This document shows positions 1 to 64,000 of a stretch of 64,000 nucleotides of DNA, in pieces. This stretch comes from an uncultured Bacteroidales bacterium (GTDB lineage: Bacteria > Bacteroidota > Bacteroidia > Bacteroidales > CAIXZF01), in NCBI GenBank assembly GCA_903923925.1, contig CAIXZF010000019.1:1-64000 (forward strand), written 5' to 3'. The notes beneath the pieces are model-generated. The model was not told the DNA's origin and did no database searches. It saw nothing but the letters and a program-made list of their open reading frames with translations. How positions within the stretch are numbered: position 1 is the stretch's first letter; the number at the start of each line of letters is the position of its first letter. Position numbers and translations under genes: made by a program.

Positions 1-791
1 CACTCTACCAAAGCCTGAAAACGCTGCTCACTTTGCTTAAGTTTTTCCTGCTGCAACCGATAATCGGTTAAATCAGTTATTGTTACAAGGCATTGCTCGC
101 CATTATTCTGAATGATGCCGGTAAGGTGAACATATTCGTATCATTTGTTAAATACTGATAGAATTACTTCACATGTTGAAGATTCTGCCTGGCAGTTAAA
201 CACGTTTTCTAAAAATCGATTAAAATCTGGCTTAGTATCCTCGGAAACAAAGAACCCAAACCTTGCACCTTTCAGGTGAAGTTTCTCTTTGCCAAGTATT
301 TTTATTCCAGTCTGGTTTATCTCAATAATTTCCCCAAGAATTGAGAGAACAATATACCCAACTGGTGCAGATTCAAATAGATCAATATATTTTTCTGCTG
401 CATCTATCGTATTCGTTGTTGCTAAAAGGAGTTTCTCGTTCTGAGTTTTAAGCTCTGTCTGCTGGATTCTAATTTCTTCATTTTGTAGCAGCTCATAGTT
501 ATTTTCAATAATTAACTTTATTTCCCTCTTTGCGTTCTCCTCATTATGAAAGGCCAGCTCTTTGTTGGCAATAATCAGCTCATCGGCCCGCTTTTCTTTC
601 TCCTCATTTTGAAAGGCCAGCTCTTTGTTGGCAATAATCAGCTCATCGGTCCGCTTTGCTTTCTCCTCATTTTGAAAGGCCAGCTCCTGAATAAGCTCCA
701 GTATTTCGATTTTTAAATTCTTTTTCAGCAACTCTTCGGCCTTTTGCCGAAGGATTTCTGGCGAGAATATTCTATCGTTGGTTTGTTTCAT
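1..791 (-). pseudogene. PAS-domain sensor protein, interrupted by an in-frame TGA
   Basis: The frame starts at 791 and runs leftward for 216 codons to a TGA at 141-143. The same frame then stays open to the window edge and reads like the rest of a PAS domain (YEYVHLTGIIQNNGEQC, then VTITDLTDYRLQQEKLKQSE). Residues about 20-110 are a charged coiled coil built from 21-residue units (ELAFQNEEKEKRADELIIANK), a linker common in Bacteroidota PAS histidine kinases. Residues about 130-216 are the first half of the PAS fold (LFESAPVGYIVL, IIEINQTG, LGKEKLHLKG). There is no signal peptide or membrane segment in what is visible. The intact gene would probably be a cytosolic PAS histidine kinase, whose kinase part lies outside the window. 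The stop could be a genuine nonsense mutation (CGA to TGA is one transition) or a sequencing error. Confidence 0.75.
537..688. repeat. 63-bp tandem repeat (about 2.4 copies) inside the PAS gene
   Basis: Units begin at 537, 600 and 663, each with CTCCTCAT; the third is truncated. They encode the 21-residue coiled-coil repeats of the PAS protein. Unit 1 and unit 2 differ at only a few bases, so the copy number is likely to vary by slippage or recombination. Confidence 0.85.
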
Positions 792-916
792 AAGCTAACA
801 CTAGTAAAAAATGAAAACACAGGCTGCACTGGGTTAGTGTTCATCTCAAATTCAAAAAGAATAATTGCTTAAAAGTAAACAAAAAAAAACAATATTATTT
901 TTTGGCCATTGTAACT

Positions 917-950
917 AACCCTGGCAGGGCTTCAAGCCCCTGCCAGGGTT
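917..950. repeat. 13-bp perfect inverted repeat in the 792-971 gap
   Basis: AACCCTGGCAGGG at 917-929 pairs perfectly with 938-950 around an 8-nt loop. It lies just downstream of the minus-strand propeller gene that ends at 972, so it could end that transcript, but no T-run follows the stem on the minus strand. A REP-like dispersed palindrome is equally possible. Nothing else stands out in the 180-bp gap. Confidence 0.6.
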
Positions 951-971
951 GACTGCCGCGAAGGGTTGAAC

Positions 972-3593
972 TCAGCGAAACGAACCCCTGACCGGTTTCG
1001 TTTCAAGGGTTCCGCTAGTTCTTTTCCTTAGATCACGGGTATTTGCAGGTTTTGGTATTGCTGCCTGGTCGCATGGGCCAACAAAGGCATGAAAATCGGC
1101 GCCATTTTGTGTTGTAAACCCGGGAAGCAGTCTTATGTCGCTTCCGGCTTTATAGGTAACATTTGCACCAGGGTTATTGTAAATAGTCTGGGTTGATGCA
1201 ATCCAGACTGAAGCTGCCCAATATTGCTGAGATGTAGTACTCCCCTGGTTAGAAGCCATTAAATAAAAAGCTGAAGCGCAGTGCCCGTATAAGGATGATC
1301 TCCAGATACCCCGACCGAGTGTGGAAGCAATTATTACATTATTGGCCGTATTGATTTGCATCTCGAATACCATTGTATAGGGAAGGTTGTTAAAAAATGG
1401 AACCCAATTAGCCATAGTGGCGTCCTTGTAAAATACACCTACATCTGTTCCAACATAGATAGCATCATTGCTTCCGGGTTCATAATTAATGCAGTTTGCC
1501 GGAACATTTGGCAGACCCGTTGATACATTCGCCCACGACTGCCCTGCATTGCTGGAATAATACACTTTTGAACCTGCAATATAACTGGAAAGAGTTACCC
1601 AAACACGCATGGAATTTGCAGGATCCACCATAACGTACGATAGCTGTGCACCTGCAAGTGGCAAAAGTCCGGTCACATTGGTCCATAAGGCACCCCCATT
1701 TGCTGTTGTATATACATGGGAGGCTGTTATTCCGTAAATTCGGTTGAGGTTTTCAACACCATGAGCAATCTGAATGAATTTACCTGCAGCATTGCCTGTC
1801 ACCATGGCCGACCATGTTAAGCCACTGTTCGTCGATTTCCAGATATCTGTATGCCCCAGATATAAGGTTGCAGGTGCAGTAGGATGCATGATAAGAGCAG
1901 TGTTCCATATGTTGTCGTTTGGAGTAACAACTCCGGGAGTAATATCGTTAAATGTGCTGCCACTGTTATTAGATCTGTATAGGGTACCATATGTAGCAGC
2001 ATAGCGAATTGCTGAATTGTTGTAGTCAATCATACACCGGAATCCATCTGCCCCTAAATCGTGCCTGAATGTTCCTGCAGTATAATCGAGGGTGTTACAG
2101 CCGTTGTCCTGTGTGCCGCCAACAACCAGGTTCATATTGGATGGCGTCATCCCGATTCGATAAAACTGGGTTATCACTAAACCTGATGACTGATCGGTCC
2201 AGGTTGTGCCAAAATCGGTAGAACGGTAAATCCCCCCATCGCTGCAACAATAAAGATAATTGTTCAGAGGATTATATGCTAAACAATGAATGTCGGCATG
2301 GGTATATTGCTGTCCAGTAATCCCCTCAACCCAATAGGATAAGCGCGACCATGTTACCCCGGAATTTGAAGATTTCCATAAGTTTATTCCACCGAAATAT
2401 ACATTTGACTGCAGTATAGGTGAAACAGCCAGCGCAAGGTCATAACTACACTGGTCTGCTGAATCTAAACCAGAAGATTGGTATCCAAAAATATTCGGTG
2501 TGTTTGATTTCAATGTAAAAGAGGTACCGCTGTTTGTTGACAGGTAACAACCTACAAATGGAAAAAATTGCGAGCCTTGATTAGCGCGGCCGTAAAGCAG
2601 ATACACATAGGAAGAATTTGAAGGTGCCATTGCCAAACCAATTCTTTGCGATTGGTAAAGGGGCAAGCCGGCTGTGATCAGTGTCCAGTTATCTCCATTA
2701 TCAGTCGACCGATAGAAGCTGGCGGACGTTGTGGCATAAATTGTCGAAGGCGTACCAGGCTTGAACTCCATATCCATAAAGTAACCGGTTTTTACCTGTA
2801 TCCAGTTTGCCCCTCCGTCAGTTGTTCTGAAAATACCGTTAGAAGTGGCAGCCAGAAGAACAAGATGGTTTGTGGGATTCATGATTAGCCTGTAGCCATT
2901 ATAGAAGTTGTTGACAGCCCAGCTAAGCCCGGTTGAATGCCAGGTTAATCCTGCATCCCAGGTTTCAAGAACACCTATAGAAAATGTCATTCCCGCATCA
3001 CAGTCGCCGGTCATTATATATATGTGATCTGGATTGTCAGGTTCAATGGCAATGCCTGAAACTCCCAGACTTGAGATGCCATCGGTGAGAGGTTCCCAGT
3101 TTCCGGAAGTATTACGCCACAAACCTCCGGCAGGAGTTCCAACATAATATATGTTCGGATTTGTCGGGTGAAATTCAACACAGGTAACCCTGCCAATACC
3201 GCCATTCCAGCCATTGCCCTGTACATGGTTACTTGGTCCCATCGAAATCCAGTTTCCAGCGTCATAATTTACCGGAAGGTTGCTGATGTTAAAGTTGTCG
3301 AGGTATTGCTGGTATTCCTCAAGGTTTTTAGCCTGATAGTTAAAAATGTTACCGGATGGGTAAAAGCGCGGTTCTGCGATATACTCCCATCGTTTAAACT
3401 GGTTATAACCACTGCCTCTGCCCTTATCCCTTCCGTTAAAGTAAGTATTGAATTCGGTTTGAATGCTGAAAAAATTGTTATTTGCCATATCTTTCAACAT
3501 CTCCAGATAGTGGGGAGTGCCGGGAGTGGCCTGGGCTGAAATCTTTAAGGATAGAAAAGACAATAGTGCGACCAATAGGATTTTTGTTTTCAT
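972..3593 (-). CDS. Secreted BNR/sortilin-type beta-propeller protein (cassette copy 1)
   Basis: 873 residues. An N-terminal signal peptide ends near ISAQ (residue 21). Residues about 115-770 hold repeated BNR-type blades with S-x-D/N-x-G-x-x-W motifs (STDNGDNWTLI, SSNSGVTWSRL, STDFGTTWTDQ, STNSGLTWSAM), as in VPS10/sialidase-like and photosynthesis-stability-type propellers. The C-terminal region has YKAGSDIRLLPGFTTQNGA and then FHAFVGPC, a motif found near the ends of many Bacteroidota exported proteins (the '3-coathanger stack' type). There is no typical T9SS tail. The gene starts 12 bp after the fibre-like gene at 3606-5546 and is surely cotranscribed with it. Its closest relative in the window is the 872-residue protein at 6096-8714. 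Function is unknown; an extracellular binding role is inferred. Confidence 0.85.
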   Translation of the reverse strand: MKTKILLVALLSFLSLKISAQATPGTPHYLEMLKDMANNNFFSIQTEFNTYFNGRDKGRGSGYNQFKRWEYIAEPRFYPSGNIFNYQAKNLEEYQQYLDNFNISNLPVNYDAGNWISMGPSNHVQGNGWNGGIGRVTCVEFHPTNPNIYYVGTPAGGLWRNTSGNWEPLTDGISSLGVSGIAIEPDNPDHIYIMTGDCDAGMTFSIGVLETWDAGLTWHSTGLSWAVNNFYNGYRLIMNPTNHLVLLAATSNGIFRTTDGGANWIQVKTGYFMDMEFKPGTPSTIYATTSASFYRSTDNGDNWTLITAGLPLYQSQRIGLAMAPSNSSYVYLLYGRANQGSQFFPFVGCYLSTNSGTSFTLKSNTPNIFGYQSSGLDSADQCSYDLALAVSPILQSNVYFGGINLWKSSNSGVTWSRLSYWVEGITGQQYTHADIHCLAYNPLNNYLYCCSDGGIYRSTDFGTTWTDQSSGLVITQFYRIGMTPSNMNLVVGGTQDNGCNTLDYTAGTFRHDLGADGFRCMIDYNNSAIRYAATYGTLYRSNNSGSTFNDITPGVVTPNDNIWNTALIMHPTAPATLYLGHTDIWKSTNSGLTWSAMVTGNAAGKFIQIAHGVENLNRIYGITASHVYTTANGGALWTNVTGLLPLAGAQLSYVMVDPANSMRVWVTLSSYIAGSKVYYSSNAGQSWANVSTGLPNVPANCINYEPGSNDAIYVGTDVGVFYKDATMANWVPFFNNLPYTMVFEMQINTANNVIIASTLGRGIWRSSLYGHCASAFYLMASNQGSTTSQQYWAASVWIASTQTIYNNPGANVTYKAGSDIRLLPGFTTQNGADFHAFVGPCDQAAIPKPANTRDLRKRTSGTLETKPVRGSFR

Positions 3594-3605
3594 GATTTTT
3601 CCGGA

Positions 3606-5546
3606 TTATTGCTTAATCAGGGCTTTCAATTCAGAATTTTCCTGCTGCAGCGCTTCTACCTTTTTGTTAAGGTTGATTAAATAAAGGGTAAGCTCTTCGA
3701 CTTTTTTCGTCAATTGAAGACTTATTTCACCCAAACCTAAACCTTGTTCCTTAACTTCCTGAGCTGAAGGCATTCCCGGAAGGTGCCCTAATGTTAGAAT
3801 GTCGGATTCCAGACTTGAGAGTGAAAGAAGCTGATATTCAGGTTTAAATACATAATCGGGCCAATTGACATTCAGCTGTACTTTAAGTTCTTCACATAGC
3901 ATCTTTCCGTTAACGGCAAATTTATAACCTGTTGGAATTGTTGTAGTCCCAATCGCCATATTATCGGCAACGTAAACATCCCCCGATGTGAAATATCCAG
4001 ACCATCCACCCGGTGCATAGGAATAAACTCCATAATGATTTCCGGTTCCGGAGTTTGAAAGATATGCATATAACCCGTATTCGTCTCCAATTGTTGAATT
4101 TGAATTCATATAGCTGTAAACACCATAATTTATTGAGCTGGATGCAGCATTGGCAACCACTGCAGAGTAAATTCCATATTTAGTTCCAGTTCCATCAGTG
4201 TTCAAAGAATTGTATATTCCGTATTTAGTTGCTGCTCCATTATAATAATTTACGAGGTAGCATGTTTTGTCCACAAGATCGTTGCGAACATCCAGTTTAG
4301 CGATCGGACTATAAGTGCTTATACCCATCCTTCCATCTTTAAGTACTGTAAGCGCATTCGAAGGTAAAACAGCAGAGGTTCCATTGCCAATAACGAAAAT
4401 AGGTTCTGAATCATACCAGGCGGTTGGAGTGCCGGAAACTACATTAAATCTTCCAATAACCATAGAAGCATATGCCCTGGCTGTTGTGCTATTGCCATGT
4501 GCGAAAGCATAATCGCCGGAAGCTAAAGTATAAGCACCACCTGCGAACCCACCTGAAGAAGAAGCTACAGAGCCATGCCCTGTAGCAAAAGAATATAATC
4601 CTGAGGCTACACAATCCGTACCGCTTGCAAAAGAGCCAGAGCCGCCGGTCGATTGGTTGTTCCAGCCCATGGCAATCGATGCGCCATTTCCCCTGGCTGT
4701 ACAGCCAAGTCCTGTAGCAAAGGAGTAGGCTCCAACTGCCTTATTATTCGCCCCCAGCGCTGCTGAATATGACCCGATACTGTCGTTGTCCCATTGGTTA
4801 GAATTAACCTGCCCGGCACGAAAGGCAAATTTTGCTGGAATCCACATCATACGGGTACCAGCGCCAGACACAGGCGTAAACCCTAGTGTTCCATCCCAGA
4901 GTGCACTGCCATTCGACATATGAAACATAGCTGCCGGACTGCTGTTGTTAATGCCAATTGCAAGCCCGTTATTGTAAAGAAAACTGTTTTGCACCCATGC
5001 TGTTCCATTATGCCGAAGTGTATTTCCTGAAACACCTGTGGGGAGTTCAGTCGGTAGCGTTACTGTATTTCCATTGGTCATGCTGAGGCTATTACCAGCT
5101 ACAGACAATGTATGCGGATGTCCGGGAGTTGTGTGAACGTTCTCGGCATATAGAGCATAAGGTACAGACAGCAACTGAGATGTGCCCATTTCAACATAGG
5201 AAACACCTCCTGTAATGTCCATCTCGACTTTAATGAAATATATATTTGCTCCCCAGTTTATCGCAGAAAATGTACCTGAAATTATGGTTCCCAGTCCGAT
5301 ATTTATGTTGCTCAGACCAAAACTGTTGGTTAATGACGAATGAGTTTCGCTGTAAACAACTGCACCTAATATGCTGCCCTGCAATATACTTATTCGCAGA
5401 TTAACGGTCTGGTTCACTACAGGATTGCCAGCTGCATCTCTTGCGACAGCCTGATACTTAATAGCCTGAGGCGTTTGTCCGAAAGTGCTGATGCTCAGCA
5501 CAATAAGACAAATAGCCAAAATTAACATTTTTTCGATAGTTTTCAT
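3606..5546 (-). CDS. Secreted trimeric-fibre-like protein with YadA-head-type repeats (cassette copy 1)
   Basis: 646 residues. The signal peptide ends at STFGQ (about residue 24). It is followed by a conserved N-terminal domain (TPQAIKYQAVARDAAGNP) seen in many Bacteroidota surface proteins. Residues about 255-360 are short glycine/alanine repeats of the YadA head type (YSAALGANNKAVGAYSFATG, ASGLYSFATGHGSVASSSGG). After this come MGISTYSPIAKLDVRND and MAIGTTTIPTGYKFAVNG units typical of tail-fibre-like proteins. The C-terminus carries a motif shared with two other proteins here (DYVFKPEYQLLSL, HLPGMPSAQEV) and a heptad coiled coil (VEELTLYLINLNKKVEALQQ). A trimeric surface fibre is the natural reading. 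How it is anchored is not evident: no YadA membrane anchor and no T9SS tail are seen. Confidence 0.85.
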   Translation of the reverse strand: MKTIEKMLILAICLIVLSISTFGQTPQAIKYQAVARDAAGNPVVNQTVNLRISILQGSILGAVVYSETHSSLTNSFGLSNINIGLGTIISGTFSAINWGANIYFIKVEMDITGGVSYVEMGTSQLLSVPYALYAENVHTTPGHPHTLSVAGNSLSMTNGNTVTLPTELPTGVSGNTLRHNGTAWVQNSFLYNNGLAIGINNSSPAAMFHMSNGSALWDGTLGFTPVSGAGTRMMWIPAKFAFRAGQVNSNQWDNDSIGSYSAALGANNKAVGAYSFATGLGCTARGNGASIAMGWNNQSTGGSGSFASGTDCVASGLYSFATGHGSVASSSGGFAGGAYTLASGDYAFAHGNSTTARAYASMVIGRFNVVSGTPTAWYDSEPIFVIGNGTSAVLPSNALTVLKDGRMGISTYSPIAKLDVRNDLVDKTCYLVNYYNGAATKYGIYNSLNTDGTGTKYGIYSAVVANAASSSINYGVYSYMNSNSTIGDEYGLYAYLSNSGTGNHYGVYSYAPGGWSGYFTSGDVYVADNMAIGTTTIPTGYKFAVNGKMLCEELKVQLNVNWPDYVFKPEYQLLSLSSLESDILTLGHLPGMPSAQEVKEQGLGLGEISLQLTKKVEELTLYLINLNKKVEALQQENSELKALIKQ

Positions 5547-6095
5547 AATTTCACATATTTTGAAACAAATATATGTTATGTATTAATTCAAATCAATATT
5601 ATTTTATTTTTTTTATTATAATTTTGATTTTTACCCTGACCAATAAATAAAAATGTTATCATTTTGACTCGATGTTTTATTCATGTTTAGGTTAAATTCG
5701 CCATAGGAGATAAATGACAAAGTTGTTTTTCAAATTAATATAGAATCAATAAAAATAATTTACATGAGATTCAAATCTAATATCTTACACTAATACATTT
5801 AGCCCAGAGGGCTTTAATGTCATTAGAAAATGTGGGGCAGGAACAACGATTGCCCTTAGAGCATAAATGAAATGTTCCGAATTGTTTTTATCTCAATTGA
5901 TTAAACAACTAACAAATTTCATAAATCTCCTGCGGAGAAGCAGCATTTCGTTGCCTTTTCATCCTATTGTCATTTATCGCCTACGGAGAATTCAACATAA
6001 AAATGAATGAAACATCGATTTAAAAATATCCTGCATCATAACCAATGACATTAGAAAGTATAGGCAACGAATTTTTGTTTCTCCGAGGTCTGAAG
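5547..6095. repeat. Gene-free 549 bp between the two cassettes: inverted-repeat element and repeat mosaic
   Basis: A 52-bp inverted repeat with 7 mismatches has its arms at 5669-5720 and 5967-6018, 246 bp apart (arm core TTGTCATTTATC, CATGAAT/AATGAAT, ACATCGA). Inside are small palindromes AGCCCAGAGGGCT (5801-5813) and TCTCCTGCGGAGA (5926-5938). A direct repeat AATG(T/A)CATTAGAAA occurs at 5816 and 6044. GCAACGAA at 6064-6071 pairs with TTCGTTGC at 6100-6107, running into the 3' end of the copy 2 propeller gene. No plausible gene was found. A MITE-like or REP-like element is the likely source. Confidence 0.7.
5566..5597 (-). promoter_or_regulatory. Bacteroidota-type promoter of cassette copy 1
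   Basis: On the minus strand, TATATTTG (5566-5573) matches the -7 consensus TAnnTTTG. ATTG (5594-5597) lies 20 bp upstream, as expected for the -33 element. The leader would be about 15 nt. The same arrangement precedes cassette copy 2. Confidence 0.75.
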
Positions 6096-8714
6096 CTATT
6101 TCGTTGCGGATTTTTTAGTAATAAGGATTCCGTTTGTTCTTTTTCTCAGATCATGTTTAATTGCAGCTTTCTGGATTGCTGCCTGGCTGCAGGGACCAAT
6201 AAAGGCATGAAACTTAGCACCACTTTGTGCCAAAAAACCTGGCAATAGGCTAACATGGTTACCTGCTTTATAGGTAACATCTGTTACCGGGTTGATAGAA
6301 AGAGTACGGGTTGAAGAAATCCAGGATGAGGCTGCCCAATATTCCTGTGGAGTTACACTAATCTGGTTATTGGGATTAAGTGTATATGTGGCAGCGCAGT
6401 GCCCGTATAGAGGGGATCTCCAGATTCCCCGGCCAAAAGTGGAAGCAATGATCATATTATTGGCGGTATTGATTTCCATCTCGAAAACTAAGGTATATGG
6501 AAGGCCGTTAAAAAAAGGTACCCAGTCTGCCATCGTATTGTCTTTGTAGAATATCCCAACATCTGTTCCTAAATAAAGTCCATCATCACTTCCGGGTTCA
6601 TAATTTATACAGTTTGCAGGCACATTTGGAAGTGAACCGGAGATATTCGTCCAGGTAAGACCTGAGTTGCCCGAATAATATACTTTCTGCCCTGCACTAT
6701 AGCCCCTACAAGTAACCCAGACATGTGTTGCATCTGCCGGGTCAACAACAATATAGGAGAGATTAGCATTCAAAACGGGCAAGGTACCAGTTACATTCGT
6801 CCAGCTGCTGCCATTATTCTGTGTCGTAAAAACACGGAATGTGGTAATCCCATAAATCCTGTTTGTATTGTTGACACCGTGGGCAATCTGGATAAACTTA
6901 CCTGATCCATTTCCTGTTCCCATTGGAAGCCAGCTTGAACCACTGTTTGTTGATTTCCAGATATCTGTATGACCTAAATATAAGGTTGTAGGTGTAGTTG
7001 GATGCATTATAAAGGCAGTATTCCAAATTTTATTGCTTGGAGTTACAATCCCGGGTGTAATGAGGCTATAGGTGCTGCCGCTGTTTGTAGTCCTGTATAA
7101 TTTGTCATAAATAGCTGCATAGCGTATGTTTGAATTATTGTAATCAATCATACACCGGAATCCGTCAGCCCCCCTGTCGTGCCGGTATGTGCCTGCAGTG
7201 AAATCGAGTGTATTACATCCATTGTCCTGTGTACCACCAACAACCAGGTTCATGTTGGATGGCGTCATTCCGATGCGATAAAATTGACTTATCTCTAATC
7301 CTGAAGTCTGATCCGCCCAGCTTGCTCCCCAATCCGTTGACCTGTATATTCCACCATCGCTGCAACAATACAGATAATTATTGAGGGGATTGAATGCTAA
7401 GCAGTGAATATCGGCATGCGTATATTGTTCACCTGCAGTTCCTTCATACCAGAATGAGGAGTGTGTCCAGGTTAATCCGGAGTTTGCGGATTTCCAGCAA
7501 TTTATACCGCCAAAAAAAACATTTGACTGGAGTATTGGTGAAACTGCCAGCGAAAGATCATACGTACACTGGTCGGTAGTGTCGTTTCCATTGACATCAT
7601 ACCCAAAAATATTTGGAGTAATACTCGACTTTAGTGTGAAGGAGGTGCCACTATTCGTTGACAGATAACAGCCGGTAAAAGGTAATTGAGTTTTGTTTTG
7701 ATTCTGGCGGCCATACAGCAGGTATACATATGAGGTATTCGAAGGAGCCACAGCCAGTCCAATCCTGTTTGACTGATTAAGCGGCAAACCGGAGCTTATC
7801 AGAGTCCAGGTATTTCCTGTATCTGTTGATTTATAAAAACTGAGAGCTGATGTCGCATAAATTGTTGAAGGTGTGCCAGGTTTGAATTCCATATCCATGA
7901 AGATGCCCGTTTGTACTACTGACCAGCTTGCTCCTCCGTCAACAGTCTTATATATGCCGCTTGAAGTGGCTGCCAGAAGAATAAGATGATTGTCAGGATT
8001 CATCAGTAACCTGTAACCGTCATTGAGGTTGGGAATAGCCCAGCTAAGCCCGGTAGGCTGCCAGTTTAGTCCTCCGTCCCATGTTTCAAGAACACCAATA
8101 GATTGCGTATACCTTGATTCACAGTCACCTGTCATGATGTATATATGATTGGCATTGTCGGGTTCAATGGCAATGCCGGAGACTCCCAGACTTGAGATAC
8201 CGTCTGTGAGTGGCGTCCAGAATCCGGAAGTATTGCGCCACAATCCTCCGGCAGGAGTTCCAACATAATAAATATTCGGATCTGTCGGGTGAAATTCAAC
8301 ACAGTTTACCCTGCCAACTCCACCATTCCAGCCACTGCCCAGAATGTGATCGCTGGGGCCCATCGAGATCCAGCTTCCCGAATCATAGTTTGCAGGCAGG
8401 ATGATGGGGTTAAAGTTGTCGAGGTATTGCTGGTATTCCTCCAGGTTTTTTGCTTGAATATTAAAAATATTCCCGGAGGGATAGTAGCGGGGTTCAGCAA
8501 TAAATTCCCAGCGTTTAAACTGGTTGAACCCACTTCCCTTTCCCTGATCTCTGCCGTTAAAATAATTGTTGAATTCATTCTGAATGCTGAAGAAATTGTT
8601 GTGCTCCTTATCCTTCATCATCTCCAAATAATGTTGTGTGCCGGGAGTGGCCTGGGCTGAAACCTTTAAAGAGAGAAAAGACAACACTGTGAGCAGTAGA
8701 ATTTTTGTTTTCAT
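6096..8714 (-). CDS. Secreted BNR/sortilin-type beta-propeller protein (cassette copy 2)
   Basis: 872 residues, colinear from end to end with the copy 1 propeller protein and clearly similar (for example both have NNYLYCCSDGGIYRSTD and ISQFYRIGMTPSNMNLVVGG or a near match). It has a signal peptide (LSFLSLKVSAQ), BNR blades (STNSGSSWLPM, TTQNNGSSWTNV) and the C-terminal motif YKAGNHVSLLPGF ... AKFHAFIGPC. The differences are substitutions with very few indels, pointing to an old duplication of a functional gene rather than a recent copy. It lies 12 bp after its fibre partner, the same spacing as in copy 1. The final codons overlap the repeat mosaic described for 5547-6095. Confidence 0.85.
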   Translation of the reverse strand: MKTKILLLTVLSFLSLKVSAQATPGTQHYLEMMKDKEHNNFFSIQNEFNNYFNGRDQGKGSGFNQFKRWEFIAEPRYYPSGNIFNIQAKNLEEYQQYLDNFNPIILPANYDSGSWISMGPSDHILGSGWNGGVGRVNCVEFHPTDPNIYYVGTPAGGLWRNTSGFWTPLTDGISSLGVSGIAIEPDNANHIYIMTGDCESRYTQSIGVLETWDGGLNWQPTGLSWAIPNLNDGYRLLMNPDNHLILLAATSSGIYKTVDGGASWSVVQTGIFMDMEFKPGTPSTIYATSALSFYKSTDTGNTWTLISSGLPLNQSNRIGLAVAPSNTSYVYLLYGRQNQNKTQLPFTGCYLSTNSGTSFTLKSSITPNIFGYDVNGNDTTDQCTYDLSLAVSPILQSNVFFGGINCWKSANSGLTWTHSSFWYEGTAGEQYTHADIHCLAFNPLNNYLYCCSDGGIYRSTDWGASWADQTSGLEISQFYRIGMTPSNMNLVVGGTQDNGCNTLDFTAGTYRHDRGADGFRCMIDYNNSNIRYAAIYDKLYRTTNSGSTYSLITPGIVTPSNKIWNTAFIMHPTTPTTLYLGHTDIWKSTNSGSSWLPMGTGNGSGKFIQIAHGVNNTNRIYGITTFRVFTTQNNGSSWTNVTGTLPVLNANLSYIVVDPADATHVWVTCRGYSAGQKVYYSGNSGLTWTNISGSLPNVPANCINYEPGSDDGLYLGTDVGIFYKDNTMADWVPFFNGLPYTLVFEMEINTANNMIIASTFGRGIWRSPLYGHCAATYTLNPNNQISVTPQEYWAASSWISSTRTLSINPVTDVTYKAGNHVSLLPGFLAQSGAKFHAFIGPCSQAAIQKAAIKHDLRKRTNGILITKKSATK

Positions 8715-8726
8715 GATTCTTCCGGA

Positions 8727-10667
8727 TTAATGATGAATCATTGCCTTCAATTCGGAGTTTTCCTGCTGTAGCGCTTCTACCTTTTTATTCAGGTTGATTA
8801 AATATAGGGTCAGCTCCTCAACTTTTTTGGTCAATTGACGACTAATTTCGCCCACACCCAAACCTTGTTCTTTAACTTCCTGAGCTGATGGCATTTCTGG
8901 CAGGTGTCCTAATTCCAGGATGTCGGATTCGAGACTTGAGAGTGAAGGAAGCTTGTATTCCGGATTAAATACATAATCGGGCCAATCGGCATTTAGCTGT
9001 ACATTAAGCTCTTCGCATATGCCTTTCCCATTAACAGCAAATTTATAACCAGCAGGAATTGTAGTAGTTCCAATACCCATATTGTCCGCAACATACATAT
9101 CGCCGGAACTGAAATAACCAGACCAGCCACCGGGTGCATAGGAATAAACCCCATAGTGATTTCCTGTACCCGAGTTCGACAGATATGCATAAAAGCCGTA
9201 TTCGTTTCCAATCGTAGAATTTGAATTTATATAGCTATAGACCCCATAATTTGTTGAATTGTCAGCCGTGTTGGCAACCACTGCAGAGTAGATTCCATAT
9301 TTCGTTCCGGTGCCGTCCTGACTAAGTGAATTGTAAATTCCGTATTTAGTACCTGCTCCTGTATAATTATTTGCAAGATACATTGTTTTATCTACAAGGT
9401 CGTTTCGGATATCCAGCTTAGCAATCGGACTTGAGGAGCTGATACCCATCCTGGCATCTTTAAGTACTGTTAAAGCATTCGAGGTTAAAATCGACGAAGT
9501 GCCGTTGCCAATAACGAAAACAGGTTCTGCATCATTCCATGAAGATGTGCTTCCGGAAATTACATTATATCTTCCAATAACCATTGAGGCAAATGCCCTG
9601 GCTGTTGAATTCGAGCCTGAAGCGAATGCATAGTCGCCGGAAGCAGTTGTGTTAACTCCGGCAGTATAACCTCCTGAACCTGAAGCAATAGTGCCATGAC
9701 CTGAAGCAAATGAATATAGTCCTGATGCCAGGTTGTCATATCCGGTAGCAAAAGAGCCGGAGCCGCCGGTAGACTGGCTGTTCCATCCCATAGCAATTGA
9801 TGCCCCATTTCCCCGGGCAGTACATCCAAGTCCTGCAGCAAAGGAATAGGCTCCCACTGCTTTGTTATTCGCCCCCAGGGCTGCTGAATATGCTCCGATA
9901 CTATCGTTGTCCCATTGGTTAGAACTAACCTGCCCGGCTCGAAAAGCAAATTTTGAAGGAATCCACATCATTCGTGTACCAGCGCCTGAAACTGGAGTAT
10001 TCCCGATAGTCCCATCCCATAACGCACTGCCATTCGACAAATGAAACATAGCTGCCGGGCTGCTGTTGTTAATGCCAATTGCGAGCCCGCTATTATGCAG
10101 AAAATTGGTTTGCACCCATGCCGCCCCATTATAACGTAAAGTATTTCCTGAAACGCCCGCAGGGAGCTCCGTCGGAAGTGTTACTGTATTTCCATTGGTC
10201 ATGCTGAGGTTGTTACCAGCTATAGACAAGGTATGAGGATGTCCGGGCGCTGTATGTACATTCTCGGCATAAAGTGCATAGGGTACAGAAAGCAATTGAG
10301 ATGTGCCCATTTCAACATAGGACGCACCTCCGTTAATGTCCATTTCAACTTTAATAAAATATGTATTTGCTCCCCAGTTTATTGTGGAAAACGTGCCTGA
10401 AATTATGGTTCCCAGACCAATATTAATGTTGCTCAGGCCAAAACTGTTGGTTAAAGCAGAATGAGTTTCGCTGTAAACAACTGCACCTAATATGCTGCCC
10501 TGCAATATGCTTATTCGAAGATTAACGGTTTGGTTCGCTACAGGGTTTCCTACCGCGTCTCTTGCAACAGCCTGATACTTAATAGCCTGAGGCGTTTGTC
10601 CGAAAGTGCTGATGTTCAGCACAATAAAACTGAAAATTAAAACAAACATTTTTCCGATAGTCGCCAT
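8727..10667 (-). CDS. Secreted trimeric-fibre-like protein with YadA-head-type repeats (cassette copy 2)
   Basis: 646 residues from the ATG at 10667 (MATIGKMFVLIFSF). An upstream ATG at 10712 is in frame but lies beyond the promoter box at 10687-10694, and starting at 10667 gives exactly the length of the copy 1 protein. The domain order is as in copy 1: signal peptide, AIKYQAVARDAVGNP domain, YadA-head-type repeats (GSNSTARAFASMVIG, ASGLYSFASGHGTIASGSGG), MGISSSSPIAKLDIRND, and the C-terminal DYVFNPEYKLPSLSSLESD plus coiled coil. The two copies differ most in the head repeats, as would be expected if those face the exterior and diversify. The role as a surface fibre is inferred. Confidence 0.85.
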   Translation of the reverse strand: MATIGKMFVLIFSFIVLNISTFGQTPQAIKYQAVARDAVGNPVANQTVNLRISILQGSILGAVVYSETHSALTNSFGLSNINIGLGTIISGTFSTINWGANTYFIKVEMDINGGASYVEMGTSQLLSVPYALYAENVHTAPGHPHTLSIAGNNLSMTNGNTVTLPTELPAGVSGNTLRYNGAAWVQTNFLHNSGLAIGINNSSPAAMFHLSNGSALWDGTIGNTPVSGAGTRMMWIPSKFAFRAGQVSSNQWDNDSIGAYSAALGANNKAVGAYSFAAGLGCTARGNGASIAMGWNSQSTGGSGSFATGYDNLASGLYSFASGHGTIASGSGGYTAGVNTTASGDYAFASGSNSTARAFASMVIGRYNVISGSTSSWNDAEPVFVIGNGTSSILTSNALTVLKDARMGISSSSPIAKLDIRNDLVDKTMYLANNYTGAGTKYGIYNSLSQDGTGTKYGIYSAVVANTADNSTNYGVYSYINSNSTIGNEYGFYAYLSNSGTGNHYGVYSYAPGGWSGYFSSGDMYVADNMGIGTTTIPAGYKFAVNGKGICEELNVQLNADWPDYVFNPEYKLPSLSSLESDILELGHLPEMPSAQEVKEQGLGVGEISRQLTKKVEELTLYLINLNKKVEALQQENSELKAMIHH

Positions 10668-10686
10668 AATAGTATATATTTTGATA

Positions 10687-10718
10687 CAAATATATGTTTT
10701 GAGATAATTCAAGTCAAA
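10687..10718 (-). promoter_or_regulatory. Bacteroidota-type promoter of cassette copy 2
   Basis: On the minus strand, TATATTTG (10687-10694) is preceded at 20 bp by TTTG (10715-10718), a full match to the TTTG/TAnnTTTG pattern. The flanking 50 bp are similar to those of copy 1, so promoter and genes were duplicated together. It excludes the in-frame ATG at 10712 as a start. Confidence 0.8.
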
Positions 10719-10903
10719 ATATTTTTTAATTTTTTTGCTAAATATTCATTTTTTACTGTAGCAAATTAAAAGTTCAGGGCTGAATGGAAAAGGAAAAATG
10801 ATAAATTTACCTGTTGAAGTTTTTTGGAAATTTCAAGAAATATGCTGAATCAAAAATATTAAATGAGAAAGTCATGACATCTGCAATGCAAAATTAGTCA
10901 GGT

Positions 10904-12001
10904 ATGAAGAAAAATATTCTCTTTTTCACTCTTATACTGTCTGTCTTTATCTCCTGTTTTTCCTGTAAATCGCATAGTGATAATTCATATATATGCTGTG
11001 ATGCTGAAAATATGGATAACAACCGTTTTGTAAGTAATAATTTAGTTGAGGGTCGACTTGATAATATTACGTTTGAGAATATCGATACCCGTTCAGATAA
11101 ATATGCCAGAAGCGGAATACATTCAGTTGCACTTACAAAAGAAAGACCATATGCAATGACATGTCTGATAAAAAATGTGCAAGCTGGTGAGCATTTTAAT
11201 ATTTCGGTATACAGGCATATTTCCAATACCCGAGGATGCCTTGTAGTTTCTGCAGAAGATATTGAGAAGTTCTATCTGGTTCAGCATAACTCATGTAAAA
11301 GGGAAGGTTCCTGGGAATATCTTGATGCCGACTTTATTGTTCCTTCAGGAGCTAAAGGTCAGAATCTGAAAGTTTATACATGGAACAAAGGTTCAGACAC
11401 AGCAGTATATTTTGATGATCTTACTATCCGATATGTTTCACCCAATCCTCCGGAGGTTACAAATCAAAAAGGCTCTTTAAACGATAAACGGGACAACAAA
11501 GTGTATCAGACAGTAAAAATTGGTAATCAATGGTGGATGGCAGAAAATCTGGCATATGTTACTAAAGAGGGGAGCTGCAGTTTCGAAAATGCACCTGCCG
11601 GAAAGGATCGTCTTGGATTGTTATATAGTTGGGAGACAGCGAATCAGGTAGCTCCGGAAGGCTGGCATCTGCCCACCGAGGCTGATTGGCAGGGTTTAGA
11701 GATTTTCCTTGGAATGAAGCAAGCTGAGGCAACTGCTTTCGGATTAAGGGGATATAATCAGGCGCAGCTGCTGAAAGAATCAGCAATAACAGGGTTTAAT
11801 GCAATTCCAGGCGGAATGAGTAATGAAACCGGGAAGGCCTTTTTTTTCGAGCATAATGACAAGCAAAATGCGTACTTCTGGACAGCTACTGAAGTAAATA
11901 ATACGATGGCGATTTGCAGGGAGATTATGCATAGAACTGATATCGGAAAGTTTAAAGACAAAAAAAATGAACGACTAAGTGTCAGATGTATAATGAATTA
12001 A
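10904..12001 (+). CDS. FISUMP-domain lipoprotein
   Basis: 365 residues with a lipoprotein signal (SVFISCFSCKSH, probable lipidated Cys near residue 19 or 22). Residues about 40-175 look like a beta-rich, carbohydrate-binding-like module (VYFDDLTIRYVSPNPPEVTN at its end). The second half is a Fibrobacter succinogenes major paralogous (FISUMP) domain: VYQTVKIGNQWWMAENLAY, LLYSWETANQVAPEGWHLPT, YFWTATE, LSVRCI. Such domains are common in surface lipoproteins of this phylum and are structurally related to formylglycine-generating enzymes, but no catalytic role is known. It is transcribed alone, diverging from the fibre cassette. Confidence 0.8.
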   Translation: MKKNILFFTLILSVFISCFSCKSHSDNSYICCDAENMDNNRFVSNNLVEGRLDNITFENIDTRSDKYARSGIHSVALTKERPYAMTCLIKNVQAGEHFNISVYRHISNTRGCLVVSAEDIEKFYLVQHNSCKREGSWEYLDADFIVPSGAKGQNLKVYTWNKGSDTAVYFDDLTIRYVSPNPPEVTNQKGSLNDKRDNKVYQTVKIGNQWWMAENLAYVTKEGSCSFENAPAGKDRLGLLYSWETANQVAPEGWHLPTEADWQGLEIFLGMKQAEATAFGLRGYNQAQLLKESAITGFNAIPGGMSNETGKAFFFEHNDKQNAYFWTATEVNNTMAICREIMHRTDIGKFKDKKNERLSVRCIMN

Positions 12002-12030
12002 GCATTTATCAAACCAGGCATAATTTGTTG

Positions 12031-12038
12031 TACCTTTG
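12031..12038 (+). promoter_or_regulatory. -7 promoter box for the DEAD-box helicase gene
   Basis: TACCTTTG followed by CA, a full match to TAnnTTTG. It would leave a leader of about 115 nt that starts with a small GCCTAAAAGGC hairpin. Long leaders are frequent on cold-shock RNA helicase mRNAs; that link here is inference. Confidence 0.65.
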
Positions 12039-12160
12039 CACCGCCTAAAAGGCATATATATCTATCGAATTTAAATGAAATACCCCCCTTTTGCATTTAC
12101 CTATCGCAATGTTACAATTATCGGTATTTCATTTGACAAACAAATCAAAATTGTTATAAA

Positions 12161-14089
12161 ATGAAAACATTTGCCGAATTGGGCCTTGCCCCAAACATTG
12201 TAAGGGCATTAGATGACCTTGGTTTTGAGAACCCCATGCCTGTGCAGGAGGAGGTGATTCCAGTATTACTGGGAGAGGATACTGATATGGTTGCGCTTGC
12301 GCAGACCGGTACCGGTAAGACTGCTGCATACGGATTACCTGTTCTGCATAAATTATCTGTTGATGATTATTATCCTCAGGTACTTATCTTAAGTCCAACA
12401 AGAGAACTATGTGTTCAGATTGCAAACGACCTTGTAGAATTTGCAAAGTATGAGCCCGAAATCAGAATTCTGCCTGTTTATGGCGGTGCCAGCATCGACA
12501 CACAGATAAAAGCAGTACGTAAAGGTGTGCACATTGTTGTTGCAACACCTGGTCGACTTGTTGACCTCATTAACCGCAAGGTAATGAAACTGGACAGGGT
12601 TAATAAAGTAATCCTTGATGAAGCAGATGAAATGCTGAATATGGGTTTCCAGGAAAGTATTGATGAAATCTTTGCCGAGATCCCTGATAATCGTAATGTT
12701 TGGTTGTTCTCTGCCACAATGCCCAAGGAGGTTTCTGCTATTGCAAGGCAATATATGAGCAAGCCAAAGGAAATCACAATTGGTATTAAAAATGCAGGTG
12801 CTGATACTATTAAGCACATGTATTATTTAGTTCATGCGAAAGACCGTTACCTGGCGTTAAAAAGAATTGTTGACTTCAACCCGAATATTTATGGCATTAT
12901 TTTCTGCCGCACCCGCAAGGAAACTCAGGAAGTTGCAGATAAACTGATTCAGGATGGCTATAATGCTGAATCTCTGCATGGTGACTTGTCGCAGGTTCAA
13001 CGCGAATTTGTGATGCAGAAATTCCGTATCCGTCATTTCAGACTTCTTGTAGCTACCGATGTTGCTGCCCGTGGACTTGATGTAGACGATCTTACACATG
13101 TTATTAATTACAACCTGCCAGATGATCTGGATATTTATACTCACAGAAGCGGACGTACCGGCCGTGCAGGCAAACTGGGCACTTCAATCAGTATACTTCA
13201 CCTTAAAGAAAAACATCTGATTCGTCAGATCGAGAATAAGATCAACAAGCCATTTGTAAAAGGAAGTATTCCTGAAGGTCGTGAAATTTGCGAAAAGCAG
13301 CTTTTCAACATGATCGATAAGATGGAAAAAGTTGAGTTGGATGATACCTTGATTGACTCGTACCTGCCTGCAATCTTCAGAAAACTTGAATGGCTTGAGA
13401 AAGAAGATGTTATCAAACGATTCGTCGCGCTTGAATTCAACAGATTTCTTGATTATTACAAGAATAGTGGTGATATAAATGTTTCAGAAGACAGACAGAA
13501 GAACCCTGACTGGAAAAAAGACAGAGATAAAGACAGAGGCAGCGACAGAGGCAGTGATAGAGGTAGCGACAGAGGTAGCGACAGAGGCTATGACAGAGGT
13601 GGTGACAGGAGCAGGGGCAGAGATAGCTCTGATCAGAGATCGACCGAAGGATTCACTAAACTTGTGATTGACCAGGGGAAAGCAGATGGATTGTATCCAA
13701 GCAACCTTATCGAATTGGTTAATGCGAATACCAAAGGGAAATTAATACCAATCGGTAAAATTGATCTTTTCAGGGATTATGTGCTTTTTGAAGTGGATAG
13801 TGCTATGGCAGGTCAACTGATGAAATCGCTTAATACAGCTGACTTCAGAGGTGTTCCTGTTAACGTTAAAGAAGCCGATGATTCACAGGTAAAGAGTGAA
13901 AGAAGAACACCGCGCAGGTCAGAAAGTTCCTCACGTCCCAGGAGCAATGATGATGGGAACAGAAGCGAAAGAAGCAGCAGAAGCAGCAGAAGCAGCAGCG
14001 GTGGCAGCGGTGGCAGCGGAACATATAAGAAACGTGATGATTCCAAAAACCGCAAAACCGATTGGGTTAAACCAAGGAGAAAATCTTAA
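12161..14089 (+). CDS. deaD: DEAD-box ATP-dependent RNA helicase (DeaD/CsdA type)
   Basis: 642 residues. The two RecA domains span about residues 1-370 with all classic motifs: Q motif (GFENPMPVQ), AQTGTGKT (motif I), PTRELCVQ, TPGR, LDEADEML (motif II), SAT (III), RGLDV and HRSGRTGRAG (VI). Residues about 445-490 are a low-complexity linker of RGSD repeats. Residues about 500-575 resemble the DbpA-type RNA-binding domain (KLVIDQGKADGLYPSNLIEL). The tail is Ser/Arg/Gly rich. It is cytosolic and would remodel RNA in ribosome assembly and mRNA decay, especially in the cold. It is monocistronic with a strong terminator at 14124-14158. Confidence 0.93.
   Translation: MKTFAELGLAPNIVRALDDLGFENPMPVQEEVIPVLLGEDTDMVALAQTGTGKTAAYGLPVLHKLSVDDYYPQVLILSPTRELCVQIANDLVEFAKYEPEIRILPVYGGASIDTQIKAVRKGVHIVVATPGRLVDLINRKVMKLDRVNKVILDEADEMLNMGFQESIDEIFAEIPDNRNVWLFSATMPKEVSAIARQYMSKPKEITIGIKNAGADTIKHMYYLVHAKDRYLALKRIVDFNPNIYGIIFCRTRKETQEVADKLIQDGYNAESLHGDLSQVQREFVMQKFRIRHFRLLVATDVAARGLDVDDLTHVINYNLPDDLDIYTHRSGRTGRAGKLGTSISILHLKEKHLIRQIENKINKPFVKGSIPEGREICEKQLFNMIDKMEKVELDDTLIDSYLPAIFRKLEWLEKEDVIKRFVALEFNRFLDYYKNSGDINVSEDRQKNPDWKKDRDKDRGSDRGSDRGSDRGSDRGYDRGGDRSRGRDSSDQRSTEGFTKLVIDQGKADGLYPSNLIELVNANTKGKLIPIGKIDLFRDYVLFEVDSAMAGQLMKSLNTADFRGVPVNVKEADDSQVKSERRTPRRSESSSRPRSNDDGNRSERSSRSSRSSSGGSGGSGTYKKRDDSKNRKTDWVKPRRKS
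13532..13603 (+). repeat. Six 12-bp tandem units encoding the RG(S)D linker of the helicase
   Basis: Units of GACAGAGGCAGC with small changes start at 13532, 13544, 13556, 13568, 13580 and 13592. They give the D-R-G-S/Y/G repeats. The in-frame period means copy-number change would keep the gene open. Confidence 0.9.
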
Positions 14090-14123
14090 TATTCTTGACC
14101 TAATAGTGTAAATAGATTCTGAC

Positions 14124-14158
14124 AATGCGGGTTTGATAAAAATCAGACCCGCATTTTT
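14124..14158 (+). terminator. Intrinsic terminator of the helicase gene
   Basis: The stem AATGCGGGTTTGAT (14124-14137) pairs with 14142-14155 with one mismatch around an AAAA loop and is followed by a T-run. It lies between converging genes, so it may serve the plus strand mainly; the minus strand lacks a comparable T-run. Confidence 0.85.
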
Positions 14159-16121
14159 AGTGTAGCGCTTTCCTTGCTTTGAGTATATACTTTGCGGTAT
14201 CAAGCGGACTGATTCCTTTAAATGACCTTATTACGCCCAATTCATCCGGGCAAAGCTGGTATCCGTGAAATTTTGTCGAAATTTTGGCTTTGCCACCCGA
14301 TCTGCTGCTCAGTTTTACAGCGTATTCAAGCGATGTAGCAACTGGCAGAATTCCTGTCAGCAGGATTTTTTCATTTGCAATTTCAGGACTTTCAAAGCTA
14401 CCCCGCATTTGGGTGATATCGCTGGCTATAGCTCCCAGTAAGGCTTCCGGAGCCGAAATTCTGAATGAAATCAAGGGCTCCAGCAAGGTAGTTCCTGTTG
14501 ATACAAGCCCGTTCATTATTCCCATTGGAGTCGCAACAACAAAATCACCCGGACGCGAATGCATTTCATGATCCTCACCTTCAATCAGGGTAATCCGCAG
14601 ATCTGTAACTTCCCATCCCTTAATTCCCTGCTGAAGAGCCTGTGAGATAGTTCTTTCCACCTCATTCTGGTATTTCTGTTTTACATCATTTACCCCGACT
14701 TTACTTTCATAAACCATACCGCTTCCCCGCTCACCAGGGCTTATTTGAAATTTTAAAATAGCCCAGCAGGGTTTTGGCATCCAGTATTGTACGAACCCAA
14801 TACCTTGACTGGATGGTGTTTCCTTGTAAATAACAGTAGGATTCTCAAAATTTGCTTTAATCCCAAATCTTGAGGCAATTATATGTTCCAGAATTTCAAT
14901 TTGAATCCAGCCCATGATATTAACATGCAACTCCTTTTCTTCCCTCAGCCAGTAAAATCCAAGCATTGGATCTTCTTCACTCAATTCGAAAAGTGCTTCT
15001 GCTAATGCAGGATAATCCTTGTCTGCAGCGGCTCTGACCTGAACTGTAAGTAAAGGCGTTTTCATACTTAATGAGACTGGAATTCCAAGATCTTCATCGC
15101 CAAGGATATCACCCGACTTAGCAGTTGCTAATCCACAAATACCAGCAATATCTCCTGCAGTTACGCTGCCTGCATCCTCAAATTTTCCTGATAATAAACG
15201 ACGTACCTGAGTAACCTTTTCTTTTTCACCTGAGGTGAGATTGTTTATGACCTCCCTGTTTCTTATACTTCCACTGAAGATTCGCACATTTGCGATCTTT
15301 CCCATTGTTTTATCATGGCTTATGCTAAAAACTAAGGCAGATAATTTGTCACTTGAATGATTATCAGGAGGAGGAAGAAATTGAATTACTGCATCCAGAA
15401 GTGCTGATATACCAATAGAATTCTTCGCAGAGCCTGAAAATACGGGTTTTAGTTTATTCTTATGAACGCATCTTTGTAAGCCTAAGCTAAAATCTTTTCT
15501 ATTTAGAATTCTTCCTTCAAAAAACTGTTCAAAAATGATTTCATCTTGAGTGGCAATTTGCTCCATCAGCTTCTCAGGAACCTGGTCGAATTCCAGAAGT
15601 TCGATTATATCTGCATCAGCTTCTCCTTCATTTATTGCCTGAGTGAGCAGTATCAGTTCAGAACCAGGTAGTTTTCGGAGTTCAGCAATAACTGCATTAA
15701 CATCGGCTCCCAACCTGTCAATCTTATTTATAAAAATCAGTACCGGAATATTCCTGTTTTGCAATGCGTTCCAGATTGTTTCAGTATGAGCCTGAACTCC
15801 TTCTACTGCCGAAATTACCAGAATCGCACCATCAATTACTCTTAGAATTCGTTCAACTTCTGATGAGAAATCAACGTGGCCGGGTGTGTCTGCCAAATTA
15901 ATCTGAACACCCTGCCACTGAAATGTAGTGACAGCTGACCTTACAGAAATCCCCCGCTGTTTTTCTACATCAAGAAAATCAGTCTGAGTAGTGCCATTGT
16001 CAACGCTCCCAATACTTTTTGTTCTTCCTCCAAGAAAAAGGAAATTCTCCGTAATAGTGGTCTTCCCGGCATCCACGTGAGCCAGTATCCCGATATTTCT
16101 GATTTCCTTTTGTGAATCCAT
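14157..16121 (-). CDS. TetM/TetO-family translational GTPase (ribosomal protection protein-like)
   Basis: 654 residues from the ATG at 16121 (MDSQKEIRNIGILAHVDAGK); an in-frame ATG 27 bp upstream would add nine residues not expected in the family. The GTPase signatures are present: AHVDAGKTT (G1), a conserved T in switch I, DTPGHVDF (G3) and NKIDR (G4). EF-G-like domains II-V follow (LGFYWLREEKELHVNIMGWI, ending in a QLCPDELGVIRSFKG region). Length and order match TetM/TetQ-type proteins, which release tetracycline from the ribosome. The sequence is clearly divergent from TetQ as I remember it, and no mobile elements flank it, so it may be a resident paralogue of unknown substrate rather than an acquired resistance gene. 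The first codons are close to the helicase terminator only at the 3' end. Confidence 0.85.
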   Translation of the reverse strand: MDSQKEIRNIGILAHVDAGKTTITENFLFLGGRTKSIGSVDNGTTQTDFLDVEKQRGISVRSAVTTFQWQGVQINLADTPGHVDFSSEVERILRVIDGAILVISAVEGVQAHTETIWNALQNRNIPVLIFINKIDRLGADVNAVIAELRKLPGSELILLTQAINEGEADADIIELLEFDQVPEKLMEQIATQDEIIFEQFFEGRILNRKDFSLGLQRCVHKNKLKPVFSGSAKNSIGISALLDAVIQFLPPPDNHSSDKLSALVFSISHDKTMGKIANVRIFSGSIRNREVINNLTSGEKEKVTQVRRLLSGKFEDAGSVTAGDIAGICGLATAKSGDILGDEDLGIPVSLSMKTPLLTVQVRAAADKDYPALAEALFELSEEDPMLGFYWLREEKELHVNIMGWIQIEILEHIIASRFGIKANFENPTVIYKETPSSQGIGFVQYWMPKPCWAILKFQISPGERGSGMVYESKVGVNDVKQKYQNEVERTISQALQQGIKGWEVTDLRITLIEGEDHEMHSRPGDFVVATPMGIMNGLVSTGTTLLEPLISFRISAPEALLGAIASDITQMRGSFESPEIANEKILLTGILPVATSLEYAVKLSSRSGGKAKISTKFHGYQLCPDELGVIRSFKGISPLDTAKYILKARKALH

Positions 16122-16188
16122 TTTAAATAGCCTGATAAATACGGCCACGAAAGTACTGTATCAAATCGTAAACGGAAAAGATATTTTG

Positions 16189-17013
16189 TCAGGCAGAATG
16201 GATTAGCAGCGATGTCATCGAGATAGAACCCATCACAATTTTATCATTGAAAAAGGTAACTTCTTCGGTATTCTCCTTAAGGCCAAGAGCATAGATTAAA
16301 GGTAGATAATGTTCGGGTGATGGAGCAGCTAACTCAATAGCTTTTCCAAGCGATTTATAGTTAAGCAATTGATCGAAATCTCCTGAAAGTATCAGCTTTT
16401 TAATTTTAGCATTTGCTTCCGATGCCCAGTCAAAAGCATTATCCGGATTTCTCCAGTCGACTGTCCGCAAATTATGGACGATGTTTCCGCTGCCGATTAT
16501 CAGAACTCCTTTTCGTCTGAGAAAGGCCAGCTCTTTCGAAAGTTCAAAATGAGAAGCTGCTGATTTAGTGTAGTCGAGGCTAAGTTGAAACACCGGAATA
16601 TCTGCCTTTGGATAGAGATGTGTTAAAATACTCCAGCACCCATGATCCAGACCCCAGTTGAAATCAGACTTTATTTGTGTGTTTTTTACAAGATTCCTGG
16701 TTTCTTCTGCCATTACCGTAGCACCTTTTGCCGGATACTGAACTTCAAATAATGCCTGTGGAAATCCTCCAAAGTCATGAATCGTTTTCGGCTGGTCCAT
16801 TGCAGTTACAAAAGTGCCATTCGTTTCCCAATGAGCTGAAATACAAAGTATTGCCGTTGGTCTCGGTAAATTCTCACCCAATTTGGTCCATTCTCTGGAG
16901 TAAGGCGTCTCCTCAATCGCATTCATCGGACTCCCATGGCCGACGAAAAGCACAGGCATAGGTGCTGTGCTTTTCAGTTCGGTGGCCAATTTATTCATGA
17001 TATTCATTTGCAT
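16189..17013 (-). CDS. ygiD: Extradiol ring-cleavage dioxygenase, 4,5-DOPA dioxygenase (YgiD) family
   Basis: 274 residues. The family's zinc-ligand motifs are visible: PVLFVGHGSPMNAIE, CISAHWETNG, and GSGNIVHNLRTVDW, together with LDHGCWSIL. The family (class III extradiol dioxygenases, LigB fold) includes plant DODA and E. coli YgiD, which act on catecholic compounds such as DOPA; the true bacterial substrate is usually unknown. The start at 17013 could instead be the Met at residue 3 or 6. It sits 22 bp after the YceI gene and is probably cotranscribed with it; the pairing suggests a role in a lipid, quinone or redox stress response, which is inference. Confidence 0.88.
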   Translation of the reverse strand: MQMNIMNKLATELKSTAPMPVLFVGHGSPMNAIEETPYSREWTKLGENLPRPTAILCISAHWETNGTFVTAMDQPKTIHDFGGFPQALFEVQYPAKGATVMAEETRNLVKNTQIKSDFNWGLDHGCWSILTHLYPKADIPVFQLSLDYTKSAASHFELSKELAFLRRKGVLIIGSGNIVHNLRTVDWRNPDNAFDWASEANAKIKKLILSGDFDQLLNYKSLGKAIELAAPSPEHYLPLIYALGLKENTEEVTFFNDKIVMGSISMTSLLIHSA

Positions 17014-17035
17014 TGGAATAAAGTCATGTTAATGC

Positions 17036-17620
17036 TTATTTTGCCTGAGCGAATTCCAGTCTGAGGCTGATTGTAATGTCTGTTCCAACAACTGATCCGC
17101 CAGTTTCGGTGAGTTTATTCCATTTCAAACCATAATCCAAACGATTGATAACACCGCTTGCTTTGAAACCAGCTTTGGTATTACCATAGCCATCATTTGC
17201 TGTTCCACCATAAGTAACATCAAAAGTAACTGACCTGGTCACGTCGCGAATGGTTAGATTTCCGGTTAGTTTGTATTTGTTTCCAGATACTTTTTTGAAC
17301 GATACTCCTTTGAATACCATTTGTGGATATTTCTCTGAATTGAAAAAATCGTCTGACTTTAAATGGGTGTCTCTCATTTCGTTTTCAGTATTGATGCTCT
17401 TCACATCAACAGTGAATTCAATCTTGGAACCGTCGAAATTTGCCTTTGGAGAATCAATCGTTCCCGTGAAGGTTTTAAAATTTCCCTCTACTTCGGAAAT
17501 TACAAGGTGGGCAACTGTGAAATTCACAGTTGAATGCACATTATCAATGTTCCATTTTGTTTGTGCTTTAACAGCGGTTAAAGAAAAAATTGCAAGACCT
17601 AAAATAATTAAGCGTTTCAT
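17036..17620 (-). CDS. YceI-family periplasmic lipocalin-like protein
   Basis: 194 residues with an N-terminal signal peptide ending near VKAQ (residue 20). The YceI pattern is clear: WNIDNVHSTVNFTVAHLVIS, FDGSKIEFTVDVKSINTEN, DFFNSEKYPQMVFKG, GNLTIRDVTRSVTFDVTYGG. Members bind isoprenoids or other amphiphiles in a beta-barrel. It is preceded by a TATCTTTG box on the minus strand (17659-17666) and is followed by the DODA-like gene. Confidence 0.92.
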   Translation of the reverse strand: MKRLIILGLAIFSLTAVKAQTKWNIDNVHSTVNFTVAHLVISEVEGNFKTFTGTIDSPKANFDGSKIEFTVDVKSINTENEMRDTHLKSDDFFNSEKYPQMVFKGVSFKKVSGNKYKLTGNLTIRDVTRSVTFDVTYGGTANDGYGNTKAGFKASGVINRLDYGLKWNKLTETGGSVVGTDITISLRLEFAQAK

Positions 17621-17658
17621 GTTTTTTTAATTGTTTGATAAATAATATATTAACGGCA

Positions 17659-17666
17659 CAAAGATA
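17659..17666 (-). promoter_or_regulatory. -7 promoter box for the YceI gene
   Basis: Minus-strand TATCTTTG, a full TAnnTTTG match, 39 bp upstream of the YceI start. No clear -33 element at the usual spacing. Confidence 0.6.
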
Positions 17667-17717
17667 GTATGCCCAATTAAGGCAGTGGTAATACTCTTAG
17701 GAAATTGGGTGGTACTT

Positions 17718-18539
17718 TTAGGAAATCATCGTTATTAGATCCTGGCGGAATTCGCTTGGTGTTAATCCTGTTCTTCTTTTGAAAACGCGCGTGAAATAGG
17801 ATTTATCGTTGTAGCCCAGCTCATAGCCAATTTCGGAAACGGTCAGACTGGTATTTAACAATAACTGTCGCGCTTCTATTAATTTTCGCGTTTCAATGAT
17901 GTCGGAAACACTTTTTCCAAACACTGAGGAGCAGATTAAATTCAGGTTTCTGATCGAAGTATTCAGTTTATCGGCATAAAACTGAACTCCTTCAGTTCTC
18001 TTATAATTGTATTGAAGGATTTTAAGAAAGTTGTTGAAAGTTTCAGTTTGTTGAGGTCTGGCTGTTGAACTTTGCTCTGGAATTCCGCCTTTTTCAGTCT
18101 CTAGTTTTGCTATTAAGGCCAGAAGCAGATGTTTCACAACATTCAGGTCCGATAACTCCTGTTGATGTTCCCTGTACATCATTCTGCATAAATCTGTAAT
18201 ACTGCTGATGCAAAAATCTGTGCCCAAAGGGTAATTGATGAGATCTGTAAAAAATGAGTAAAAATGAAAACTGCTGTCAGGTATAAACTCTGTTCGATAT
18301 TTAATGACCCATCCGCTTGTTGCCTCATCCGGAATAAACTGATGCACTTTACCTTCTGCCACATAAACAATTACAGGAGCATTCAGTGTTTGTTGTTTTA
18401 CATCAATGAAATGGAGCGGTTTGCCCTCAGTAAGAATCAGAAATTCCTCAAAATCGTGCCTGTGCAATGGAGCTGGGGCTTCTATAACCTGCTTAACAAG
18501 TTCTGGCGTAAGTTCATAGATGTCGAAAATGCCTTCCAT
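17718..18539 (-). CDS. AraC-family transcriptional regulator
   Basis: 273 residues. The N-terminal half is a cupin-like sensing domain (LHRHDFEEFLILTEGKPLHF, IYVAEGKVHQFIPDE). The C-terminal third carries two helix-turn-helix motifs of AraC type (LNTSIRNLNLICSSVFGKSV, then LTVSEIGYELGYNDKSYFTR and RRTGLTPSEFR). It would sense a small molecule and regulate nearby genes. The YceI and DODA genes lie just downstream in the same direction and the NlpC/P60 gene diverges from it; all are candidate targets. Confidence 0.93.
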   Translation of the reverse strand: MEGIFDIYELTPELVKQVIEAPAPLHRHDFEEFLILTEGKPLHFIDVKQQTLNAPVIVYVAEGKVHQFIPDEATSGWVIKYRTEFIPDSSFHFYSFFTDLINYPLGTDFCISSITDLCRMMYREHQQELSDLNVVKHLLLALIAKLETEKGGIPEQSSTARPQQTETFNNFLKILQYNYKRTEGVQFYADKLNTSIRNLNLICSSVFGKSVSDIIETRKLIEARQLLLNTSLTVSEIGYELGYNDKSYFTRVFKRRTGLTPSEFRQDLITMIS

Positions 18540-18543
18540 CTCA

Positions 18544-18551
18544 CAAATGTA
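18544..18551 (-). promoter_or_regulatory. -7 box abutting the AraC start codon (possible leaderless mRNA)
   Basis: Minus-strand TACATTTG ends 4 nt before the ATG at 18539. If transcription begins about five bases after the box, the mRNA would start at or next to the start codon. Confidence 0.5.
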
Positions 18552-18595
18552 GGATTTTGGACCGATTAATTTACTTTTTTCACTAATAATCAGGC

Positions 18596-18603
18596 TATCT
18601 TTG
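18596..18603 (+). promoter_or_regulatory. -7 promoter box for the NlpC/P60 gene
   Basis: TATCTTTG, a full match to TAnnTTTG, 25 bp upstream of the ATG at 18629. It is arranged back to back with the AraC box. Confidence 0.6.
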
Positions 18604-18628
18604 AGCCCTGAAATTAAATGGAATCAAA

Positions 18629-19408
18629 ATGAATTTTGGAATTTGCAGATTAAGCCGCATGCCTGTCAGAGCGGGAAGGGCGGAACAATCAGAAATGATC
18701 ACAGAACTACTTTTCGGAGATATGTTTGAGATTTTGGAGTTGAAAAAAAAATGGGTACGCATCCGGATGGAGTACGACAGGTATGAAGGATGGATTGGAA
18801 ATGCTGGCTATAATGTGATTACTGAAGAGCAATTTGAAGAATTTATTCTGGCGAACACCCTTGTTACAACCGAACTTGTGAGTATTCTCTCCGACGAAAA
18901 ATCAGACCACAAAGTTTCCGTTCTCTGCGGATCCTCACTTCCCAAACCTCACCGCAAGAGGATTAATATTGCAAATCACAAATACCTTTCGGATTCACTA
19001 ATCCTTGACCCTGCAAAGAAAACACCTTCCGAAACAATTATTTCTGCTGCATTGCGCTATCTCGGCTCACCCTACACCTGGGGCGGCAGAAATCCTTTTG
19101 GAATCGATTGTTCCGGATTAGTCCAAATGGCATACAAACAGGCTGCTGTACGATTACCCAGAGATGCCGGAGATCAGGCTCAGGCAGGAGAAACACTTTC
19201 ATTCATTGATGAGGCCTTACCCGGCGATCTTGCATTCTTTGACGATGAAAATGGGAAGATAATTCATACTGGAATTATTATAGGAAATGGCGAAATTATC
19301 CATTCTTCCGGATTTGTCCGTATTGATAAGATAGATCATCAGGGCATTTATAACCGGGATACTCAATCATACTCTCATAAATTAAGACTTTTGAAACGGA
19401 TTATTTGA
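18629..19408 (+). CDS. NlpC/P60 (C40) peptidoglycan hydrolase with SH3 domain
   Basis: 259 residues. The N-terminal part (about 5-75) is an SH3-like domain (MPVRAGRAEQSEMITELLFG, WVRIRMEYDRYEGWIG). The C-terminal part (about 130-259) is the C40 catalytic domain with the Cys in FGIDCSGLVQMAYKQ, the preceding YTWGGRNP, and the His in GKIIHTGIIIGNGEIIHSSG. It would cut D-Glu/meso-DAP-type bonds in stem peptides. No signal peptide is evident, as in the related cytoplasmic or recycling enzymes (YkfC-like) that act on imported murein peptides. Confidence 0.9.
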   Translation: MNFGICRLSRMPVRAGRAEQSEMITELLFGDMFEILELKKKWVRIRMEYDRYEGWIGNAGYNVITEEQFEEFILANTLVTTELVSILSDEKSDHKVSVLCGSSLPKPHRKRINIANHKYLSDSLILDPAKKTPSETIISAALRYLGSPYTWGGRNPFGIDCSGLVQMAYKQAAVRLPRDAGDQAQAGETLSFIDEALPGDLAFFDDENGKIIHTGIIIGNGEIIHSSGFVRIDKIDHQGIYNRDTQSYSHKLRLLKRII

Positions 19409-19485
19409 AAAAAACAGGGTTTATCTGATCTGAATTCAGTTTTTTTAAAAATAAATGATTTTTGACTTCCGACTTCTATGTTGGA

Positions 19486-19522
19486 ATGCATATATGTTAT
19501 TAAACTAAAACATAATATGCAT
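19486..19522 (+). promoter_or_regulatory. Inverted repeat covering the start region of the 19521 gene
   Basis: ATGCATATATGTT (19486-19498) pairs with AACATAATATGCAT (19509-19522) with one bulge around a 10-nt loop. The right arm runs into the ATG at 19521. It may be an operator or an RNA hairpin limiting access to the start codon. Confidence 0.45.
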
Positions 19523-20597
19523 GAACACAAAAATCAACCTTATCAAACTCGCCTTTGGTTGTATGGTGGGTGGAACACTCTTCTTCTCCTGCAAAAGGGA
19601 GGAAGCTAATCTTAGTCCGAACCAGAGTACTATAACCCCGGTTAAGCCCAAAGATCTGTTTACCGAACAAAAAATTCTGGCGTTCAAACAGCGCTGCAAG
19701 TTCTATTACGATAATCCCGGGATAAAAACCGGAGGTCTGATTGGTCTTGATGAGGCTGTCTGGGATATGGAGGCAGCTTTGAACTATACCTTCAGCCACT
19801 CAAATTCTATTGCTTCCGGACAGCATGTTAAAACTACTGAAATTCCATTAGCAACAGCAAATCCCGATTCGGTCGACTTTACTGCTGTTACCGACAGTTA
19901 TTATAAAATGATAGATAGTCTTATCGTCTTTTATAATTCCTTGAGTATTGAAGGGAAGAGGGTAATTCTGATGGATGTCTGTAAGGATACAACAGTTTCT
20001 TCTGGCCCGCAAAAGCTGAAGATGACCTGTGTAATTGGTCCGGGTGATGCTGTAACAACTCCGGCAGATAATCCGTTCACAGCCTCTGATTATTGGTATT
20101 ATGGCTTTCTTCAGGGAAAATGTGGTCCCTATTTTGGCACTGTAAATGGTTCGGATGCTGCCAGGGAAATTGAAAAACTGCAGGGACCCTTCAAATTACC
20201 GCAAATCCCCGGATATCACCTTTACTATACTGATATTGAAATTGCAAATGTAATCGGAGATGTTTTTGTGAATCCTGATGATAGTGTTCAGAACGACAAT
20301 ATGTATGATTACATGATGTTTAACAACAGATCAAACCTTCCAAATTTTCATGAATGCCTGAGCCCGGAGGAAATGAATTTTTATTTTCATTCTACATACT
20401 TTGTTCTCACTGACCCTGGTATGGTTCGTGCTTACACTAATCCGCCACAGAAAACATTCATTGCCCTTAATCTCTCCGGTGTTAGCGTTCCCCTGATAAA
20501 TTATGTGGTTGTTTCACATTTCGCTGAAGCGCAATATGGGTTTCCCCACTATTCCTACGACCCCTGCTTTCCTGTGTCTGATCCTTCGGCATACTAA
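19521..20597 (+). CDS. Lipoprotein of unknown function
   Basis: 358 residues with a lipoprotein signal peptide (MVGGTLFFSCKREE, lipid Cys near residue 24). The mature part has the features of a surface lipoprotein: an early segment TGGLIGLDEAVWDMEAALNY, then a variable middle and a Cys/Tyr-rich tail (FPHYSYDPCFPVSDPSAY). I do not recognise a domain. It is the first gene of a run of five co-directional secreted-protein genes, 12 bp before the next. A partner role for the T9SS cargo that follows is inferred from position only. Confidence 0.75.
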   Translation: MNTKINLIKLAFGCMVGGTLFFSCKREEANLSPNQSTITPVKPKDLFTEQKILAFKQRCKFYYDNPGIKTGGLIGLDEAVWDMEAALNYTFSHSNSIASGQHVKTTEIPLATANPDSVDFTAVTDSYYKMIDSLIVFYNSLSIEGKRVILMDVCKDTTVSSGPQKLKMTCVIGPGDAVTTPADNPFTASDYWYYGFLQGKCGPYFGTVNGSDAAREIEKLQGPFKLPQIPGYHLYYTDIEIANVIGDVFVNPDDSVQNDNMYDYMMFNNRSNLPNFHECLSPEEMNFYFHSTYFVLTDPGMVRAYTNPPQKTFIALNLSGVSVPLINYVVVSHFAEAQYGFPHYSYDPCFPVSDPSAY

Positions 20598-20609
20598 TAA
20601 TTACCTGAT

Positions 20610-22127
20610 ATGACAGCACAAACAGAAGTATATGCAGCAAAGTTGCTCTTTGCTCAGGAACACAGTTTTAGCCGGGATTTTTCCTTGATCCTGCTGTTTT
20701 TTATGCTGAGTTTAAGAATTCTTACTGCTCAGCCAGGCTTCGAACTAAAATATCCGGTAAATGGTTCGCAAATGGCGTGGAATATGGTGGAGAATGAGGA
20801 GGGTTTTCTCTTCTCCTCTGTATTTTGTAAACCGCCATTATCGCACTCAATCGGGAAACTCATCAGGATTTCTGCTTCCGGCGATACCATCTCAACCACA
20901 CTTGAATATCCGGGATATAACTTTGATTTTCATTCTCTTTTTGTCAACGACTCAGGAAATATTCTGGTTTGTGCTACCCGTTACCCTGATCAGGGAGTAA
21001 ACGACACTGCATTCGTGTCGGTTTATGCCTACAACAGTTCACTTAATTTCCTTTGGAGACTTGAGAAAGCGCTTCCTTTTGAATACAATAATGCAATGAC
21101 TGTAGCCATGAAAAAAGGCTTGGATCAGAAAGTAATAATCGCCGGAAATGCCTTTGCACGAAATCCTGTTTCCGGAAGTCGCGACGATATTTTTATGGCT
21201 TCAGTTAACTGGGATTTGGAAATTCTGGATCTCAAATTCATTCCATACCCTTTCAATGAACATGTTTATGATTTGCATGCGGAAAGAGATTCTGCTCAGT
21301 ATAAAATTTCTGCTGATGGCTTTTCATTTAAATCAAGATCGCAGCTAATTACACTGGATTCTACTTTTAATGTCATAAGAATTAAAGATTTACATGAGAT
21401 TTTGTCAAGTCCGGTATGCTTCAGATGGAAGTCGCCCAACAAGATACTTATGACATCGGTCTATCACAAACCCCTGGGCTCATCCCTGGACACAAGAATA
21501 AACCTGGTTTCTCTCGATCATAACTTCGCAATTCAGAACAACCAGTACTGGGATATGCCTGATTCATATGATTCTCCTGCCTGGAGAGGAGGTGTGGAAA
21601 TAAGCGGGAACTCTGATTATGTCCTTGGGGGCACATTCAATACCTTGAATACATATTCCAGATCCTGGCTGATTCTTGCAAAAACCGATTCATTGCTCAA
21701 TAAATCCTGGCAGCGATTTTACGGTGGAGATGCACATTATTTTATGTTCAAAATGATAGCTGCCAGGGATGGAGGTTATGTAATGGCCGGTTATTATTCC
21801 GATACGCTTTTTCCCGATCAGCAAGGAGTTTATATCCTCAAAGTTAATGCTGACGGATTGATCAATACTAACGGTGAGGAAAAATCCAAAGATGAACCTC
21901 TGATAATTTACCCGAACCCGGCAAAGGATTATCTTTTTTTAAAAACAGCTTTAAACACAACCGTCGATTTCGAATTGTGCGATCTCACAGGGCGACTGCT
22001 GTTACATGACAAAGCAGTCAGAAATTCAGGGGTTTACAATGTGGAAGCTCTGCCTCCCGGCATCTATATCTGCAAATGCAGAATAAAAGGCAAACTGATT
22101 CACTGCTGCAAAATAGTGAAACAGTAA
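20610..22127 (+). CDS. Secreted T9SS cargo protein, probably a beta-propeller
   Basis: 505 residues. A hydrophobic signal segment (SLILLFFMLSLRILTAQ) lies at residues about 25-41, so the true start may be downstream of the first ATG. The middle carries repeats of the type found in bacterial propellers (GGYVMAGYYSDTLFPDQQGV, SDYVLGGTFNTLNTYSRSW, IFMASVNWDLEIL). The C-terminal 80 residues are a type A T9SS sorting domain: PLIIYPNPAKDYLFLKTALN, FELCDLTGRLLLHD, LPPGIYICKCRIKGK and a basic end. It is therefore likely exported and attached at the cell surface. Ligand unknown. Confidence 0.82.
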   Translation: MTAQTEVYAAKLLFAQEHSFSRDFSLILLFFMLSLRILTAQPGFELKYPVNGSQMAWNMVENEEGFLFSSVFCKPPLSHSIGKLIRISASGDTISTTLEYPGYNFDFHSLFVNDSGNILVCATRYPDQGVNDTAFVSVYAYNSSLNFLWRLEKALPFEYNNAMTVAMKKGLDQKVIIAGNAFARNPVSGSRDDIFMASVNWDLEILDLKFIPYPFNEHVYDLHAERDSAQYKISADGFSFKSRSQLITLDSTFNVIRIKDLHEILSSPVCFRWKSPNKILMTSVYHKPLGSSLDTRINLVSLDHNFAIQNNQYWDMPDSYDSPAWRGGVEISGNSDYVLGGTFNTLNTYSRSWLILAKTDSLLNKSWQRFYGGDAHYFMFKMIAARDGGYVMAGYYSDTLFPDQQGVYILKVNADGLINTNGEEKSKDEPLIIYPNPAKDYLFLKTALNTTVDFELCDLTGRLLLHDKAVRNSGVYNVEALPPGIYICKCRIKGKLIHCCKIVKQ

Positions 22128-22161
22128 ACGATTTTAATTCAAAACGTAAAAATTAGTAATC

Positions 22162-23322
22162 ATGAAAAAACACACTATAGTTATAAATGCTACCTGCTTA
22201 ATGGTTTTAATCCCCTGGCTAATTAACACTGGTAATTGTCAAACCTGTGTTAGCTGTCCTAATTCGGTCATAACAGGGCAAAATGCCAGCGCTATCGGAA
22301 ATTCTGCTACTGCCAGTGGCCTTGAGGCAATTGCAATAGGTCAGAATAGCCAGGCAAGCAATGTGAGGTCTATTGCAATTGGAAGCAATGCCAAATCTCA
22401 GGGGATGTCGTCTTTTGCGTTTGGCAATTTTGTAAACTCAAATGCACCCAATTCAATGACTTTTGGCTTAGGGACCACAAATACTTATCTGACCAACACT
22501 ATTGCGAACTCGCTGATTGTTGGTTTTAACAGTAACCTGCCGAGTTTATTTGTTGGCTCTTCTGATGGTGCCGGCACAACAGGAAAAGTAGGAATAGGCA
22601 CAACAACGCCCTCTGATAAACTTTCGGTAAATGGTATTGTTCAAAGTATTTCTGGGGGCTTTCGTTTCCCTGATGGAACACTTCAGGAAACAAAAGCCTT
22701 TTCTCCCTGGCTTCAGTCTAATCAGAACATCTGTTTTAACAGTGGCAGTGTTGGTGTCGGAACTGCTTCTCCTATTGCCAAACTTGATGTTTTTGGGGAT
22801 ATCGTTCTTGGCAAACCCGGGGATAATTTCATAATTCATTCCAGATCGTGGATAGGTGATGCCTTGATAATCGCTCCTCAGAACGGCTATTCTGGCTGGG
22901 AATGGAACAAAGGAATAACGCTAAAAGACAACGGACAGGTTTATATCGGATCAGAGCAGATCGGAGGGACACTTAATGCCGACTATAAACTCGCCGTAAA
23001 TGGAAAACTTGTCTCCCGCGAGGTTGTGGTCACTGCTCAGAATTGGGCTGATTATGTGCTTTCTGGTAAGTATAAGCTGCTCAGCCTCGACGATCTTGAG
23101 CAGTTTATTTGCCTGAACAAACATCTGCCAGATGTACCAACAGAGATGGATGTCGCTGCTTCCGGAATTCAAATGGGAGTGATAACAACACTATTGTTGA
23201 AAAAAATTGAAGAATTAACACTTTATGTCATTGAACATAAGGATAGGATTAATACTTTAGAGCGTCAAATACAGTGTTATACTGAATCAGAAACTTTTAA
23301 AACTGAATACTATGAAAAATAG
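22162..23322 (+). CDS. Secreted fibre-like protein with YadA-head-type repeats (third paralogue)
   Basis: 386 residues. The signal peptide ends near GNCQ (residue 28). Short repeats follow (GQNASAIGNSATASGLEAIA, SIAIGSNAKSQGMSSFAFG), then GKVGIGTTTPSDKLSVNG and SVGVGTASPIAKLDVFG units. The C-terminus has the motif shared with the two cassette fibres: ADYVLSGKYKLLSLDDLEQF, HLPDVPTEMDV, IEELTLYVIEHKDRINTLER coiled coil. It lacks the N-terminal AIKYQAVARD domain of the others. The last 11 bp overlap the start of the next gene, so the two are translationally coupled. Confidence 0.82.
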   Translation: MKKHTIVINATCLMVLIPWLINTGNCQTCVSCPNSVITGQNASAIGNSATASGLEAIAIGQNSQASNVRSIAIGSNAKSQGMSSFAFGNFVNSNAPNSMTFGLGTTNTYLTNTIANSLIVGFNSNLPSLFVGSSDGAGTTGKVGIGTTTPSDKLSVNGIVQSISGGFRFPDGTLQETKAFSPWLQSNQNICFNSGSVGVGTASPIAKLDVFGDIVLGKPGDNFIIHSRSWIGDALIIAPQNGYSGWEWNKGITLKDNGQVYIGSEQIGGTLNADYKLAVNGKLVSREVVVTAQNWADYVLSGKYKLLSLDDLEQFICLNKHLPDVPTEMDVAASGIQMGVITTLLLKKIEELTLYVIEHKDRINTLERQIQCYTESETFKTEYYEK

Positions 23323-24589
23323 ACTCATTGAATTAATTCTCATATTCGGTATAATAAGTGTTCATGCTCTGAACTTATCCGCACAGCATCTGAAAATTAA
23401 GGAGGAGAAAGAGATTAACCTGGCTAACGATACTGTGAATAATATTTTAATGGATGAGGCTACCGGAAAATATCTTTTGCATTATTTCTCACATTCAAAA
23501 ATGCATTCAGTAAGAACAGGATTGCCAGATTCTATACTATCTGTCGCTGGAGTTATTGATAATAACAACCAACGGATTCCATTAAGATCCATCGAATATT
23601 GTGTTAAATACAAGTCTGATACACTCACTACCAGCGACAATCCAATAAATGGGGGACTGTTAATAAGACAATACGTTATAAAAAACGGCAAAGCTGATTT
23701 GTTTTATGAAAAAAACGTAATTTTTTGTAATTCAATAAAGGCACTGAAAAACGGCAATTATTTAGCTTCTGATAACAACGAATTATTTGTTTCTTCAACT
23801 TTATTATTAAATGATAAATTTGAAAAGATTGCTGAGATAAAATCAATATTCACATCATATATTCAAATGCAACCCTATGATAATGGCTCAGAAGTAATAC
23901 TCGTAAATATTAATTCGGATATTTCTGACACGGATCAGAAAAGTGAATTGGTAAGAGTAAACGCGATCACAGGGAATATATCTAACAGATATTATTTTCC
24001 TGATGGCGATATTGATTTTGGTGATGCAAATATGATTAATGATCACGTATCTATTACGTTCTCAAAAAATAAACCATTAGAGTTTGGAACACGAATATTG
24101 AATTCTGATGGAAGTACTGCCTGGGAACTGCCTCAGGGTTTATTTCATGATCGTTGGGTTGAAGGTAACGTAAATCATCAGATTATTTACGATGATAAAA
24201 GTGGTGTTAAATGCAGAAATATCTTCGATCAGAAAACAACCTGGTACCTTTCTTTAAAACACTTAAGGAAACATCTACTCGCCGGAAAAAAATGCAGAGA
24301 ACGCAGGAAGTTAAAAAACATATCTGGAAATAAGAACTTAATGATAAATAAAATCTTAAAAATTTCTGATAAAAATTGCCCTGAGTTTGTGGCTTTTTTA
24401 CATACTGCTGGTGTGAAGAAAAATCTAAATTGGCTGACAGGCTTATGCCTTATAAGTGATAAAGGGAAAGTGATGTCAACGGATGTATTTGTTAGTGAGC
24501 CGGGAAGATATGAGCTTTTTTATGTGCGGGGAGAATTGTGGGTTATGATAAATAAAAAGCTATTAAAATATGAAATCATTAGTAATTAA
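23312..24589 (+). CDS. Secreted protein of unknown function
   Basis: 425 residues with an N-terminal signal peptide (LILIFGIISVHALNLSAQ). The body is rich in beta-type segments (KYLLHYFSHSKMHSVRTG, SEVILVNINSDISDTDQKSE, GKVMSTDVFVSEPGRYELFY), suggesting a propeller-like fold, but I find no recognisable domain and no T9SS tail. Codon use looks more AT-rich than in the neighbours. It overlaps the gene before it by 11 bp and the gene after it by 20 bp, so it belongs to the same operon and probably to the same assembly. Confidence 0.75.
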   Translation: MKNRLIELILIFGIISVHALNLSAQHLKIKEEKEINLANDTVNNILMDEATGKYLLHYFSHSKMHSVRTGLPDSILSVAGVIDNNNQRIPLRSIEYCVKYKSDTLTTSDNPINGGLLIRQYVIKNGKADLFYEKNVIFCNSIKALKNGNYLASDNNELFVSSTLLLNDKFEKIAEIKSIFTSYIQMQPYDNGSEVILVNINSDISDTDQKSELVRVNAITGNISNRYYFPDGDIDFGDANMINDHVSITFSKNKPLEFGTRILNSDGSTAWELPQGLFHDRWVEGNVNHQIIYDDKSGVKCRNIFDQKTTWYLSLKHLRKHLLAGKKCRERRKLKNISGNKNLMINKILKISDKNCPEFVAFLHTAGVKKNLNWLTGLCLISDKGKVMSTDVFVSEPGRYELFYVRGELWVMINKKLLKYEIISN

Positions 24590-27500
24590 TATAATATGTA
24601 CTGTATGTTCGGTTAATTCTTTACTATACAGTCAGGTGCTATGGCCGGTGCAACCTCAGAATCAGCCTCACTCTATTTCTGGCACCAAAGGTGAATACCG
24701 TGACTATTCACGTTTCCATCAGGGAGTTGACATTCTGAATGGAGATGATTATAATATTTACGCTGTTGAATCAGGCACTGTTGGAGCGCTTCTGAACCTG
24801 AATACTAATATTGCTACAATTCAAATTTCAGGCAACAGCGGAACGTATTATTATGTGCATGTGCGGCCGATTACTGGTATTAGTGAGCATGTGTATGTTG
24901 ATCAGGGTCAATTAATCGGAGTGATGGTTTCTCAGCCGAGTATTCATGTACATCTGTCTTCTTCAACTTTTCCTAATATGTTAGCCCACAGGCTATGTAA
25001 CTATACGGATAATATTCCACCTCTTATTCAATCTGTTAGTTTTCGGCAGAATGGACTGAGCCTTACCAATAATTCTCCAGCTTTTCTGTATACTGTTCCT
25101 TTTGCTGGAGGAAATTCTACTGTCGTTTACAATAAAGTTGATATCATGGCCAGAGTATCCGACATGATCGGCGGATACACCTGTGCTCCATCACGTTTAT
25201 CCTACGAAATATACAATCAGAATAATGTAAGTGTGGATAATACTGCTGTTTGCAATCTTAATTTTGAGCAAACAGCTTTAGATGCTGCTGGCTCGTATTG
25301 TTTTGGCAGTGGCACAACTTTTTCTCCGCCAGTTTATAATTATGTTTTAACTGCACATTCAGGAACTACACCCTATAACCGGTACTGGAATACCGGCCTT
25401 TTAGCCGGAGCCACTGAAAACTGGACTGGAAGTGCTGCTCTAAATTCCCGTATAAACGATGAAAGCCATTACCCGGACGGAGCTTACAATGTTCAGGTAG
25501 TTGCCAGGGATGTGGACTACGACAATACGTTTAATCAAACTGTAAAGAATTGCCCTGTGGTGGTTGATAATTTCAGACCCTATATTGCGAGTGTGCAGGT
25601 GAGAAAGGACAACGAAAATGGTCAGCTTTGCTATAAAGGTGAATGGACGTGGAATTTCGGAGTTCTTACGTATGGAAATCCTGTGAATAGTGCAGCATTT
25701 AATCCGCTAAAAATGTGGATTAAAATTGTTAGCTCAGAATCTATGACAGATGTTTGGATGCAAACAGGCAGTTTTAGCGGGATATTAACAACTGCAGTAA
25801 GCGGAACGCTTGCTAAAGAATGGATTTTCTTAGTTCCTGTTACTGCACTTACTGAGGGGAATAACAACCTTAAAATCAAAGGACACGACCTGGCGGGAAA
25901 TGAAGTTGAAACTTTTGTTTTAACTCAACCACTTATTGCGTCGAATATCCCCATCCACAGATTGGATGGCAGCTGGTCGCCTTCACCCAATCCCGGTTCC
26001 GATAACATCCATTCATTCAAAATAGAATTGCAAAATGCGCCTGTCGCCAATTTTACTCCCATTGAAACTACTGTAAACGTGGGCGATGATGTTGCATTTA
26101 CGGATCTTACAACCGAGGAACCCACACAATGGGACTGGAGTTTTGATGGAGGAGACCCTGCATACAGTAGTTTAACTAATCCAATTGTAACCTATGACTA
26201 TGAAGGCGATTTTATTGTTGTACTGCATGTAATGAATCAGGCGGGATATAGCAATATTACGGGAATTATACATGTTACCTCTGCCGTTATTCCTCCTGTT
26301 GCAGCATTTTCTCCCGACGCTCTGAATATTTCCCCTGGAACTGTTGTGAATTTTGCTGACTTATCAACTGGAAATCCGGACGTATGGGATTGGGATTTTG
26401 ATGGAGGCTGTGCTCCAACGAATGTTCAGAACCCTGAAGTTATTTTTGATTATCAAGGTCAGTATACCGTAACATTGAAAGCGGAAAATTCTGCAGGAAT
26501 AAGCTTTGCAACTGGAATTGTTAATGTTTCCGATGCCTATTTTCCGGTAAATGTTATGTGTAGTGTTGCACCATTCATGGCAGTTGTTGGAACTCCTGTT
26601 TATTTTTCAGGTACAGTGATAGGAGGGACTCCGCCATATGAATTCCTGATCGATCCTGGTGATGGCTCAATGCAGCTTATTACGGAAAATTCTCCGAATT
26701 TTGGTGTTTATCAGGTTTTCAACCAGAATGGCGACTATACAATGACGGTGACTGCCGTAGATGCATACGGAAACAGCGGGACTTGTTATGAATCTGTAAC
26801 AATTTTCGGTGCAAATCCCTGCGCAAGTCTGCATGTTGATTTTGTAACAGCCAGCGGACCTTTAGCTGTTGCAGTGAATTCACCTTGTACGTTTACAGAT
26901 CAAACCTCAGGTGGTTCTCAGCCCTATCTGTATGCCTGGCATTTTTATCCGGATCCGCAAACAAATGTACAACCTTCTGTTGCATACAGTTTCAATGTTA
27001 CGCCTCCTCCTGTTGTTTATACGCAAGCTGGGAATTATCCTGTTTCCTTGCATGTATACGACAATATGGGCTGTGCTCAAACTATAGTAAAAGATATCAG
27101 TGTCTATGTTCCTCAGCATTGCCTGGTTGCTAAGATTAACATCGGAAGCCAGAATTATCATAAAATCAGGAAGGGAAACAGTTGTTTCTGGGACTTCAGC
27201 TATTCCCTTTCGGATTATAATTGTTCCGATCCACCCGGAAGTGGAAACATGCCCTGCGAAACAGAAGCAGAATGGCGGCTTCTGGCTTATCCCTCAGGGA
27301 ATCAGCTGGAATACAAGCATACTTTTCCGAATGATCCCCAGAGTTGTACTCCCAGCAGTGTAAATGATCTCTTATTTGAACATAATTTCACTCAGGATGG
27401 TAAATACCTGCTTAAACTCAGAATCTGGGACAATACCTGCGGGGTGCAGAATGGATATATTTGCGAAGATCAGACAAGTGTTTTGCTGGATGTAGTGGAT

Positions 27501-28010
27501 TGTAACAAACTTTTCAATGTTTGCGGACAAATTTTCCTTCCGGGAAGTTATTCAGATGTTGATGCAGGCACTATACATATTGGCGGCAGTTCCTGTAGCG
27601 CTATCTATATGAATGGCAGCAAAATTAAGTATCACGCTTATGAGCAGCTTGTAATTGCCGACAATGTTGTAATAATTGAAGGTGCCGAATTTCATGCAGA
27701 TGCGCTGGATTGCCCGGCCACAATGCCTTGCGACAAAACCTCTGTTGCTGAGGATATGAATCGGCAAAATGAAGAACCCTTGATTTATCCGAATCCGTCT
27801 TCAGGACTTGTTACTATCAAAATGCCTGAGGCAGTATCCCTTTATTCTATTCTCGTACAAAACACAAAAGGGCAGACGATTTTCACTAAACCCGATTGTA
27901 CTGATCTGCCTTTTACCATCGACCTGAGTAAAGAAGCAACAGGACTTTACATCCTGAAAATCTGGACTCAATCTTCGGTTTACACAGGACGGATTGAGAT
28001 TATCCGGTAA
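24570..28010 (+). CDS. Large secreted LytM-like (M23), PKD-repeat, T9SS-sorted protein
   Basis: 1146 residues. A signal peptide (to about LLYSQ) is followed by a LytM/M23-type domain at residues about 30-150. It keeps the H-x3-D motif (FHQGVDILNG) and the H-x-H motif (SIHVHLSS), so zinc binding is possible. About residues 490-560 and 575-650 are PKD domains (VGDDVAFTDLTTEEPTQWDW; SPGTVVNFADLSTGNPDVWD), and two more PKD-like stretches follow (GTPVYFSGTVIGGTPPYEF; NSPCTFTDQTSGGSQPYLYA). Near residues 1010-1050 is a VVIIEGAEFHADALDC motif like the tails of the propeller proteins. The C-terminus is a T9SS sorting domain (PLIYPNPSSGLVTIKMPEAV, ATGLYILKIW). It would be displayed outside the outer membrane. 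Confidence 0.85.
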   Translation: MKSLVINIICTVCSVNSLLYSQVLWPVQPQNQPHSISGTKGEYRDYSRFHQGVDILNGDDYNIYAVESGTVGALLNLNTNIATIQISGNSGTYYYVHVRPITGISEHVYVDQGQLIGVMVSQPSIHVHLSSSTFPNMLAHRLCNYTDNIPPLIQSVSFRQNGLSLTNNSPAFLYTVPFAGGNSTVVYNKVDIMARVSDMIGGYTCAPSRLSYEIYNQNNVSVDNTAVCNLNFEQTALDAAGSYCFGSGTTFSPPVYNYVLTAHSGTTPYNRYWNTGLLAGATENWTGSAALNSRINDESHYPDGAYNVQVVARDVDYDNTFNQTVKNCPVVVDNFRPYIASVQVRKDNENGQLCYKGEWTWNFGVLTYGNPVNSAAFNPLKMWIKIVSSESMTDVWMQTGSFSGILTTAVSGTLAKEWIFLVPVTALTEGNNNLKIKGHDLAGNEVETFVLTQPLIASNIPIHRLDGSWSPSPNPGSDNIHSFKIELQNAPVANFTPIETTVNVGDDVAFTDLTTEEPTQWDWSFDGGDPAYSSLTNPIVTYDYEGDFIVVLHVMNQAGYSNITGIIHVTSAVIPPVAAFSPDALNISPGTVVNFADLSTGNPDVWDWDFDGGCAPTNVQNPEVIFDYQGQYTVTLKAENSAGISFATGIVNVSDAYFPVNVMCSVAPFMAVVGTPVYFSGTVIGGTPPYEFLIDPGDGSMQLITENSPNFGVYQVFNQNGDYTMTVTAVDAYGNSGTCYESVTIFGANPCASLHVDFVTASGPLAVAVNSPCTFTDQTSGGSQPYLYAWHFYPDPQTNVQPSVAYSFNVTPPPVVYTQAGNYPVSLHVYDNMGCAQTIVKDISVYVPQHCLVAKINIGSQNYHKIRKGNSCFWDFSYSLSDYNCSDPPGSGNMPCETEAEWRLLAYPSGNQLEYKHTFPNDPQSCTPSSVNDLLFEHNFTQDGKYLLKLRIWDNTCGVQNGYICEDQTSVLLDVVDCNKLFNVCGQIFLPGSYSDVDAGTIHIGGSSCSAIYMNGSKIKYHAYEQLVIADNVVIIEGAEFHADALDCPATMPCDKTSVAEDMNRQNEEPLIYPNPSSGLVTIKMPEAVSLYSILVQNTKGQTIFTKPDCTDLPFTIDLSKEATGLYILKIWTQSSVYTGRIEIIR

Positions 28011-28159
28011 TAATTGCAGGAAAAGGCCACAAATGCTTAGAGCGCATTCGCAGAGCCCGGCTAATCCCGGAGGGATTTTATTGTTATAGAAAGAAAAAGG
28101 GAGACATAGTAATAACAAGTCCCTTAGGGGCGGTATGAAGCTATTCTGAAACTGAGCAA

Positions 28160-28209
28160 TTAATATTAAGTTAACAAAAACTTAATGTTGAAGTAATAGT
28201 AAATTAATC
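28160..28209 (+). promoter_or_regulatory. Five TTAAnn hexamers at exact 11-bp spacing (Pho-box-like)
   Basis: TTAATA (28160), TTAACA (28171), TTAATG (28182), GTAATA (28193) and TTAATC (28204) follow one another with starts exactly 11 bp apart. This is the layout of PhoB/PhoP-type direct-repeat boxes, for example the TTAACA repeats of Bacillus PhoP. TCCCTTTG (28208-28215), one base off the TAnnTTTG promoter box, lies at the downstream end. Autoregulation of the following two-component genes is inferred. Confidence 0.55.
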
Positions 28210-28296
28210 CCTTTGCATTGGATTTGAAACAGATGTTCAGTTATTTGACATTAATATCGCGATGCAAGGATATTCCGATCCCTTCACTTTAATTAA

Positions 28297-28304
28297 TATA
28301 TTTG
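28297..28304 (+). promoter_or_regulatory. -7-like box abutting the PhoB-like start codon
   Basis: TATATTTG ends 3 nt before the ATG at 28308. If used, the mRNA would be leaderless. It competes with the promoter suggested next to the hexamer series. Confidence 0.4.
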
Positions 28305-28307
28305 TGT

Positions 28308-28994
28308 ATGGATAAGAGTAAATTCAGAATACTTTTAGTTGATGATGAACCTGATATTCTGGAATTCGTGGGGTATAATCTCAGGAATGAAGGATATCAG
28401 GTTACTACCGCTGCAAATGGTAAGGATGCATTACGAAAAGCCAGGGAAATTAATCCGCATATTGTATTACTGGATGTGATGATGCCTGAGATGGACGGCA
28501 TGGAGACTTGCAGGGAGATGAAAAAAATGCCTTCTCTGAAAGAGACAATAATTGTTTTTTTTACTGCCAGAAGTGAGGATTATTCTCAGATATCTGGTTT
28601 AGAAGCAGGAGCCGACGATTATCTTACAAAACCGATAAAGCCCGCTGTACTTTTAAGTAAGGTTAATTCGCTTTTACGCAGGTATAAAGGAGAGATTGAT
28701 AATTCGCATATTCTTGAAGTCGGGAATATGCAAATTGACAAAGAAAAGTACATTGTTATTATTGATGGTATTGAGCTTATTCTGCCCCGTAAAGAGTTTG
28801 AACTATTATCGCTTTTGGCGTCTAAACCGAATAAAGTTTTTACAAGAGATGAGATATTTTCGCGGGTTTGGAGCAGTGATGTGATCGTTGGTGAAAGGAC
28901 TATCGATGTTCATATCCGGAAAATCCGGGAGAAAACCGGTATGGAAAATCTGAAAACGATTAAGGGTGTTGGATATAAATTTGAATACAGATAA
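28308..28994 (+). CDS. Response regulator, PhoB/OmpR family
   Basis: 228 residues from the ATG at 28308 (MDKSKFRILLVDDEP); an upstream TTG in frame adds only two residues. The receiver domain has the acidic pair D12-D13, the phosphoacceptor D56 (VLLDVMMPEMDG), the T of FFTARSEDYSQ and the K of YLTKPIKPAVL. The winged-helix DNA-binding domain (about 130-228) ends in SSDVIVGERTIDVHIRKIRE and IKGVGYKFEY, typical of PhoB. It acts in the cytosol. The kinase gene starts 2 bp after its stop. Together with the upstream hexamers this points to phosphate control, though other stimuli are possible. Confidence 0.93.
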   Translation: MDKSKFRILLVDDEPDILEFVGYNLRNEGYQVTTAANGKDALRKAREINPHIVLLDVMMPEMDGMETCREMKKMPSLKETIIVFFTARSEDYSQISGLEAGADDYLTKPIKPAVLLSKVNSLLRRYKGEIDNSHILEVGNMQIDKEKYIVIIDGIELILPRKEFELLSLLASKPNKVFTRDEIFSRVWSSDVIVGERTIDVHIRKIREKTGMENLKTIKGVGYKFEYR

Positions 28995-28996
28995 AA

Positions 28997-30061
28997 ATGC
29001 GTTCAACAAAACCCGAAATCCTGGCTTTTATTTCTGCTGCAATCGCAGTTGCTGCTTTAGTCCTGTTTTATACGATTCATTATTATTTAGTTGGTGAAAG
29101 ATTTACTTTTCTTTCCCTTCTGGGTTTAATTGCTGCTCTTTTTGCATCGATCTACTTTGTCAATAAATACATATTGAGCAAATTTATTTATGATAAAATT
29201 AAATTGATATATAAAACTATCCATTCGTTAAAATTAAATAAGGAAGAAAAATACAGTAAACTAAATCAAATCAAAGGAGATGCAATTTCCACAGTAAGCA
29301 ATGAAGTAGTTGAATGGGCGCAAAATAAGACAGATGAAATTGAGCAACTTAAGAAACTGGAGGTCTTCAGGAAGGAATTTCTTGGAAATGTTTCACATGA
29401 ATTAAAGACTCCAATTTTTAATATTCAGGGTTATGTTCTTACACTATTAAATGGGGCATACAAAGATCAGCAAGTGGCAGTAGACTACCTGGGCAAGACC
29501 GAGCGGAATATCGAGAGAATGATTTCTATTGTGGAAGAGCTGGAAACGATTTCAAGGTATGAAACCGGTGAGTTTGAATTGGAAAAGACCTCATTTGATA
29601 TCATTTCATTAACAAAAGAGGTGATTGATTTCCTGGAACCGTCTTCCAGATCAAAGGAAATAAAGTTATTTATTGTAAATGATAATTTACCTTCAAAACT
29701 AGTGTTTGCTGACAGGCTTCGCATCCGGCATGTGCTTACCAATTTATTAAGCAATTCCATTAAATATGGCAGGCAGGGTGGCAGAACAAAAGTGAGCTTG
29801 TACGATATGGATGAAAATATACTGATTGAAGTTTCTGATAATGGAATCGGGATTTCAGCTGAGCATCTACCGCGCCTCTTTGAACGATTCTACCGTGTTG
29901 ACAAAAGCAGATCACGCCTTCAGGGAGGTTCAGGACTTGGATTGGCAATAGTGAAACATATCCTTGAGGCACATAAACAAACTATAAATGTGCGGTCAAA
30001 ACAAGATGTAGGATCCACCTTTTCATTTACCTTGAAAAAAAGTGGCAGGATAATACTATAA
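28997..30061 (+). CDS. Sensor histidine kinase, PhoR-like
   Basis: 354 residues. Two N-terminal membrane helices (about 9-30 and 36-57) have only a very short loop between them, so no periplasmic sensor domain exists, as in several PhoR proteins. A dimerisation helix follows, then the HisKA box FLGNVSHELKTPIFNIQGY with phospho-acceptor H134. The ATPase domain has the N box (NLLSNSIKYG), G1 (VSDNGIGIS), F box (FERFYRVDKSRS) and G2 (GGSGLGLAIVK). It would phosphorylate the PhoB-like regulator encoded 2 bp upstream. There is no PAS domain. The downstream neighbour, citF, converges 10 bp away. Confidence 0.93.
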   Translation: MRSTKPEILAFISAAIAVAALVLFYTIHYYLVGERFTFLSLLGLIAALFASIYFVNKYILSKFIYDKIKLIYKTIHSLKLNKEEKYSKLNQIKGDAISTVSNEVVEWAQNKTDEIEQLKKLEVFRKEFLGNVSHELKTPIFNIQGYVLTLLNGAYKDQQVAVDYLGKTERNIERMISIVEELETISRYETGEFELEKTSFDIISLTKEVIDFLEPSSRSKEIKLFIVNDNLPSKLVFADRLRIRHVLTNLLSNSIKYGRQGGRTKVSLYDMDENILIEVSDNGIGISAEHLPRLFERFYRVDKSRSRLQGGSGLGLAIVKHILEAHKQTINVRSKQDVGSTFSFTLKKSGRIIL

Positions 30062-30071
30062 GTTGCTTGTC

Positions 30072-31646
30072 TTATTCTTTTTCAGGAATAACCCTCCTTA
30101 CAACGTCAATAACAGTACCATCAACCCATTTTATTGCGGCAACGATTTCTTCACCGAGTTTTGGATTAACAGGTTTGCCGCCACAAATTTTTTCTGCTTC
30201 GGCCTGAAGTTCTTCAATGGTTTTGATGGGTAGTGAAGAGTTTTTGAGCTTTTCAATGAGATCCGTCCTCAAAGGGTTTATTGCTATACCTCTTTCAGTA
30301 ACGATTACATCAATAAGTTCACCGGGACCGCAAATTGTTGTTACTTCGTCGCGGATTACAGGCATACGGTCGCGGAACAATGGGATAGGAAGAATTGTGC
30401 ATTTTCCAAAAAGGCAGTTTTGCCAGCCTCCAATACCATGAAGCAGGTACCCGTCAGAATGGCTTACAACATTCGCATTGAAGTTCACATCAACCTCTGT
30501 TGCACCCAGAATTACAACATCTATCATCGAGGCAAAGTTTCCTTTGCCGTGATAATTGTAGCTTGTAAACGGGCTGGTAGCCAAATGATTCGGATTTTCA
30601 CGCATCGAACGGACACCTTCGAGGTCGAAAGTTTGTCCATCAAGGATGTATTCAACAAGTCCTTCTTCAAGCATTGCCACCGGATATTTATTGGAACCAC
30701 CTCTGAGGAAACGTGCCTTGATCTTGCGATCGCGACAAATCTGACTGAAATAAATCCCGATACTTAGTGCTGTGCCACCAGCTCCTGCCTGGAAAGAAAA
30801 GCCATCCTTAATAATTCCGGCTTCATCGCAAAAGCGGGCTGTCATCTCTGCAATCATAAGCCTGTCAGGGCTTTTTGTGATTTCAGTGGTTCCTGAAATA
30901 ATTTTTTCAGAAAGCCCTATTTTGTCGAGTAAAACAACATAGTCAACATGGTTTCCGTGAATCTGCCAGGGTACACATGGGAAAGGTACAAGGTTGTCTG
31001 TAACAACTATTACTTTATGGGCATATTGTGAATCTGCAAGAGCAAAGCCCAGTGGACCGCAGGCTGTTGGCCCGTTAACCCCGTTGGCATTTCCAAAAGG
31101 ATCGGCTGTTGGTGCTGCAATTACTGCAATATCAATTACAACATCTCCATCCTGAACCGATTGATAGCGTCCGCCATGAGAGCGAAGCACGCCCAGTCCC
31201 TGCATTTTTCCTTCCGAACAGAATTTGCCAAGAACACCGTTCATACTTCCTTCAATGTGATGGATTGTGCCATCTTCGAGGTATTTTATTAAAGGCTCAT
31301 GACAAGGAAAGGATGCAGATGGAAACCACATCAGGTTTTTAATTCCCAATTCGTGGGCAATGTCAAAGATTTGGTTCGCAATAAGATCCCCATTCCTGAA
31401 GTGATGATGCGTCGAAATTGTCATCCCGTCTTTGAGACCACAGGCTATCAATGCATCTTTAAGGCTGTTCAGCATTTTATTGCCGTCGGCAGGATAATTG
31501 GCACAGCTGGGTATTGGAGGAGCATATTTGTTTCCGGTAGGTATATATTTGCCAACTCCCATGTAAGGCACTACAGTTTTGCCGTTAATTTCTTCCGGAA
31601 CCATGCGTCCGACAGCATTTTTTACCAGTTTATCATACTTTTTCAT
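30072..31646 (-). CDS. citF: Citrate lyase alpha subunit (citrate CoA-transferase)
   Basis: 524 residues from the ATG at 31646 (MKKYDKLVKNAVGRMVPEEI). CitF transfers the acyl carrier's thiol-bound group from acetyl to citryl. Family segments are seen: TISTHHHFRNGDLI, NLMWFPSASFPCHEP, GVLGKFCSEGKMQGLGVLRS, VNGPTACGPLGFALADSQYA, GAGGTALSIGIYF, VTTICGPGELIDVIVTERGI. The frame overlaps the CitDE gene by 14 bp, and a GGAGG stands 9 nt before the ATG inside that gene, so translation is probably coupled. Length fits the family (about 505-520). Confidence 0.93.
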   Translation of the reverse strand: MKKYDKLVKNAVGRMVPEEINGKTVVPYMGVGKYIPTGNKYAPPIPSCANYPADGNKMLNSLKDALIACGLKDGMTISTHHHFRNGDLIANQIFDIAHELGIKNLMWFPSASFPCHEPLIKYLEDGTIHHIEGSMNGVLGKFCSEGKMQGLGVLRSHGGRYQSVQDGDVVIDIAVIAAPTADPFGNANGVNGPTACGPLGFALADSQYAHKVIVVTDNLVPFPCVPWQIHGNHVDYVVLLDKIGLSEKIISGTTEITKSPDRLMIAEMTARFCDEAGIIKDGFSFQAGAGGTALSIGIYFSQICRDRKIKARFLRGGSNKYPVAMLEEGLVEYILDGQTFDLEGVRSMRENPNHLATSPFTSYNYHGKGNFASMIDVVILGATEVDVNFNANVVSHSDGYLLHGIGGWQNCLFGKCTILPIPLFRDRMPVIRDEVTTICGPGELIDVIVTERGIAINPLRTDLIEKLKNSSLPIKTIEELQAEAEKICGGKPVNPKLGEEIVAAIKWVDGTVIDVVRRVIPEKE

Positions 31647-32859
31647 TAGCTTCTTCCTCCATCCAGTTTTGTGAGAGTTTACCCATTCCAATAGCAAGAT
31701 CTATAGTGCGTTGAGCGCGTTTAACAACAGGTGGATCGATCATTTTTGTGCCAAGAGAGACTACACCAAGTCCTTTGCTTTCGGCTTCAATGAACGCCTT
31801 TACAATCTTTTTAGCTTTATCAATTTCTGTTACATCAGGAGCGAAATTTTCATGAATAACCTTGATTTGCCTGGGATGAATACATCCCATTCCATCAAAT
31901 CCCATTGCTTTCGACTTAATTACATTCTGTTTCAGAGCTTCCATGTCTGCGATGTCCGAAAAAACAGAATCAATTGGCTGGATTCCTGCAGCCCGAGACG
32001 CAACAACCACTTTCGATCGGGCAAAAAATGATTCTGTGCCTTCGGCAGTTCTTTTAGTGCCTAAATCTGCCGTAAAGTCCTCAAGCCCAATTGCAAGGGC
32101 AACAATATTATCTGCACATTGGGCAATTTCGTAAACATTAACCACTCCGAGGCTACTTTCAATTATTGGCATAAGCCATATGTTCCCGGAGATCTTGTGT
32201 TTAATCTTAAGGTCGTTAATTCTTTTGTTAACCTGAATAATCTGGTCAACGGATTCGCATTTCGGAATTAAGATAAGGTTAACATTGTGAGAGACAACAT
32301 AATCAAGGTCGTCCAAACCTGCCGGTATCTGGTTAATACGGACCATTCGCTCAGCCCCGTAGAAATCTAAAGATCTTAGTGCATTGCGCACAATAAACCT
32401 GGCCTCATATTTTTTTGCAGGAGCAACAGCATCTTCAAGATCGAGGATAATGCCATTTGGTTTGTGGAGACCGGCATTTATCATAAGGGGAGGCGTGTTC
32501 CCGGGTAAGTAAAGCCTCGAAAAACGGTAACAGTCTTTTGCAGTAGTGTATTTATTCTCTTCCAGGAATTCAGTAAGGAATTCTTTTTTGTCAGGAATAA
32601 GCAGTCGAATAGCTGCCTCCATACGTGCAGCTATTACGAATGGAAGCGCACCTGCGTCTTCAATTTCAATAATTGCATTTTTTATTTCAAAGAAATCAAG
32701 TATTTCCTGTGCGAGATAAATTATTGTGTCACCATACATTACTTTTACTTTACTGTTCAGCTTAATCTGAATACCAGTATTTTCTGTCAGGGTAATACTA
32801 ACATGACAATCCGACCGGATACCTTTTCCCTTATTTCCTGCACTAGCGGTTTTTTCCAA
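31633..32859 (-). CDS. citE: Fused citrate lyase gamma (acyl carrier) and beta subunits, CitD-CitE
   Basis: 408 residues from a TTG at 32859. Residues 1-95 read as CitD, the acyl carrier: TASAGNKGKGIRSDCHVSIT aligns with the SxD motif of CitD, whose serine (S16 here) would carry the 2'-(5''-phosphoribosyl)-3'-dephospho-CoA arm; VMYGDTIIYLAQEILDFFEI and ALPFVIAARMEAAIRLL also match. Residues about 105-400 are CitE (citryl lyase of the HpcH/HpaI aldolase type): NGIILDLEDAVAPAKKYEAR, MVRINQIPAGLDDLDY, IWLMPIIESSLGVVNVYEIA, GFDGMGCIHPRQIKVIHENF. The next ATG would be at residue 41 and would cut off the carrier serine, so the TTG with its Shine-Dalgarno is strongly favoured. The two parts are separate genes in most organisms. 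Confidence 0.9.
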   Translation of the reverse strand: MEKTASAGNKGKGIRSDCHVSITLTENTGIQIKLNSKVKVMYGDTIIYLAQEILDFFEIKNAIIEIEDAGALPFVIAARMEAAIRLLIPDKKEFLTEFLEENKYTTAKDCYRFSRLYLPGNTPPLMINAGLHKPNGIILDLEDAVAPAKKYEARFIVRNALRSLDFYGAERMVRINQIPAGLDDLDYVVSHNVNLILIPKCESVDQIIQVNKRINDLKIKHKISGNIWLMPIIESSLGVVNVYEIAQCADNIVALAIGLEDFTADLGTKRTAEGTESFFARSKVVVASRAAGIQPIDSVFSDIADMEALKQNVIKSKAMGFDGMGCIHPRQIKVIHENFAPDVTEIDKAKKIVKAFIEAESKGLGVVSLGTKMIDPPVVKRAQRTIDLAIGMGKLSQNWMEEEANEKV

Positions 32860-32863
32860 GGCA

Positions 32864-32872
32864 CACCTCCTT
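32864..32872 (-). promoter_or_regulatory. Strong Shine-Dalgarno deciding the TTG start of citDE
   Basis: AAGGAGGTG on the minus strand, a 9-nt match to the 16S 3' end, with 6 nt (TGTGCC) between GGAGG...and the TTG. Such a site is out of the ordinary for this phylum, where most genes lack one. Confidence 0.85.
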
Positions 32873-32900
32873 TTTTAGATTAGTAGATTATTATTCAGTA

Positions 32901-32908
32901 CAAATGTA
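32901..32908 (-). promoter_or_regulatory. -7 promoter box of the citrate lyase operon
   Basis: Minus-strand TACATTTG, a full TAnnTTTG match, 42 nt upstream of the TTG start. So the promoter looks native while the ribosome-binding site does not. Confidence 0.6.
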
Positions 32909-32924
32909 GTGGATAATAAAATGC

Positions 32925-32966
32925 AAAAAAAAGAGGATGTCTCAAGTTTTGAGATATCCTCTTTTT
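32925..32966 (-). terminator. Intrinsic terminator of the 32984 lipoprotein gene
   Basis: On the minus strand a stem AAAGAGGATATCTCAA pairs with TTGAGACATCCTCTTT (one mismatch) and is followed by eight T. It may also stop plus-strand transcripts. The stem resembles that at 34171-34211. Confidence 0.85.
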
Positions 32967-32983
32967 ACATGTGTAATATGAAA

Positions 32984-33310
32984 TTACTTAGCGTTCTTGC
33001 CCTGTCCGGCCTTTACATTTTTTTTCTCAATTACTTTTGGGGTTGTTGCTTTTTTAGGAGCAGATTTCTTTGCCTTGGCTTGAGCTGCAGCGATAGAATC
33101 TTGTTTTGCTTTTTCAACAGCAGCCATGATTGAATCTTGTTTTACTTTTTCAACAGCAGCCATGATTGAATCCTGTTTTGCCTGTTCTTTAACAGCAGTG
33201 ATTGAATCCTGGATAGCTTTTTCTTTAGCAGCTTTTTCTTCTGCACTTGGACCGCAAGCTACGAATGCCATCATGCCGGCAAACAAAAATAATGTAAATA
33301 ATTTTTTCAT
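32984..33310 (-). CDS. Small Ala/Lys-rich repeat lipoprotein
   Basis: 108 residues. The lipoprotein signal is FAGMMAFVACGPSAEEK (lipid Cys at 19). The rest is a charged alpha-helical segment of 12-residue units (KQDSIMAAVEKV, KQDSIMAAVEKA, KQDSI-AAAQAKA) and a basic Lys-rich tail (KKSAPKKATTPKVIEKKNV). This resembles Lpp-like or peptidoglycan-contacting small lipoproteins; function unknown. It has its own promoter box (33355-33362) and terminator. Confidence 0.75.
   Translation of the reverse strand: MKKLFTLFLFAGMMAFVACGPSAEEKAAKEKAIQDSITAVKEQAKQDSIMAAVEKVKQDSIMAAVEKAKQDSIAAAQAKAKKSAPKKATTPKVIEKKNVKAGQGKNAK
33092..33199 (-). repeat. Three 36-bp tandem units in the small lipoprotein gene
   Basis: Units 33092-33127, 33128-33163 and 33164-33199 encode the KQDSI 12-residue repeats. 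The first two differ at only a couple of bases; the third has drifted. Confidence 0.85.
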
Positions 33311-33354
33311 TTTTTTTAACTATTTATTTTTTTGTTAATATTGATTTAGTGATG

Positions 33355-33362
33355 CAAAAGTA
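33355..33362 (-). promoter_or_regulatory. -7 promoter box for the small lipoprotein gene
   Basis: Minus-strand TACTTTTG, a full match to TAnnTTTG, 44 nt before the start codon. It is back to back with the box at 33399-33406. Confidence 0.6.
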
Positions 33363-33398
33363 AGCTATTATTTTTTTCTAATCCTTCTGTGTTTTGAT

Positions 33399-33406
33399 TA
33401 TCTTTG
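33399..33406 (+). promoter_or_regulatory. -7 promoter box for the DUF5011-like gene pair
   Basis: TATCTTTG followed by CA, a full match, 68 nt before the ATG at 33475. Confidence 0.65.
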
Positions 33407-33474
33407 CAAAAAAATGATAAATAATGTTAAAATATCACTTATTTAATGTTGAACACTAAAAACTTTAACCAAAA

Positions 33475-34155
33475 ATGAAAAAGATTCTATTAATTGTTGC
33501 TTTTATAGGTGTAGCAGGTGGTTTAGCTTTTCTATCCAGCTGTACAAAGGATGATACAACTCCTCCTGTAATTACTATTCTGGGCGCTAATCCTTACAAC
33601 CTCGTCCTGAATTCTTCAGCCTATACCGACCCTGGCGCAACTGCAGAAGATGCTAAAGATGGTACAGTTATCGTAACAGAAAACATTACTTCCTCCAATC
33701 CGGATAGAAATTATTCTGGAGCTTACACAATTATTTATACAGCTGTTGATGCTGCAGGAAATGAAGCTACTGCCACACGTACCGTTATTGTATACAATGA
33801 GGCTTCTGTGTTAGAAGGTAGTTATTCAGTAATTGATGCTGGAAAAAAACTTGATTATAGTGATCAGGTAATTGCTTCAAAAACCGAAAATAGAAAAATT
33901 ACGTTCCAGAAATTTGCCGCATATACTCCATGTGTTGTTTATGCAAATGTTGGTGGTTCTGGTAATATTACACTCTCAACTGCAATGAATGTTCCGAGTC
34001 AGCTAGTACTCAATGCAGGCAGCCCTGCTGCCGACAGACAATTCCAGGGAACTGGTCTGTTTAATACATTGAATCCATTTAAATTTGTGATCAGCTATTC
34101 TGAGTTTACAAACGGTAATACTGTTACAGGTACCGGGACTTATACAAAGAATTAA
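33475..34155 (+). CDS. Lipoprotein with a DUF5011-type Ig-like domain
   Basis: 226 residues. The lipobox FLSSCTKDD places the lipid Cys near residue 23. Residues about 27-110 are an Ig-like domain of the DUF5011/HYR type (TTPPVITILGANPYNLVLNS, YTDPGATAEDAKDGTV, YTAVDAAGNEATATRTVIVY). The C-terminal part (YSVIDAGKKLDYSDQVIAS onward) is a variable beta domain. Such two-part lipoproteins are frequent on the surface of Bacteroidota; the ligand is unknown. It is followed by a terminator and then by a paralogue. Confidence 0.8.
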   Translation: MKKILLIVAFIGVAGGLAFLSSCTKDDTTPPVITILGANPYNLVLNSSAYTDPGATAEDAKDGTVIVTENITSSNPDRNYSGAYTIIYTAVDAAGNEATATRTVIVYNEASVLEGSYSVIDAGKKLDYSDQVIASKTENRKITFQKFAAYTPCVVYANVGGSGNITLSTAMNVPSQLVLNAGSPAADRQFQGTGLFNTLNPFKFVISYSEFTNGNTVTGTGTYTKN

Positions 34156-34170
34156 TCTTATTTGTATCTG

Positions 34171-34211
34171 AAAAAGAGGTTATCTTGAATATTGAGATAG
34201 CCTCTTTTTTT
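34171..34211 (+). terminator. Intrinsic terminator after the first DUF5011-type gene
   Basis: AAAGAGGTTATCTTGA-type stem pairs with TTGAGATAGCCTCTTT, followed by seven T. The stem core is shared with the terminator at 32925-32966. Confidence 0.85.
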
Positions 34212-34248
34212 ATTCTGGTCTGCATGAAATAATTTAACACATTAAAGA

Positions 34249-34914
34249 ATGAAAAAAGTTTCTTTAACCGCTGCTTTATATATGATTGTTTTAGTAATGA
34301 TCTTTTTTTTCGGTTGTACTAAAGACGATACTGTTGCCCCCGTAATTAATCTTTCAGGTGAAAATCCACTGTATATTCAACTCGGTGATACATGGCTTGA
34401 TCCCGGTTACACAGCCACTGATAATAAAGATGGTGATATTACTGCAAATGTTAGTGTAAGCCATATTCCGAATCCAGCTGAAGTGAATATGTATTCTGTA
34501 ATCTATTCTGTTGAAGATAAAGCTGGAAATTCAACTACAATTACCCGAAAAGTGTATGTTTCGAGTGATAATCTTGTTGGAGTATATGCTGTAAGGGATT
34601 CTGTTTTGGGAACGAATGCCGGAGTTTATGAATATAATTTGACGATTTCTCAATCTGCTACGTCTTTCAATCAAATAATAATCAAAAATTTCAGATGCTA
34701 TGGTGAAGATGTTCTTGTAAATGCCACTGTAACCGGATCTGTGATTACAATACCAGAACAATCTCCACTGTCAATGCCAAGTGGTTATGAAGGCAAAATT
34801 TCAGGAATGGCTACATATCAGGGAGCTGAATTAAAAACAATGAAATACGTTACTGTGTTTTCAGCAATTGGTGCTGGAACTGATACCTGTTACAGTAAGT
34901 TGTCGAAACTGTAA
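34249..34914 (+). CDS. Lipoprotein with a DUF5011-type Ig-like domain (paralogue)
   Basis: 221 residues. The lipobox is IFFFGCTKDD. The Ig-like domain (about 25-105) has TVAPVINLSGENPLYIQLGD, WLDPGYTATDNKDGDIT, YSVEDKAGNSTTITRKVYVS. Its arrangement is the same as in the 33475 gene, with an unrelated-looking C-terminal half (YNLTISQSATSFNQIIIKNF). It is 9 bp before the LTA-synthase-like gene, with which it may be cotranscribed; otherwise its partner is unknown. Confidence 0.8.
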   Translation: MKKVSLTAALYMIVLVMIFFFGCTKDDTVAPVINLSGENPLYIQLGDTWLDPGYTATDNKDGDITANVSVSHIPNPAEVNMYSVIYSVEDKAGNSTTITRKVYVSSDNLVGVYAVRDSVLGTNAGVYEYNLTISQSATSFNQIIIKNFRCYGEDVLVNATVTGSVITIPEQSPLSMPSGYEGKISGMATYQGAELKTMKYVTVFSAIGAGTDTCYSKLSKL

Positions 34915-34923
34915 ACAATTTAT

Positions 34924-36915
34924 ATGACTGAACACTCTTCTAGTAAATTGGTTGTGGCGAAAAACCCTTTCTCAGGTTTCAAAAATAAAAGATTTGAAAG
35001 CAATAGTGCGGCGATTTCTGCTTGGTGGAGTTTACTGCTTTTGCTTCCCTTATTGGTATTGTCGAGGTTATGTTTGTTTTTTTTCAATATCCATATATTT
35101 AATGGTATAGGGTTTAAAGAGTTTGGTTTAGTGATATTCGGCGGATTAAGGTTTGATTTATCTATTCTGATAATGGTAAACTTCCCCTTTATCATCGTTT
35201 CTTCGATTCCTTTCAGATTCAGACAAAAACAGTATTACAGGTTCTTTTTGAACATACTTTTTAGTGTTGTGAATTCCATTTTATTACTTCCAAATTATGT
35301 TGATGCCATATATTACCGCTTCACCATGAAAAGAATGAGCGGCGATTTTCTGAATTATGCAAAGGCTGAAGCAGGTGATATAGCTCAGCTTTTACCGCAG
35401 TATTTAAAGGATTTCTGGCCGGTTACCTTACTGTGGCTTTTGTCAGTCAGTATTCTCATTCTTATTGTGAAAAAAGTTTCTTTTATTTCTTCTGCTAAGT
35501 ACTCAGCGAAAACCAGATGGAGGGAAGGCGTAATTTTTGTTGGGGTTATTTTCCTTTCAATTATTGGCATAAGAGGTGGTTTGCAATTAAAACCAATAAA
35601 CATTATTACCGCTGGAAATTATGCCGAACCCCGCAATGTAGCTCTCGTTTACAGTAGCCCTTTCAGTATTGTTAAAACCTATACTATGCAGGGATTAACA
35701 GAAGTAAAGTATTTTACCAATGAATCAGAAATGACGAAGTACTTTAATCCCTTAAAAAATGTGGGTAAATCATGTCTTCAACTAAACAACAATAGCCTTA
35801 GTGCTAAAAATGTTGTAATTATTATTTTGGAAAGTTTTTCTGCTGAACGCATTGGTGCATTAAGCAAAAAGTACAACAGCACGGGAAGTCTTACTCCTTT
35901 TCTGGATTCTTTAATTGGACAAAGCTTGTCTTTTGCGGGTATTTCTAACAGCAAACGTTCAATAGAAGCACTGCCGGCAATACTCGCTTCATTGCCTTCG
36001 CTGATGAATAATGATTTCATTACTTCCCCCTACGCCGGTGATCAGATAAACAGTATTGCCAGTATTCTCAGAAAGCATGGATATGCTACTTCTTTTTATC
36101 ATGGAGGAAGCAACGGAACCATGGGATTTGATGCATTCTGCCGCATGGCCGGAATAGAGAATTATTATGGCCGGACCGAATATAATAATGATAAGGATTA
36201 TGATGGGAAATGGGGAATTTGGGATGAAGATTTTTTTCAGTTCTTTGCCAAAGGACTGAACACAACAAAAGAACCTTTCGTTGCCGGGATTTTCAGTCTT
36301 TCATCTCATCATCCTTATAGCATTCCAGCGAAGTATAAAAATAAATTCAAGAAGGGAACCGAACCCATCGAATTCACTATTTCATATACTGATTATGCCT
36401 TGCAACAGTACTTCAAAACTGCGGAAAAGCAGCCCTGGTTTAAAAACACACTTTTTGTAATAACTGCTGATCATACATCAGAATCGAAAGACCCATATTA
36501 TCAGAGTAGAATTGGCAATTATTCCATTCCAATAATTTTCTACAAGCAGGGGAGTGAGTTGAAGGGTAAATTAGATCAGGTAGCTCAACAAACTGATATT
36601 ATGCCTTCAGTACTTGATTACCTGAAAATTAATGAGCCTTATATCGCATTTGGAAATAGTGTTTTCGACACTACGGCCGGAAGGTTTGCCGTAAATTATA
36701 TCAGCAATACCTATTGTTTGTGTATGAACCCTTACGGTCTTATCTTTGAAAACGGGCACAGCAGCGCATTATATAACACACAGACGGATATTTTGTCTGT
36801 CAATAATCTTCTGAAATTGCAGCCAGTTGACGTAAAGAAAATGGAGCCTTACGTAAAGTCGTATATTCAGCAATATAATTCCCGTGTTTTAGGCAATAGG
36901 TTGGTAGTTAAATAA
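34924..36915 (+). CDS. LTA synthase-family membrane phosphotransferase (sulfatase fold)
   Basis: 663 residues. About five membrane helices occupy residues 35-225 (WWSLLLLLPLLVLSRLCLFF, FFLNILFSVVNSILLLPNYV, WPVTLLWLLSVSILILIV). A sulfatase/alkaline-phosphatase-fold domain faces the periplasm at residues about 290-600: VIIILESFSAERIGALSK (metal-binding Glu), SNSKRSIEALPAILASLP (with the probable nucleophile in KRS), SFYHGGSNGTMGFDAF, FSLSSHHPYSIP, FVITADHTSE. The family moves phosphoglycerol or phosphoethanolamine groups from phospholipids; Bacteroidota have no classical lipoteichoic acid, so the acceptor is unknown. The lipid kinase gene directly abuts it. Confidence 0.87.
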   Translation: MTEHSSSKLVVAKNPFSGFKNKRFESNSAAISAWWSLLLLLPLLVLSRLCLFFFNIHIFNGIGFKEFGLVIFGGLRFDLSILIMVNFPFIIVSSIPFRFRQKQYYRFFLNILFSVVNSILLLPNYVDAIYYRFTMKRMSGDFLNYAKAEAGDIAQLLPQYLKDFWPVTLLWLLSVSILILIVKKVSFISSAKYSAKTRWREGVIFVGVIFLSIIGIRGGLQLKPINIITAGNYAEPRNVALVYSSPFSIVKTYTMQGLTEVKYFTNESEMTKYFNPLKNVGKSCLQLNNNSLSAKNVVIIILESFSAERIGALSKKYNSTGSLTPFLDSLIGQSLSFAGISNSKRSIEALPAILASLPSLMNNDFITSPYAGDQINSIASILRKHGYATSFYHGGSNGTMGFDAFCRMAGIENYYGRTEYNNDKDYDGKWGIWDEDFFQFFAKGLNTTKEPFVAGIFSLSSHHPYSIPAKYKNKFKKGTEPIEFTISYTDYALQQYFKTAEKQPWFKNTLFVITADHTSESKDPYYQSRIGNYSIPIIFYKQGSELKGKLDQVAQQTDIMPSVLDYLKINEPYIAFGNSVFDTTAGRFAVNYISNTYCLCMNPYGLIFENGHSSALYNTQTDILSVNNLLKLQPVDVKKMEPYVKSYIQQYNSRVLGNRLVVK

Positions 36916-36921
36916 TTGGTA

Positions 36922-37806
36922 ATGAGTGATTCCAGGAAAAAAGTTTGTTTTATTGTAAATCCTAAATCCGGCACTGGTAAGCAGAAATGTATTGATCAGG
37001 CAATTGAGAAGTATATTGACAGGAATAGTATTGACCATGTGGTAAGGTATACCGAATATGCAGGGCATGCAGCTGTTCTTACGCGAGCTGCCGTTGCGGA
37101 AGGTATGGATGCGGTGATTGCTGTTGGAGGAGATGGTTCTGTAAACGAGGTGGCCAGTGCATTGTATGGAACAAATGTGGCGCTGGGAATTATCCCGATG
37201 GGGTCAGGGAACGGTCTGGCACATCATCTTAAATTATCGTTTAGTCCTAAAGAGGCAATAGCATCTGTTAACAGCTTTAAACTCACTGCTATTGATACTG
37301 CCTTTGTAAACAATGTGTTTTTTGTAAGTATTGCAGGCCTGGGATTCGATGCTCATGTAGCTGACCTTTTCGCAAAAGGGACCAAAAGAGGTTTTCTTTC
37401 CTATTTCAAAATAACGATAACTGAATACCTGAAATATAAGCCGCTGAAATATAAAATACTAATTGATGGAAAGAAGTTAAAACGCAGGGCGATGATGATT
37501 GTTTTTGCTAATTCCGACCAGTTTGGCTATAATTCATCAGTTGCCCCTGATGCCAGCATTCGCGATGGTTTGCTTGATGTTTGTATTTACGGGAAGCCAA
37601 CATTATGGCAGGCACCCTGGCTCACCTGGCTTTTATTCACAAGGAGGATCACAAGCATTAAAGAGGTAGAAAGTTATAAGGCCAAAGAAATAAGTATTTA
37701 CAGGAAGAAGGATTTGCCTGTAAATATTGATGGGGAACCAATGCAGATTTCGCGCGATCTGAAAGTTAAAATAGTTCCGCTTTCGTTGAAGGTTATAGTT
37801 GGCTGA
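36922..37806 (+). CDS. Diacylglycerol kinase-type lipid kinase (YegS/BmrU family)
   Basis: 294 residues from the ATG at 36922 (MSDSRKKVCFIVNPKSGTGK). Motifs of the family are present: NPKSGTGK, AVGGDGSVNEVASAL (GGDGT/S loop), GIIPMGSGNGLAHHL and the C-terminal INIDGEPMQ. It phosphorylates a lipid such as diacylglycerol in the cytosolic leaflet. It starts 6 bp after the LTA-synthase-like gene. Because that enzyme type releases diacylglycerol from phospholipid, a kinase that recycles it is a sensible partner (established for LtaS and DgkB in Gram-positives, inferred here). Confidence 0.9.
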   Translation: MSDSRKKVCFIVNPKSGTGKQKCIDQAIEKYIDRNSIDHVVRYTEYAGHAAVLTRAAVAEGMDAVIAVGGDGSVNEVASALYGTNVALGIIPMGSGNGLAHHLKLSFSPKEAIASVNSFKLTAIDTAFVNNVFFVSIAGLGFDAHVADLFAKGTKRGFLSYFKITITEYLKYKPLKYKILIDGKKLKRRAMMIVFANSDQFGYNSSVAPDASIRDGLLDVCIYGKPTLWQAPWLTWLLFTRRITSIKEVESYKAKEISIYRKKDLPVNIDGEPMQISRDLKVKIVPLSLKVIVG

Positions 37807-37862
37807 TTTGTGTTCTAGTATGATTCAGATAGCTTTTTGGAATATTTTCTGGCTTTTAAAAG

Positions 37863-37905
37863 AAAACGCAAAGAGCGCTAAGAAGGCGCAATGGGCGCAT
37901 AAGAA
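37863..37905. repeat. Degenerate GCGC-phased short repeat
   Basis: AACGCAAAGAGCGCTAAGAA followed by GGCGCAATGGGCGCATAAG. The cgc(a/t)aag core recurs roughly every 10-12 bp. Similar strings are scattered in intergenic DNA of many environmental Bacteroidota; origin unknown. It lies in the 196-bp gap before the cytochrome gene. Confidence 0.55.
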
Positions 37906-37953
37906 TAACAATTAATGTAGACAGGCAATTTAAGTAATTTTGTTGAAAATGTT

Positions 37954-37982
37954 TTTGCAATCGGATTTTATGCATAGATTTG
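37954..37982 (+). promoter_or_regulatory. Candidate promoter of the multihaem cytochrome gene
   Basis: TAGATTTG (37975-37982) matches TAnnTTTG, with TTTG (37954-37957) 17 bp upstream, slightly short of the usual spacing. A second box, TAATTTTG, lies at 37935-37942. Confidence 0.5.
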
Positions 37983-38002
37983 ATAAACTAAAGTAAAACA
38001 GC

Positions 38003-39424
38003 ATGAAAAAAATCTACATCATTCTCATTGCAATAGCATTGCCATTTCTTTTCTCGGCAGTGCAGGATACTCAGTATATTATATTAGGCTGGAACGATTT
38101 AGGTATGCATTGCGCCAATAAAGATTTTAGTAAAATCGCAATATTACCTCCATACAATAATCTGAAAACACAGGTTATTCTTAAAGGTGATGCAAGCTCG
38201 TTTCCGCAAGTTGTAACTTCTGGATTAAGTGTTACTTATGAGGTTCCCGGGAATACCTATTCAGTTGGAAAGACTAACTTTTGGTCCTATTCAAATGCTT
38301 TGTTTGGTGTAACACTCGCACCGAATATCGGACTCACCGGAGCGGCCTTAAGTGGAAACATGGCTGCTACAGGAAATGTTTTTGAGGTTTTTGGTGTGCC
38401 TCTGACTCCTCATCCTGATACGGATCTCATCAACCAACATCCTTACCAGCTTGCGCTTATGAAGGTTTTTGATCAGAACAACAATCTGCTTGCTTCCACG
38501 CAGAACGTTATTCCTGTTTCCAACGAAATCAGTTGTGTTAGTTCAGGATGCCATTCCAGTGAACAGGATATCCTGGATTCGCATGAAACAGTTAGCGGTT
38601 TTAATATCAATGGTCCGAATTTATGTGCCAGCTGCCATGCTGATAATGCTTTAGGAACTACCGGAACACCCGGGACACCCAATTTGTCGTATGCAATTCA
38701 CAGAAGGCATCAGAGCATGACTAACAATTGCTATAAATGCCACCCGGGCGTTAATACAAATTGTTTCAGAGATACCATGTTTGCTGCTGGAATGACTTGT
38801 CAATCCTGTCATGGCAGCGTGCAAAATGTAGCATCAACTATAGCAGCCGGCAGACAGCCATGGTTACAGGAACCTACTTGCGGAGCTGTAAACTGTCATG
38901 GTTCAAATTATGCTGAAGAACCAAATTTGTTGTTCCGGCAATCAAAAGGACATGGTGGTTTGTTTTGCAGTGCCTGTCATGGTTCACCTCATGCTATTGT
39001 TCCAACAGTGCAACCGAATGATAATCTTCAGAACCTTACACTTCAGGGTTATACAGGACAATTGAATAAATGTGTGGTTTGCCATGGAGTAAATCCGAGT
39101 TCTCCCGGGCCTCATGGTGCTTTCCCAACAGATATCGAGCAGTTAACTGATGATTATAATGGTTTATCAGATCTGAAACAAAATTATCCAAATCCTGCAT
39201 CTGAAATGACAGTAATTCCATTTACTATTGGCAATAGGGGAAAATACCGCATAGAAGCCTTTGATTCAAATGGGAAACGAATTGCCCTAATGGTGAGCAG
39301 AGATTTTCAGAAAGGCAGTTACCAGACCACTTTTAATACATCTTTTTTAGCAAATGGAGTTTATATTCTGTCATTAAGCAGCGATAATTTCCATGACTAT
39401 AAACGGATGCTAATCTCGAGATAA
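38003..39424 (+). CDS. Extracellular multihaem c-type cytochrome with T9SS sorting domain
   Basis: 473 residues with a signal peptide (IILIAIALPFLFSA). A segment ILGWNDLGMHCANKDFSKIA follows, a motif known from other exported multihaem proteins. Between residues about 175 and 365 there are five CxxCH sites (LCASCHAD, NCYKCHPG, TCQSCHGS, FCSACHGS, KCVVCHGV) and two CX4CH sites (CVSSGCH, CGAVNCH), so up to seven haems. The C-terminus is a T9SS sorting domain (NYPNPASEMTVIPFTI, LANGVYILSLSS, ending RMLISR). The combination implies haem attachment in the periplasm, then export to the cell surface. An extracellular electron-transfer or nitrogen/sulfur redox function is inferred. Confidence 0.88.
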   Translation: MKKIYIILIAIALPFLFSAVQDTQYIILGWNDLGMHCANKDFSKIAILPPYNNLKTQVILKGDASSFPQVVTSGLSVTYEVPGNTYSVGKTNFWSYSNALFGVTLAPNIGLTGAALSGNMAATGNVFEVFGVPLTPHPDTDLINQHPYQLALMKVFDQNNNLLASTQNVIPVSNEISCVSSGCHSSEQDILDSHETVSGFNINGPNLCASCHADNALGTTGTPGTPNLSYAIHRRHQSMTNNCYKCHPGVNTNCFRDTMFAAGMTCQSCHGSVQNVASTIAAGRQPWLQEPTCGAVNCHGSNYAEEPNLLFRQSKGHGGLFCSACHGSPHAIVPTVQPNDNLQNLTLQGYTGQLNKCVVCHGVNPSSPGPHGAFPTDIEQLTDDYNGLSDLKQNYPNPASEMTVIPFTIGNRGKYRIEAFDSNGKRIALMVSRDFQKGSYQTTFNTSFLANGVYILSLSSDNFHDYKRMLISR

Positions 39425-39429
39425 GGTTT

Positions 39430-39771
39430 ATGGCGAAGAAGTTTAAACCAGAAGGAATTGTTTATTCAACGAATCCTGATTTTCAATTTCAATATAGTGA
39501 TAAAGGAGAGTCAGATACCCTTTCCGCAAATCAGCAGGAATTAAGGGTTTGGCTGGAGAAAGGTGGCAGGGGAGGCAAACAGGTTAGCGTAGTCAAAGGA
39601 TTTATCGGCAAGACAGATGATCTGGAAATTCTTGGAAAAGAGCTAAAAACAAGATGTGCCTGCGGAGGTACTGTTAAAGATGGAGAAATAATTATTCAGG
39701 GAGATTCCCGGGATAAAATTGTGGAATACCTGCTTAAAAAAGGCTTTAGAGTCAAAAAGGCCGGAGGTTAA
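39430..39771 (+). CDS. SUI1-type translation initiation factor (YciH/eIF1 family)
   Basis: 113 residues. The SUI1 domain has VSVVKGFIGKTDDLEILGKE, TRCACGGTVKDGEIIIQGD and VEYLLKKGFRVKKAGG. Bacterial members (YciH) are thought to control initiation fidelity under stress. It starts 5 bp after the cytochrome gene and is followed after 12 bp by pdxH, so all three may share an mRNA although their functions are unrelated. Confidence 0.92.
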   Translation: MAKKFKPEGIVYSTNPDFQFQYSDKGESDTLSANQQELRVWLEKGGRGGKQVSVVKGFIGKTDDLEILGKELKTRCACGGTVKDGEIIIQGDSRDKIVEYLLKKGFRVKKAGG

Positions 39772-39783
39772 TTTTAGAAAACT

Positions 39784-40428
39784 ATGTTAAAAGATAAATT
39801 AGGAAAACTCAGAGAAGAGTATCGTAAAGGTTCGCTTTCAGTAAGTGAAATTCTAAGTAACCCATTTGATCAGTTTGGTAAGTGGCTGGAAGAAGCAATA
39901 AACAGTGAAATTAAGGAGCCGAATTCAATGTCCCTGGCTACGAGTACCTCGGATGGCAGACCTTCAACACGAATGGTTTTGCTTAAGGAATTTGACAAGA
40001 GGGGATTTGTATTTTATACGAACTTCAACAGCCAAAAGGGCAGAGAGCTTGACCAGAATAACAAATGTGCTTTGTTGTTTTATTGGAAGGAATTTGAGCG
40101 ACAGATCAGGATAGAAGGTTATGCTGAAAAGGTTTCTGACGAAGAATCAGATGCTTACTTCTCTATTCGTCCGTTCGAAAGCAGGTTAGGAGCCTATATT
40201 TCACCACAGAGCGAAATAATTCCTGGCAGGGAATACCTTGAGGAGGCAATGGAACGCGTCAAGTCCCAGCTCAGCACAGGCCTTGTTAGTCGTCCTGAAT
40301 ATTGGGGTGGTTACAGAGTTTATCCGCAAGTTTTTGAGTTCTGGCAGGGTCGCGAAAACCGCCTTCATGATAGGTTTCAATTCTTGAAATCAAACGAAAA
40401 CTGGGCAATTCATCGTCTGGCTCCTTAA
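39784..40428 (+). CDS. pdxH: Pyridoxamine 5'-phosphate oxidase
   Basis: 214 residues, the usual length. It oxidises PNP or PMP to pyridoxal phosphate with FMN. Motifs: SMSLATSTSDGRPSTRMVLL and KGFVFYTNFNSQKGREL-type FMN binding (here RGFVFYTNFNSQKGREL), CALLFYWKEFERQIRIEGYA, SRLGAYISPQSE, and the C-terminal FEFWQGRENRLHDRFQF with the final HRLAP. The enzyme is cytosolic and supplies PLP for enzymes such as the trans-sulfuration enzyme at 52045. Confidence 0.96.
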   Translation: MLKDKLGKLREEYRKGSLSVSEILSNPFDQFGKWLEEAINSEIKEPNSMSLATSTSDGRPSTRMVLLKEFDKRGFVFYTNFNSQKGRELDQNNKCALLFYWKEFERQIRIEGYAEKVSDEESDAYFSIRPFESRLGAYISPQSEIIPGREYLEEAMERVKSQLSTGLVSRPEYWGGYRVYPQVFEFWQGRENRLHDRFQFLKSNENWAIHRLAP

Positions 40429-40468
40429 GAATTAAACATTATTTAACATTTACACTTGCTATTGGCGA

Positions 40469-40498
40469 TTGAACTTAAAAAAAAGGTAATTACTTTTG
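40469..40498 (+). promoter_or_regulatory. Promoter of the 40527 gene (full -33/-7 pair)
   Basis: TTG (40469-40471) with a 19-bp spacer to TACTTTTG (40491-40498), among the best matches in the window to the Bacteroidota consensus. Confidence 0.75.
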
Positions 40499-40526
40499 TC
40501 CTAATTTTCTAAGTTTAATTAAAATA

Positions 40527-40847
40527 ATGTTTATGAGCAAGTTAGATCAAATTGTTGACCAGGGAAGTGCATTTTTTCTTCAGAATGGAAAAGTGCTTAA
40601 CAGTGTAAGGGAACTTTATGATGAGATTCATAGTATGCCAGAGGCTGTTTACTTTCATCATGTTACTGCCGAGAGGAATGACTTTTCGAATTGGGTAAAA
40701 GATGTGATTGAAGATAAATCTCTGGCTGATAAAATTGCAAAAGCTGGTACACCTATCGTTTTAAAAGAAACTTTGGCTGCTGCTTTTGAAAAGCCGGTTG
40801 CATCAGCGATTAAGAAAACTGCTGCAAAGCCACGCAAAAAAGCATAA
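40527..40847 (+). CDS. Small cytosolic protein, DUF5752-like
   Basis: 106 residues; the second Met (40533) is an equally good start. The conserved part resembles the DUF5752 type: FFLQNGKVLNSVRELYDEI, VYFHHVTAERNDFSNWVKDV, DKSLADKIAKAG. The tail is Ala/Lys rich (SAIKKTAAKPRKKA), which could bind nucleic acid. There is no signal peptide. It has its own strong promoter (40469-40498). Function unknown; assignment to the family is from memory of the motif. Confidence 0.7.
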   Translation: MFMSKLDQIVDQGSAFFLQNGKVLNSVRELYDEIHSMPEAVYFHHVTAERNDFSNWVKDVIEDKSLADKIAKAGTPIVLKETLAAAFEKPVASAIKKTAAKPRKKA

Positions 40848-40849
40848 AA

Positions 40850-41692
40850 TTAGTATTTCGCAACAACTGTTGCATAGTTGGCAGAATAGGCTGTAAAAAA
40901 CCCTACAGCACCATTGCTGATGTTACCTTTAACATTAGCTGGCGGACCGCTGAACAAGGGATTTTTATAGCCTGATTCTGTTTGTACACTCCAGATAAAG
41001 CGGGCATATTCTTCTGTAATTCCTGAGATCTGGAGTTTAACTGTATCTCCTGATTTAATAGCTTCATCCTCTTTTTTCATACTGAGATATCCAGCTGCTA
41101 CACCATTTGTGTAATTTCCGTTGAACATACGGTCGTCGGTAACAATAAGCTCACTAATCGTATCGCTTACCAGTTTTCCATTTACGTAATTTTTGAAAAG
41201 GTAGAAGTTCTTTGCAGGAGGATCGAGTGCATAGCATTGAATTTCCCAGAATTCCCAGGTGTCGAGATAATGCAGACCGATAGAATCAAGTTTAGCAACG
41301 GGTTTTAATTCACAACTGGCTTTATACTGGCTGAAACCATTAATAGGAGCTGGAAGATCAATCTGAAGTGAATAAATGCGCCCTTCAATTCCAAAAGTGT
41401 TTGAATCTGTAAGATAAGTGCCTGGGCTTTCATTGCTTTCGTGTAAAGTAATTGTCTGAAAACCATCATTAATTGTAACTAGTGCACCAGTAACTCCTGG
41501 AGCTGCCTGATTGTAATAAAAGCTTGTAGTGGTCGATAAAATAACTTTATGAACTGCAGTATCGCTTGTAATGGCTCCATCAACAACCAGTCTTGTGTAA
41601 CTGTCATCCAGGTTTATATTAATTTTCTCTGTGCATGAAGCAAGAAAAAGCATAAATAGGATCAATATAGAAAAATATTTTAAAAGTTTCAT
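40850..41692 (-). CDS. DUF4249-family lipoprotein, TonB-receptor partner
   Basis: 280 residues from the ATG at 41692 (MKLLKYFSILILFMLFLASC), the start that gives a lipobox with Cys at 20; a longer frame upstream lies inside the receptor gene. Typical DUF4249 segments are YTRLVVDGAITSDTAVHKVI, APGVTGALVTINDGF, SPGTYLTDSNTFGIEGRIYS. Proteins of this type sit on the cell surface next to a TonB-dependent receptor, here 10 bp upstream, and may form its substrate lid or co-receptor. The substrate is unknown. Confidence 0.85.
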   Translation of the reverse strand: MKLLKYFSILILFMLFLASCTEKININLDDSYTRLVVDGAITSDTAVHKVILSTTTSFYYNQAAPGVTGALVTINDGFQTITLHESNESPGTYLTDSNTFGIEGRIYSLQIDLPAPINGFSQYKASCELKPVAKLDSIGLHYLDTWEFWEIQCYALDPPAKNFYLFKNYVNGKLVSDTISELIVTDDRMFNGNYTNGVAAGYLSMKKEDEAIKSGDTVKLQISGITEEYARFIWSVQTESGYKNPLFSGPPANVKGNISNGAVGFFTAYSANYATVVAKY

Positions 41693-41702
41693 TATCAATA
41701 TA

Positions 41703-44054
41703 TTAAAAATTAAAATTGTATGTAATAGAAGGAACAATGCTAAATAGATACGTTTTTTCAGCATAAATGGTATTCGGGTTGTCCTGGTCTTCCACGAAAT
41801 TTATTACCCAAGCATTTTTTCTTCCATAGGCATTATATACAGAGAAATTCCACTCACCATTCCATTTCCTGTCACTGCGCTCTTTGTCCTTAATCGTAAC
41901 TGATACGTCCATTCTGTGATATGCAGGCATTCTGTATGCGTTCCTGTCGGAATAGACCGGAACAATTTTATTGCCGATTATAGCTCTGCCCGTTGGAAAA
42001 GTAACCGGCGAACCTGAAGCAAAAACCCAGTTCATTCCAGCTGAAATTCGTTTTGTATATTCATAATTAAGAACTACCGAAATGTTGTGAGGCTTGTCAT
42101 AGGAGGAAGGATAGCGTTTGCCTTCATTAATATCTTCGATCTTTCTGGTTGATTTTGACAGGGTGTAGCTAACCCAGCCATTTAGTTTGTCTTTCTGATA
42201 TTTGAAGAAAAATTCTACTCCATACGATTCTGCCGTGCCGAAACGAAGTTCTCCCTCAAGTTTTTTATTCAGCAGCAATTCAGCATGATCCTTAAAATCG
42301 ATGGCATTGTGGTTCTTCTTGAAATACCCTTCAACAGAAGTTTCAATCGTATTATTGTTGAAGTTTCTGAAATATCCAAGTGCAAACTGATCGGCTAGCT
42401 GTGGCTTTACATTCGGGGATGAGGGGAACCAGATATCGAGTGGAGTGCCGGATGTTGAATTTGATGCAAGGTGAATGTATTGTTTTGTACGTGAGTAATT
42501 GGCTTTAACTGATGAATATTCATTAATTGAGTATGTAACGCCTATGCGTGGTTCTATTCCTGAGAAGGTGTTAAAAATAACACCTTTGGAATAAACAGTT
42601 GAATCGATGGAATTAAACTCTTTATCAAAATTATAGAGTATGCCAGAACCAATATTCTGAAAAAGAGAATACCTTAAACCATATTTCACAGTGATTATAG
42701 CTCCGATTTGCTGCTCATTGCTCGCATAAACTGCATGCTCGAGTACATTGTTGTTTGGTACAGAGTATTCGGTAAAAAAGCTGTTATCGCCAAGTCCTTT
42801 GGCAGTGCCTGGCACAAATTTGTGATAGGTTGATGAGATCCCGAATTTTACAGTATTCGTTGTATTAGGATAAAATCCGAAATCTGCATTTGCTGAATAA
42901 TCTTCAAGGTTGGAGGTCCAATTAAAGGATTCTGCCTGGCCTTCAGGGATTCCCAGACTGTAATCGAACTTGCTTCTTATCAGTGTAAAATTTGAAAACA
43001 ACTGTTTCGAGAAAAGGTGATTCCAGCGCAAAGTAGTTGTTGTATTTCCCCATGCCATCTGGAAATCGGAATTTTTAAAGACATCTCTTCCAAAATAGCC
43101 GGAAACAAAGATCCTGTTGTTCTCATCAATCTGGTAATTTACCTTAGTGTTAAGATCGTAGAAATACAAGGTATTGTCGCGGAGTTCTTTCTTGTTTGAT
43201 AATCTCAGGAAAAGGTCGGCATAGGTTCGCCTGCCCGACACTACATAAGACATTTTGCCTTTGGCGAGAGGGCCTTCAAGTGTAAGCCTGCTGGAGATCG
43301 TGCCAATGCCACCTGTTCCGGTTCTTTTCTTAGAGTTTCCATCCTTCATTCGCACATCGAGCAGCGACGATAAACGTCCTCCGGCAGAAGGCGGGATATC
43401 GCCTTTGTAGAGCTTAACATCTTTAATAGCATCGTTGTTAAACACAGAAAAGAAACCCATAAGGTGAGATGCATTGTATACAGTAGCCTCATCCAGCAAA
43501 ATCAGATTCTGATCGGGACTGCCACCACGCACTGAAAACCCCGATGAACCTTCACTTGTAGCCTGAACACCAGGGAGCAGCTGAATGGCTTTGATTACAT
43601 CAACTTCACCCATAAGTGATGGGATTTTCCGGATAGTTTTGATATCCATTTTAACTACGCTCATTTCATTCGCACTCACGTTTTCGGTTTTCCTTTGGCC
43701 GGTAACAACTACCTCATTCAGCACCTCCAGTTTTGGCTCAAGATCGATGTTGACAGTTTTGTTTGAAGTAAGCGTAATCGTCTGTTCAACTGTAAAATAA
43801 CCCATATACGAATATGCAATTGTATATTTTCCCTCCTGAAGGCTGATTGAATAAAATCCGTAGAGGTTTGAAGTTGTTCCTGTTTTAAGCTCCTTTACAA
43901 AAACTGTCGCTCCAATTAAAGACTCTCCATTTTTTTTATCTTTAATAGCGCCGCTTATTGTAAGCTTTCCGGGCATTTCAGCGGGATAAAGCTTCACTGC
44001 TGTACCAATCAGAAAGAAGAGGATTAACAAAAGAAATTTATGCAAGACTTTCAT
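41703..44054 (-). CDS. TonB-dependent receptor with carboxypeptidase-like N-terminal domain
   Basis: 783 residues. After the signal peptide (LILFFLIGTAVKLYPAEM), residues about 30-115 are a carboxypeptidase-regulatory-like domain (ISGAIKDKKNGESLIGATVF, YSISLQEGKYTIAYSYMGYF). The plug follows (MGEVDVIKAIQLLPGVQATS, GFSVRGGSPDQNLILLDEA, PPSAGGRLSSLLDVRMKDGN), then the 22-stranded barrel ending in YLFSIVPSITYNFNF, with a terminal aromatic residue for outer-membrane assembly. It imports an unknown ligand with energy from TonB. It is cotranscribed with the DUF4249 lipoprotein; there is no SusD homologue. Confidence 0.92.
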   Translation of the reverse strand: MKVLHKFLLLILFFLIGTAVKLYPAEMPGKLTISGAIKDKKNGESLIGATVFVKELKTGTTSNLYGFYSISLQEGKYTIAYSYMGYFTVEQTITLTSNKTVNIDLEPKLEVLNEVVVTGQRKTENVSANEMSVVKMDIKTIRKIPSLMGEVDVIKAIQLLPGVQATSEGSSGFSVRGGSPDQNLILLDEATVYNASHLMGFFSVFNNDAIKDVKLYKGDIPPSAGGRLSSLLDVRMKDGNSKKRTGTGGIGTISSRLTLEGPLAKGKMSYVVSGRRTYADLFLRLSNKKELRDNTLYFYDLNTKVNYQIDENNRIFVSGYFGRDVFKNSDFQMAWGNTTTTLRWNHLFSKQLFSNFTLIRSKFDYSLGIPEGQAESFNWTSNLEDYSANADFGFYPNTTNTVKFGISSTYHKFVPGTAKGLGDNSFFTEYSVPNNNVLEHAVYASNEQQIGAIITVKYGLRYSLFQNIGSGILYNFDKEFNSIDSTVYSKGVIFNTFSGIEPRIGVTYSINEYSSVKANYSRTKQYIHLASNSTSGTPLDIWFPSSPNVKPQLADQFALGYFRNFNNNTIETSVEGYFKKNHNAIDFKDHAELLLNKKLEGELRFGTAESYGVEFFFKYQKDKLNGWVSYTLSKSTRKIEDINEGKRYPSSYDKPHNISVVLNYEYTKRISAGMNWVFASGSPVTFPTGRAIIGNKIVPVYSDRNAYRMPAYHRMDVSVTIKDKERSDRKWNGEWNFSVYNAYGRKNAWVINFVEDQDNPNTIYAEKTYLFSIVPSITYNFNF

Positions 44055-44198
44055 TATTTAATAATTTAGATAATATTTCAAAAGAGTGTTTGTTTTTTTT
44101 GGTTATGTTTCAGGTGATTGTGGGTTATTTCACAACTCATTGAATATATGACTTAGCAGCATAACCATTTTATTTATCGATGATTCATTCTTTTTTTT

Positions 44199-46175
44199 TT
44201 ATTTCCCTGTGATTACAAAAACGGTACGCCTGTTTTTTGCTCTGCCTTCCACAGTGAGATTACTGGCAACGGGCAAGGCTTCGCCAAATCCCTTGTAAGA
44301 AAGTCTGCCTTTTCCTATACCACATTCAATAATATATTGGTAAACAGATCTGGCACGGTTTTCAGACAGCAGTAGATTCGACTGATCGTCGCCCACATTA
44401 TCAGTATATCCCTGTATGTCGATTTTAATTTCAGGATTTTCTTTCAGAAATTGAATAAAGTCATCAATAACATGCTTCGAGCCTTCTGTAAGTAAATATG
44501 AGGCAGTGGCAAAGTAGATATCATTTAAATTGTAGGTTTTCCCAATAGCAATGGGTTTTATCTCAAGATCAACTTTTGCCGGTTCATTAAAAACAGTGTC
44601 CTCTTTTGAAATATATTTTGATTCGAATCCAAAGCCTTCTTTTTTAACCGTCAATATATAGTCGTTACGGAAAAGCACTACAGCAGCGTATTCACCTGTT
44701 ATTGTATCAACATGGATTTCTGTGACTTTCTTGGTTTCAACATTTTTAAGCTCAATTTTAGCTCTGACTGCTTCCTTTGTTTCTTCGTTTTTTAATTCGC
44801 CTTTTACGAAAAGGACTTTTTCTGGTCTGGCCTTTTCATAAAGGTCGAAGGAAAACACATCAAAGCCTCCGATTCCCTGATATTTGTCTGAGGCAAAGTA
44901 GGCATAATGACCGTCGGTGCTAACAATAAAGGTAACCTCGTTCTCTGCTGTATTAATAGGATAGCCAATGTTTACAGGCTTTGACCAGCTGCCGTCTGTT
45001 TGTTTCTTGCAATAGAAAATATCATATCCTCCCATCCCAAGATGGCCAGTTGATGAAAAATAAAAAGTTTGGTTGTCGCTGTGTATGAAAGGAGATTTTT
45101 CGTTACCCTCTGTATTTATTGTAGGCCCGATATTAATTGCCGGCCCCCATTCTCCTTTTTCATTAAGATTACTGTAGTAAATATCATATCCTCCCAAACC
45201 ACCCTTTCTGTCGCTAACAAAATAGAGCGTTTTCCCATCCGACGAGATGCTTGGCTGAGAATCCCAGGAATCAGGATCGTTTATATTTTTCCCAAGATTT
45301 TTCGGTTCAGACCAACCTCCGTTGTTCGTTGATATAAAAATATCGCTATTGTAATAATTTTTGCTGTTGTATTTGCATGATGCATAATACAGGGTTTTAT
45401 TGTCAATAGTGAGTGCCGGAGCGCCTTCGTTATCAGATTGATTGAATGGGTATGGCATTTCTTCGGCAGATCCGAATTCACCTTTTTTTCGCTTACTGAA
45501 CATGAAAACTTCTTTTGACCTTTCTGCAGTTTGCCATGATGCTGCCCCTTTCTCAGGTGGTAACTTCACCACTCTTGTAAACATTGTAAGATCATTGTCG
45601 GGGGAAATTGTTGGCAGGTATTCATCAAGTTTTGTACAAATACCTTCAACAATCCTGGGATTGAAAGGTACCGGCTGAGTGAGCATGGTATTGTAAAACT
45701 TTGCATGCTTAAGGATGCTTTCGGCCCTGTCGTAATCTTTATCGGATTTTACTTTATCAGCATCTTTAAGGAATTTTTCAATATATTTAATTGAAAGGTC
45801 GTAGTTCTGTGCTCCGTAACTAATATCTCCCATATAATAATAGATGTAAACAGAATCAAAATCCTTGCAGATATCAAACACTTTGTTAAAGTTTTGCTCT
45901 GCAGCTTTTACATTTGGAATAGACCGCTTTATGTTAATAAGTCCCATGAGATAATAAGCTGCTGCATAGGAAGGTTCTTCTTCAACTACTTGTTTAAGTG
46001 TGCTATAGGCATCGCCAAGAAGTTTGTCTTTGTAAAACTTACTTGCTTTCTCAAAAAGTTTTGTGGCTTTGGTATTTTCCGGGGCCGGGCATGCCGATTC
46101 CTCTTGTGAAAATGATTGGTTTGCACTAAAAAGCAGGCAGCTAAAGAGAAAAAGGAACTGTAAAAATCGATTCAT
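44199..46175 (-). CDS. PorE-like OmpA-family lipoprotein/periplasmic protein (TPR, PD40 propeller, CRD, OmpA_C)
   Basis: 658 residues with a signal peptide (LFSCLLFSANQSFSQ). Domain order: TPR repeats (about 30-150; AYSTLKQVVEEEPSYAAAYY), PD40/WD40-like propeller (about 190-420; PSISSDGKTLYFVSDRKGGL, SPFIHSDNQTFYFSSTGHLG, GGYDIFY), a carboxypeptidase-regulatory-like domain (about 435-530; VKGELKNEETKEAVRAKIEL) and an OmpA C-terminal peptidoglycan-binding domain (545-658; IDIQGYTDNVGDDQSNLLLS, RAKNRRTVFVITGK). This is the four-domain order of PorE, a T9SS component that links the machine to peptidoglycan in Porphyromonas. Many PorE-like paralogues exist, so a T9SS role is probable but not certain. 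Confidence 0.8.
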   Translation of the reverse strand: MNRFLQFLFLFSCLLFSANQSFSQEESACPAPENTKATKLFEKASKFYKDKLLGDAYSTLKQVVEEEPSYAAAYYLMGLINIKRSIPNVKAAEQNFNKVFDICKDFDSVYIYYYMGDISYGAQNYDLSIKYIEKFLKDADKVKSDKDYDRAESILKHAKFYNTMLTQPVPFNPRIVEGICTKLDEYLPTISPDNDLTMFTRVVKLPPEKGAASWQTAERSKEVFMFSKRKKGEFGSAEEMPYPFNQSDNEGAPALTIDNKTLYYASCKYNSKNYYNSDIFISTNNGGWSEPKNLGKNINDPDSWDSQPSISSDGKTLYFVSDRKGGLGGYDIYYSNLNEKGEWGPAINIGPTINTEGNEKSPFIHSDNQTFYFSSTGHLGMGGYDIFYCKKQTDGSWSKPVNIGYPINTAENEVTFIVSTDGHYAYFASDKYQGIGGFDVFSFDLYEKARPEKVLFVKGELKNEETKEAVRAKIELKNVETKKVTEIHVDTITGEYAAVVLFRNDYILTVKKEGFGFESKYISKEDTVFNEPAKVDLEIKPIAIGKTYNLNDIYFATASYLLTEGSKHVIDDFIQFLKENPEIKIDIQGYTDNVGDDQSNLLLSENRARSVYQYIIECGIGKGRLSYKGFGEALPVASNLTVEGRAKNRRTVFVITGK

Positions 46176-46205
46176 TTATGCAAAATCTTATGCTGCAAAG
46201 TAACA

Positions 46206-46213
46206 CAAAATTA
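46206..46213 (-). promoter_or_regulatory. -7 box for the PorE-like gene
   Basis: Minus-strand TAATTTTG, a full match, 31 nt before the start at 46175. The gene may therefore be transcribed on its own as well as from upstream. Confidence 0.5.
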
Positions 46214-46235
46214 CTGCTTGTTTTAATTGAAGTTT

Positions 46236-47336
46236 TTACGATTTGTAAGCATTTTGCTGAAGCAAAAGATCAGCAATTACGATAGCTGCCATTGCTTCTA
46301 CAACTGCAACTGCTCTTGGTACAACACATATGTCATGTCGTCCGCCTCCTTCAAGAAGTATATGTTCACCTTCGGAAGTGTAACTCATCTGTGGCTGCCG
46401 GATACTAGCTACAGGTTTAAATGCGACTCTGAAGTATATGTCCTGGCCATTCGTAATACCTCCCTGAATTCCTCCTGAGTTGTTTGTTACGGTTTCCAGT
46501 AATGTAATTCCATTATGCTTCTTTGCCTCTGTCAATTTCCATTGATCATTGTTTTCGGATCCTCTGAGTGCTGCACCTGCAAACCCTGATCCATATTCAA
46601 ACCCAATGCATGCGTTTATGCTCAACATGGCTTTTGCAAGCTCACTTTCGGTTTTTTCGAAAACGGGTTCGCCAAGCCCGGGAGGCAGGCCGGTAATCCT
46701 GCAGAAAATTGTTCCCCCGGTTGAATCGCCTTGTTCCTTTAAGTCTGCTAAATACAGCAGTATTTGTTCTGAAATTGCAGGGTCGGGGCATCGCAGTTGG
46801 TTTGCTGAACTGCTGGCAATATTCTGATATTTGTCGGGATTAGTTATTTTGATCGGTCCAATTGAATCCGTAAATGCATTGATGGAGATCTTCATGCCTG
46901 CGAGAAACAATTTTGCGAAAGCACCAGCAACTACGCGGCTAACAGTTTCCCTTGCAGATGAGCGACCACCACCACGATGATCGCGGATGCCATATTTTAT
47001 CGAGTAAGTGTAATCAGCATGAGAGGGCCTGAAGGTATTTCTTAAAGCTTCATAGTCGCCTGGTTTTGCATCTGCGTTGCGAACCATGAATGCGATAGGG
47101 GTACCAAGAGAAACACCCTGAAATACTCCTGAGAGTATTTCAAGGTGATCGCTTTCTTTTCTTGGTGAACCAAAGTTTGTTGAACCTGGCTTGCGCTTAT
47201 CGAGTTCATTCTGAGTAAAATCAGAATTTATTGCAATTCCGGCGGGAAAGCCATCAATTATCCCTCCGATCGCCAAACCATGAGACTCGCCGAAAGTTGT
47301 GAGCCGGAACAGTTTACCTATTGTATTTCCCGGCAT
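46236..47336 (-). CDS. aroC: Chorismate synthase
   Basis: 366 residues. It converts EPSP to chorismate using reduced FMN. Family signatures are seen: FGESHGLAIGGIIDGFPAGI, RRPGS-type RKPGSTNFG, FMVRNADAKPGDYEALRNTF, RPSHADYTYSIKYGIRDHRG, GGGRSSARETVSRVVAGA, SGGIQGGITNGQDIYFRVAF, GRHDICVVPRAVAVVEAMAA. No other shikimate gene is nearby. It lies downstream of the DUF349 gene in the same direction with a 38-bp gap. Confidence 0.96.
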   Translation of the reverse strand: MPGNTIGKLFRLTTFGESHGLAIGGIIDGFPAGIAINSDFTQNELDKRKPGSTNFGSPRKESDHLEILSGVFQGVSLGTPIAFMVRNADAKPGDYEALRNTFRPSHADYTYSIKYGIRDHRGGGRSSARETVSRVVAGAFAKLFLAGMKISINAFTDSIGPIKITNPDKYQNIASSSANQLRCPDPAISEQILLYLADLKEQGDSTGGTIFCRITGLPPGLGEPVFEKTESELAKAMLSINACIGFEYGSGFAGAALRGSENNDQWKLTEAKKHNGITLLETVTNNSGGIQGGITNGQDIYFRVAFKPVASIRQPQMSYTSEGEHILLEGGGRHDICVVPRAVAVVEAMAAIVIADLLLQQNAYKS

Positions 47337-47374
47337 AATTGATTTTTATTGAAAAGCAAAAATTGTATGTTATC

Positions 47375-49519
47375 TTAATTATCCCGGAGAAGTTTCAGCT
47401 TAGCTTCCAGAAGTTTCATTTCTTCTTTTGCCTTATTGATTTTTTTCTCGAATTCCTCCTTCAGGATAGTTGCATTTTTAGATGCAGCCAGAAATCCAAT
47501 GTTGTTTTCCCAAAGATGAATGTCCTCCTGGAGTTGCTTAACTTTTACTGACATTGAAACTTTTTCGCGGCCCAGGGTGCGGAATGCATCAGGAGAATCC
47601 TTAACGATGTTATCGTAACGGTTTTTGTATTCCATGGTGCTCATTTCCACAGCACTGATTTTCAGCTTATCAAGTTGTTTGTTGATCGTTTTCCTGAATT
47701 CAGCCTGCAGTCTGTCTTTTTCCTTTATTGGAACATGACCTATATCCATCCATTCGCGCTGGAAGGAGTTGAGAATATCCAGATTTTGTTTTCTGTCTTC
47801 TGTGAAAACATATTCTTCAACCTTTGTAATAAGTGATTCCTTCTTCTGCAGATTCTCCTGTTCGGAAGCCTGCATAGTTGAGAAATGTGATGATTTGTGC
47901 GCAAAAAATTCATCACAGGCGGCACGGAAACGTTTCCAGATTTTGTCGGAATGCTTGCGTGGAACCGGACCTACTTTTTTCCAGTCTTCCTGAAGCTGTA
48001 TAAGATCCTGAGTGGTTTTCTTCCATTCAGTACTAGCTTTAAGTGCTTCTGCCTGAACACAAAGATCGAGTTTGATGTTGTAATTATTGAGTTGTTCTTC
48101 TTTAATCCCACCAAAATATTCTTTTTTTACAGAGAAATAGCCGTCAATCAAGGATTTAAATCTCTGCCAAACCTCTTCGTTCTGGGTTTTTGGAGCTGGC
48201 CCGATAGTTCTCCATACTTTCTGAAGTTCAGTAAGCTGGTTTGTAGTATCCTGCCATTGTTTAATTGAATTGTTGCCTTCAGCCACAACCTTTTCAGCCT
48301 GATCGCAAAGTGCATTCTTGGCCATTAAATTGCCTTCCTGCTCATCTTTTATTTCAGTGTAATACTCTCTTCGTCTTTCGTTGATCTTGTCGGTTGCATC
48401 TTTAAAGCGGTTCCAGATCTCATCTTTTTTGTCCTGAGGTACTGGTCCGATTTCTTTCCACTCATCGTGGTATTGCTGCAATTGTTTGAAAGATTTTAAG
48501 ATGGAAGTTTCCAGTAAAAGTGCTTCTGCTTTTTCGCAGAGTGCCATTTTAGCTTCAAGGTTCTTCCGTAAATCAAGATCTTTTAACTCATTGTTAATTT
48601 TTACTTTATCAAAGAATTTCTCAACAAGAAAATGATAATTCTGCCATAAGCCATTAGCTTCAGTGCGAGGAACCATTCCAACCTGTTTCCATTGTTCCTG
48701 CAAAGAGCGGAAATCGTCGTAGGTTTTCTTTAGTGTTTCTTCGGAGCTAATAAGCGCTTTGAGTTCATCAAGAATGCGTTTCTTGGAATCAAGGTTCTTT
48801 TGTTTCTCGTGCTCCTGTTCCTCGTTATATTTTAATTTGTTTGTTTTGTATATATTGAAAGCTTTTCTGAATCTTTCATCCAGTTGATCTTCAGGGAGTT
48901 CATACTCTTCTTTTACACCACCTTCTGCAATGAACTGTTCATAATGTTTCGTTCTAATGTCTTTTGTAGCCTTTAGAAAAGCAACTTTTGCCAAAGCAAC
49001 CTGTGTTTTAATTCCATTAACATCAGATTCTTCAACGGTTTTCTCCATTAATTCAACCAATTCTTCCCTGCTCATTGTTTCGTAATCGGCAGCAGAAATT
49101 AGTTCCTCCTCATGTTTTAGCTCTTCAACATCATCGTGAAGTATTTCTTCCCCGGCTTCCAGGTGTAAATCTTCAACAATTGAGGTAGTCTGAGCATTAT
49201 CCAGTAATGCCTCATCAGAAACCTGTTCCAGATAATTCAGTTCTGTGCTCAGCTGTTCAGGGGCTTCTGTACTGAAGTGTTCAACTTCTGCAACAATTTC
49301 GGGTTGTTCTGTTTCAGCAGCTACTTCGGTTGTTTCAACAACTTCTGTTTCCACTGCTGATTCTACAATTTCAGATGTTTCAATTACTGATTCGGGAACT
49401 GCTACAACTTCGGCAGCGATTTCTACAACTTCAGCATTTTCCTTTTCTTCAAAGGAAACGGGATTCTCCTCCTGTGAAACCTCAATAATTTCTTCAGGAT
49501 TCTGATTCAGGTGTTCCAT
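47375..49519 (-). CDS. DUF349-repeat protein
   Basis: 714 residues. The first 170 are acidic, low in complexity and rich in Glu/Val/Thr (VVEIAAEVVAVPESVIETSE), probably disordered. Residues about 215-650 hold at least five copies of the DUF349 repeat, recognised by L-x-x-x-W-K-x-I/V-G-x-V/A-P (EQWKQVGMVPRTEANGLW, DEWKEIGPVPQDKKDEIW, KVWRTIGPAPKTQNEEVW, EDWKKVGPVPRKHSDKIW, REWMDIGHVPIKEKDRLQ). It is helical and cytosolic, ending in a coiled coil. DUF349 proteins are universal in the phylum, but the function is not settled. A 9-bp inverted repeat lies in the leader at 49574-49610. Confidence 0.9.
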   Translation of the reverse strand: MEHLNQNPEEIIEVSQEENPVSFEEKENAEVVEIAAEVVAVPESVIETSEIVESAVETEVVETTEVAAETEQPEIVAEVEHFSTEAPEQLSTELNYLEQVSDEALLDNAQTTSIVEDLHLEAGEEILHDDVEELKHEEELISAADYETMSREELVELMEKTVEESDVNGIKTQVALAKVAFLKATKDIRTKHYEQFIAEGGVKEEYELPEDQLDERFRKAFNIYKTNKLKYNEEQEHEKQKNLDSKKRILDELKALISSEETLKKTYDDFRSLQEQWKQVGMVPRTEANGLWQNYHFLVEKFFDKVKINNELKDLDLRKNLEAKMALCEKAEALLLETSILKSFKQLQQYHDEWKEIGPVPQDKKDEIWNRFKDATDKINERRREYYTEIKDEQEGNLMAKNALCDQAEKVVAEGNNSIKQWQDTTNQLTELQKVWRTIGPAPKTQNEEVWQRFKSLIDGYFSVKKEYFGGIKEEQLNNYNIKLDLCVQAEALKASTEWKKTTQDLIQLQEDWKKVGPVPRKHSDKIWKRFRAACDEFFAHKSSHFSTMQASEQENLQKKESLITKVEEYVFTEDRKQNLDILNSFQREWMDIGHVPIKEKDRLQAEFRKTINKQLDKLKISAVEMSTMEYKNRYDNIVKDSPDAFRTLGREKVSMSVKVKQLQEDIHLWENNIGFLAASKNATILKEEFEKKINKAKEEMKLLEAKLKLLRDN

Positions 49520-49658
49520 GTTCTACTTTAATAGTGAATGATGATTTAAATGAATTGTTATTATTCGTTATTACAACATTTTAATATAATAGATATGTAG
49601 AAATGTTGTTTTTCGGAAGATTCCATTGTTGTTTTTCGTCCTTTCTTAAAAAGGATTG

Positions 49659-49666
49659 CAAAAATA
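49659..49666 (-). promoter_or_regulatory. -7 box for the DUF349 gene
   Basis: Minus-strand TATTTTTG, a full TAnnTTTG match, giving a leader of about 135 nt that contains the ACAACATTT / AAATGTTGT hairpin at 49574-49610. Confidence 0.5.
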
Positions 49667-49714
49667 GTAAATATTTAGTCCGCAAAGAAAGTATTTTAAA
49701 AGGCTTATAAATAA

Positions 49715-52003
49715 CTAATAAAGAACTCGCTTATTAAAAATAATGTATCCTATATTGAAAAACAATGAGAATTTTTTATCACTGTTGTCATAATAATTGA
49801 GGCTAAGACTAATAGGTCCGAAAGGGCTGTGATAGACTAAAACTGAACTATTAAGAAAATATCGTTTGGCGAAAATAGGACCATATTCCGGAGATTGATC
49901 ATTTTGTTGAAGAATTTCCTGATAAGGTTGAAAAATATAGGTTTCAAACCTGAAATCGAGGTTAGTTATTATATTGAATACAGCCTGAAAACCGCTGGCA
50001 AGGTAATTATGAGCTCTGTAAGTTGGCTGAAATAAAGTTCTGGACTCAGGCAATACTTCGAAAGCTGGTGTTACAAGCATTGTTGCAGTATAATTCTGAA
50101 AGAATTTCTGAGTACTTAACATGCTTTCAAGGTAAAACCCAAGTGTGAGTTTTTTGAGTCTTTGGAAATAATTCTGATACGACATTTTCAATTGAAGCCA
50201 ACTATGGGTGCGGGTGTAATTTTGGGACCCTTCAATTAATGATGTTGATCCGGGGAGATACTTCTCTTCACCCCAAATATGCCTGAATTCAACTATTGTG
50301 TTAAGCCCTTTATTGGCATACTCTCTTTTATTCAGGGTATTACTTTCAAATAGAATATGTGTAGTTATCATATCAAAATAGGATTTGTCAGCAGTATCTT
50401 TCCTGCTGAAATAATTATTTTGATAATAATCATTCCGAATATGTCCAAGCGTAATTCCAGAAACAAATTTGCCATCGTTACCAAAAGGAAGACCGAGATC
50501 GGCCTCAAAATGATTCTCGTTTTTTATTAAATACGAGGGAGTTTTATCTTCAAAAAAGTAAGTCGACGTTTTGAAATAGTCCCACTGGTTAAAGCATAAG
50601 TTGCCTTCCAGATAAAATGGAATTTTAGTTGCGAAATCCAGACGGGTTCCAATATATCCTGAGGAATAAAATCTTCCGATGTAGGAGTTTGCCGCCATGG
50701 TTACTGCCTGCCTTCCGAGATGTTTGTACTGAATACCGAAAAAAGCTTCATTAATCGGATTTGGAGAAATGTTTCCGCCGATATTGATTGAAGTATTTCT
50801 TTCCCGCTCTACATCCAGAAACAAATCATAAAAGCCTGATTTTTTATCAAATTTCAAGGTTGGATAAATTGTCTGAATTTTATCGTCGGCAATTAGTTTG
50901 AAATATTCTGGTTTCAACTTATCAAGCGGGCTGTGAATAGACTTATGCAACAATATTTTGTCAAGATACCTGGCCTGATGCTTGTTTACACCCTTAAAGA
51001 ATATTGTATCGATAAGCAGAGGTGGTTGATTTTTCCTGAACCTTATCCGCTTGGCTGTGATGCTGTCGCGGGAGACATTGCGGTTAACCATTTTTTTAAT
51101 TGCTTCTATTTTTCGTACTGTCGAATAATAGCCGCTATCTATAAAAGTTTGTGATTGGCTGAAATCGAGAAGGCTGATAGAAGGAAGTTCTGGCTCGAGC
51201 ATAATGCTGTTCGGATTATGCATTTCATAATCTGTCTTTGTCATCAGCATTGTCTGGATCTGTGAAAGAATATTGTTTTCCTGAGGTGGCTCATAGTTTG
51301 ATGCTGCTTTGCTTCCAATTATCACATCTGGATTAAACTCATTCATCATTATATCTGCCGGGAAATTATTGTACATCCCACCATCGAACAGTAGCTTTCC
51401 CTGAATTCGTATTGGTTTAAAATAAAACGGGAAAGTCATCGATGCGCGTATTGCTGACGACAGATTCCCGTTTCGCAGTACCATTGGTTTTGTTTCAGAA
51501 ATATCGCTGGCAACACAACGATATGGGACCATAAGACTATCAAAATTGTAATTTGCTGCAGCAGAAGCTCCTGAAAATAATTCCATCAGTGCAAAGTCCA
51601 TTTGAAGCGGAGAGATGATGTTAGCAGGAATTATCGAAGGCAATACCAAAGAGTCATAATCGAAAGAAAAACTGAACCATGCGGGTCGGGGCTCATTGTT
51701 TTTGAAATAATAAACATATTTTTCATTTATTTCGCCAGTAACCCATTCAGGGAATTCTTTGGAATTAATGATTTTTATCATTTCATCAGGAGAATAACCA
51801 CTTGCATAGAGTCCTCCGATAATTGCCCCCATTGATGTTCCTGATATATAATCAATGGGAATCCCGTTGTCTTCCAGTGCTTTTATTACGCCAATATGAG
51901 TAATGCCCTTAGCTCCGCCTCCGCTGAGCACAAGTCCTACTTTCTGTGCCCTGCTTCCAAAAGCAAACAAACATACCAATAGTAAAAGTATTAATCGTTT
52001 CAT
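49715..52003 (-). CDS. Patatin-like phospholipase fused to an Omp85-type barrel (PlpD-like, type Vd)
   Basis: 762 residues with a signal peptide ([17 protein letters not shown]). The patatin domain (about 20-300) has the oxyanion GGGAKG, the nucleophile elbow GTSMG (S57) and the catalytic DGG (D207, [12 protein letters not shown]), so the Ser-Asp dyad is intact. Residues about 310-400 look like a POTRA-type segment ([20 protein letters not shown]). The remaining half is a 16-stranded barrel of Omp85/surface-antigen type ending in [18 protein letters not shown]. Such proteins hydrolyse phospholipids at or outside the outer membrane. The trans-sulfuration enzyme gene lies 41 bp upstream. Confidence 0.9.
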
Positions 52004-52044
52004 CTGATAATAATTTTAATATATTGGTAGAAGTCACACCAGGT

Positions 52045-53226
52045 TTAAACGAGGTTTAAAGCCTGGTCGAGGTCAGCAATAATATCTTCAACGTCTTCGA
52101 TTCCTATTGAGAAGCGGATAAGCCCGTCAGTAATTCCTGCTTCCTGTCTTTTTTCTTTGGAAAGCTTGCTGTGCGTCATCGAAGCGGGGTGCTGAATTAA
52201 GGATTCCACACCACCGAGAGAAACTGCCAGGAGACTTAAATGGACATTGTCCATAACTATTTTGCCTGCATTTAGTCCGCCCTTTACTTCAAAACTAATC
52301 ATTGTTCCCGGACCACGCATCTGCTTTTTAGCAAGTTCAAACTGAGGATGAGAGGCTAAACCAGGATATTTTACCCATTCAACTTTTGGATGGTTCTCAA
52401 GATAAACAGCAACTTTTTCTGCATTTTGCTGAGCTCTTTCTACTCTGATTCCTAATGTTTTCAATCCTCTTAGTGCAAGATAAGCCTGGTGAGGATCCAT
52501 ATTGAAACCAAGATTCACCATTGTACTGCGTAATAGGTTGTAGTTTTTTTCATCCTTGGTTACAAGCATTCCTGCAACAACATCTGCATGCCCGTTTATG
52601 AATTTTGTCATCGAATGCAGGGCAACATCAGCACCTAATTCTAAAGGATTCTGTAGATAAGGGCTGCAAAAAGTATTGTCGACACAAACCGGAATACCTT
52701 TTTCTTTTGCAATAGCGCAAACCGCAGAAATATCGGTAATACCCATTGTAGGATTGGCTGGTGTTTCGAGGTAAATGAGTTTAGTGTTTTCGCGAATGGC
52801 AGCTCTTACATTTTCAATATCAGTTGCATCAATGTATGTACATTCAACACCAAACCTGGCAAAAATTGTTTCCATTATTCCCCTGGCAGGACCATAAACA
52901 GCATTGTGACTAACTATATGCTGACCCTGGCTGAGATAAGCAGCGTAAACGGTAGTAACTGCCCCCATTCCCGATGAAGTTGCAATTCCGCCAAAGCCTT
53001 TTTCAATGGCAGCAACAGCTTCTTCAAGTGCATTAATGGTTGGATTGGCAATGCGTGTATAAATGTATCCTTTGGTTTCACCCGAAAAACATTGAGCACC
53101 ATGATCAGCGCTCTTGAATTTAAATGTCGAGGTTTGATAAATTGGAACTGTTGCACTGCCAAAAGCATCATCAACTTCACCTGAATGGATAAGCAAAGAG
53201 TTGATACCAAGTTTGTCTGATTTCAT
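52045..53226 (-). CDS. Cys/Met-metabolism PLP enzyme (methionine gamma-lyase/cystathionine gamma-lyase type)
   Basis: 393 residues. It belongs to the trans-sulfuration PLP family: YIYTRIANPTINALEEAVAA, SSGMGAVTTVYAAYLSQGQH, LIYLETPANPTMGITDI, VCVDNTFCSPYLQNPLELGA, with the PLP lysine K208 in HSMTKFINGHADVVAGMLV, and SLGGVESLIQHPASMTHSKL near the end. Residue 113 is Pro (VYGPARG), where classical methionine gamma-lyase has the active-site Cys. So methionine lyase is not assured; cystathionine gamma-lyase or -synthase, or O-acylhomoserine sulfhydrylase activity are alternatives. It is a cytosolic tetramer by family. Confidence 0.88.
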   Translation of the reverse strand: MKSDKLGINSLLIHSGEVDDAFGSATVPIYQTSTFKFKSADHGAQCFSGETKGYIYTRIANPTINALEEAVAAIEKGFGGIATSSGMGAVTTVYAAYLSQGQHIVSHNAVYGPARGIMETIFARFGVECTYIDATDIENVRAAIRENTKLIYLETPANPTMGITDISAVCAIAKEKGIPVCVDNTFCSPYLQNPLELGADVALHSMTKFINGHADVVAGMLVTKDEKNYNLLRSTMVNLGFNMDPHQAYLALRGLKTLGIRVERAQQNAEKVAVYLENHPKVEWVKYPGLASHPQFELAKKQMRGPGTMISFEVKGGLNAGKIVMDNVHLSLLAVSLGGVESLIQHPASMTHSKLSKEKRQEAGITDGLIRFSIGIEDVEDIIADLDQALNLV

Positions 53227-53254
53227 AGGGAAAATTTAATATTGAATGATTTTG

Positions 53255-53262
53255 CAAATGTA
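53255..53262 (-). promoter_or_regulatory. -7 promoter box for the trans-sulfuration gene
   Basis: Minus-strand TACATTTG, a full match, 29 nt before the start codon; the upstream terminator of the thioredoxin gene begins 18 bp further on. Confidence 0.6.
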
Positions 53263-53279
53263 CGTTTTAAGCAGGAAAC

Positions 53280-53312
53280 AAAAAAGGCCGCCTTGCTCCG
53301 GCAGCCTTTTTT
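53280..53312 (-). terminator. Intrinsic terminator of the thioredoxin gene
   Basis: AAAAAAGGCCGCC pairs with GGCAGCCTTTTTT (one mismatch) around TTGCTCC. Six T follow on the minus strand; it could act both ways. Confidence 0.85.
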
Positions 53313-53328
53313 AAAAAGAATAATTGCA

Positions 53329-53688
53329 TTAGTTTTTTACGTTCAGCAGGATTTCATCAATTGCCTGTTTGAGGTTGTCTTTTGGCAATGCACCCATTGC
53401 CATTTGTGGCTGTCCGTCGCTTGGACAAAACAGCATTGAAGGGATACTCCTGATGCCGAAAACAGAAGATAATTCCTGTTCTGCTTCAGTATCTACCTTG
53501 TAAATATTGATTTTTCCTTCATACTCTTTTGATAATTCTTCAAGGATAGGCGCAACCATTTTGCATGGGCCGCACCAGTCGGCATAAAAATCGATCAGGC
53601 AAGGTAAACTGCCTTCATATTTCCATTCCGTATTTTGCTCAAAATTGAAAACTTTTTCCTGAAAAGTTGCTTTTGTCAGATGTTCCAT
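53329..53688 (-). CDS. trxA: Thioredoxin (cytosolic)
   Basis: 119 residues, no signal peptide. Active site WCGPC in FYADWCGPCKMVAPILEEL; cis-Pro loop IRSIPSMLF. It reduces protein disulfides with NADPH via thioredoxin reductase, which is not in the window. It lies 35 bp after a related exported thioredoxin and shares with it the start region FEQNTEWKYEGSLPCLIDFY; the two are tandem duplicates with different destinations. The terminator at 53280-53312 follows. Confidence 0.93.
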   Translation of the reverse strand: MEHLTKATFQEKVFNFEQNTEWKYEGSLPCLIDFYADWCGPCKMVAPILEELSKEYEGKINIYKVDTEAEQELSSVFGIRSIPSMLFCPSDGQPQMAMGALPKDNLKQAIDEILLNVKN

Positions 53689-53723
53689 TGGTATAAATAT
53701 TTGAAATTTTAATGATTCTGAAA

Positions 53724-54197
53724 TTATTTTAAACTTGTCTGGCCAGCTGCTACAGGAGCAAGCAAATTATCAATGGCCTTAGTGTAATCCTCTTTTGACA
53801 TGGCTCCAACGCTCATCTGAGGCTGGCCTTTCATCGGGATAAACAGAACTGTTGGGATGCTTTCAACTCCAAAAGCCTGTGCCAGCTCTTTCTCGTTGTC
53901 GATATTTATTTTATAGAAAACAACCTTTCCTGCATATTTCGCTGCCAGCTCATCCATTATTGGGGCAACCATCTTACAGGGTTTGCACCAGTCAGCATAA
54001 AAATCGACAACGCAGGGAACTGTGCCTGTATATAACCATTCTTTATTTTTCTCAAAATCGAATACCTTTGCAATAAATTCGGCTTTTGTAATATTAACGG
54101 GTTTATTTGCACCAGATCCGCTGCCACTACCTGAATTACTGCAGCTGAACATAAAAATTACGGTAACGAAAATGAAGAATGTTTTAATGAGTTTCAT
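53724..54197 (-). CDS. Exported thioredoxin-fold lipoprotein with a CKPC active site
   Basis: 157 residues with a lipobox (FVTVIFMFSCSNSGSGSGSG, lipid Cys near residue 19) and a Ser/Gly linker. The thioredoxin domain (about 45-155) has WCKPC in place of WCGPC and the cis-Pro loop VESIPTVLF. The second active-site residue change usually shifts redox potential. It would work in the periplasm, perhaps keeping cytochrome haem-site cysteines or exported proteins reduced, which is inference. The cytosolic trxA is cotranscribed downstream. Confidence 0.88.
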   Translation of the reverse strand: MKLIKTFFIFVTVIFMFSCSNSGSGSGSGANKPVNITKAEFIAKVFDFEKNKEWLYTGTVPCVVDFYADWCKPCKMVAPIMDELAAKYAGKVVFYKINIDNEKELAQAFGVESIPTVLFIPMKGQPQMSVGAMSKEDYTKAIDNLLAPVAAGQTSLK

Positions 54198-54240
54198 TGG
54201 ATGTGTTATTTTAAATTAATATTTGTTGAAATTCACGATG

Positions 54241-54248
54241 CAAAAATA
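54241..54248 (-). promoter_or_regulatory. -7 box for the thioredoxin pair
   Basis: Minus-strand TATTTTTG, a full match, 44 nt before the start at 54197, back to back with the box at 54291-54298. Confidence 0.5.
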
Positions 54249-54290
54249 AAACATTTTTAGGAATAAATCGCTTAAGTATCACTTTTTGTT

Positions 54291-54298
54291 TAATTTTG
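54291..54298 (+). promoter_or_regulatory. -7 box for the zinc-ribbon gene
   Basis: TAATTTTG, a full match, 20 nt before the ATG at 54318. So this gene has its own housekeeping promoter rather than transposon ends. Confidence 0.55.
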
Positions 54299-54317
54299 TT
54301 GAAAATTAATTTTAATA

Positions 54318-54737
54318 ATGGAAAGCATTTCCTTCGAAAAACTGTTTAAATCAATCGATCCTGTAAAATTTGATCAGATATTCTCTACCGATGATCTGGC
54401 TTTGGAATATCTTTCTGAAGAAAAATGGAAAGAAGGGTTTACCTGCAGGTTTTGCGGGAATACTAATTTCTGTAAAGGAAAGACTGCTTTTGCCCGCAGA
54501 TGCACCCGATGCAAGCGTGAGGAATCGGCAACGGCGCACACTATGTTTCACCGTTGTAAGATTCCGCTGGCTGATGCCATGAAAATAGCTTATATGGTAT
54601 GTCACAAACCCGGGATATCCACCTACGAAATTTCACGCGAAATAGAACTCCGGCAAATGACTTGCTGGAAGTTTAAAAAGAAAATTATGGAGTGCATAAA
54701 GAGCCAGGGGAAAATTTCCGAAGCTGTTCAGGATTAA
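54318..54737 (+). CDS. Stand-alone transposase-type zinc-ribbon protein (IS1595/ISXO2-related N-terminus)
   Basis: 139 residues. It has the transposase zinc-ribbon fold: FTCRFCGNTNFCKGKTAF, then RRCTRCKREESATAHTMFH (two CxxC pairs), followed by the helical region IPLADAMKIAYMVCHKPGIS and TYEISREIELRQMTCWKFKK (helix-turn-helix). The DDE catalytic domain of IS1595-family transposases is absent: the gene ends normally and the next 2 kb are an unrelated minus-strand gene. No terminal inverted repeats were seen. So it may be a domesticated DNA-binding protein or a relic. It converges on the C10 protease gene, with the two stop codons sharing TTAA at 54734-54737. Confidence 0.8.
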   Translation: MESISFEKLFKSIDPVKFDQIFSTDDLALEYLSEEKWKEGFTCRFCGNTNFCKGKTAFARRCTRCKREESATAHTMFHRCKIPLADAMKIAYMVCHKPGISTYEISREIELRQMTCWKFKKKIMECIKSQGKISEAVQD

Positions 54738-56872
54738 TGTTGTACGCTTATTTTTTTCTGATAAATGTTCTTTTCATTCTGAATTCTCAGTAAGTACAGC
54801 CCATTTTGCAAACCTGATAAATTTAGTGAACTGGAAGATTGAGGGGGAGTAACCTTCACCGTTCCAGAGTATGCAAGTTGTCCATCCACGGTAAGAATAT
54901 CGATTTGCCATGAAGAAATCCGGTCAGATTTAATGTCAAGGATGGCGGATTCATCAGCAGGATTCGGATAGAATAAAAAGCTTCCGCTTTTGCCTTCATC
55001 GGCGATGCCCAGATTTGTTACAGAATATGTAGCCTCCCAGCCAGCTGAAGTATTTTTTCCATTAGTTTTAAATACAAGGTACATTCCACCACTGTTTGCC
55101 GTTTGATCAGCAGGGATTGATGAGCCTGAAAATCTTCCGAGTAAGTTGGATGTTCCCAGGTCGTAAACTTCCAGAAAATCCACAGTAGGCTCAGTCTGGA
55201 ATGAATTGAAATGAAGCTTGAGAGCAGCTGCATTTGCTGGTTGAATTGTGTATGTGCAAATTGTATTATTCAGGTAATATTTTGAGCCACTTCCATCAGA
55301 GATGGTTCCGGTTGGTGTGCTAAACTGACTGTTAATACAATAAACCGGGTAATTTGATTTGTAGCTCAGATGCCAGCCCGATTTATTAATTGTAGCGTTT
55401 GAGGTAAAGACAATAAGCACTTTGTTTGAAGTTGATGTAATTGAAGGAGGGAGACTATTTCCAGAATAATTGCCAAGAACTGGAGCAGAGGTTGTTGCAC
55501 CATTATATATGGTGAGGAAATCCTGAGCGGTTTCAGTATCAAAACGGTTAAATGTTATTGTAATGCTTTTTATTGAATCTTCCGGATTTACCTGGGGATC
55601 AATCAACCAGGAGCAGGCTGCATTTGGGATATAATCTTTAATAGGGCCGCTTCCGTCTTCGAGAGTTCCGTTTGGTGAGTGAACAGAGGTTAAGCCCGTG
55701 CAATAGTAAGGATAAGTTGAGCTGATGGTATCCGGATGAATATTTAATACCAGTTCCTGTGCATAATTGAAATTGCTGCCACCGGGATTAAGTGCATTCA
55801 GATAGAAATAACCATTATAGCTTGCACTCCAGCCCCAGTTGAAATGGAAATAGGTAGTATCCTGATAGCCGTCACAGATAAAAGCATGTCCACTGGTTGA
55901 TCCAACTGCTGCCCATCCTGCATAATACAGAATCTGTTTTCTGTCGAGGTGTTTTACAAGGATACTGTCCCAGTCAAGATTCGTTGAATCCCGGAAAAGA
56001 TACTGTGTCTGTGGTACATATTTGAAATATGTTCTGAGTGAATACGCCGCTTTATGATTCCACATTCCACTTCCAGCCGGCCCATAGTCCATATCAACAG
56101 AAGCACCCATATGGAAAATCATTTCGGCGGATGAAGGATTGTAAGTATTCAGAACAGTCGACATGGAATTCCAGTCGTAAACAGCATTTCCAAAGTTTGC
56201 ACCAATTGTGCCATAAATTGGGTGGGTGTAAGAATATGAACTTGTTCCGGTTAAGGGCCAGCGATAATAATAGGCTATCATTCCCATTGCAGTGGCTACG
56301 CAGCCTGTAACACAATGTCCGTCGGGGCCAGCGGCATCTGCAGGGCAGAACTGATTGTAATATTTCCCCTGATCCCAATTACTTACGATCATTGGTGAAA
56401 CACTTTTTACCCCATTTTTAGGAGAAGTTCCAGCAAAGTTATCAGAAAGTAGCCTGGTCCATTCCTTATCAATCCCTTCAATTCTGTTTGAAGGATTATC
56501 AATTGCATCCTGAATTTCCGCTTTGTAATGCGAAATCCATCCTGCAAAATTCTCAGGTATGTCGGTTTCAGAAGCAACATCATCAAAAGAATACCCCAGA
56601 ACAGGCACAACGGCGTCCGTTGCTGAAACAATTACAAATCCTGAGGGTTCCATACTGAAAATATACCAGTATACCTTAGATTGCTGTATTTCAGTAAAAA
56701 TCAGGGATGCTTTTATTGTTGAACAGGGCACATTTTTCCCTAGATTAACATTTTCAAAATAGAAATTCCGGGCAACTACCTTAGCTGCTTCCTTTGTTAT
56801 GGGTTTAGCTGCCGATACTTCTGAAACGGCAACAAAAACCAGAACCAACAAAAGTGCGAGAAGACGTTTCAT
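54734..56872 (-). CDS. C10 (streptopain-like) cysteine protease with CUB domains and T9SS tail, copy 1
   Basis: 712 residues. Signal peptide (to about SEVSA), then a Spi/propeptide-like inhibitor domain (about 22-125; FVIVSATDAVVPVLGYSFDD). The C10 catalytic domain (about 160-375) has the nucleophile C191 (VTGCVATAMGMIAYYYRWP) and H329 (STSGHAFICDGYQD) with HFNWGWSASYNGYFYLN. Two CUB-like domains follow (GTLEDGSGPIKDY ... FNRFDTETAQDFLTIYNGA; GTISDGSGSKYYLN ... DFLEVYDLG), then a T9SS sorting domain (SFLFYPNPADESAILDIKS, LQNGLYLLRIQNEKN). It would be a secreted zymogen acting at the cell surface. Last gene of the four-gene protease run. Confidence 0.92.
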   Translation of the reverse strand: MKRLLALLLVLVFVAVSEVSAAKPITKEAAKVVARNFYFENVNLGKNVPCSTIKASLIFTEIQQSKVYWYIFSMEPSGFVIVSATDAVVPVLGYSFDDVASETDIPENFAGWISHYKAEIQDAIDNPSNRIEGIDKEWTRLLSDNFAGTSPKNGVKSVSPMIVSNWDQGKYYNQFCPADAAGPDGHCVTGCVATAMGMIAYYYRWPLTGTSSYSYTHPIYGTIGANFGNAVYDWNSMSTVLNTYNPSSAEMIFHMGASVDMDYGPAGSGMWNHKAAYSLRTYFKYVPQTQYLFRDSTNLDWDSILVKHLDRKQILYYAGWAAVGSTSGHAFICDGYQDTTYFHFNWGWSASYNGYFYLNALNPGGSNFNYAQELVLNIHPDTISSTYPYYCTGLTSVHSPNGTLEDGSGPIKDYIPNAACSWLIDPQVNPEDSIKSITITFNRFDTETAQDFLTIYNGATTSAPVLGNYSGNSLPPSITSTSNKVLIVFTSNATINKSGWHLSYKSNYPVYCINSQFSTPTGTISDGSGSKYYLNNTICTYTIQPANAAALKLHFNSFQTEPTVDFLEVYDLGTSNLLGRFSGSSIPADQTANSGGMYLVFKTNGKNTSAGWEATYSVTNLGIADEGKSGSFLFYPNPADESAILDIKSDRISSWQIDILTVDGQLAYSGTVKVTPPQSSSSLNLSGLQNGLYLLRIQNEKNIYQKKISVQH

Positions 56873-56905
56873 TGAAATAAAAATTACAAAAACATGAACT
56901 TTCTA

Positions 56906-59023
56906 CTATTGAACAATTAATTTTCTGGTTGTAATGCCATCTTTTCCACTCAAACGCAGAAAATAAAGGCCACTTCCAATTGAAGAAATGTCAATTGTTG
57001 CAGAAGACTGAGCAATACCTGCTGAAAGCTGTTTAGAAAGCACAGTCTTCCCTGTAACATCCGTAATCAGAAGCTCCATGTCGCTGGCTTCTTTCAGGCT
57101 TGTTACTAGTGTAAATGATCCTTTTGCAGGATTTGGCAGAATTACCAGGCTCGTAATGTTGCTGTTCTCATCAATTCCAACTTGCTGAGCAACATAATTT
57201 GCAGTGAAGCCCTGAGCTGTTCCAGCAGTATTTGAATAGAAAATCACGAACATTGCACCCGAATGAGAAACCTGGGCTGCAGGAGGTGAATTTCCATCGA
57301 AGCGACCAAGCAAAGCACCACCTGAAGAAAGCGTATCATACTGATAAACTTCAACAAAATCGCCGGCAAGAATGTCAAAATTTGTGAAATCCAATGTAAT
57401 AATGTCAGCATTAGCCGGGTGAATAAGCCATTGGCAGACAGTGTGATTTGTGTAATTTTTGCTTCCGCTTCCGTCACTAATTGTGCCGTACATATCAGTA
57501 TGTTCGTCAACGCCCTGGCAATATTGCGGAGTCTTGCTTTTATAGGTGATAAAAAATCCTTCGCTGTTTGTTTGAGAATTCGAAGTGAAATGAACAAGTA
57601 CTTTATTGGAATTCACAGTAAAAGCTGCTGGTAATGCATCACCTGTAAACACGCCTGCAACTGGCGAAGTAACAGAGTTTCCTGCATAAATAGTAACAAG
57701 ATCGCTGCCATTTTCTGTTCCCATCCGGTTAAAAATAATCTGAATTTTTTCAACAGAGTCTCCGGTTGTTGATTGAGGATCAATAAAAAATTTGCAATCT
57801 GAATTTGATTGATAATTGTTCGGGCCGCTGCCATCTTCCATTGTTCCTTCGAGGGCTGTATAATTCTTGGTGCCAACACAATAATCAGGATAGCTTCCAG
57901 CAGGGTACATGTCGATAATTGCACCTTGTCCGTTGGTGAATGTATTTCCGCCAGGATTAAGATTATTCAGATAGAAATATCCATTATAAGAACCACTCCA
58001 GCCCCAGTTAAAATGGAAATAATCTGTTCCCTGGTAGCCATCAACATTAAACGCATGTCCGCCTGAACCATAGCCATGATAATACATAGGCTTTTTGCTG
58101 TCGAGATTCTGTCTTAGTATGGCTGCCCATTCAGCGTCGGTGTGAGCATCTTTATCTTCGAGGTGTGTAGTAGGAGAATATCCGAAGTAATTTATTAAAG
58201 CAGCAGCTGCATCCTGACTGTATGCACCAGATCCATTTGGAGAGTACATCATGTCAACGGCAATACCGCAATGATATACTAAAGTTGCAACAGAAAGGTT
58301 GTTTGCACTTAATGCGTTGAGCATTTTATCCCATTCGTAGGTTGTATTTCCAAAATTGGCCGACAAATATCCATAATTGCCGGTAAAGCCGTGTGAACCA
58401 GTTCCTCTTACAGGGTAACGATAATAATACATTACTTGTGCCATTGCTGTTGCAACACAACCTGCCCAAACGCGACCACCTGGTCCGCCTGCTGCCTGAG
58501 GGCATAATTCGTTGTAAAAACCACCCTGATCCCAGGTAGAAATAAGCAAAGGCTGAATAAATTTACCCTTGAAAGCATGTAATTCCTGAGAATCAGGATT
58601 ACGTAAATGTTTCCATGATGAAGAAATAGATGCATCCGAAGCAGTGTTATTACTTCTGTGAAATGCAATCTGTTTGGAATAACCATCAAACCATTCCTTC
58701 ATTTGAGGGGGGAGATTCTCCCCAGTGTAGGAACCTTCAAAAGAATAACCCAAAACCGGTGTTACATTGTCTTCTGCAGCCACAATAACAAACCCCTGTG
58801 GTTTCATGTTGAATATGTGAAATACAGTCACACCTTTCGTTATCCAGGCCTTATAGCCCGTTGTTTGAATGTCTGAAAATTGAATATTCTTATTTTGATT
58901 TGAATATTCATAATAGAAATTCTTTGCTACAGTTGCAGCTTCATTCCTATTAACATTTCCTGCAAATAGTCCTTGAATAAGGATAATCAACAACGTAATC
59001 AGCGTAGATAATTTTCTGGCCAT
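56906..59023 (-). CDS. C10 cysteine protease with CUB domains and T9SS tail, copy 2
   Basis: 705 residues, same architecture as copy 1. Signal peptide (LITLLIILIQGLFAGN), propeptide domain (FVIVAAEDNVTPVLGYSFEG), catalytic C189 (WAGCVATAMAQVMYYYRYP) and H323 (GSGGHAFNVDGYQG), followed by HFNWGWSGSYNGYFYLNNLN. CUB-like units: GTMEDGSGPNNYQS with FNRMGTENGSDLVTIYAG, and GTISDGSGSKNYTN with DILAGDFVEVYQYD. The T9SS tail has SLVILPNPAKGSFTLVTSLK and GSGLYFLRLSGKDG. It lies 33 bp upstream of copy 1 and 20 bp downstream of copy 3 and is likely cotranscribed with both. Substrate preference cannot be read off. Confidence 0.92.
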   Translation of the reverse strand: MARKLSTLITLLIILIQGLFAGNVNRNEAATVAKNFYYEYSNQNKNIQFSDIQTTGYKAWITKGVTVFHIFNMKPQGFVIVAAEDNVTPVLGYSFEGSYTGENLPPQMKEWFDGYSKQIAFHRSNNTASDASISSSWKHLRNPDSQELHAFKGKFIQPLLISTWDQGGFYNELCPQAAGGPGGRVWAGCVATAMAQVMYYYRYPVRGTGSHGFTGNYGYLSANFGNTTYEWDKMLNALSANNLSVATLVYHCGIAVDMMYSPNGSGAYSQDAAAALINYFGYSPTTHLEDKDAHTDAEWAAILRQNLDSKKPMYYHGYGSGGHAFNVDGYQGTDYFHFNWGWSGSYNGYFYLNNLNPGGNTFTNGQGAIIDMYPAGSYPDYCVGTKNYTALEGTMEDGSGPNNYQSNSDCKFFIDPQSTTGDSVEKIQIIFNRMGTENGSDLVTIYAGNSVTSPVAGVFTGDALPAAFTVNSNKVLVHFTSNSQTNSEGFFITYKSKTPQYCQGVDEHTDMYGTISDGSGSKNYTNHTVCQWLIHPANADIITLDFTNFDILAGDFVEVYQYDTLSSGGALLGRFDGNSPPAAQVSHSGAMFVIFYSNTAGTAQGFTANYVAQQVGIDENSNITSLVILPNPAKGSFTLVTSLKEASDMELLITDVTGKTVLSKQLSAGIAQSSATIDISSIGSGLYFLRLSGKDGITTRKLIVQ

Positions 59024-59043
59024 AATTTTTTTATATATGTAAA

Positions 59044-61152
59044 TTAATCAATAACTACTTTCATGGTTCTTTTTGAGGAGGACATTTCTAGTGTCAAAAA
59101 GTAAATGCCCTTTGCAAATTTAGTACTATCCAGCAACTTATGTCCTTTAGAGGTAAAAAGATTTGTGTCGTCCTTGTAAACGATTTTACCATCTATGGAA
59201 GAAAGTGTAAGGGAAACTGTTTCATTGCCCTGATTGTTAAAATCGATTGACAGTTGGTTATGTGCAGGAACAGGGAAAACCGAAACTCCAGACAAAGGAT
59301 CGTTCTCATTTATACCTACTCCAAGTGTGCTGTAGTTTGCCGACCAACCTGCAAAATTGTAGCTTCCGCTGGTACGGAATTCAATGTACATAGCACCACT
59401 AGCCGAAAAAACATCCGGAGGAAGATTGCTTCCACTGAAGTTTCCCAGCAAAGCCTGGCTGTTCAAGTCATAAACTTTAACATAATCTACATTAGGTTCG
59501 GTTTCAAATTCTGTGAATTTCAGCAAAAGTCCGGCTGCATTTGCCGGTTGAATAATCCAGGTACAAATTGTGTTTGATTGATAATTCCTTGAACCGCTTC
59601 CGTCAGTAATGGTTCCGCTTGGAGCAGTGAGATTGTCTGTTAAACAATATTTCGGATAGGTTGAACTGTAGGTGAGGTAAAAGCCGGCTCCTTCATTTAT
59701 GCTGTCGGTAATGAAGGTAATCAGCACTTTAGAGTTGTTGATAGTGAGGTTTGATGGCAGTGTGCTTCCGCTATAAGATCCGACTAAGGGATCAGAAGTT
59801 GTAGCTCCGTTGTAAATGTTGATGATATCATTTGAACTTTCTGTCTCAATACTGTTGAAAGAAATTTTGATACTTGTAACACTGTCGTCCGGAGAAATTA
59901 GCCAGCTGCAGCTGCTGTTCGGGAGATAGTTTTCCGGTCCGCTTCCATCTGTTATGGTTCCTGATGAAGTATGAATAACTGACGGACCGCTGCATTGATA
60001 AGGATATCCTACTCCCGGGTAAGTGTGGAATACTGCACCATGTCCGCTATTGAAATTTCCTGCACCCTGAGGTGTAATGTTGTCGACATAGAAAAAGCCA
60101 TTGCTTCCGCCACTCCAGCCAAAGTTCATATGGTAAAAGTCGGTATTCTGATAACCGTCTAACAACCAGCAATGTCCGGTACCACCACCCTGAGGGAAAC
60201 CACTATATATCACTGGCCTTTTCAAATCAAGATCGCCCCTGATAAGATTGAGCCAGTTTACAGTTGAAAATGAAAAGCGATTGTAAAATATGCAACTTGA
60301 ATTATAACCGAAATGACTAATCAGAGCACCTGGAACTGAACTTGTATTGGCACCTGAACCCTGTGCCCCGTAATCCATATTTATGGATACACCAGCCTGA
60401 TAACTTATCCGGGCAACTTCAAGGTTGTTGGTTGGCAATTGATTCAGCATGGCATTCCAATCGTAAATTGTTGTGCCGTAATTAGCAGATTGCAGACCAT
60501 ATGTTGGATGAGTGTAGGAGTGAGTCCCGATTCCTTGCTGAGGGTACCTGTAATAAAACATTACCTGTGCCATTGCTGTGGCAACGCAGCCAACATAAAC
60601 ATGTCCGGCATCACCCCCGTTATCTTTCGGGCATAATTCGTTATAGTATTTTCCCTGATCCCAGTTACAAGGTAGAAGAGGAGCAATTGTTTTTGATTTT
60701 GGAAAGTTGGTAATTTCAGGTTTGTCGGTGAGATAAAGATCCCACTTTGAACGAATATCTTCACTTGCAACCAAATGGTTCTCCCTTACATAAGTAATCT
60801 GATCGCTATAGTTCTTCAGCCAATAGTCTAATTGAGGAGGAAGGTTGTTTAAGTCAATATTGTTGTCAAAAGAGTAACCCAGCACAGGAGTAGTGGCATC
60901 CTCAGCTGAAACGATTACAAATCCGACAGGTTTAAAATGAATTACGAAATATGAGGCCTCACCATTTGTCGCTATTAAATCAGTCTTCACCGCATTCGTT
61001 GTTACTGAACCGAATTGAGTATTGTCTGAATTCAGACTGAAGGCAAAGTTCTTTGCAAGTTTTTCAGCAGTTTGAATTGTTATAGTTCCTGCCGATGCGT
61101 TTACACCGAGTAACATTAAAAATAAAGCACCAAATATGTAACAATGTTTCAT
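59044..61152 (-). CDS. C10 cysteine protease with CUB domains and T9SS tail, copy 3
   Basis: 702 residues. Signal peptide (ALFLMLLGVNASAG), propeptide domain (FVIVSAEDATTPVLGYSFDN), catalytic C189 (YVGCVATAMAQVMFYYRYP) and H327. Around the histidine the sequence is TGHCWLLDGYQN, with Cys-Trp where the other copies have Ala-Phe/Trp, and the later motif is HMNFGWSGGSNGFFYVD (NFGW, not NWGW), so this copy is the most likely to differ in specificity or rate. CUB-like units: GTITDGSGPENYLP, DDSVTSIKISFNSIETESSN, and GTITDGSGSRNYQS, DYVKVYDLNSQ. The T9SS tail has VSVFPVPAHNQLSIDFNNQG and AKGIYFLTLEMSSS. Its start lies 34 bp beyond the terminator of copy 4. Confidence 0.92.
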   Translation of the reverse strand: MKHCYIFGALFLMLLGVNASAGTITIQTAEKLAKNFAFSLNSDNTQFGSVTTNAVKTDLIATNGEASYFVIHFKPVGFVIVSAEDATTPVLGYSFDNNIDLNNLPPQLDYWLKNYSDQITYVRENHLVASEDIRSKWDLYLTDKPEITNFPKSKTIAPLLPCNWDQGKYYNELCPKDNGGDAGHVYVGCVATAMAQVMFYYRYPQQGIGTHSYTHPTYGLQSANYGTTIYDWNAMLNQLPTNNLEVARISYQAGVSINMDYGAQGSGANTSSVPGALISHFGYNSSCIFYNRFSFSTVNWLNLIRGDLDLKRPVIYSGFPQGGGTGHCWLLDGYQNTDFYHMNFGWSGGSNGFFYVDNITPQGAGNFNSGHGAVFHTYPGVGYPYQCSGPSVIHTSSGTITDGSGPENYLPNSSCSWLISPDDSVTSIKISFNSIETESSNDIINIYNGATTSDPLVGSYSGSTLPSNLTINNSKVLITFITDSINEGAGFYLTYSSTYPKYCLTDNLTAPSGTITDGSGSRNYQSNTICTWIIQPANAAGLLLKFTEFETEPNVDYVKVYDLNSQALLGNFSGSNLPPDVFSASGAMYIEFRTSGSYNFAGWSANYSTLGVGINENDPLSGVSVFPVPAHNQLSIDFNNQGNETVSLTLSSIDGKIVYKDDTNLFTSKGHKLLDSTKFAKGIYFLTLEMSSSKRTMKVVID

Positions 61153-61186
61153 AAAGCAATAATATTATCTGTGTTTTTTTAAATAA

Positions 61187-61217
61187 AATATGCTGCCCCA
61201 TCAGGAGGCAGCATATT
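61187..61217 (-). terminator. Intrinsic terminator after C10 protease copy 4
   Basis: AATATGCTGCC (61187-61197) pairs perfectly with GGCAGCATATT (61207-61217). On the minus strand it is followed by TTATTT. It divides the protease run into copy 4 and copies 3-2-1, and only 34 bp remain for a promoter before copy 3, so read-through may regulate the downstream three. Confidence 0.75.
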
Positions 61218-61240
61218 CTGAGTGTTGTACTGTAATCAGC

Positions 61241-63391
61241 TTACTGTAAGGTTACTTTCCTTGTAATCAATCCTTTTTCACCTTTTACTTTAAGAACATA
61301 TACGCCCTTCGCGAAGGAAGAAACATCAAGTCTTTTATTCAGATCACCATGTAATGCCTTGAATTCCTCAGAATAAACAAGCTGACCATTAATAGTAGTA
61401 AGTTCAATTCTTGTGTTTTGGGTATCTTCCATACTTAAGTCAATAGTTAAGCTGCTGCTGGCCGGATTTGGATAAACACTGAATGATTTTATTCCTGAAT
61501 TTTCTTCAAGGCCCAGATTGCCAACCGACCATTGAGCTGCCCATCCACCAAAATTGTAAGCATAATCGGATTTAAAAACGATATACATTTTCCCGCTAAC
61601 AGAGGTTACAGGTGCAGGAAGTGTATGACCACTGCAAGTGGCTAATAGTTGCTGAGTTGCGTAGTCATATACTTTAACGAAGTCGTTATTGTCTTCCAGA
61701 TCGAAAGCTGTAAACGTAAGGGTCAGGTTAATTCCGAATGGAACATCAATGATCCAGTTACAGGTTGCATTGTTAACATAATTCTTTACGCCGCTGCCAT
61801 CACTAAGAGTTCCCTGAGGTGAATTAAATGTATTTGTTCCTGAACAATACTGTGGATAAACCGACCTGAAATTTGCAAAGAAACCGCCTGCATTGGTTGA
61901 GCCGTTGCTTGTAAAGGTAACAAGCATTTTGTTTTTTGAAGATGTAAGACTGGCTGCAGGAAGTGTTGTTCCTGAAGTTTGAAGTAAAATCGGAGCAGAT
62001 GTTGTTTCTCCGTCATAAACAGTTACAATGTCGTTTCCATTTTCAGTGTCCAGTTTTTCGAAGGTGAGGATAATTTTCTTCACAGAATCACTGGGCGCAA
62101 TCAGCCAGCTGCAGTTACCGTTATCAGCATAGTTATATAAACCACTTCCGTCTTCAATGGTGCCGGTGTTTGAGGTAATCGTTCTTTGTCCTGCACAGCC
62201 CAAAGGATAACCATTTGCAGGATACATATTTTTAATAATTCCCTGACTTGAAGCATAAGGAGGGTCGCCACCAGGATTCAGGTTGCTTAAAGCGAAATAA
62301 CCATTGTAACTTGCGCTCCAGCCCCAGTTCATATGATACATAGCCACACCAGTCTGAATCTGGAAACCATCGCAGATCCATGCATGTCCGCCTGCGCTGC
62401 TCTGACCTGAGTAGATTAAAGGATGCTTGTTATTGAGATCGGTCTGAATTATATTATCCCATTGCGTTGAGCTATAATTAAATTTCTGAGAGTAGGATGT
62501 GCTTGATGAATACTTAAAGAAATTGATCATTGCGCTTGGAACGTCGGCAGAAAAAGCGCCTGAGGCTCCTGGACCATAACTCATATTTACTGCTACCCCA
62601 CAATGATACATCAATTGGGCAATATCCAGATTTACTTCGCTGGGTTCGTTAACCATAGCATCCCAATGATAGGTTGTTGCAGCGTAATTAGCTGACTGCA
62701 AACCGTATACGCCATAATTAGGGTTTCCTGACGAATTATTTGCATAATAGCTATGTGAGCCCTGACCAGTTTCCGGATACCTGTAGTAATACATTATTTG
62801 TGCCATTGAAGTGGCAACACAACCAGTTACAACATGTCCTGAAATTCCACCTGCATCCAGAGGGCACTTTGTGTTGTAATATTTTCCCTGATCGAAGCGT
62901 GAAATAGTTAGCGGTTCAACATCTTTGGATGATTTTGCTAAGGGTTTTGAATCAAAATCTGCAGCAAGATAGCGTTTCCAGGTTTCTTTAATTGTTTGAT
63001 CAGCAGTAAATTGATTTGTGCGATAATAGTTTACCTGACCTTTCATATAATCCATATAGCCGGCAAAGGTTTCCGGTTGATTCTGGTTTGTATACATGCC
63101 TTCAAATACATATCCAATCACTGGGTTTACTGCATCTTCTGCTGCAACTACCATAAAACCGCCTTCACTGAAGTTGAAAATATATAAGAGAGGGCCAGTA
63201 TTGTCAGACAAAGTGATATCATTAAATATTTTTACATCTGCGAGTTTTACATTATTTTTCTCGGAAAGTCTTTCGTAGAAGTAGTTTGTCGCAAGTTTTT
63301 TAGCAGTTTCCTTTTCAACAATACCGGCAAAACCGGAAAGGCTAAACCCCAGGAAAAGGGCTACACAAAGTGTAAAAAGTCTTAATTTCAT
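61241..63391 (-). CDS. C10 cysteine protease with CUB domains and T9SS tail, copy 4
   Basis: 716 residues, first of the four in transcription order. Signal peptide (LCVALFLGFSLSGFAG), propeptide domain (FMVVAAEDAVNPVIGYVFEG), catalytic C191 (VTGCVATSMAQIMYYYRYP) and H336 (SAGGHAWICDGFQI) with HMNWGWSASYNGYFALSNLN. CUB-like units: GTIEDGSGLYNYAD with FEKLDTENGNDIVTVYDG, and GTLSDGSGVKNYVN with FDLEDNNDFVKVYDYA. The T9SS tail has FSVYPNPASSSLTIDLSMED and AKGVYVLKVKGEKG, ending RKVTLQ. It has its own promoter box at 63422-63429 and terminator at 61187-61217. Confidence 0.93.
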   Translation of the reverse strand: MKLRLFTLCVALFLGFSLSGFAGIVEKETAKKLATNYFYERLSEKNNVKLADVKIFNDITLSDNTGPLLYIFNFSEGGFMVVAAEDAVNPVIGYVFEGMYTNQNQPETFAGYMDYMKGQVNYYRTNQFTADQTIKETWKRYLAADFDSKPLAKSSKDVEPLTISRFDQGKYYNTKCPLDAGGISGHVVTGCVATSMAQIMYYYRYPETGQGSHSYYANNSSGNPNYGVYGLQSANYAATTYHWDAMVNEPSEVNLDIAQLMYHCGVAVNMSYGPGASGAFSADVPSAMINFFKYSSSTSYSQKFNYSSTQWDNIIQTDLNNKHPLIYSGQSSAGGHAWICDGFQIQTGVAMYHMNWGWSASYNGYFALSNLNPGGDPPYASSQGIIKNMYPANGYPLGCAGQRTITSNTGTIEDGSGLYNYADNGNCSWLIAPSDSVKKIILTFEKLDTENGNDIVTVYDGETTSAPILLQTSGTTLPAASLTSSKNKMLVTFTSNGSTNAGGFFANFRSVYPQYCSGTNTFNSPQGTLSDGSGVKNYVNNATCNWIIDVPFGINLTLTFTAFDLEDNNDFVKVYDYATQQLLATCSGHTLPAPVTSVSGKMYIVFKSDYAYNFGGWAAQWSVGNLGLEENSGIKSFSVYPNPASSSLTIDLSMEDTQNTRIELTTINGQLVYSEEFKALHGDLNKRLDVSSFAKGVYVLKVKGEKGLITRKVTLQ

Positions 63392-63421
63392 AAAAGGTAC
63401 GTTTGGGTTGATTTCTTTTTA

Positions 63422-63429
63422 CAAAAATA
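63422..63429 (-). promoter_or_regulatory. -7 box for the C10 protease run
   Basis: Minus-strand TATTTTTG, a full match, 31 nt before the start at 63391. Confidence 0.55.
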
Positions 63430-63545
63430 TTACAAAGTTTGATAACATTCGAAGTTTCAGCAGGGTTTTTATAAAATTTAACGTATTAATGGTCTTTCTT
63501 TTGCAGAAGACAGTTACTTTTCGTTTAGGATGCCTCTGAACTTTG

Positions 63546-63553
63546 TAATTTTG
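63546..63553 (+). promoter_or_regulatory. -7 box for hutI
   Basis: TAATTTTG, a full match, 20 nt before the ATG at 63573. The sequence 19 bp upstream is GTTT, one base away from the usual TTTG. Confidence 0.6.
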
Positions 63554-63572
63554 CTAAATAATACTACTTTTT

Positions 63573-64000
63573 ATGAAGTTACTTATCAAAAATATCAGTC
63601 AGCTTTTGCAGGTTAGAGATGAAAGTCCGGAATTTCCGGTTTCAGGTGCTAAAATGAGAGCGCTTCCTCTGCTTGAAAATGCCTGGCTTACTACAAATAA
63701 CAATCTAATTGAAGATTATGGGATTGGCCTGTTTTCCTTTGGTGAAAGTGAATTTGATGAAATAATTGATGCTTCTGGCCGTATAGTAATGCCTGCCTGG
63801 TGCGATTCGCACACACATCTGGTTTATGCAGGCAGTCGTGAAATTGAATTTATCGACAAAATTAAAGGATTATCGTATGAGGAGATTTTTGAAAGGGGAG
63901 GAGGGATCCTGAATTCTTCGGCACTTTTGCATCTTACCTCCGAGGCAGATCTTCTAACCCAGGCCTCTGCACGCCTTGAGGAAATAATATCTTATGGAAC
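63573..64000 (+). CDS. hutI: Imidazolonepropionase, 5' part (runs off the window)
   Basis: 142 complete codons from the ATG at 63573 (MKLLIKNISQLLQVRDESPE) with the frame open to the window end. The amidohydrolase metal-binding HxH is in VMPAWCDSHTHLVYAGSREI, followed by EFIDKIKGLSYEEIFERGGG, both characteristic of HutI. It hydrolyses 4-imidazolone-5-propanoate to N-formimino-glutamate in histidine breakdown and is cytosolic. The full enzyme is about 410 residues, so roughly a third is seen. Its neighbours, the secreted proteases, would supply amino acids. Confidence 0.92.
   Translation, partial: MKLLIKNISQLLQVRDESPEFPVSGAKMRALPLLENAWLTTNNNLIEDYGIGLFSFGESEFDEIIDASGRIVMPAWCDSHTHLVYAGSREIEFIDKIKGLSYEEIFERGGGILNSSALLHLTSEADLLTQASARLEEIISYG

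Follow-up and report, generated by a model that had tools for sequence, protein, structure and literature searches.

Five hexamers at exactly 11-bp spacing stand before a phoB-like response regulator gene in the window (the whole stretch of 64,000 nucleotides analysed here), and very probably constitute a Pho box, that is, a PhoB operator giving autoregulated expression of phoBR. This reading comes from sequence comparison within the genome and across relatives, and it provides a concrete candidate for a phosphate-starvation switch site in a phylum where such sites are poorly defined. Earlier measurements cover the PhoB regulon of Bacteroides fragilis and the phosphate response of Flavobacterium; a definition of the Pho box or of its promoter geometry in Bacteroidales was not found in the open-access literature searched.

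The array upstream of the regulator gene

The five units, read directly from the forward strand in 11-bp phase, are TTAATA (28160..28165), TTAACA (28171..28176), TTAATG (28182..28187), GTAATA (28193..28198) and TTAATC (28204..28209). The earlier note had described them as five TTAAnn hexamers at exact 11-bp spacing; the positions and the spacing stand, the TTAAnn form is found in four of the five, the fourth being GTAAnn, and all five fit KTAAY. GTAAY units are common in the pst arrays of relatives. The array thus consists of direct repeats of about 7 conserved nucleotides with an 11-bp period, as is expected of a Pho box. Its G+C content is 16%, and it sits in a 297-bp gap between a gene for a T9SS-type secreted peptidase (24570-28010) and the regulator gene. 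A terminator-like hairpin in the same gap, AATCCCGGAGGGATT followed by a T-rich tail (28063..28077, + strand), may set the array apart from the preceding gene, being a consensus match of which two were found against 1.3 expected.

When the upstream 300 bp were shuffled 20,000 times with dinucleotides preserved, 11-bp runs of three units arose 5 times and none of four or five units was seen. Across the whole + strand of the window, with 402 occurrences of KTAAY, the longest run is the one of five at 11 bp, and at the other spacings tested (6 to 30 bp) no run exceeds three. The spacer letters vary between units, so a single unit repeated in tandem does not account for the array.

The regulator and kinase genes

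The PhoB/PhoR-like pair that had been proposed downstream was recovered by family matches as an OmpR/PhoB-family regulator and a histidine kinase. The phoB-like gene (28308..28994, + strand, 228 aa) starts at ATG 28308, with an alternative in-frame TTG at 28302, and encodes a receiver and a Trans_reg_C domain; its top family is PhoB (TIGR02154). The scores of 204 bits for TIGR02154 (cut-off 296) and 202 bits for NF053854 (cut-off 270) both lie below the curated equivalog cut-offs. The protein is the top NF053854 match of the genome, in which no regulator passes the NF053854 cut-off, and its orthologues, at most 68% identical, occur in Flavobacterium as well as across the order. Best matches assign the genome to the Bacteroidota, probably to the Bacteroidales. 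It has three further full-length OmpR-type regulator genes; kinase-like sequence lies upstream of these, and an array of this sort is absent.

The phoR-like gene (28997..30061, + strand, 354 aa) encodes HisKA and HATPase_c domains behind two predicted N-terminal membrane segments; a membrane-anchored kinase of this type adjoining phoB is what is expected of PhoR. A PAS domain gave no match in Pfam, and the kinase too stays below the equivalog cut-offs (250 bits vs 400 for PnpS, 231 vs 334 for PhoR). It is 46% identical to the phoB-linked kinase of Flavobacterium soli.

Further arrays in the same genome

The 4.6 Mb genome has six places with three KTAAY units spaced by 11 bp, and only two with at least four perfect units: the array in the window and one at C61:32716 (TTAACAATTTCTTAACATTAAATTAATATAAGCTTAACC). 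The second is directly 5' of the gene for an O/P-type porin, after which come pstS, pstC, pstA, pstB and phoU; the array thus recurs before pst in the same genome, and the search for similar series near phosphate genes that the earlier note had proposed ended in a positive result. Both arrays were also recovered by a blind profile, a 60-bp, sequence-only model of box plus promoter built from 13 sites of other genomes, with the own genome left out. Among the best 150 first-look candidates that were scored, and with E-values that are rough, the first rank went to 28159..28216 on the + strand (23.2 bits, E 4.2e-4) and the second to the pst array (19.4 bits, E 0.007), the next match having an E of 0.34.

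A further array, spotted by eye at C72:32200-32330 (L266:9200-9330), consists of TTAACA, TTAACG, ATAAAC and TTAATG at 11 bp, the third unit being imperfect, and precedes a gene for a PlcP/LpxH-like (calcineurin-like) phosphoesterase of 177 aa with glycosyltransferase genes nearby. Its profile matches are weak, with E 0.3 or more; as a further Pho site it is suggestive only, and the locus is a possible phosphate-starvation lipid-remodelling cluster. No array was found at the PiT-DUF47 operon of this genome. The three-unit sites C10, C36, C95 and C115 were rejected as Pho sites and treated as background, no phosphate gene being recognised alongside; one lies inside a gene and one overlaps a promoter-like element, TAACTTTG.

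Conservation in relatives

Upstream of pst operons, 11-bp KTAAY pairs were found in 16 of 20 relatives, all from other families of the order (against a mean of 0.53 and a maximum of 5 in 1000 shuffles). Twice and three times this distance are frequent pair spacings as well (22 bp in 12/20, 33 bp in 9/20), with each of the other spacings from 6 to 33 bp present in at most three. Before phoB, an 11-bp pair is seen in 10 of 28 order-level relatives and any other spacing in at most four, which leaves 18/28 pairless; phoR precedes phoB in several of the pairless relatives, so that the operon start lies elsewhere there. The one available genome of the same family contains a phoB orthologue (60%) and neither an array nor a detectable pst operon. 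The earlier note had let its reading depend on the repeats being present in close relatives, and this holds in part, for those 10 order-level upstreams and not for the single same-family genome.

The sites of relatives extend to other phosphate genes. Applied to 59 genomes, the blind profile found non-training sites a short way upstream of phoB, pst or porin genes; G054, G039, G005, G030 and G003 are examples. Long-form PiT transporters are directly 3' of in-register or model-found sites in five relatives, three of them confirmed by Pfam and two recognised by N-terminal sequence, and further sites are located directly before an Na/Pi cotransporter, a DUF47-PiT operon, a polyphosphate kinase operon and a porin-pstS pair. 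The conservation before phosphate genes expected of a Pho box is thus seen for pst, phoB, PiT, Na/Pi and ppk. TonB receptor genes are preceded by sites too, as at L317, where six units are followed at 9 bp by TAGCTTTG, and some sites in relatives precede no phosphate gene.

Separately from these sites, near-perfect 11-bp tandem repeats of TTAATGTC(T/C)AC or TTAATGAC(T/C)AC, in up to about 11 copies, were observed in two relatives, G047 (C14, C54, C78 and C231) and G053 (C276). They have the period of the Pho arrays, but their copies are nearly identical.

Register to the core promoter

Two candidates for the -7 element follow the array, each matching TAnnTTTG with one mismatch. The first, TGGATTTG (28219..28226, + strand), begins 9 bp past unit 5, in the common register; the alternative, TCCCTTTG (28208..28215, + strand), lies one helical turn upstream, likewise in register, and is in the register of the profile match. 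Near 32 arrays, 20 of 30 TAnnTTTG-like octamers (matches of 5/6 or better) start at -2, 9, 20 or 31 bp from the end of the last unit. At -2 the unit shares the TA of the octamer, which makes this class in part a given; when it is left out, the count is 16/26. A phase-free pattern search over the 59 genomes gave spacer peaks at 9 and 20 bp, with 17 and 33 cases among the 150 matches listed, and among the same 150 a further 17 at 21 bp, most other spacers having 3-10.

The commonest placement in relatives is thus 20 bp before the -7 element, the place expected from the consensus for the TTTG of the -33 element (PMC7366714). With TAnnTTTG mostly beginning 9, 20 or 31 bp past the final unit, the arrays cover the -33 region. 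A fixed phase to the core promoter, as is expected of a Pho box, is seen across the arrays, the window itself having two in-phase candidates with one mismatch each. Taken with the PhoB/PhoP type of direct repeat, this appears to be a promoter geometry characteristic of the Bacteroidota.

Comparison with known Pho systems

Nearly the same unit and the same period are known from another phylum, with another sigma factor, in the PhoP box of Bacillus subtilis, where TT(A/C/T)A(C/T)A is repeated every 11 bp; we liken the two by description. The PhoB box of E. coli is built of 11-nt direct repeats bound head to tail (PMC4415409), and like the present arrays it has an 11-bp period and lies near the core promoter of pst and phoB. 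The two, again likened by description, differ in that the E. coli box has CTGTCAT-type units that take the place of the -35 element, whereas the arrays here have two to six KTAAY(A) units over -33, with TAnnTTTG at -7.

Within the phylum, PhoP of Riemerella anatipestifer recognises the motif TTTAACA by DAP-seq and shifts its own promoter upstream of phoPR in gels (PMC9603813). The core TTAACA and the autoregulatory site upstream of phoPR are shared with our array, whereas the text of that paper contains no 11-bp array or -33/-7 register and compares the motif to ArcA. Deletion of phoPR in the same organism raised pstS mRNA 8-fold, contrary to simple activation (PMC5399024). In B. fragilis, pst rises with phosphate limitation and requires PhoB, which binds a 512-bp pstC promoter fragment, the box sequence being undefined there; the PhoRB regulon includes ppk and a phosphate permease, matching what the arrays of relatives predict (PMC3547664).

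In Flavobacterium soli, phoB is accompanied by a TonB receptor gene in divergent orientation, the gene for a similar kinase and one for a family-28 glycosyltransferase; this gene order closely resembles that of the PhoBR cluster of F. johnsoniae. In the latter species phosphate depletion raises the TonB receptor by 8.0 log2 and phoB by 3.1 log2 (PMC8115612). A forward-strand array was sought before Flavobacterium phoB genes and not found; the 11-bp pairs there occupy the other strand and point to the TonB receptor gene, which is divergent. On that strand, units stand 20 bp (44/70) and 31 bp (32/70) before nnnnTTTG in Flavobacteria. At loci L028-L102, all from Flavobacterium, the TonB receptor strand carries two 11-bp pairs some 100 bp upstream of phoB, and the offset between them is 19 and not 22 bp.

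Predicted mechanism and alternative explanations

That the array is a PhoB/PhoP direct-repeat box belonging to a Pho regulon, as first suggested from the repeats before the gene pair, is supported by the pst array of the same genome, by the pst upstreams of the 16 relatives and by the first two blind ranks. Each 11-bp repeat unit would be occupied by a single protomer of phosphorylated PhoB (28308-28994), the protomers being arranged head to tail along the same face of the helix. In a Bacteroidota sigma-A-type promoter the array would span the -33 region, so that bound PhoB would replace the missing TTTG of the -33 element and recruit RNA polymerase, as in class II activation. Low phosphate would then lead to positive autoregulation of phoBR and co-induction of porin-pstSCAB-phoU, possibly together with the gene for the PlcP/LpxH-like phosphoesterase. 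The position of the array points to autoregulation of phoBR; from Riemerella PhoP and B. fragilis PhoB we infer the binding by PhoB, its phosphorylation and the dependence on phosphate, and activation, not repression, is likewise taken as the probable mode. Against the Pho-box reading we count the same-family genome without an array, the 18 pairless phoB upstreams, the regulator scores below cut-off, the PiT-DUF47 operon without an array, the mismatched -7 candidates and the rise of pstS mRNA in the Riemerella phoPR deletion.

A PhoB site might also serve the opposite end, with bound PhoB repressing or merely tuning its own operon. The geometry in the window lends itself to this, the array lying one turn closer than the commonest 20-bp placement if TGGATTTG is the -7 element and overlapping that element if it is TCCCTTTG, and the raised pstS of the Riemerella phoPR deletion (PMC5399024) agrees with it. 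We nevertheless consider negative autoregulation unlikely, given that the commonest placement in relatives, at 20 bp and thus at the -33 position, is typical of activation, and that both B. fragilis pst (PMC3547664) and F. johnsoniae phoB (PMC8115612) rise on phosphate limitation.

Less likely still, and in our view improbable, is that another OmpR-family regulator with a similar TTAA-type recognition binds the array and has phoBR as its downstream target. Direct repeats near 10-11 bp are common among the sites of winged-helix regulators, and three more full-length candidates of the OmpR type are encoded in the genome, but these are without such an array before their own genes, and the presence of arrays in relatives tracks phosphate uptake genes. 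An AT-rich chance pattern or a tandem-repeat remnant without regulatory meaning might be read from the low G+C content and from the true 11-bp tandem repeats with TTAAT elsewhere in two relatives; it is contradicted by the shuffles, in which four units were never reached, by the differing spacer letters, by the conservation before pst, by the phase to the -7 element and by the first blind rank, and we reject it as next to impossible. We therefore retain the reading of the array as a Pho box.

On a broader scale, we think it fairly probable that a general Bacteroidota Pho operator exists, made of 11-bp KTAAY units in fixed phase to TAnnTTTG, in which PhoB takes over the -33 contact of the phylum's unusual primary sigma factor, and serving pst, PiT, Na/Pi, ppk, TonB receptor and phoBR genes in Bacteroidales and Flavobacteria. 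With a consensus and a register rule, the phosphate response of the phylum becomes predictable and directly testable, and if the general operator is true, sequence alone could suffice to read the regulons of many uncultured bacteria of the phylum. The consensus and the rule also offer a simple case of activator and promoter for a primary sigma factor with a poorly defined -33 element, which could not be identified in F. johnsoniae (PMC7366714).

Other features of the window

Downstream of the kinase gene, one open frame on the - strand (31633-32859) contains both citD (citrate lyase acyl-carrier) and citE (beta subunit) domains, a fused gamma-beta subunit, and adjoins citF (30072-31697). On the + strand, 34924-37806 encodes an LtaS-like sulfatase-fold protein and then a YegS/DagK-type lipid kinase, a pair unusual in a Gram-negative bacterium. 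Two reading frames on the - strand, at 972-3593 and 6096-8714, look like a tandem duplication: they have 873 and 872 aa, each is followed by one of about 650 aa, and a 123-aa antisense frame occupies the same place in each. Finally, several frames of 702-716 aa at 47375-63391 on the - strand, four of them consecutive, look like a tandem paralogue family.
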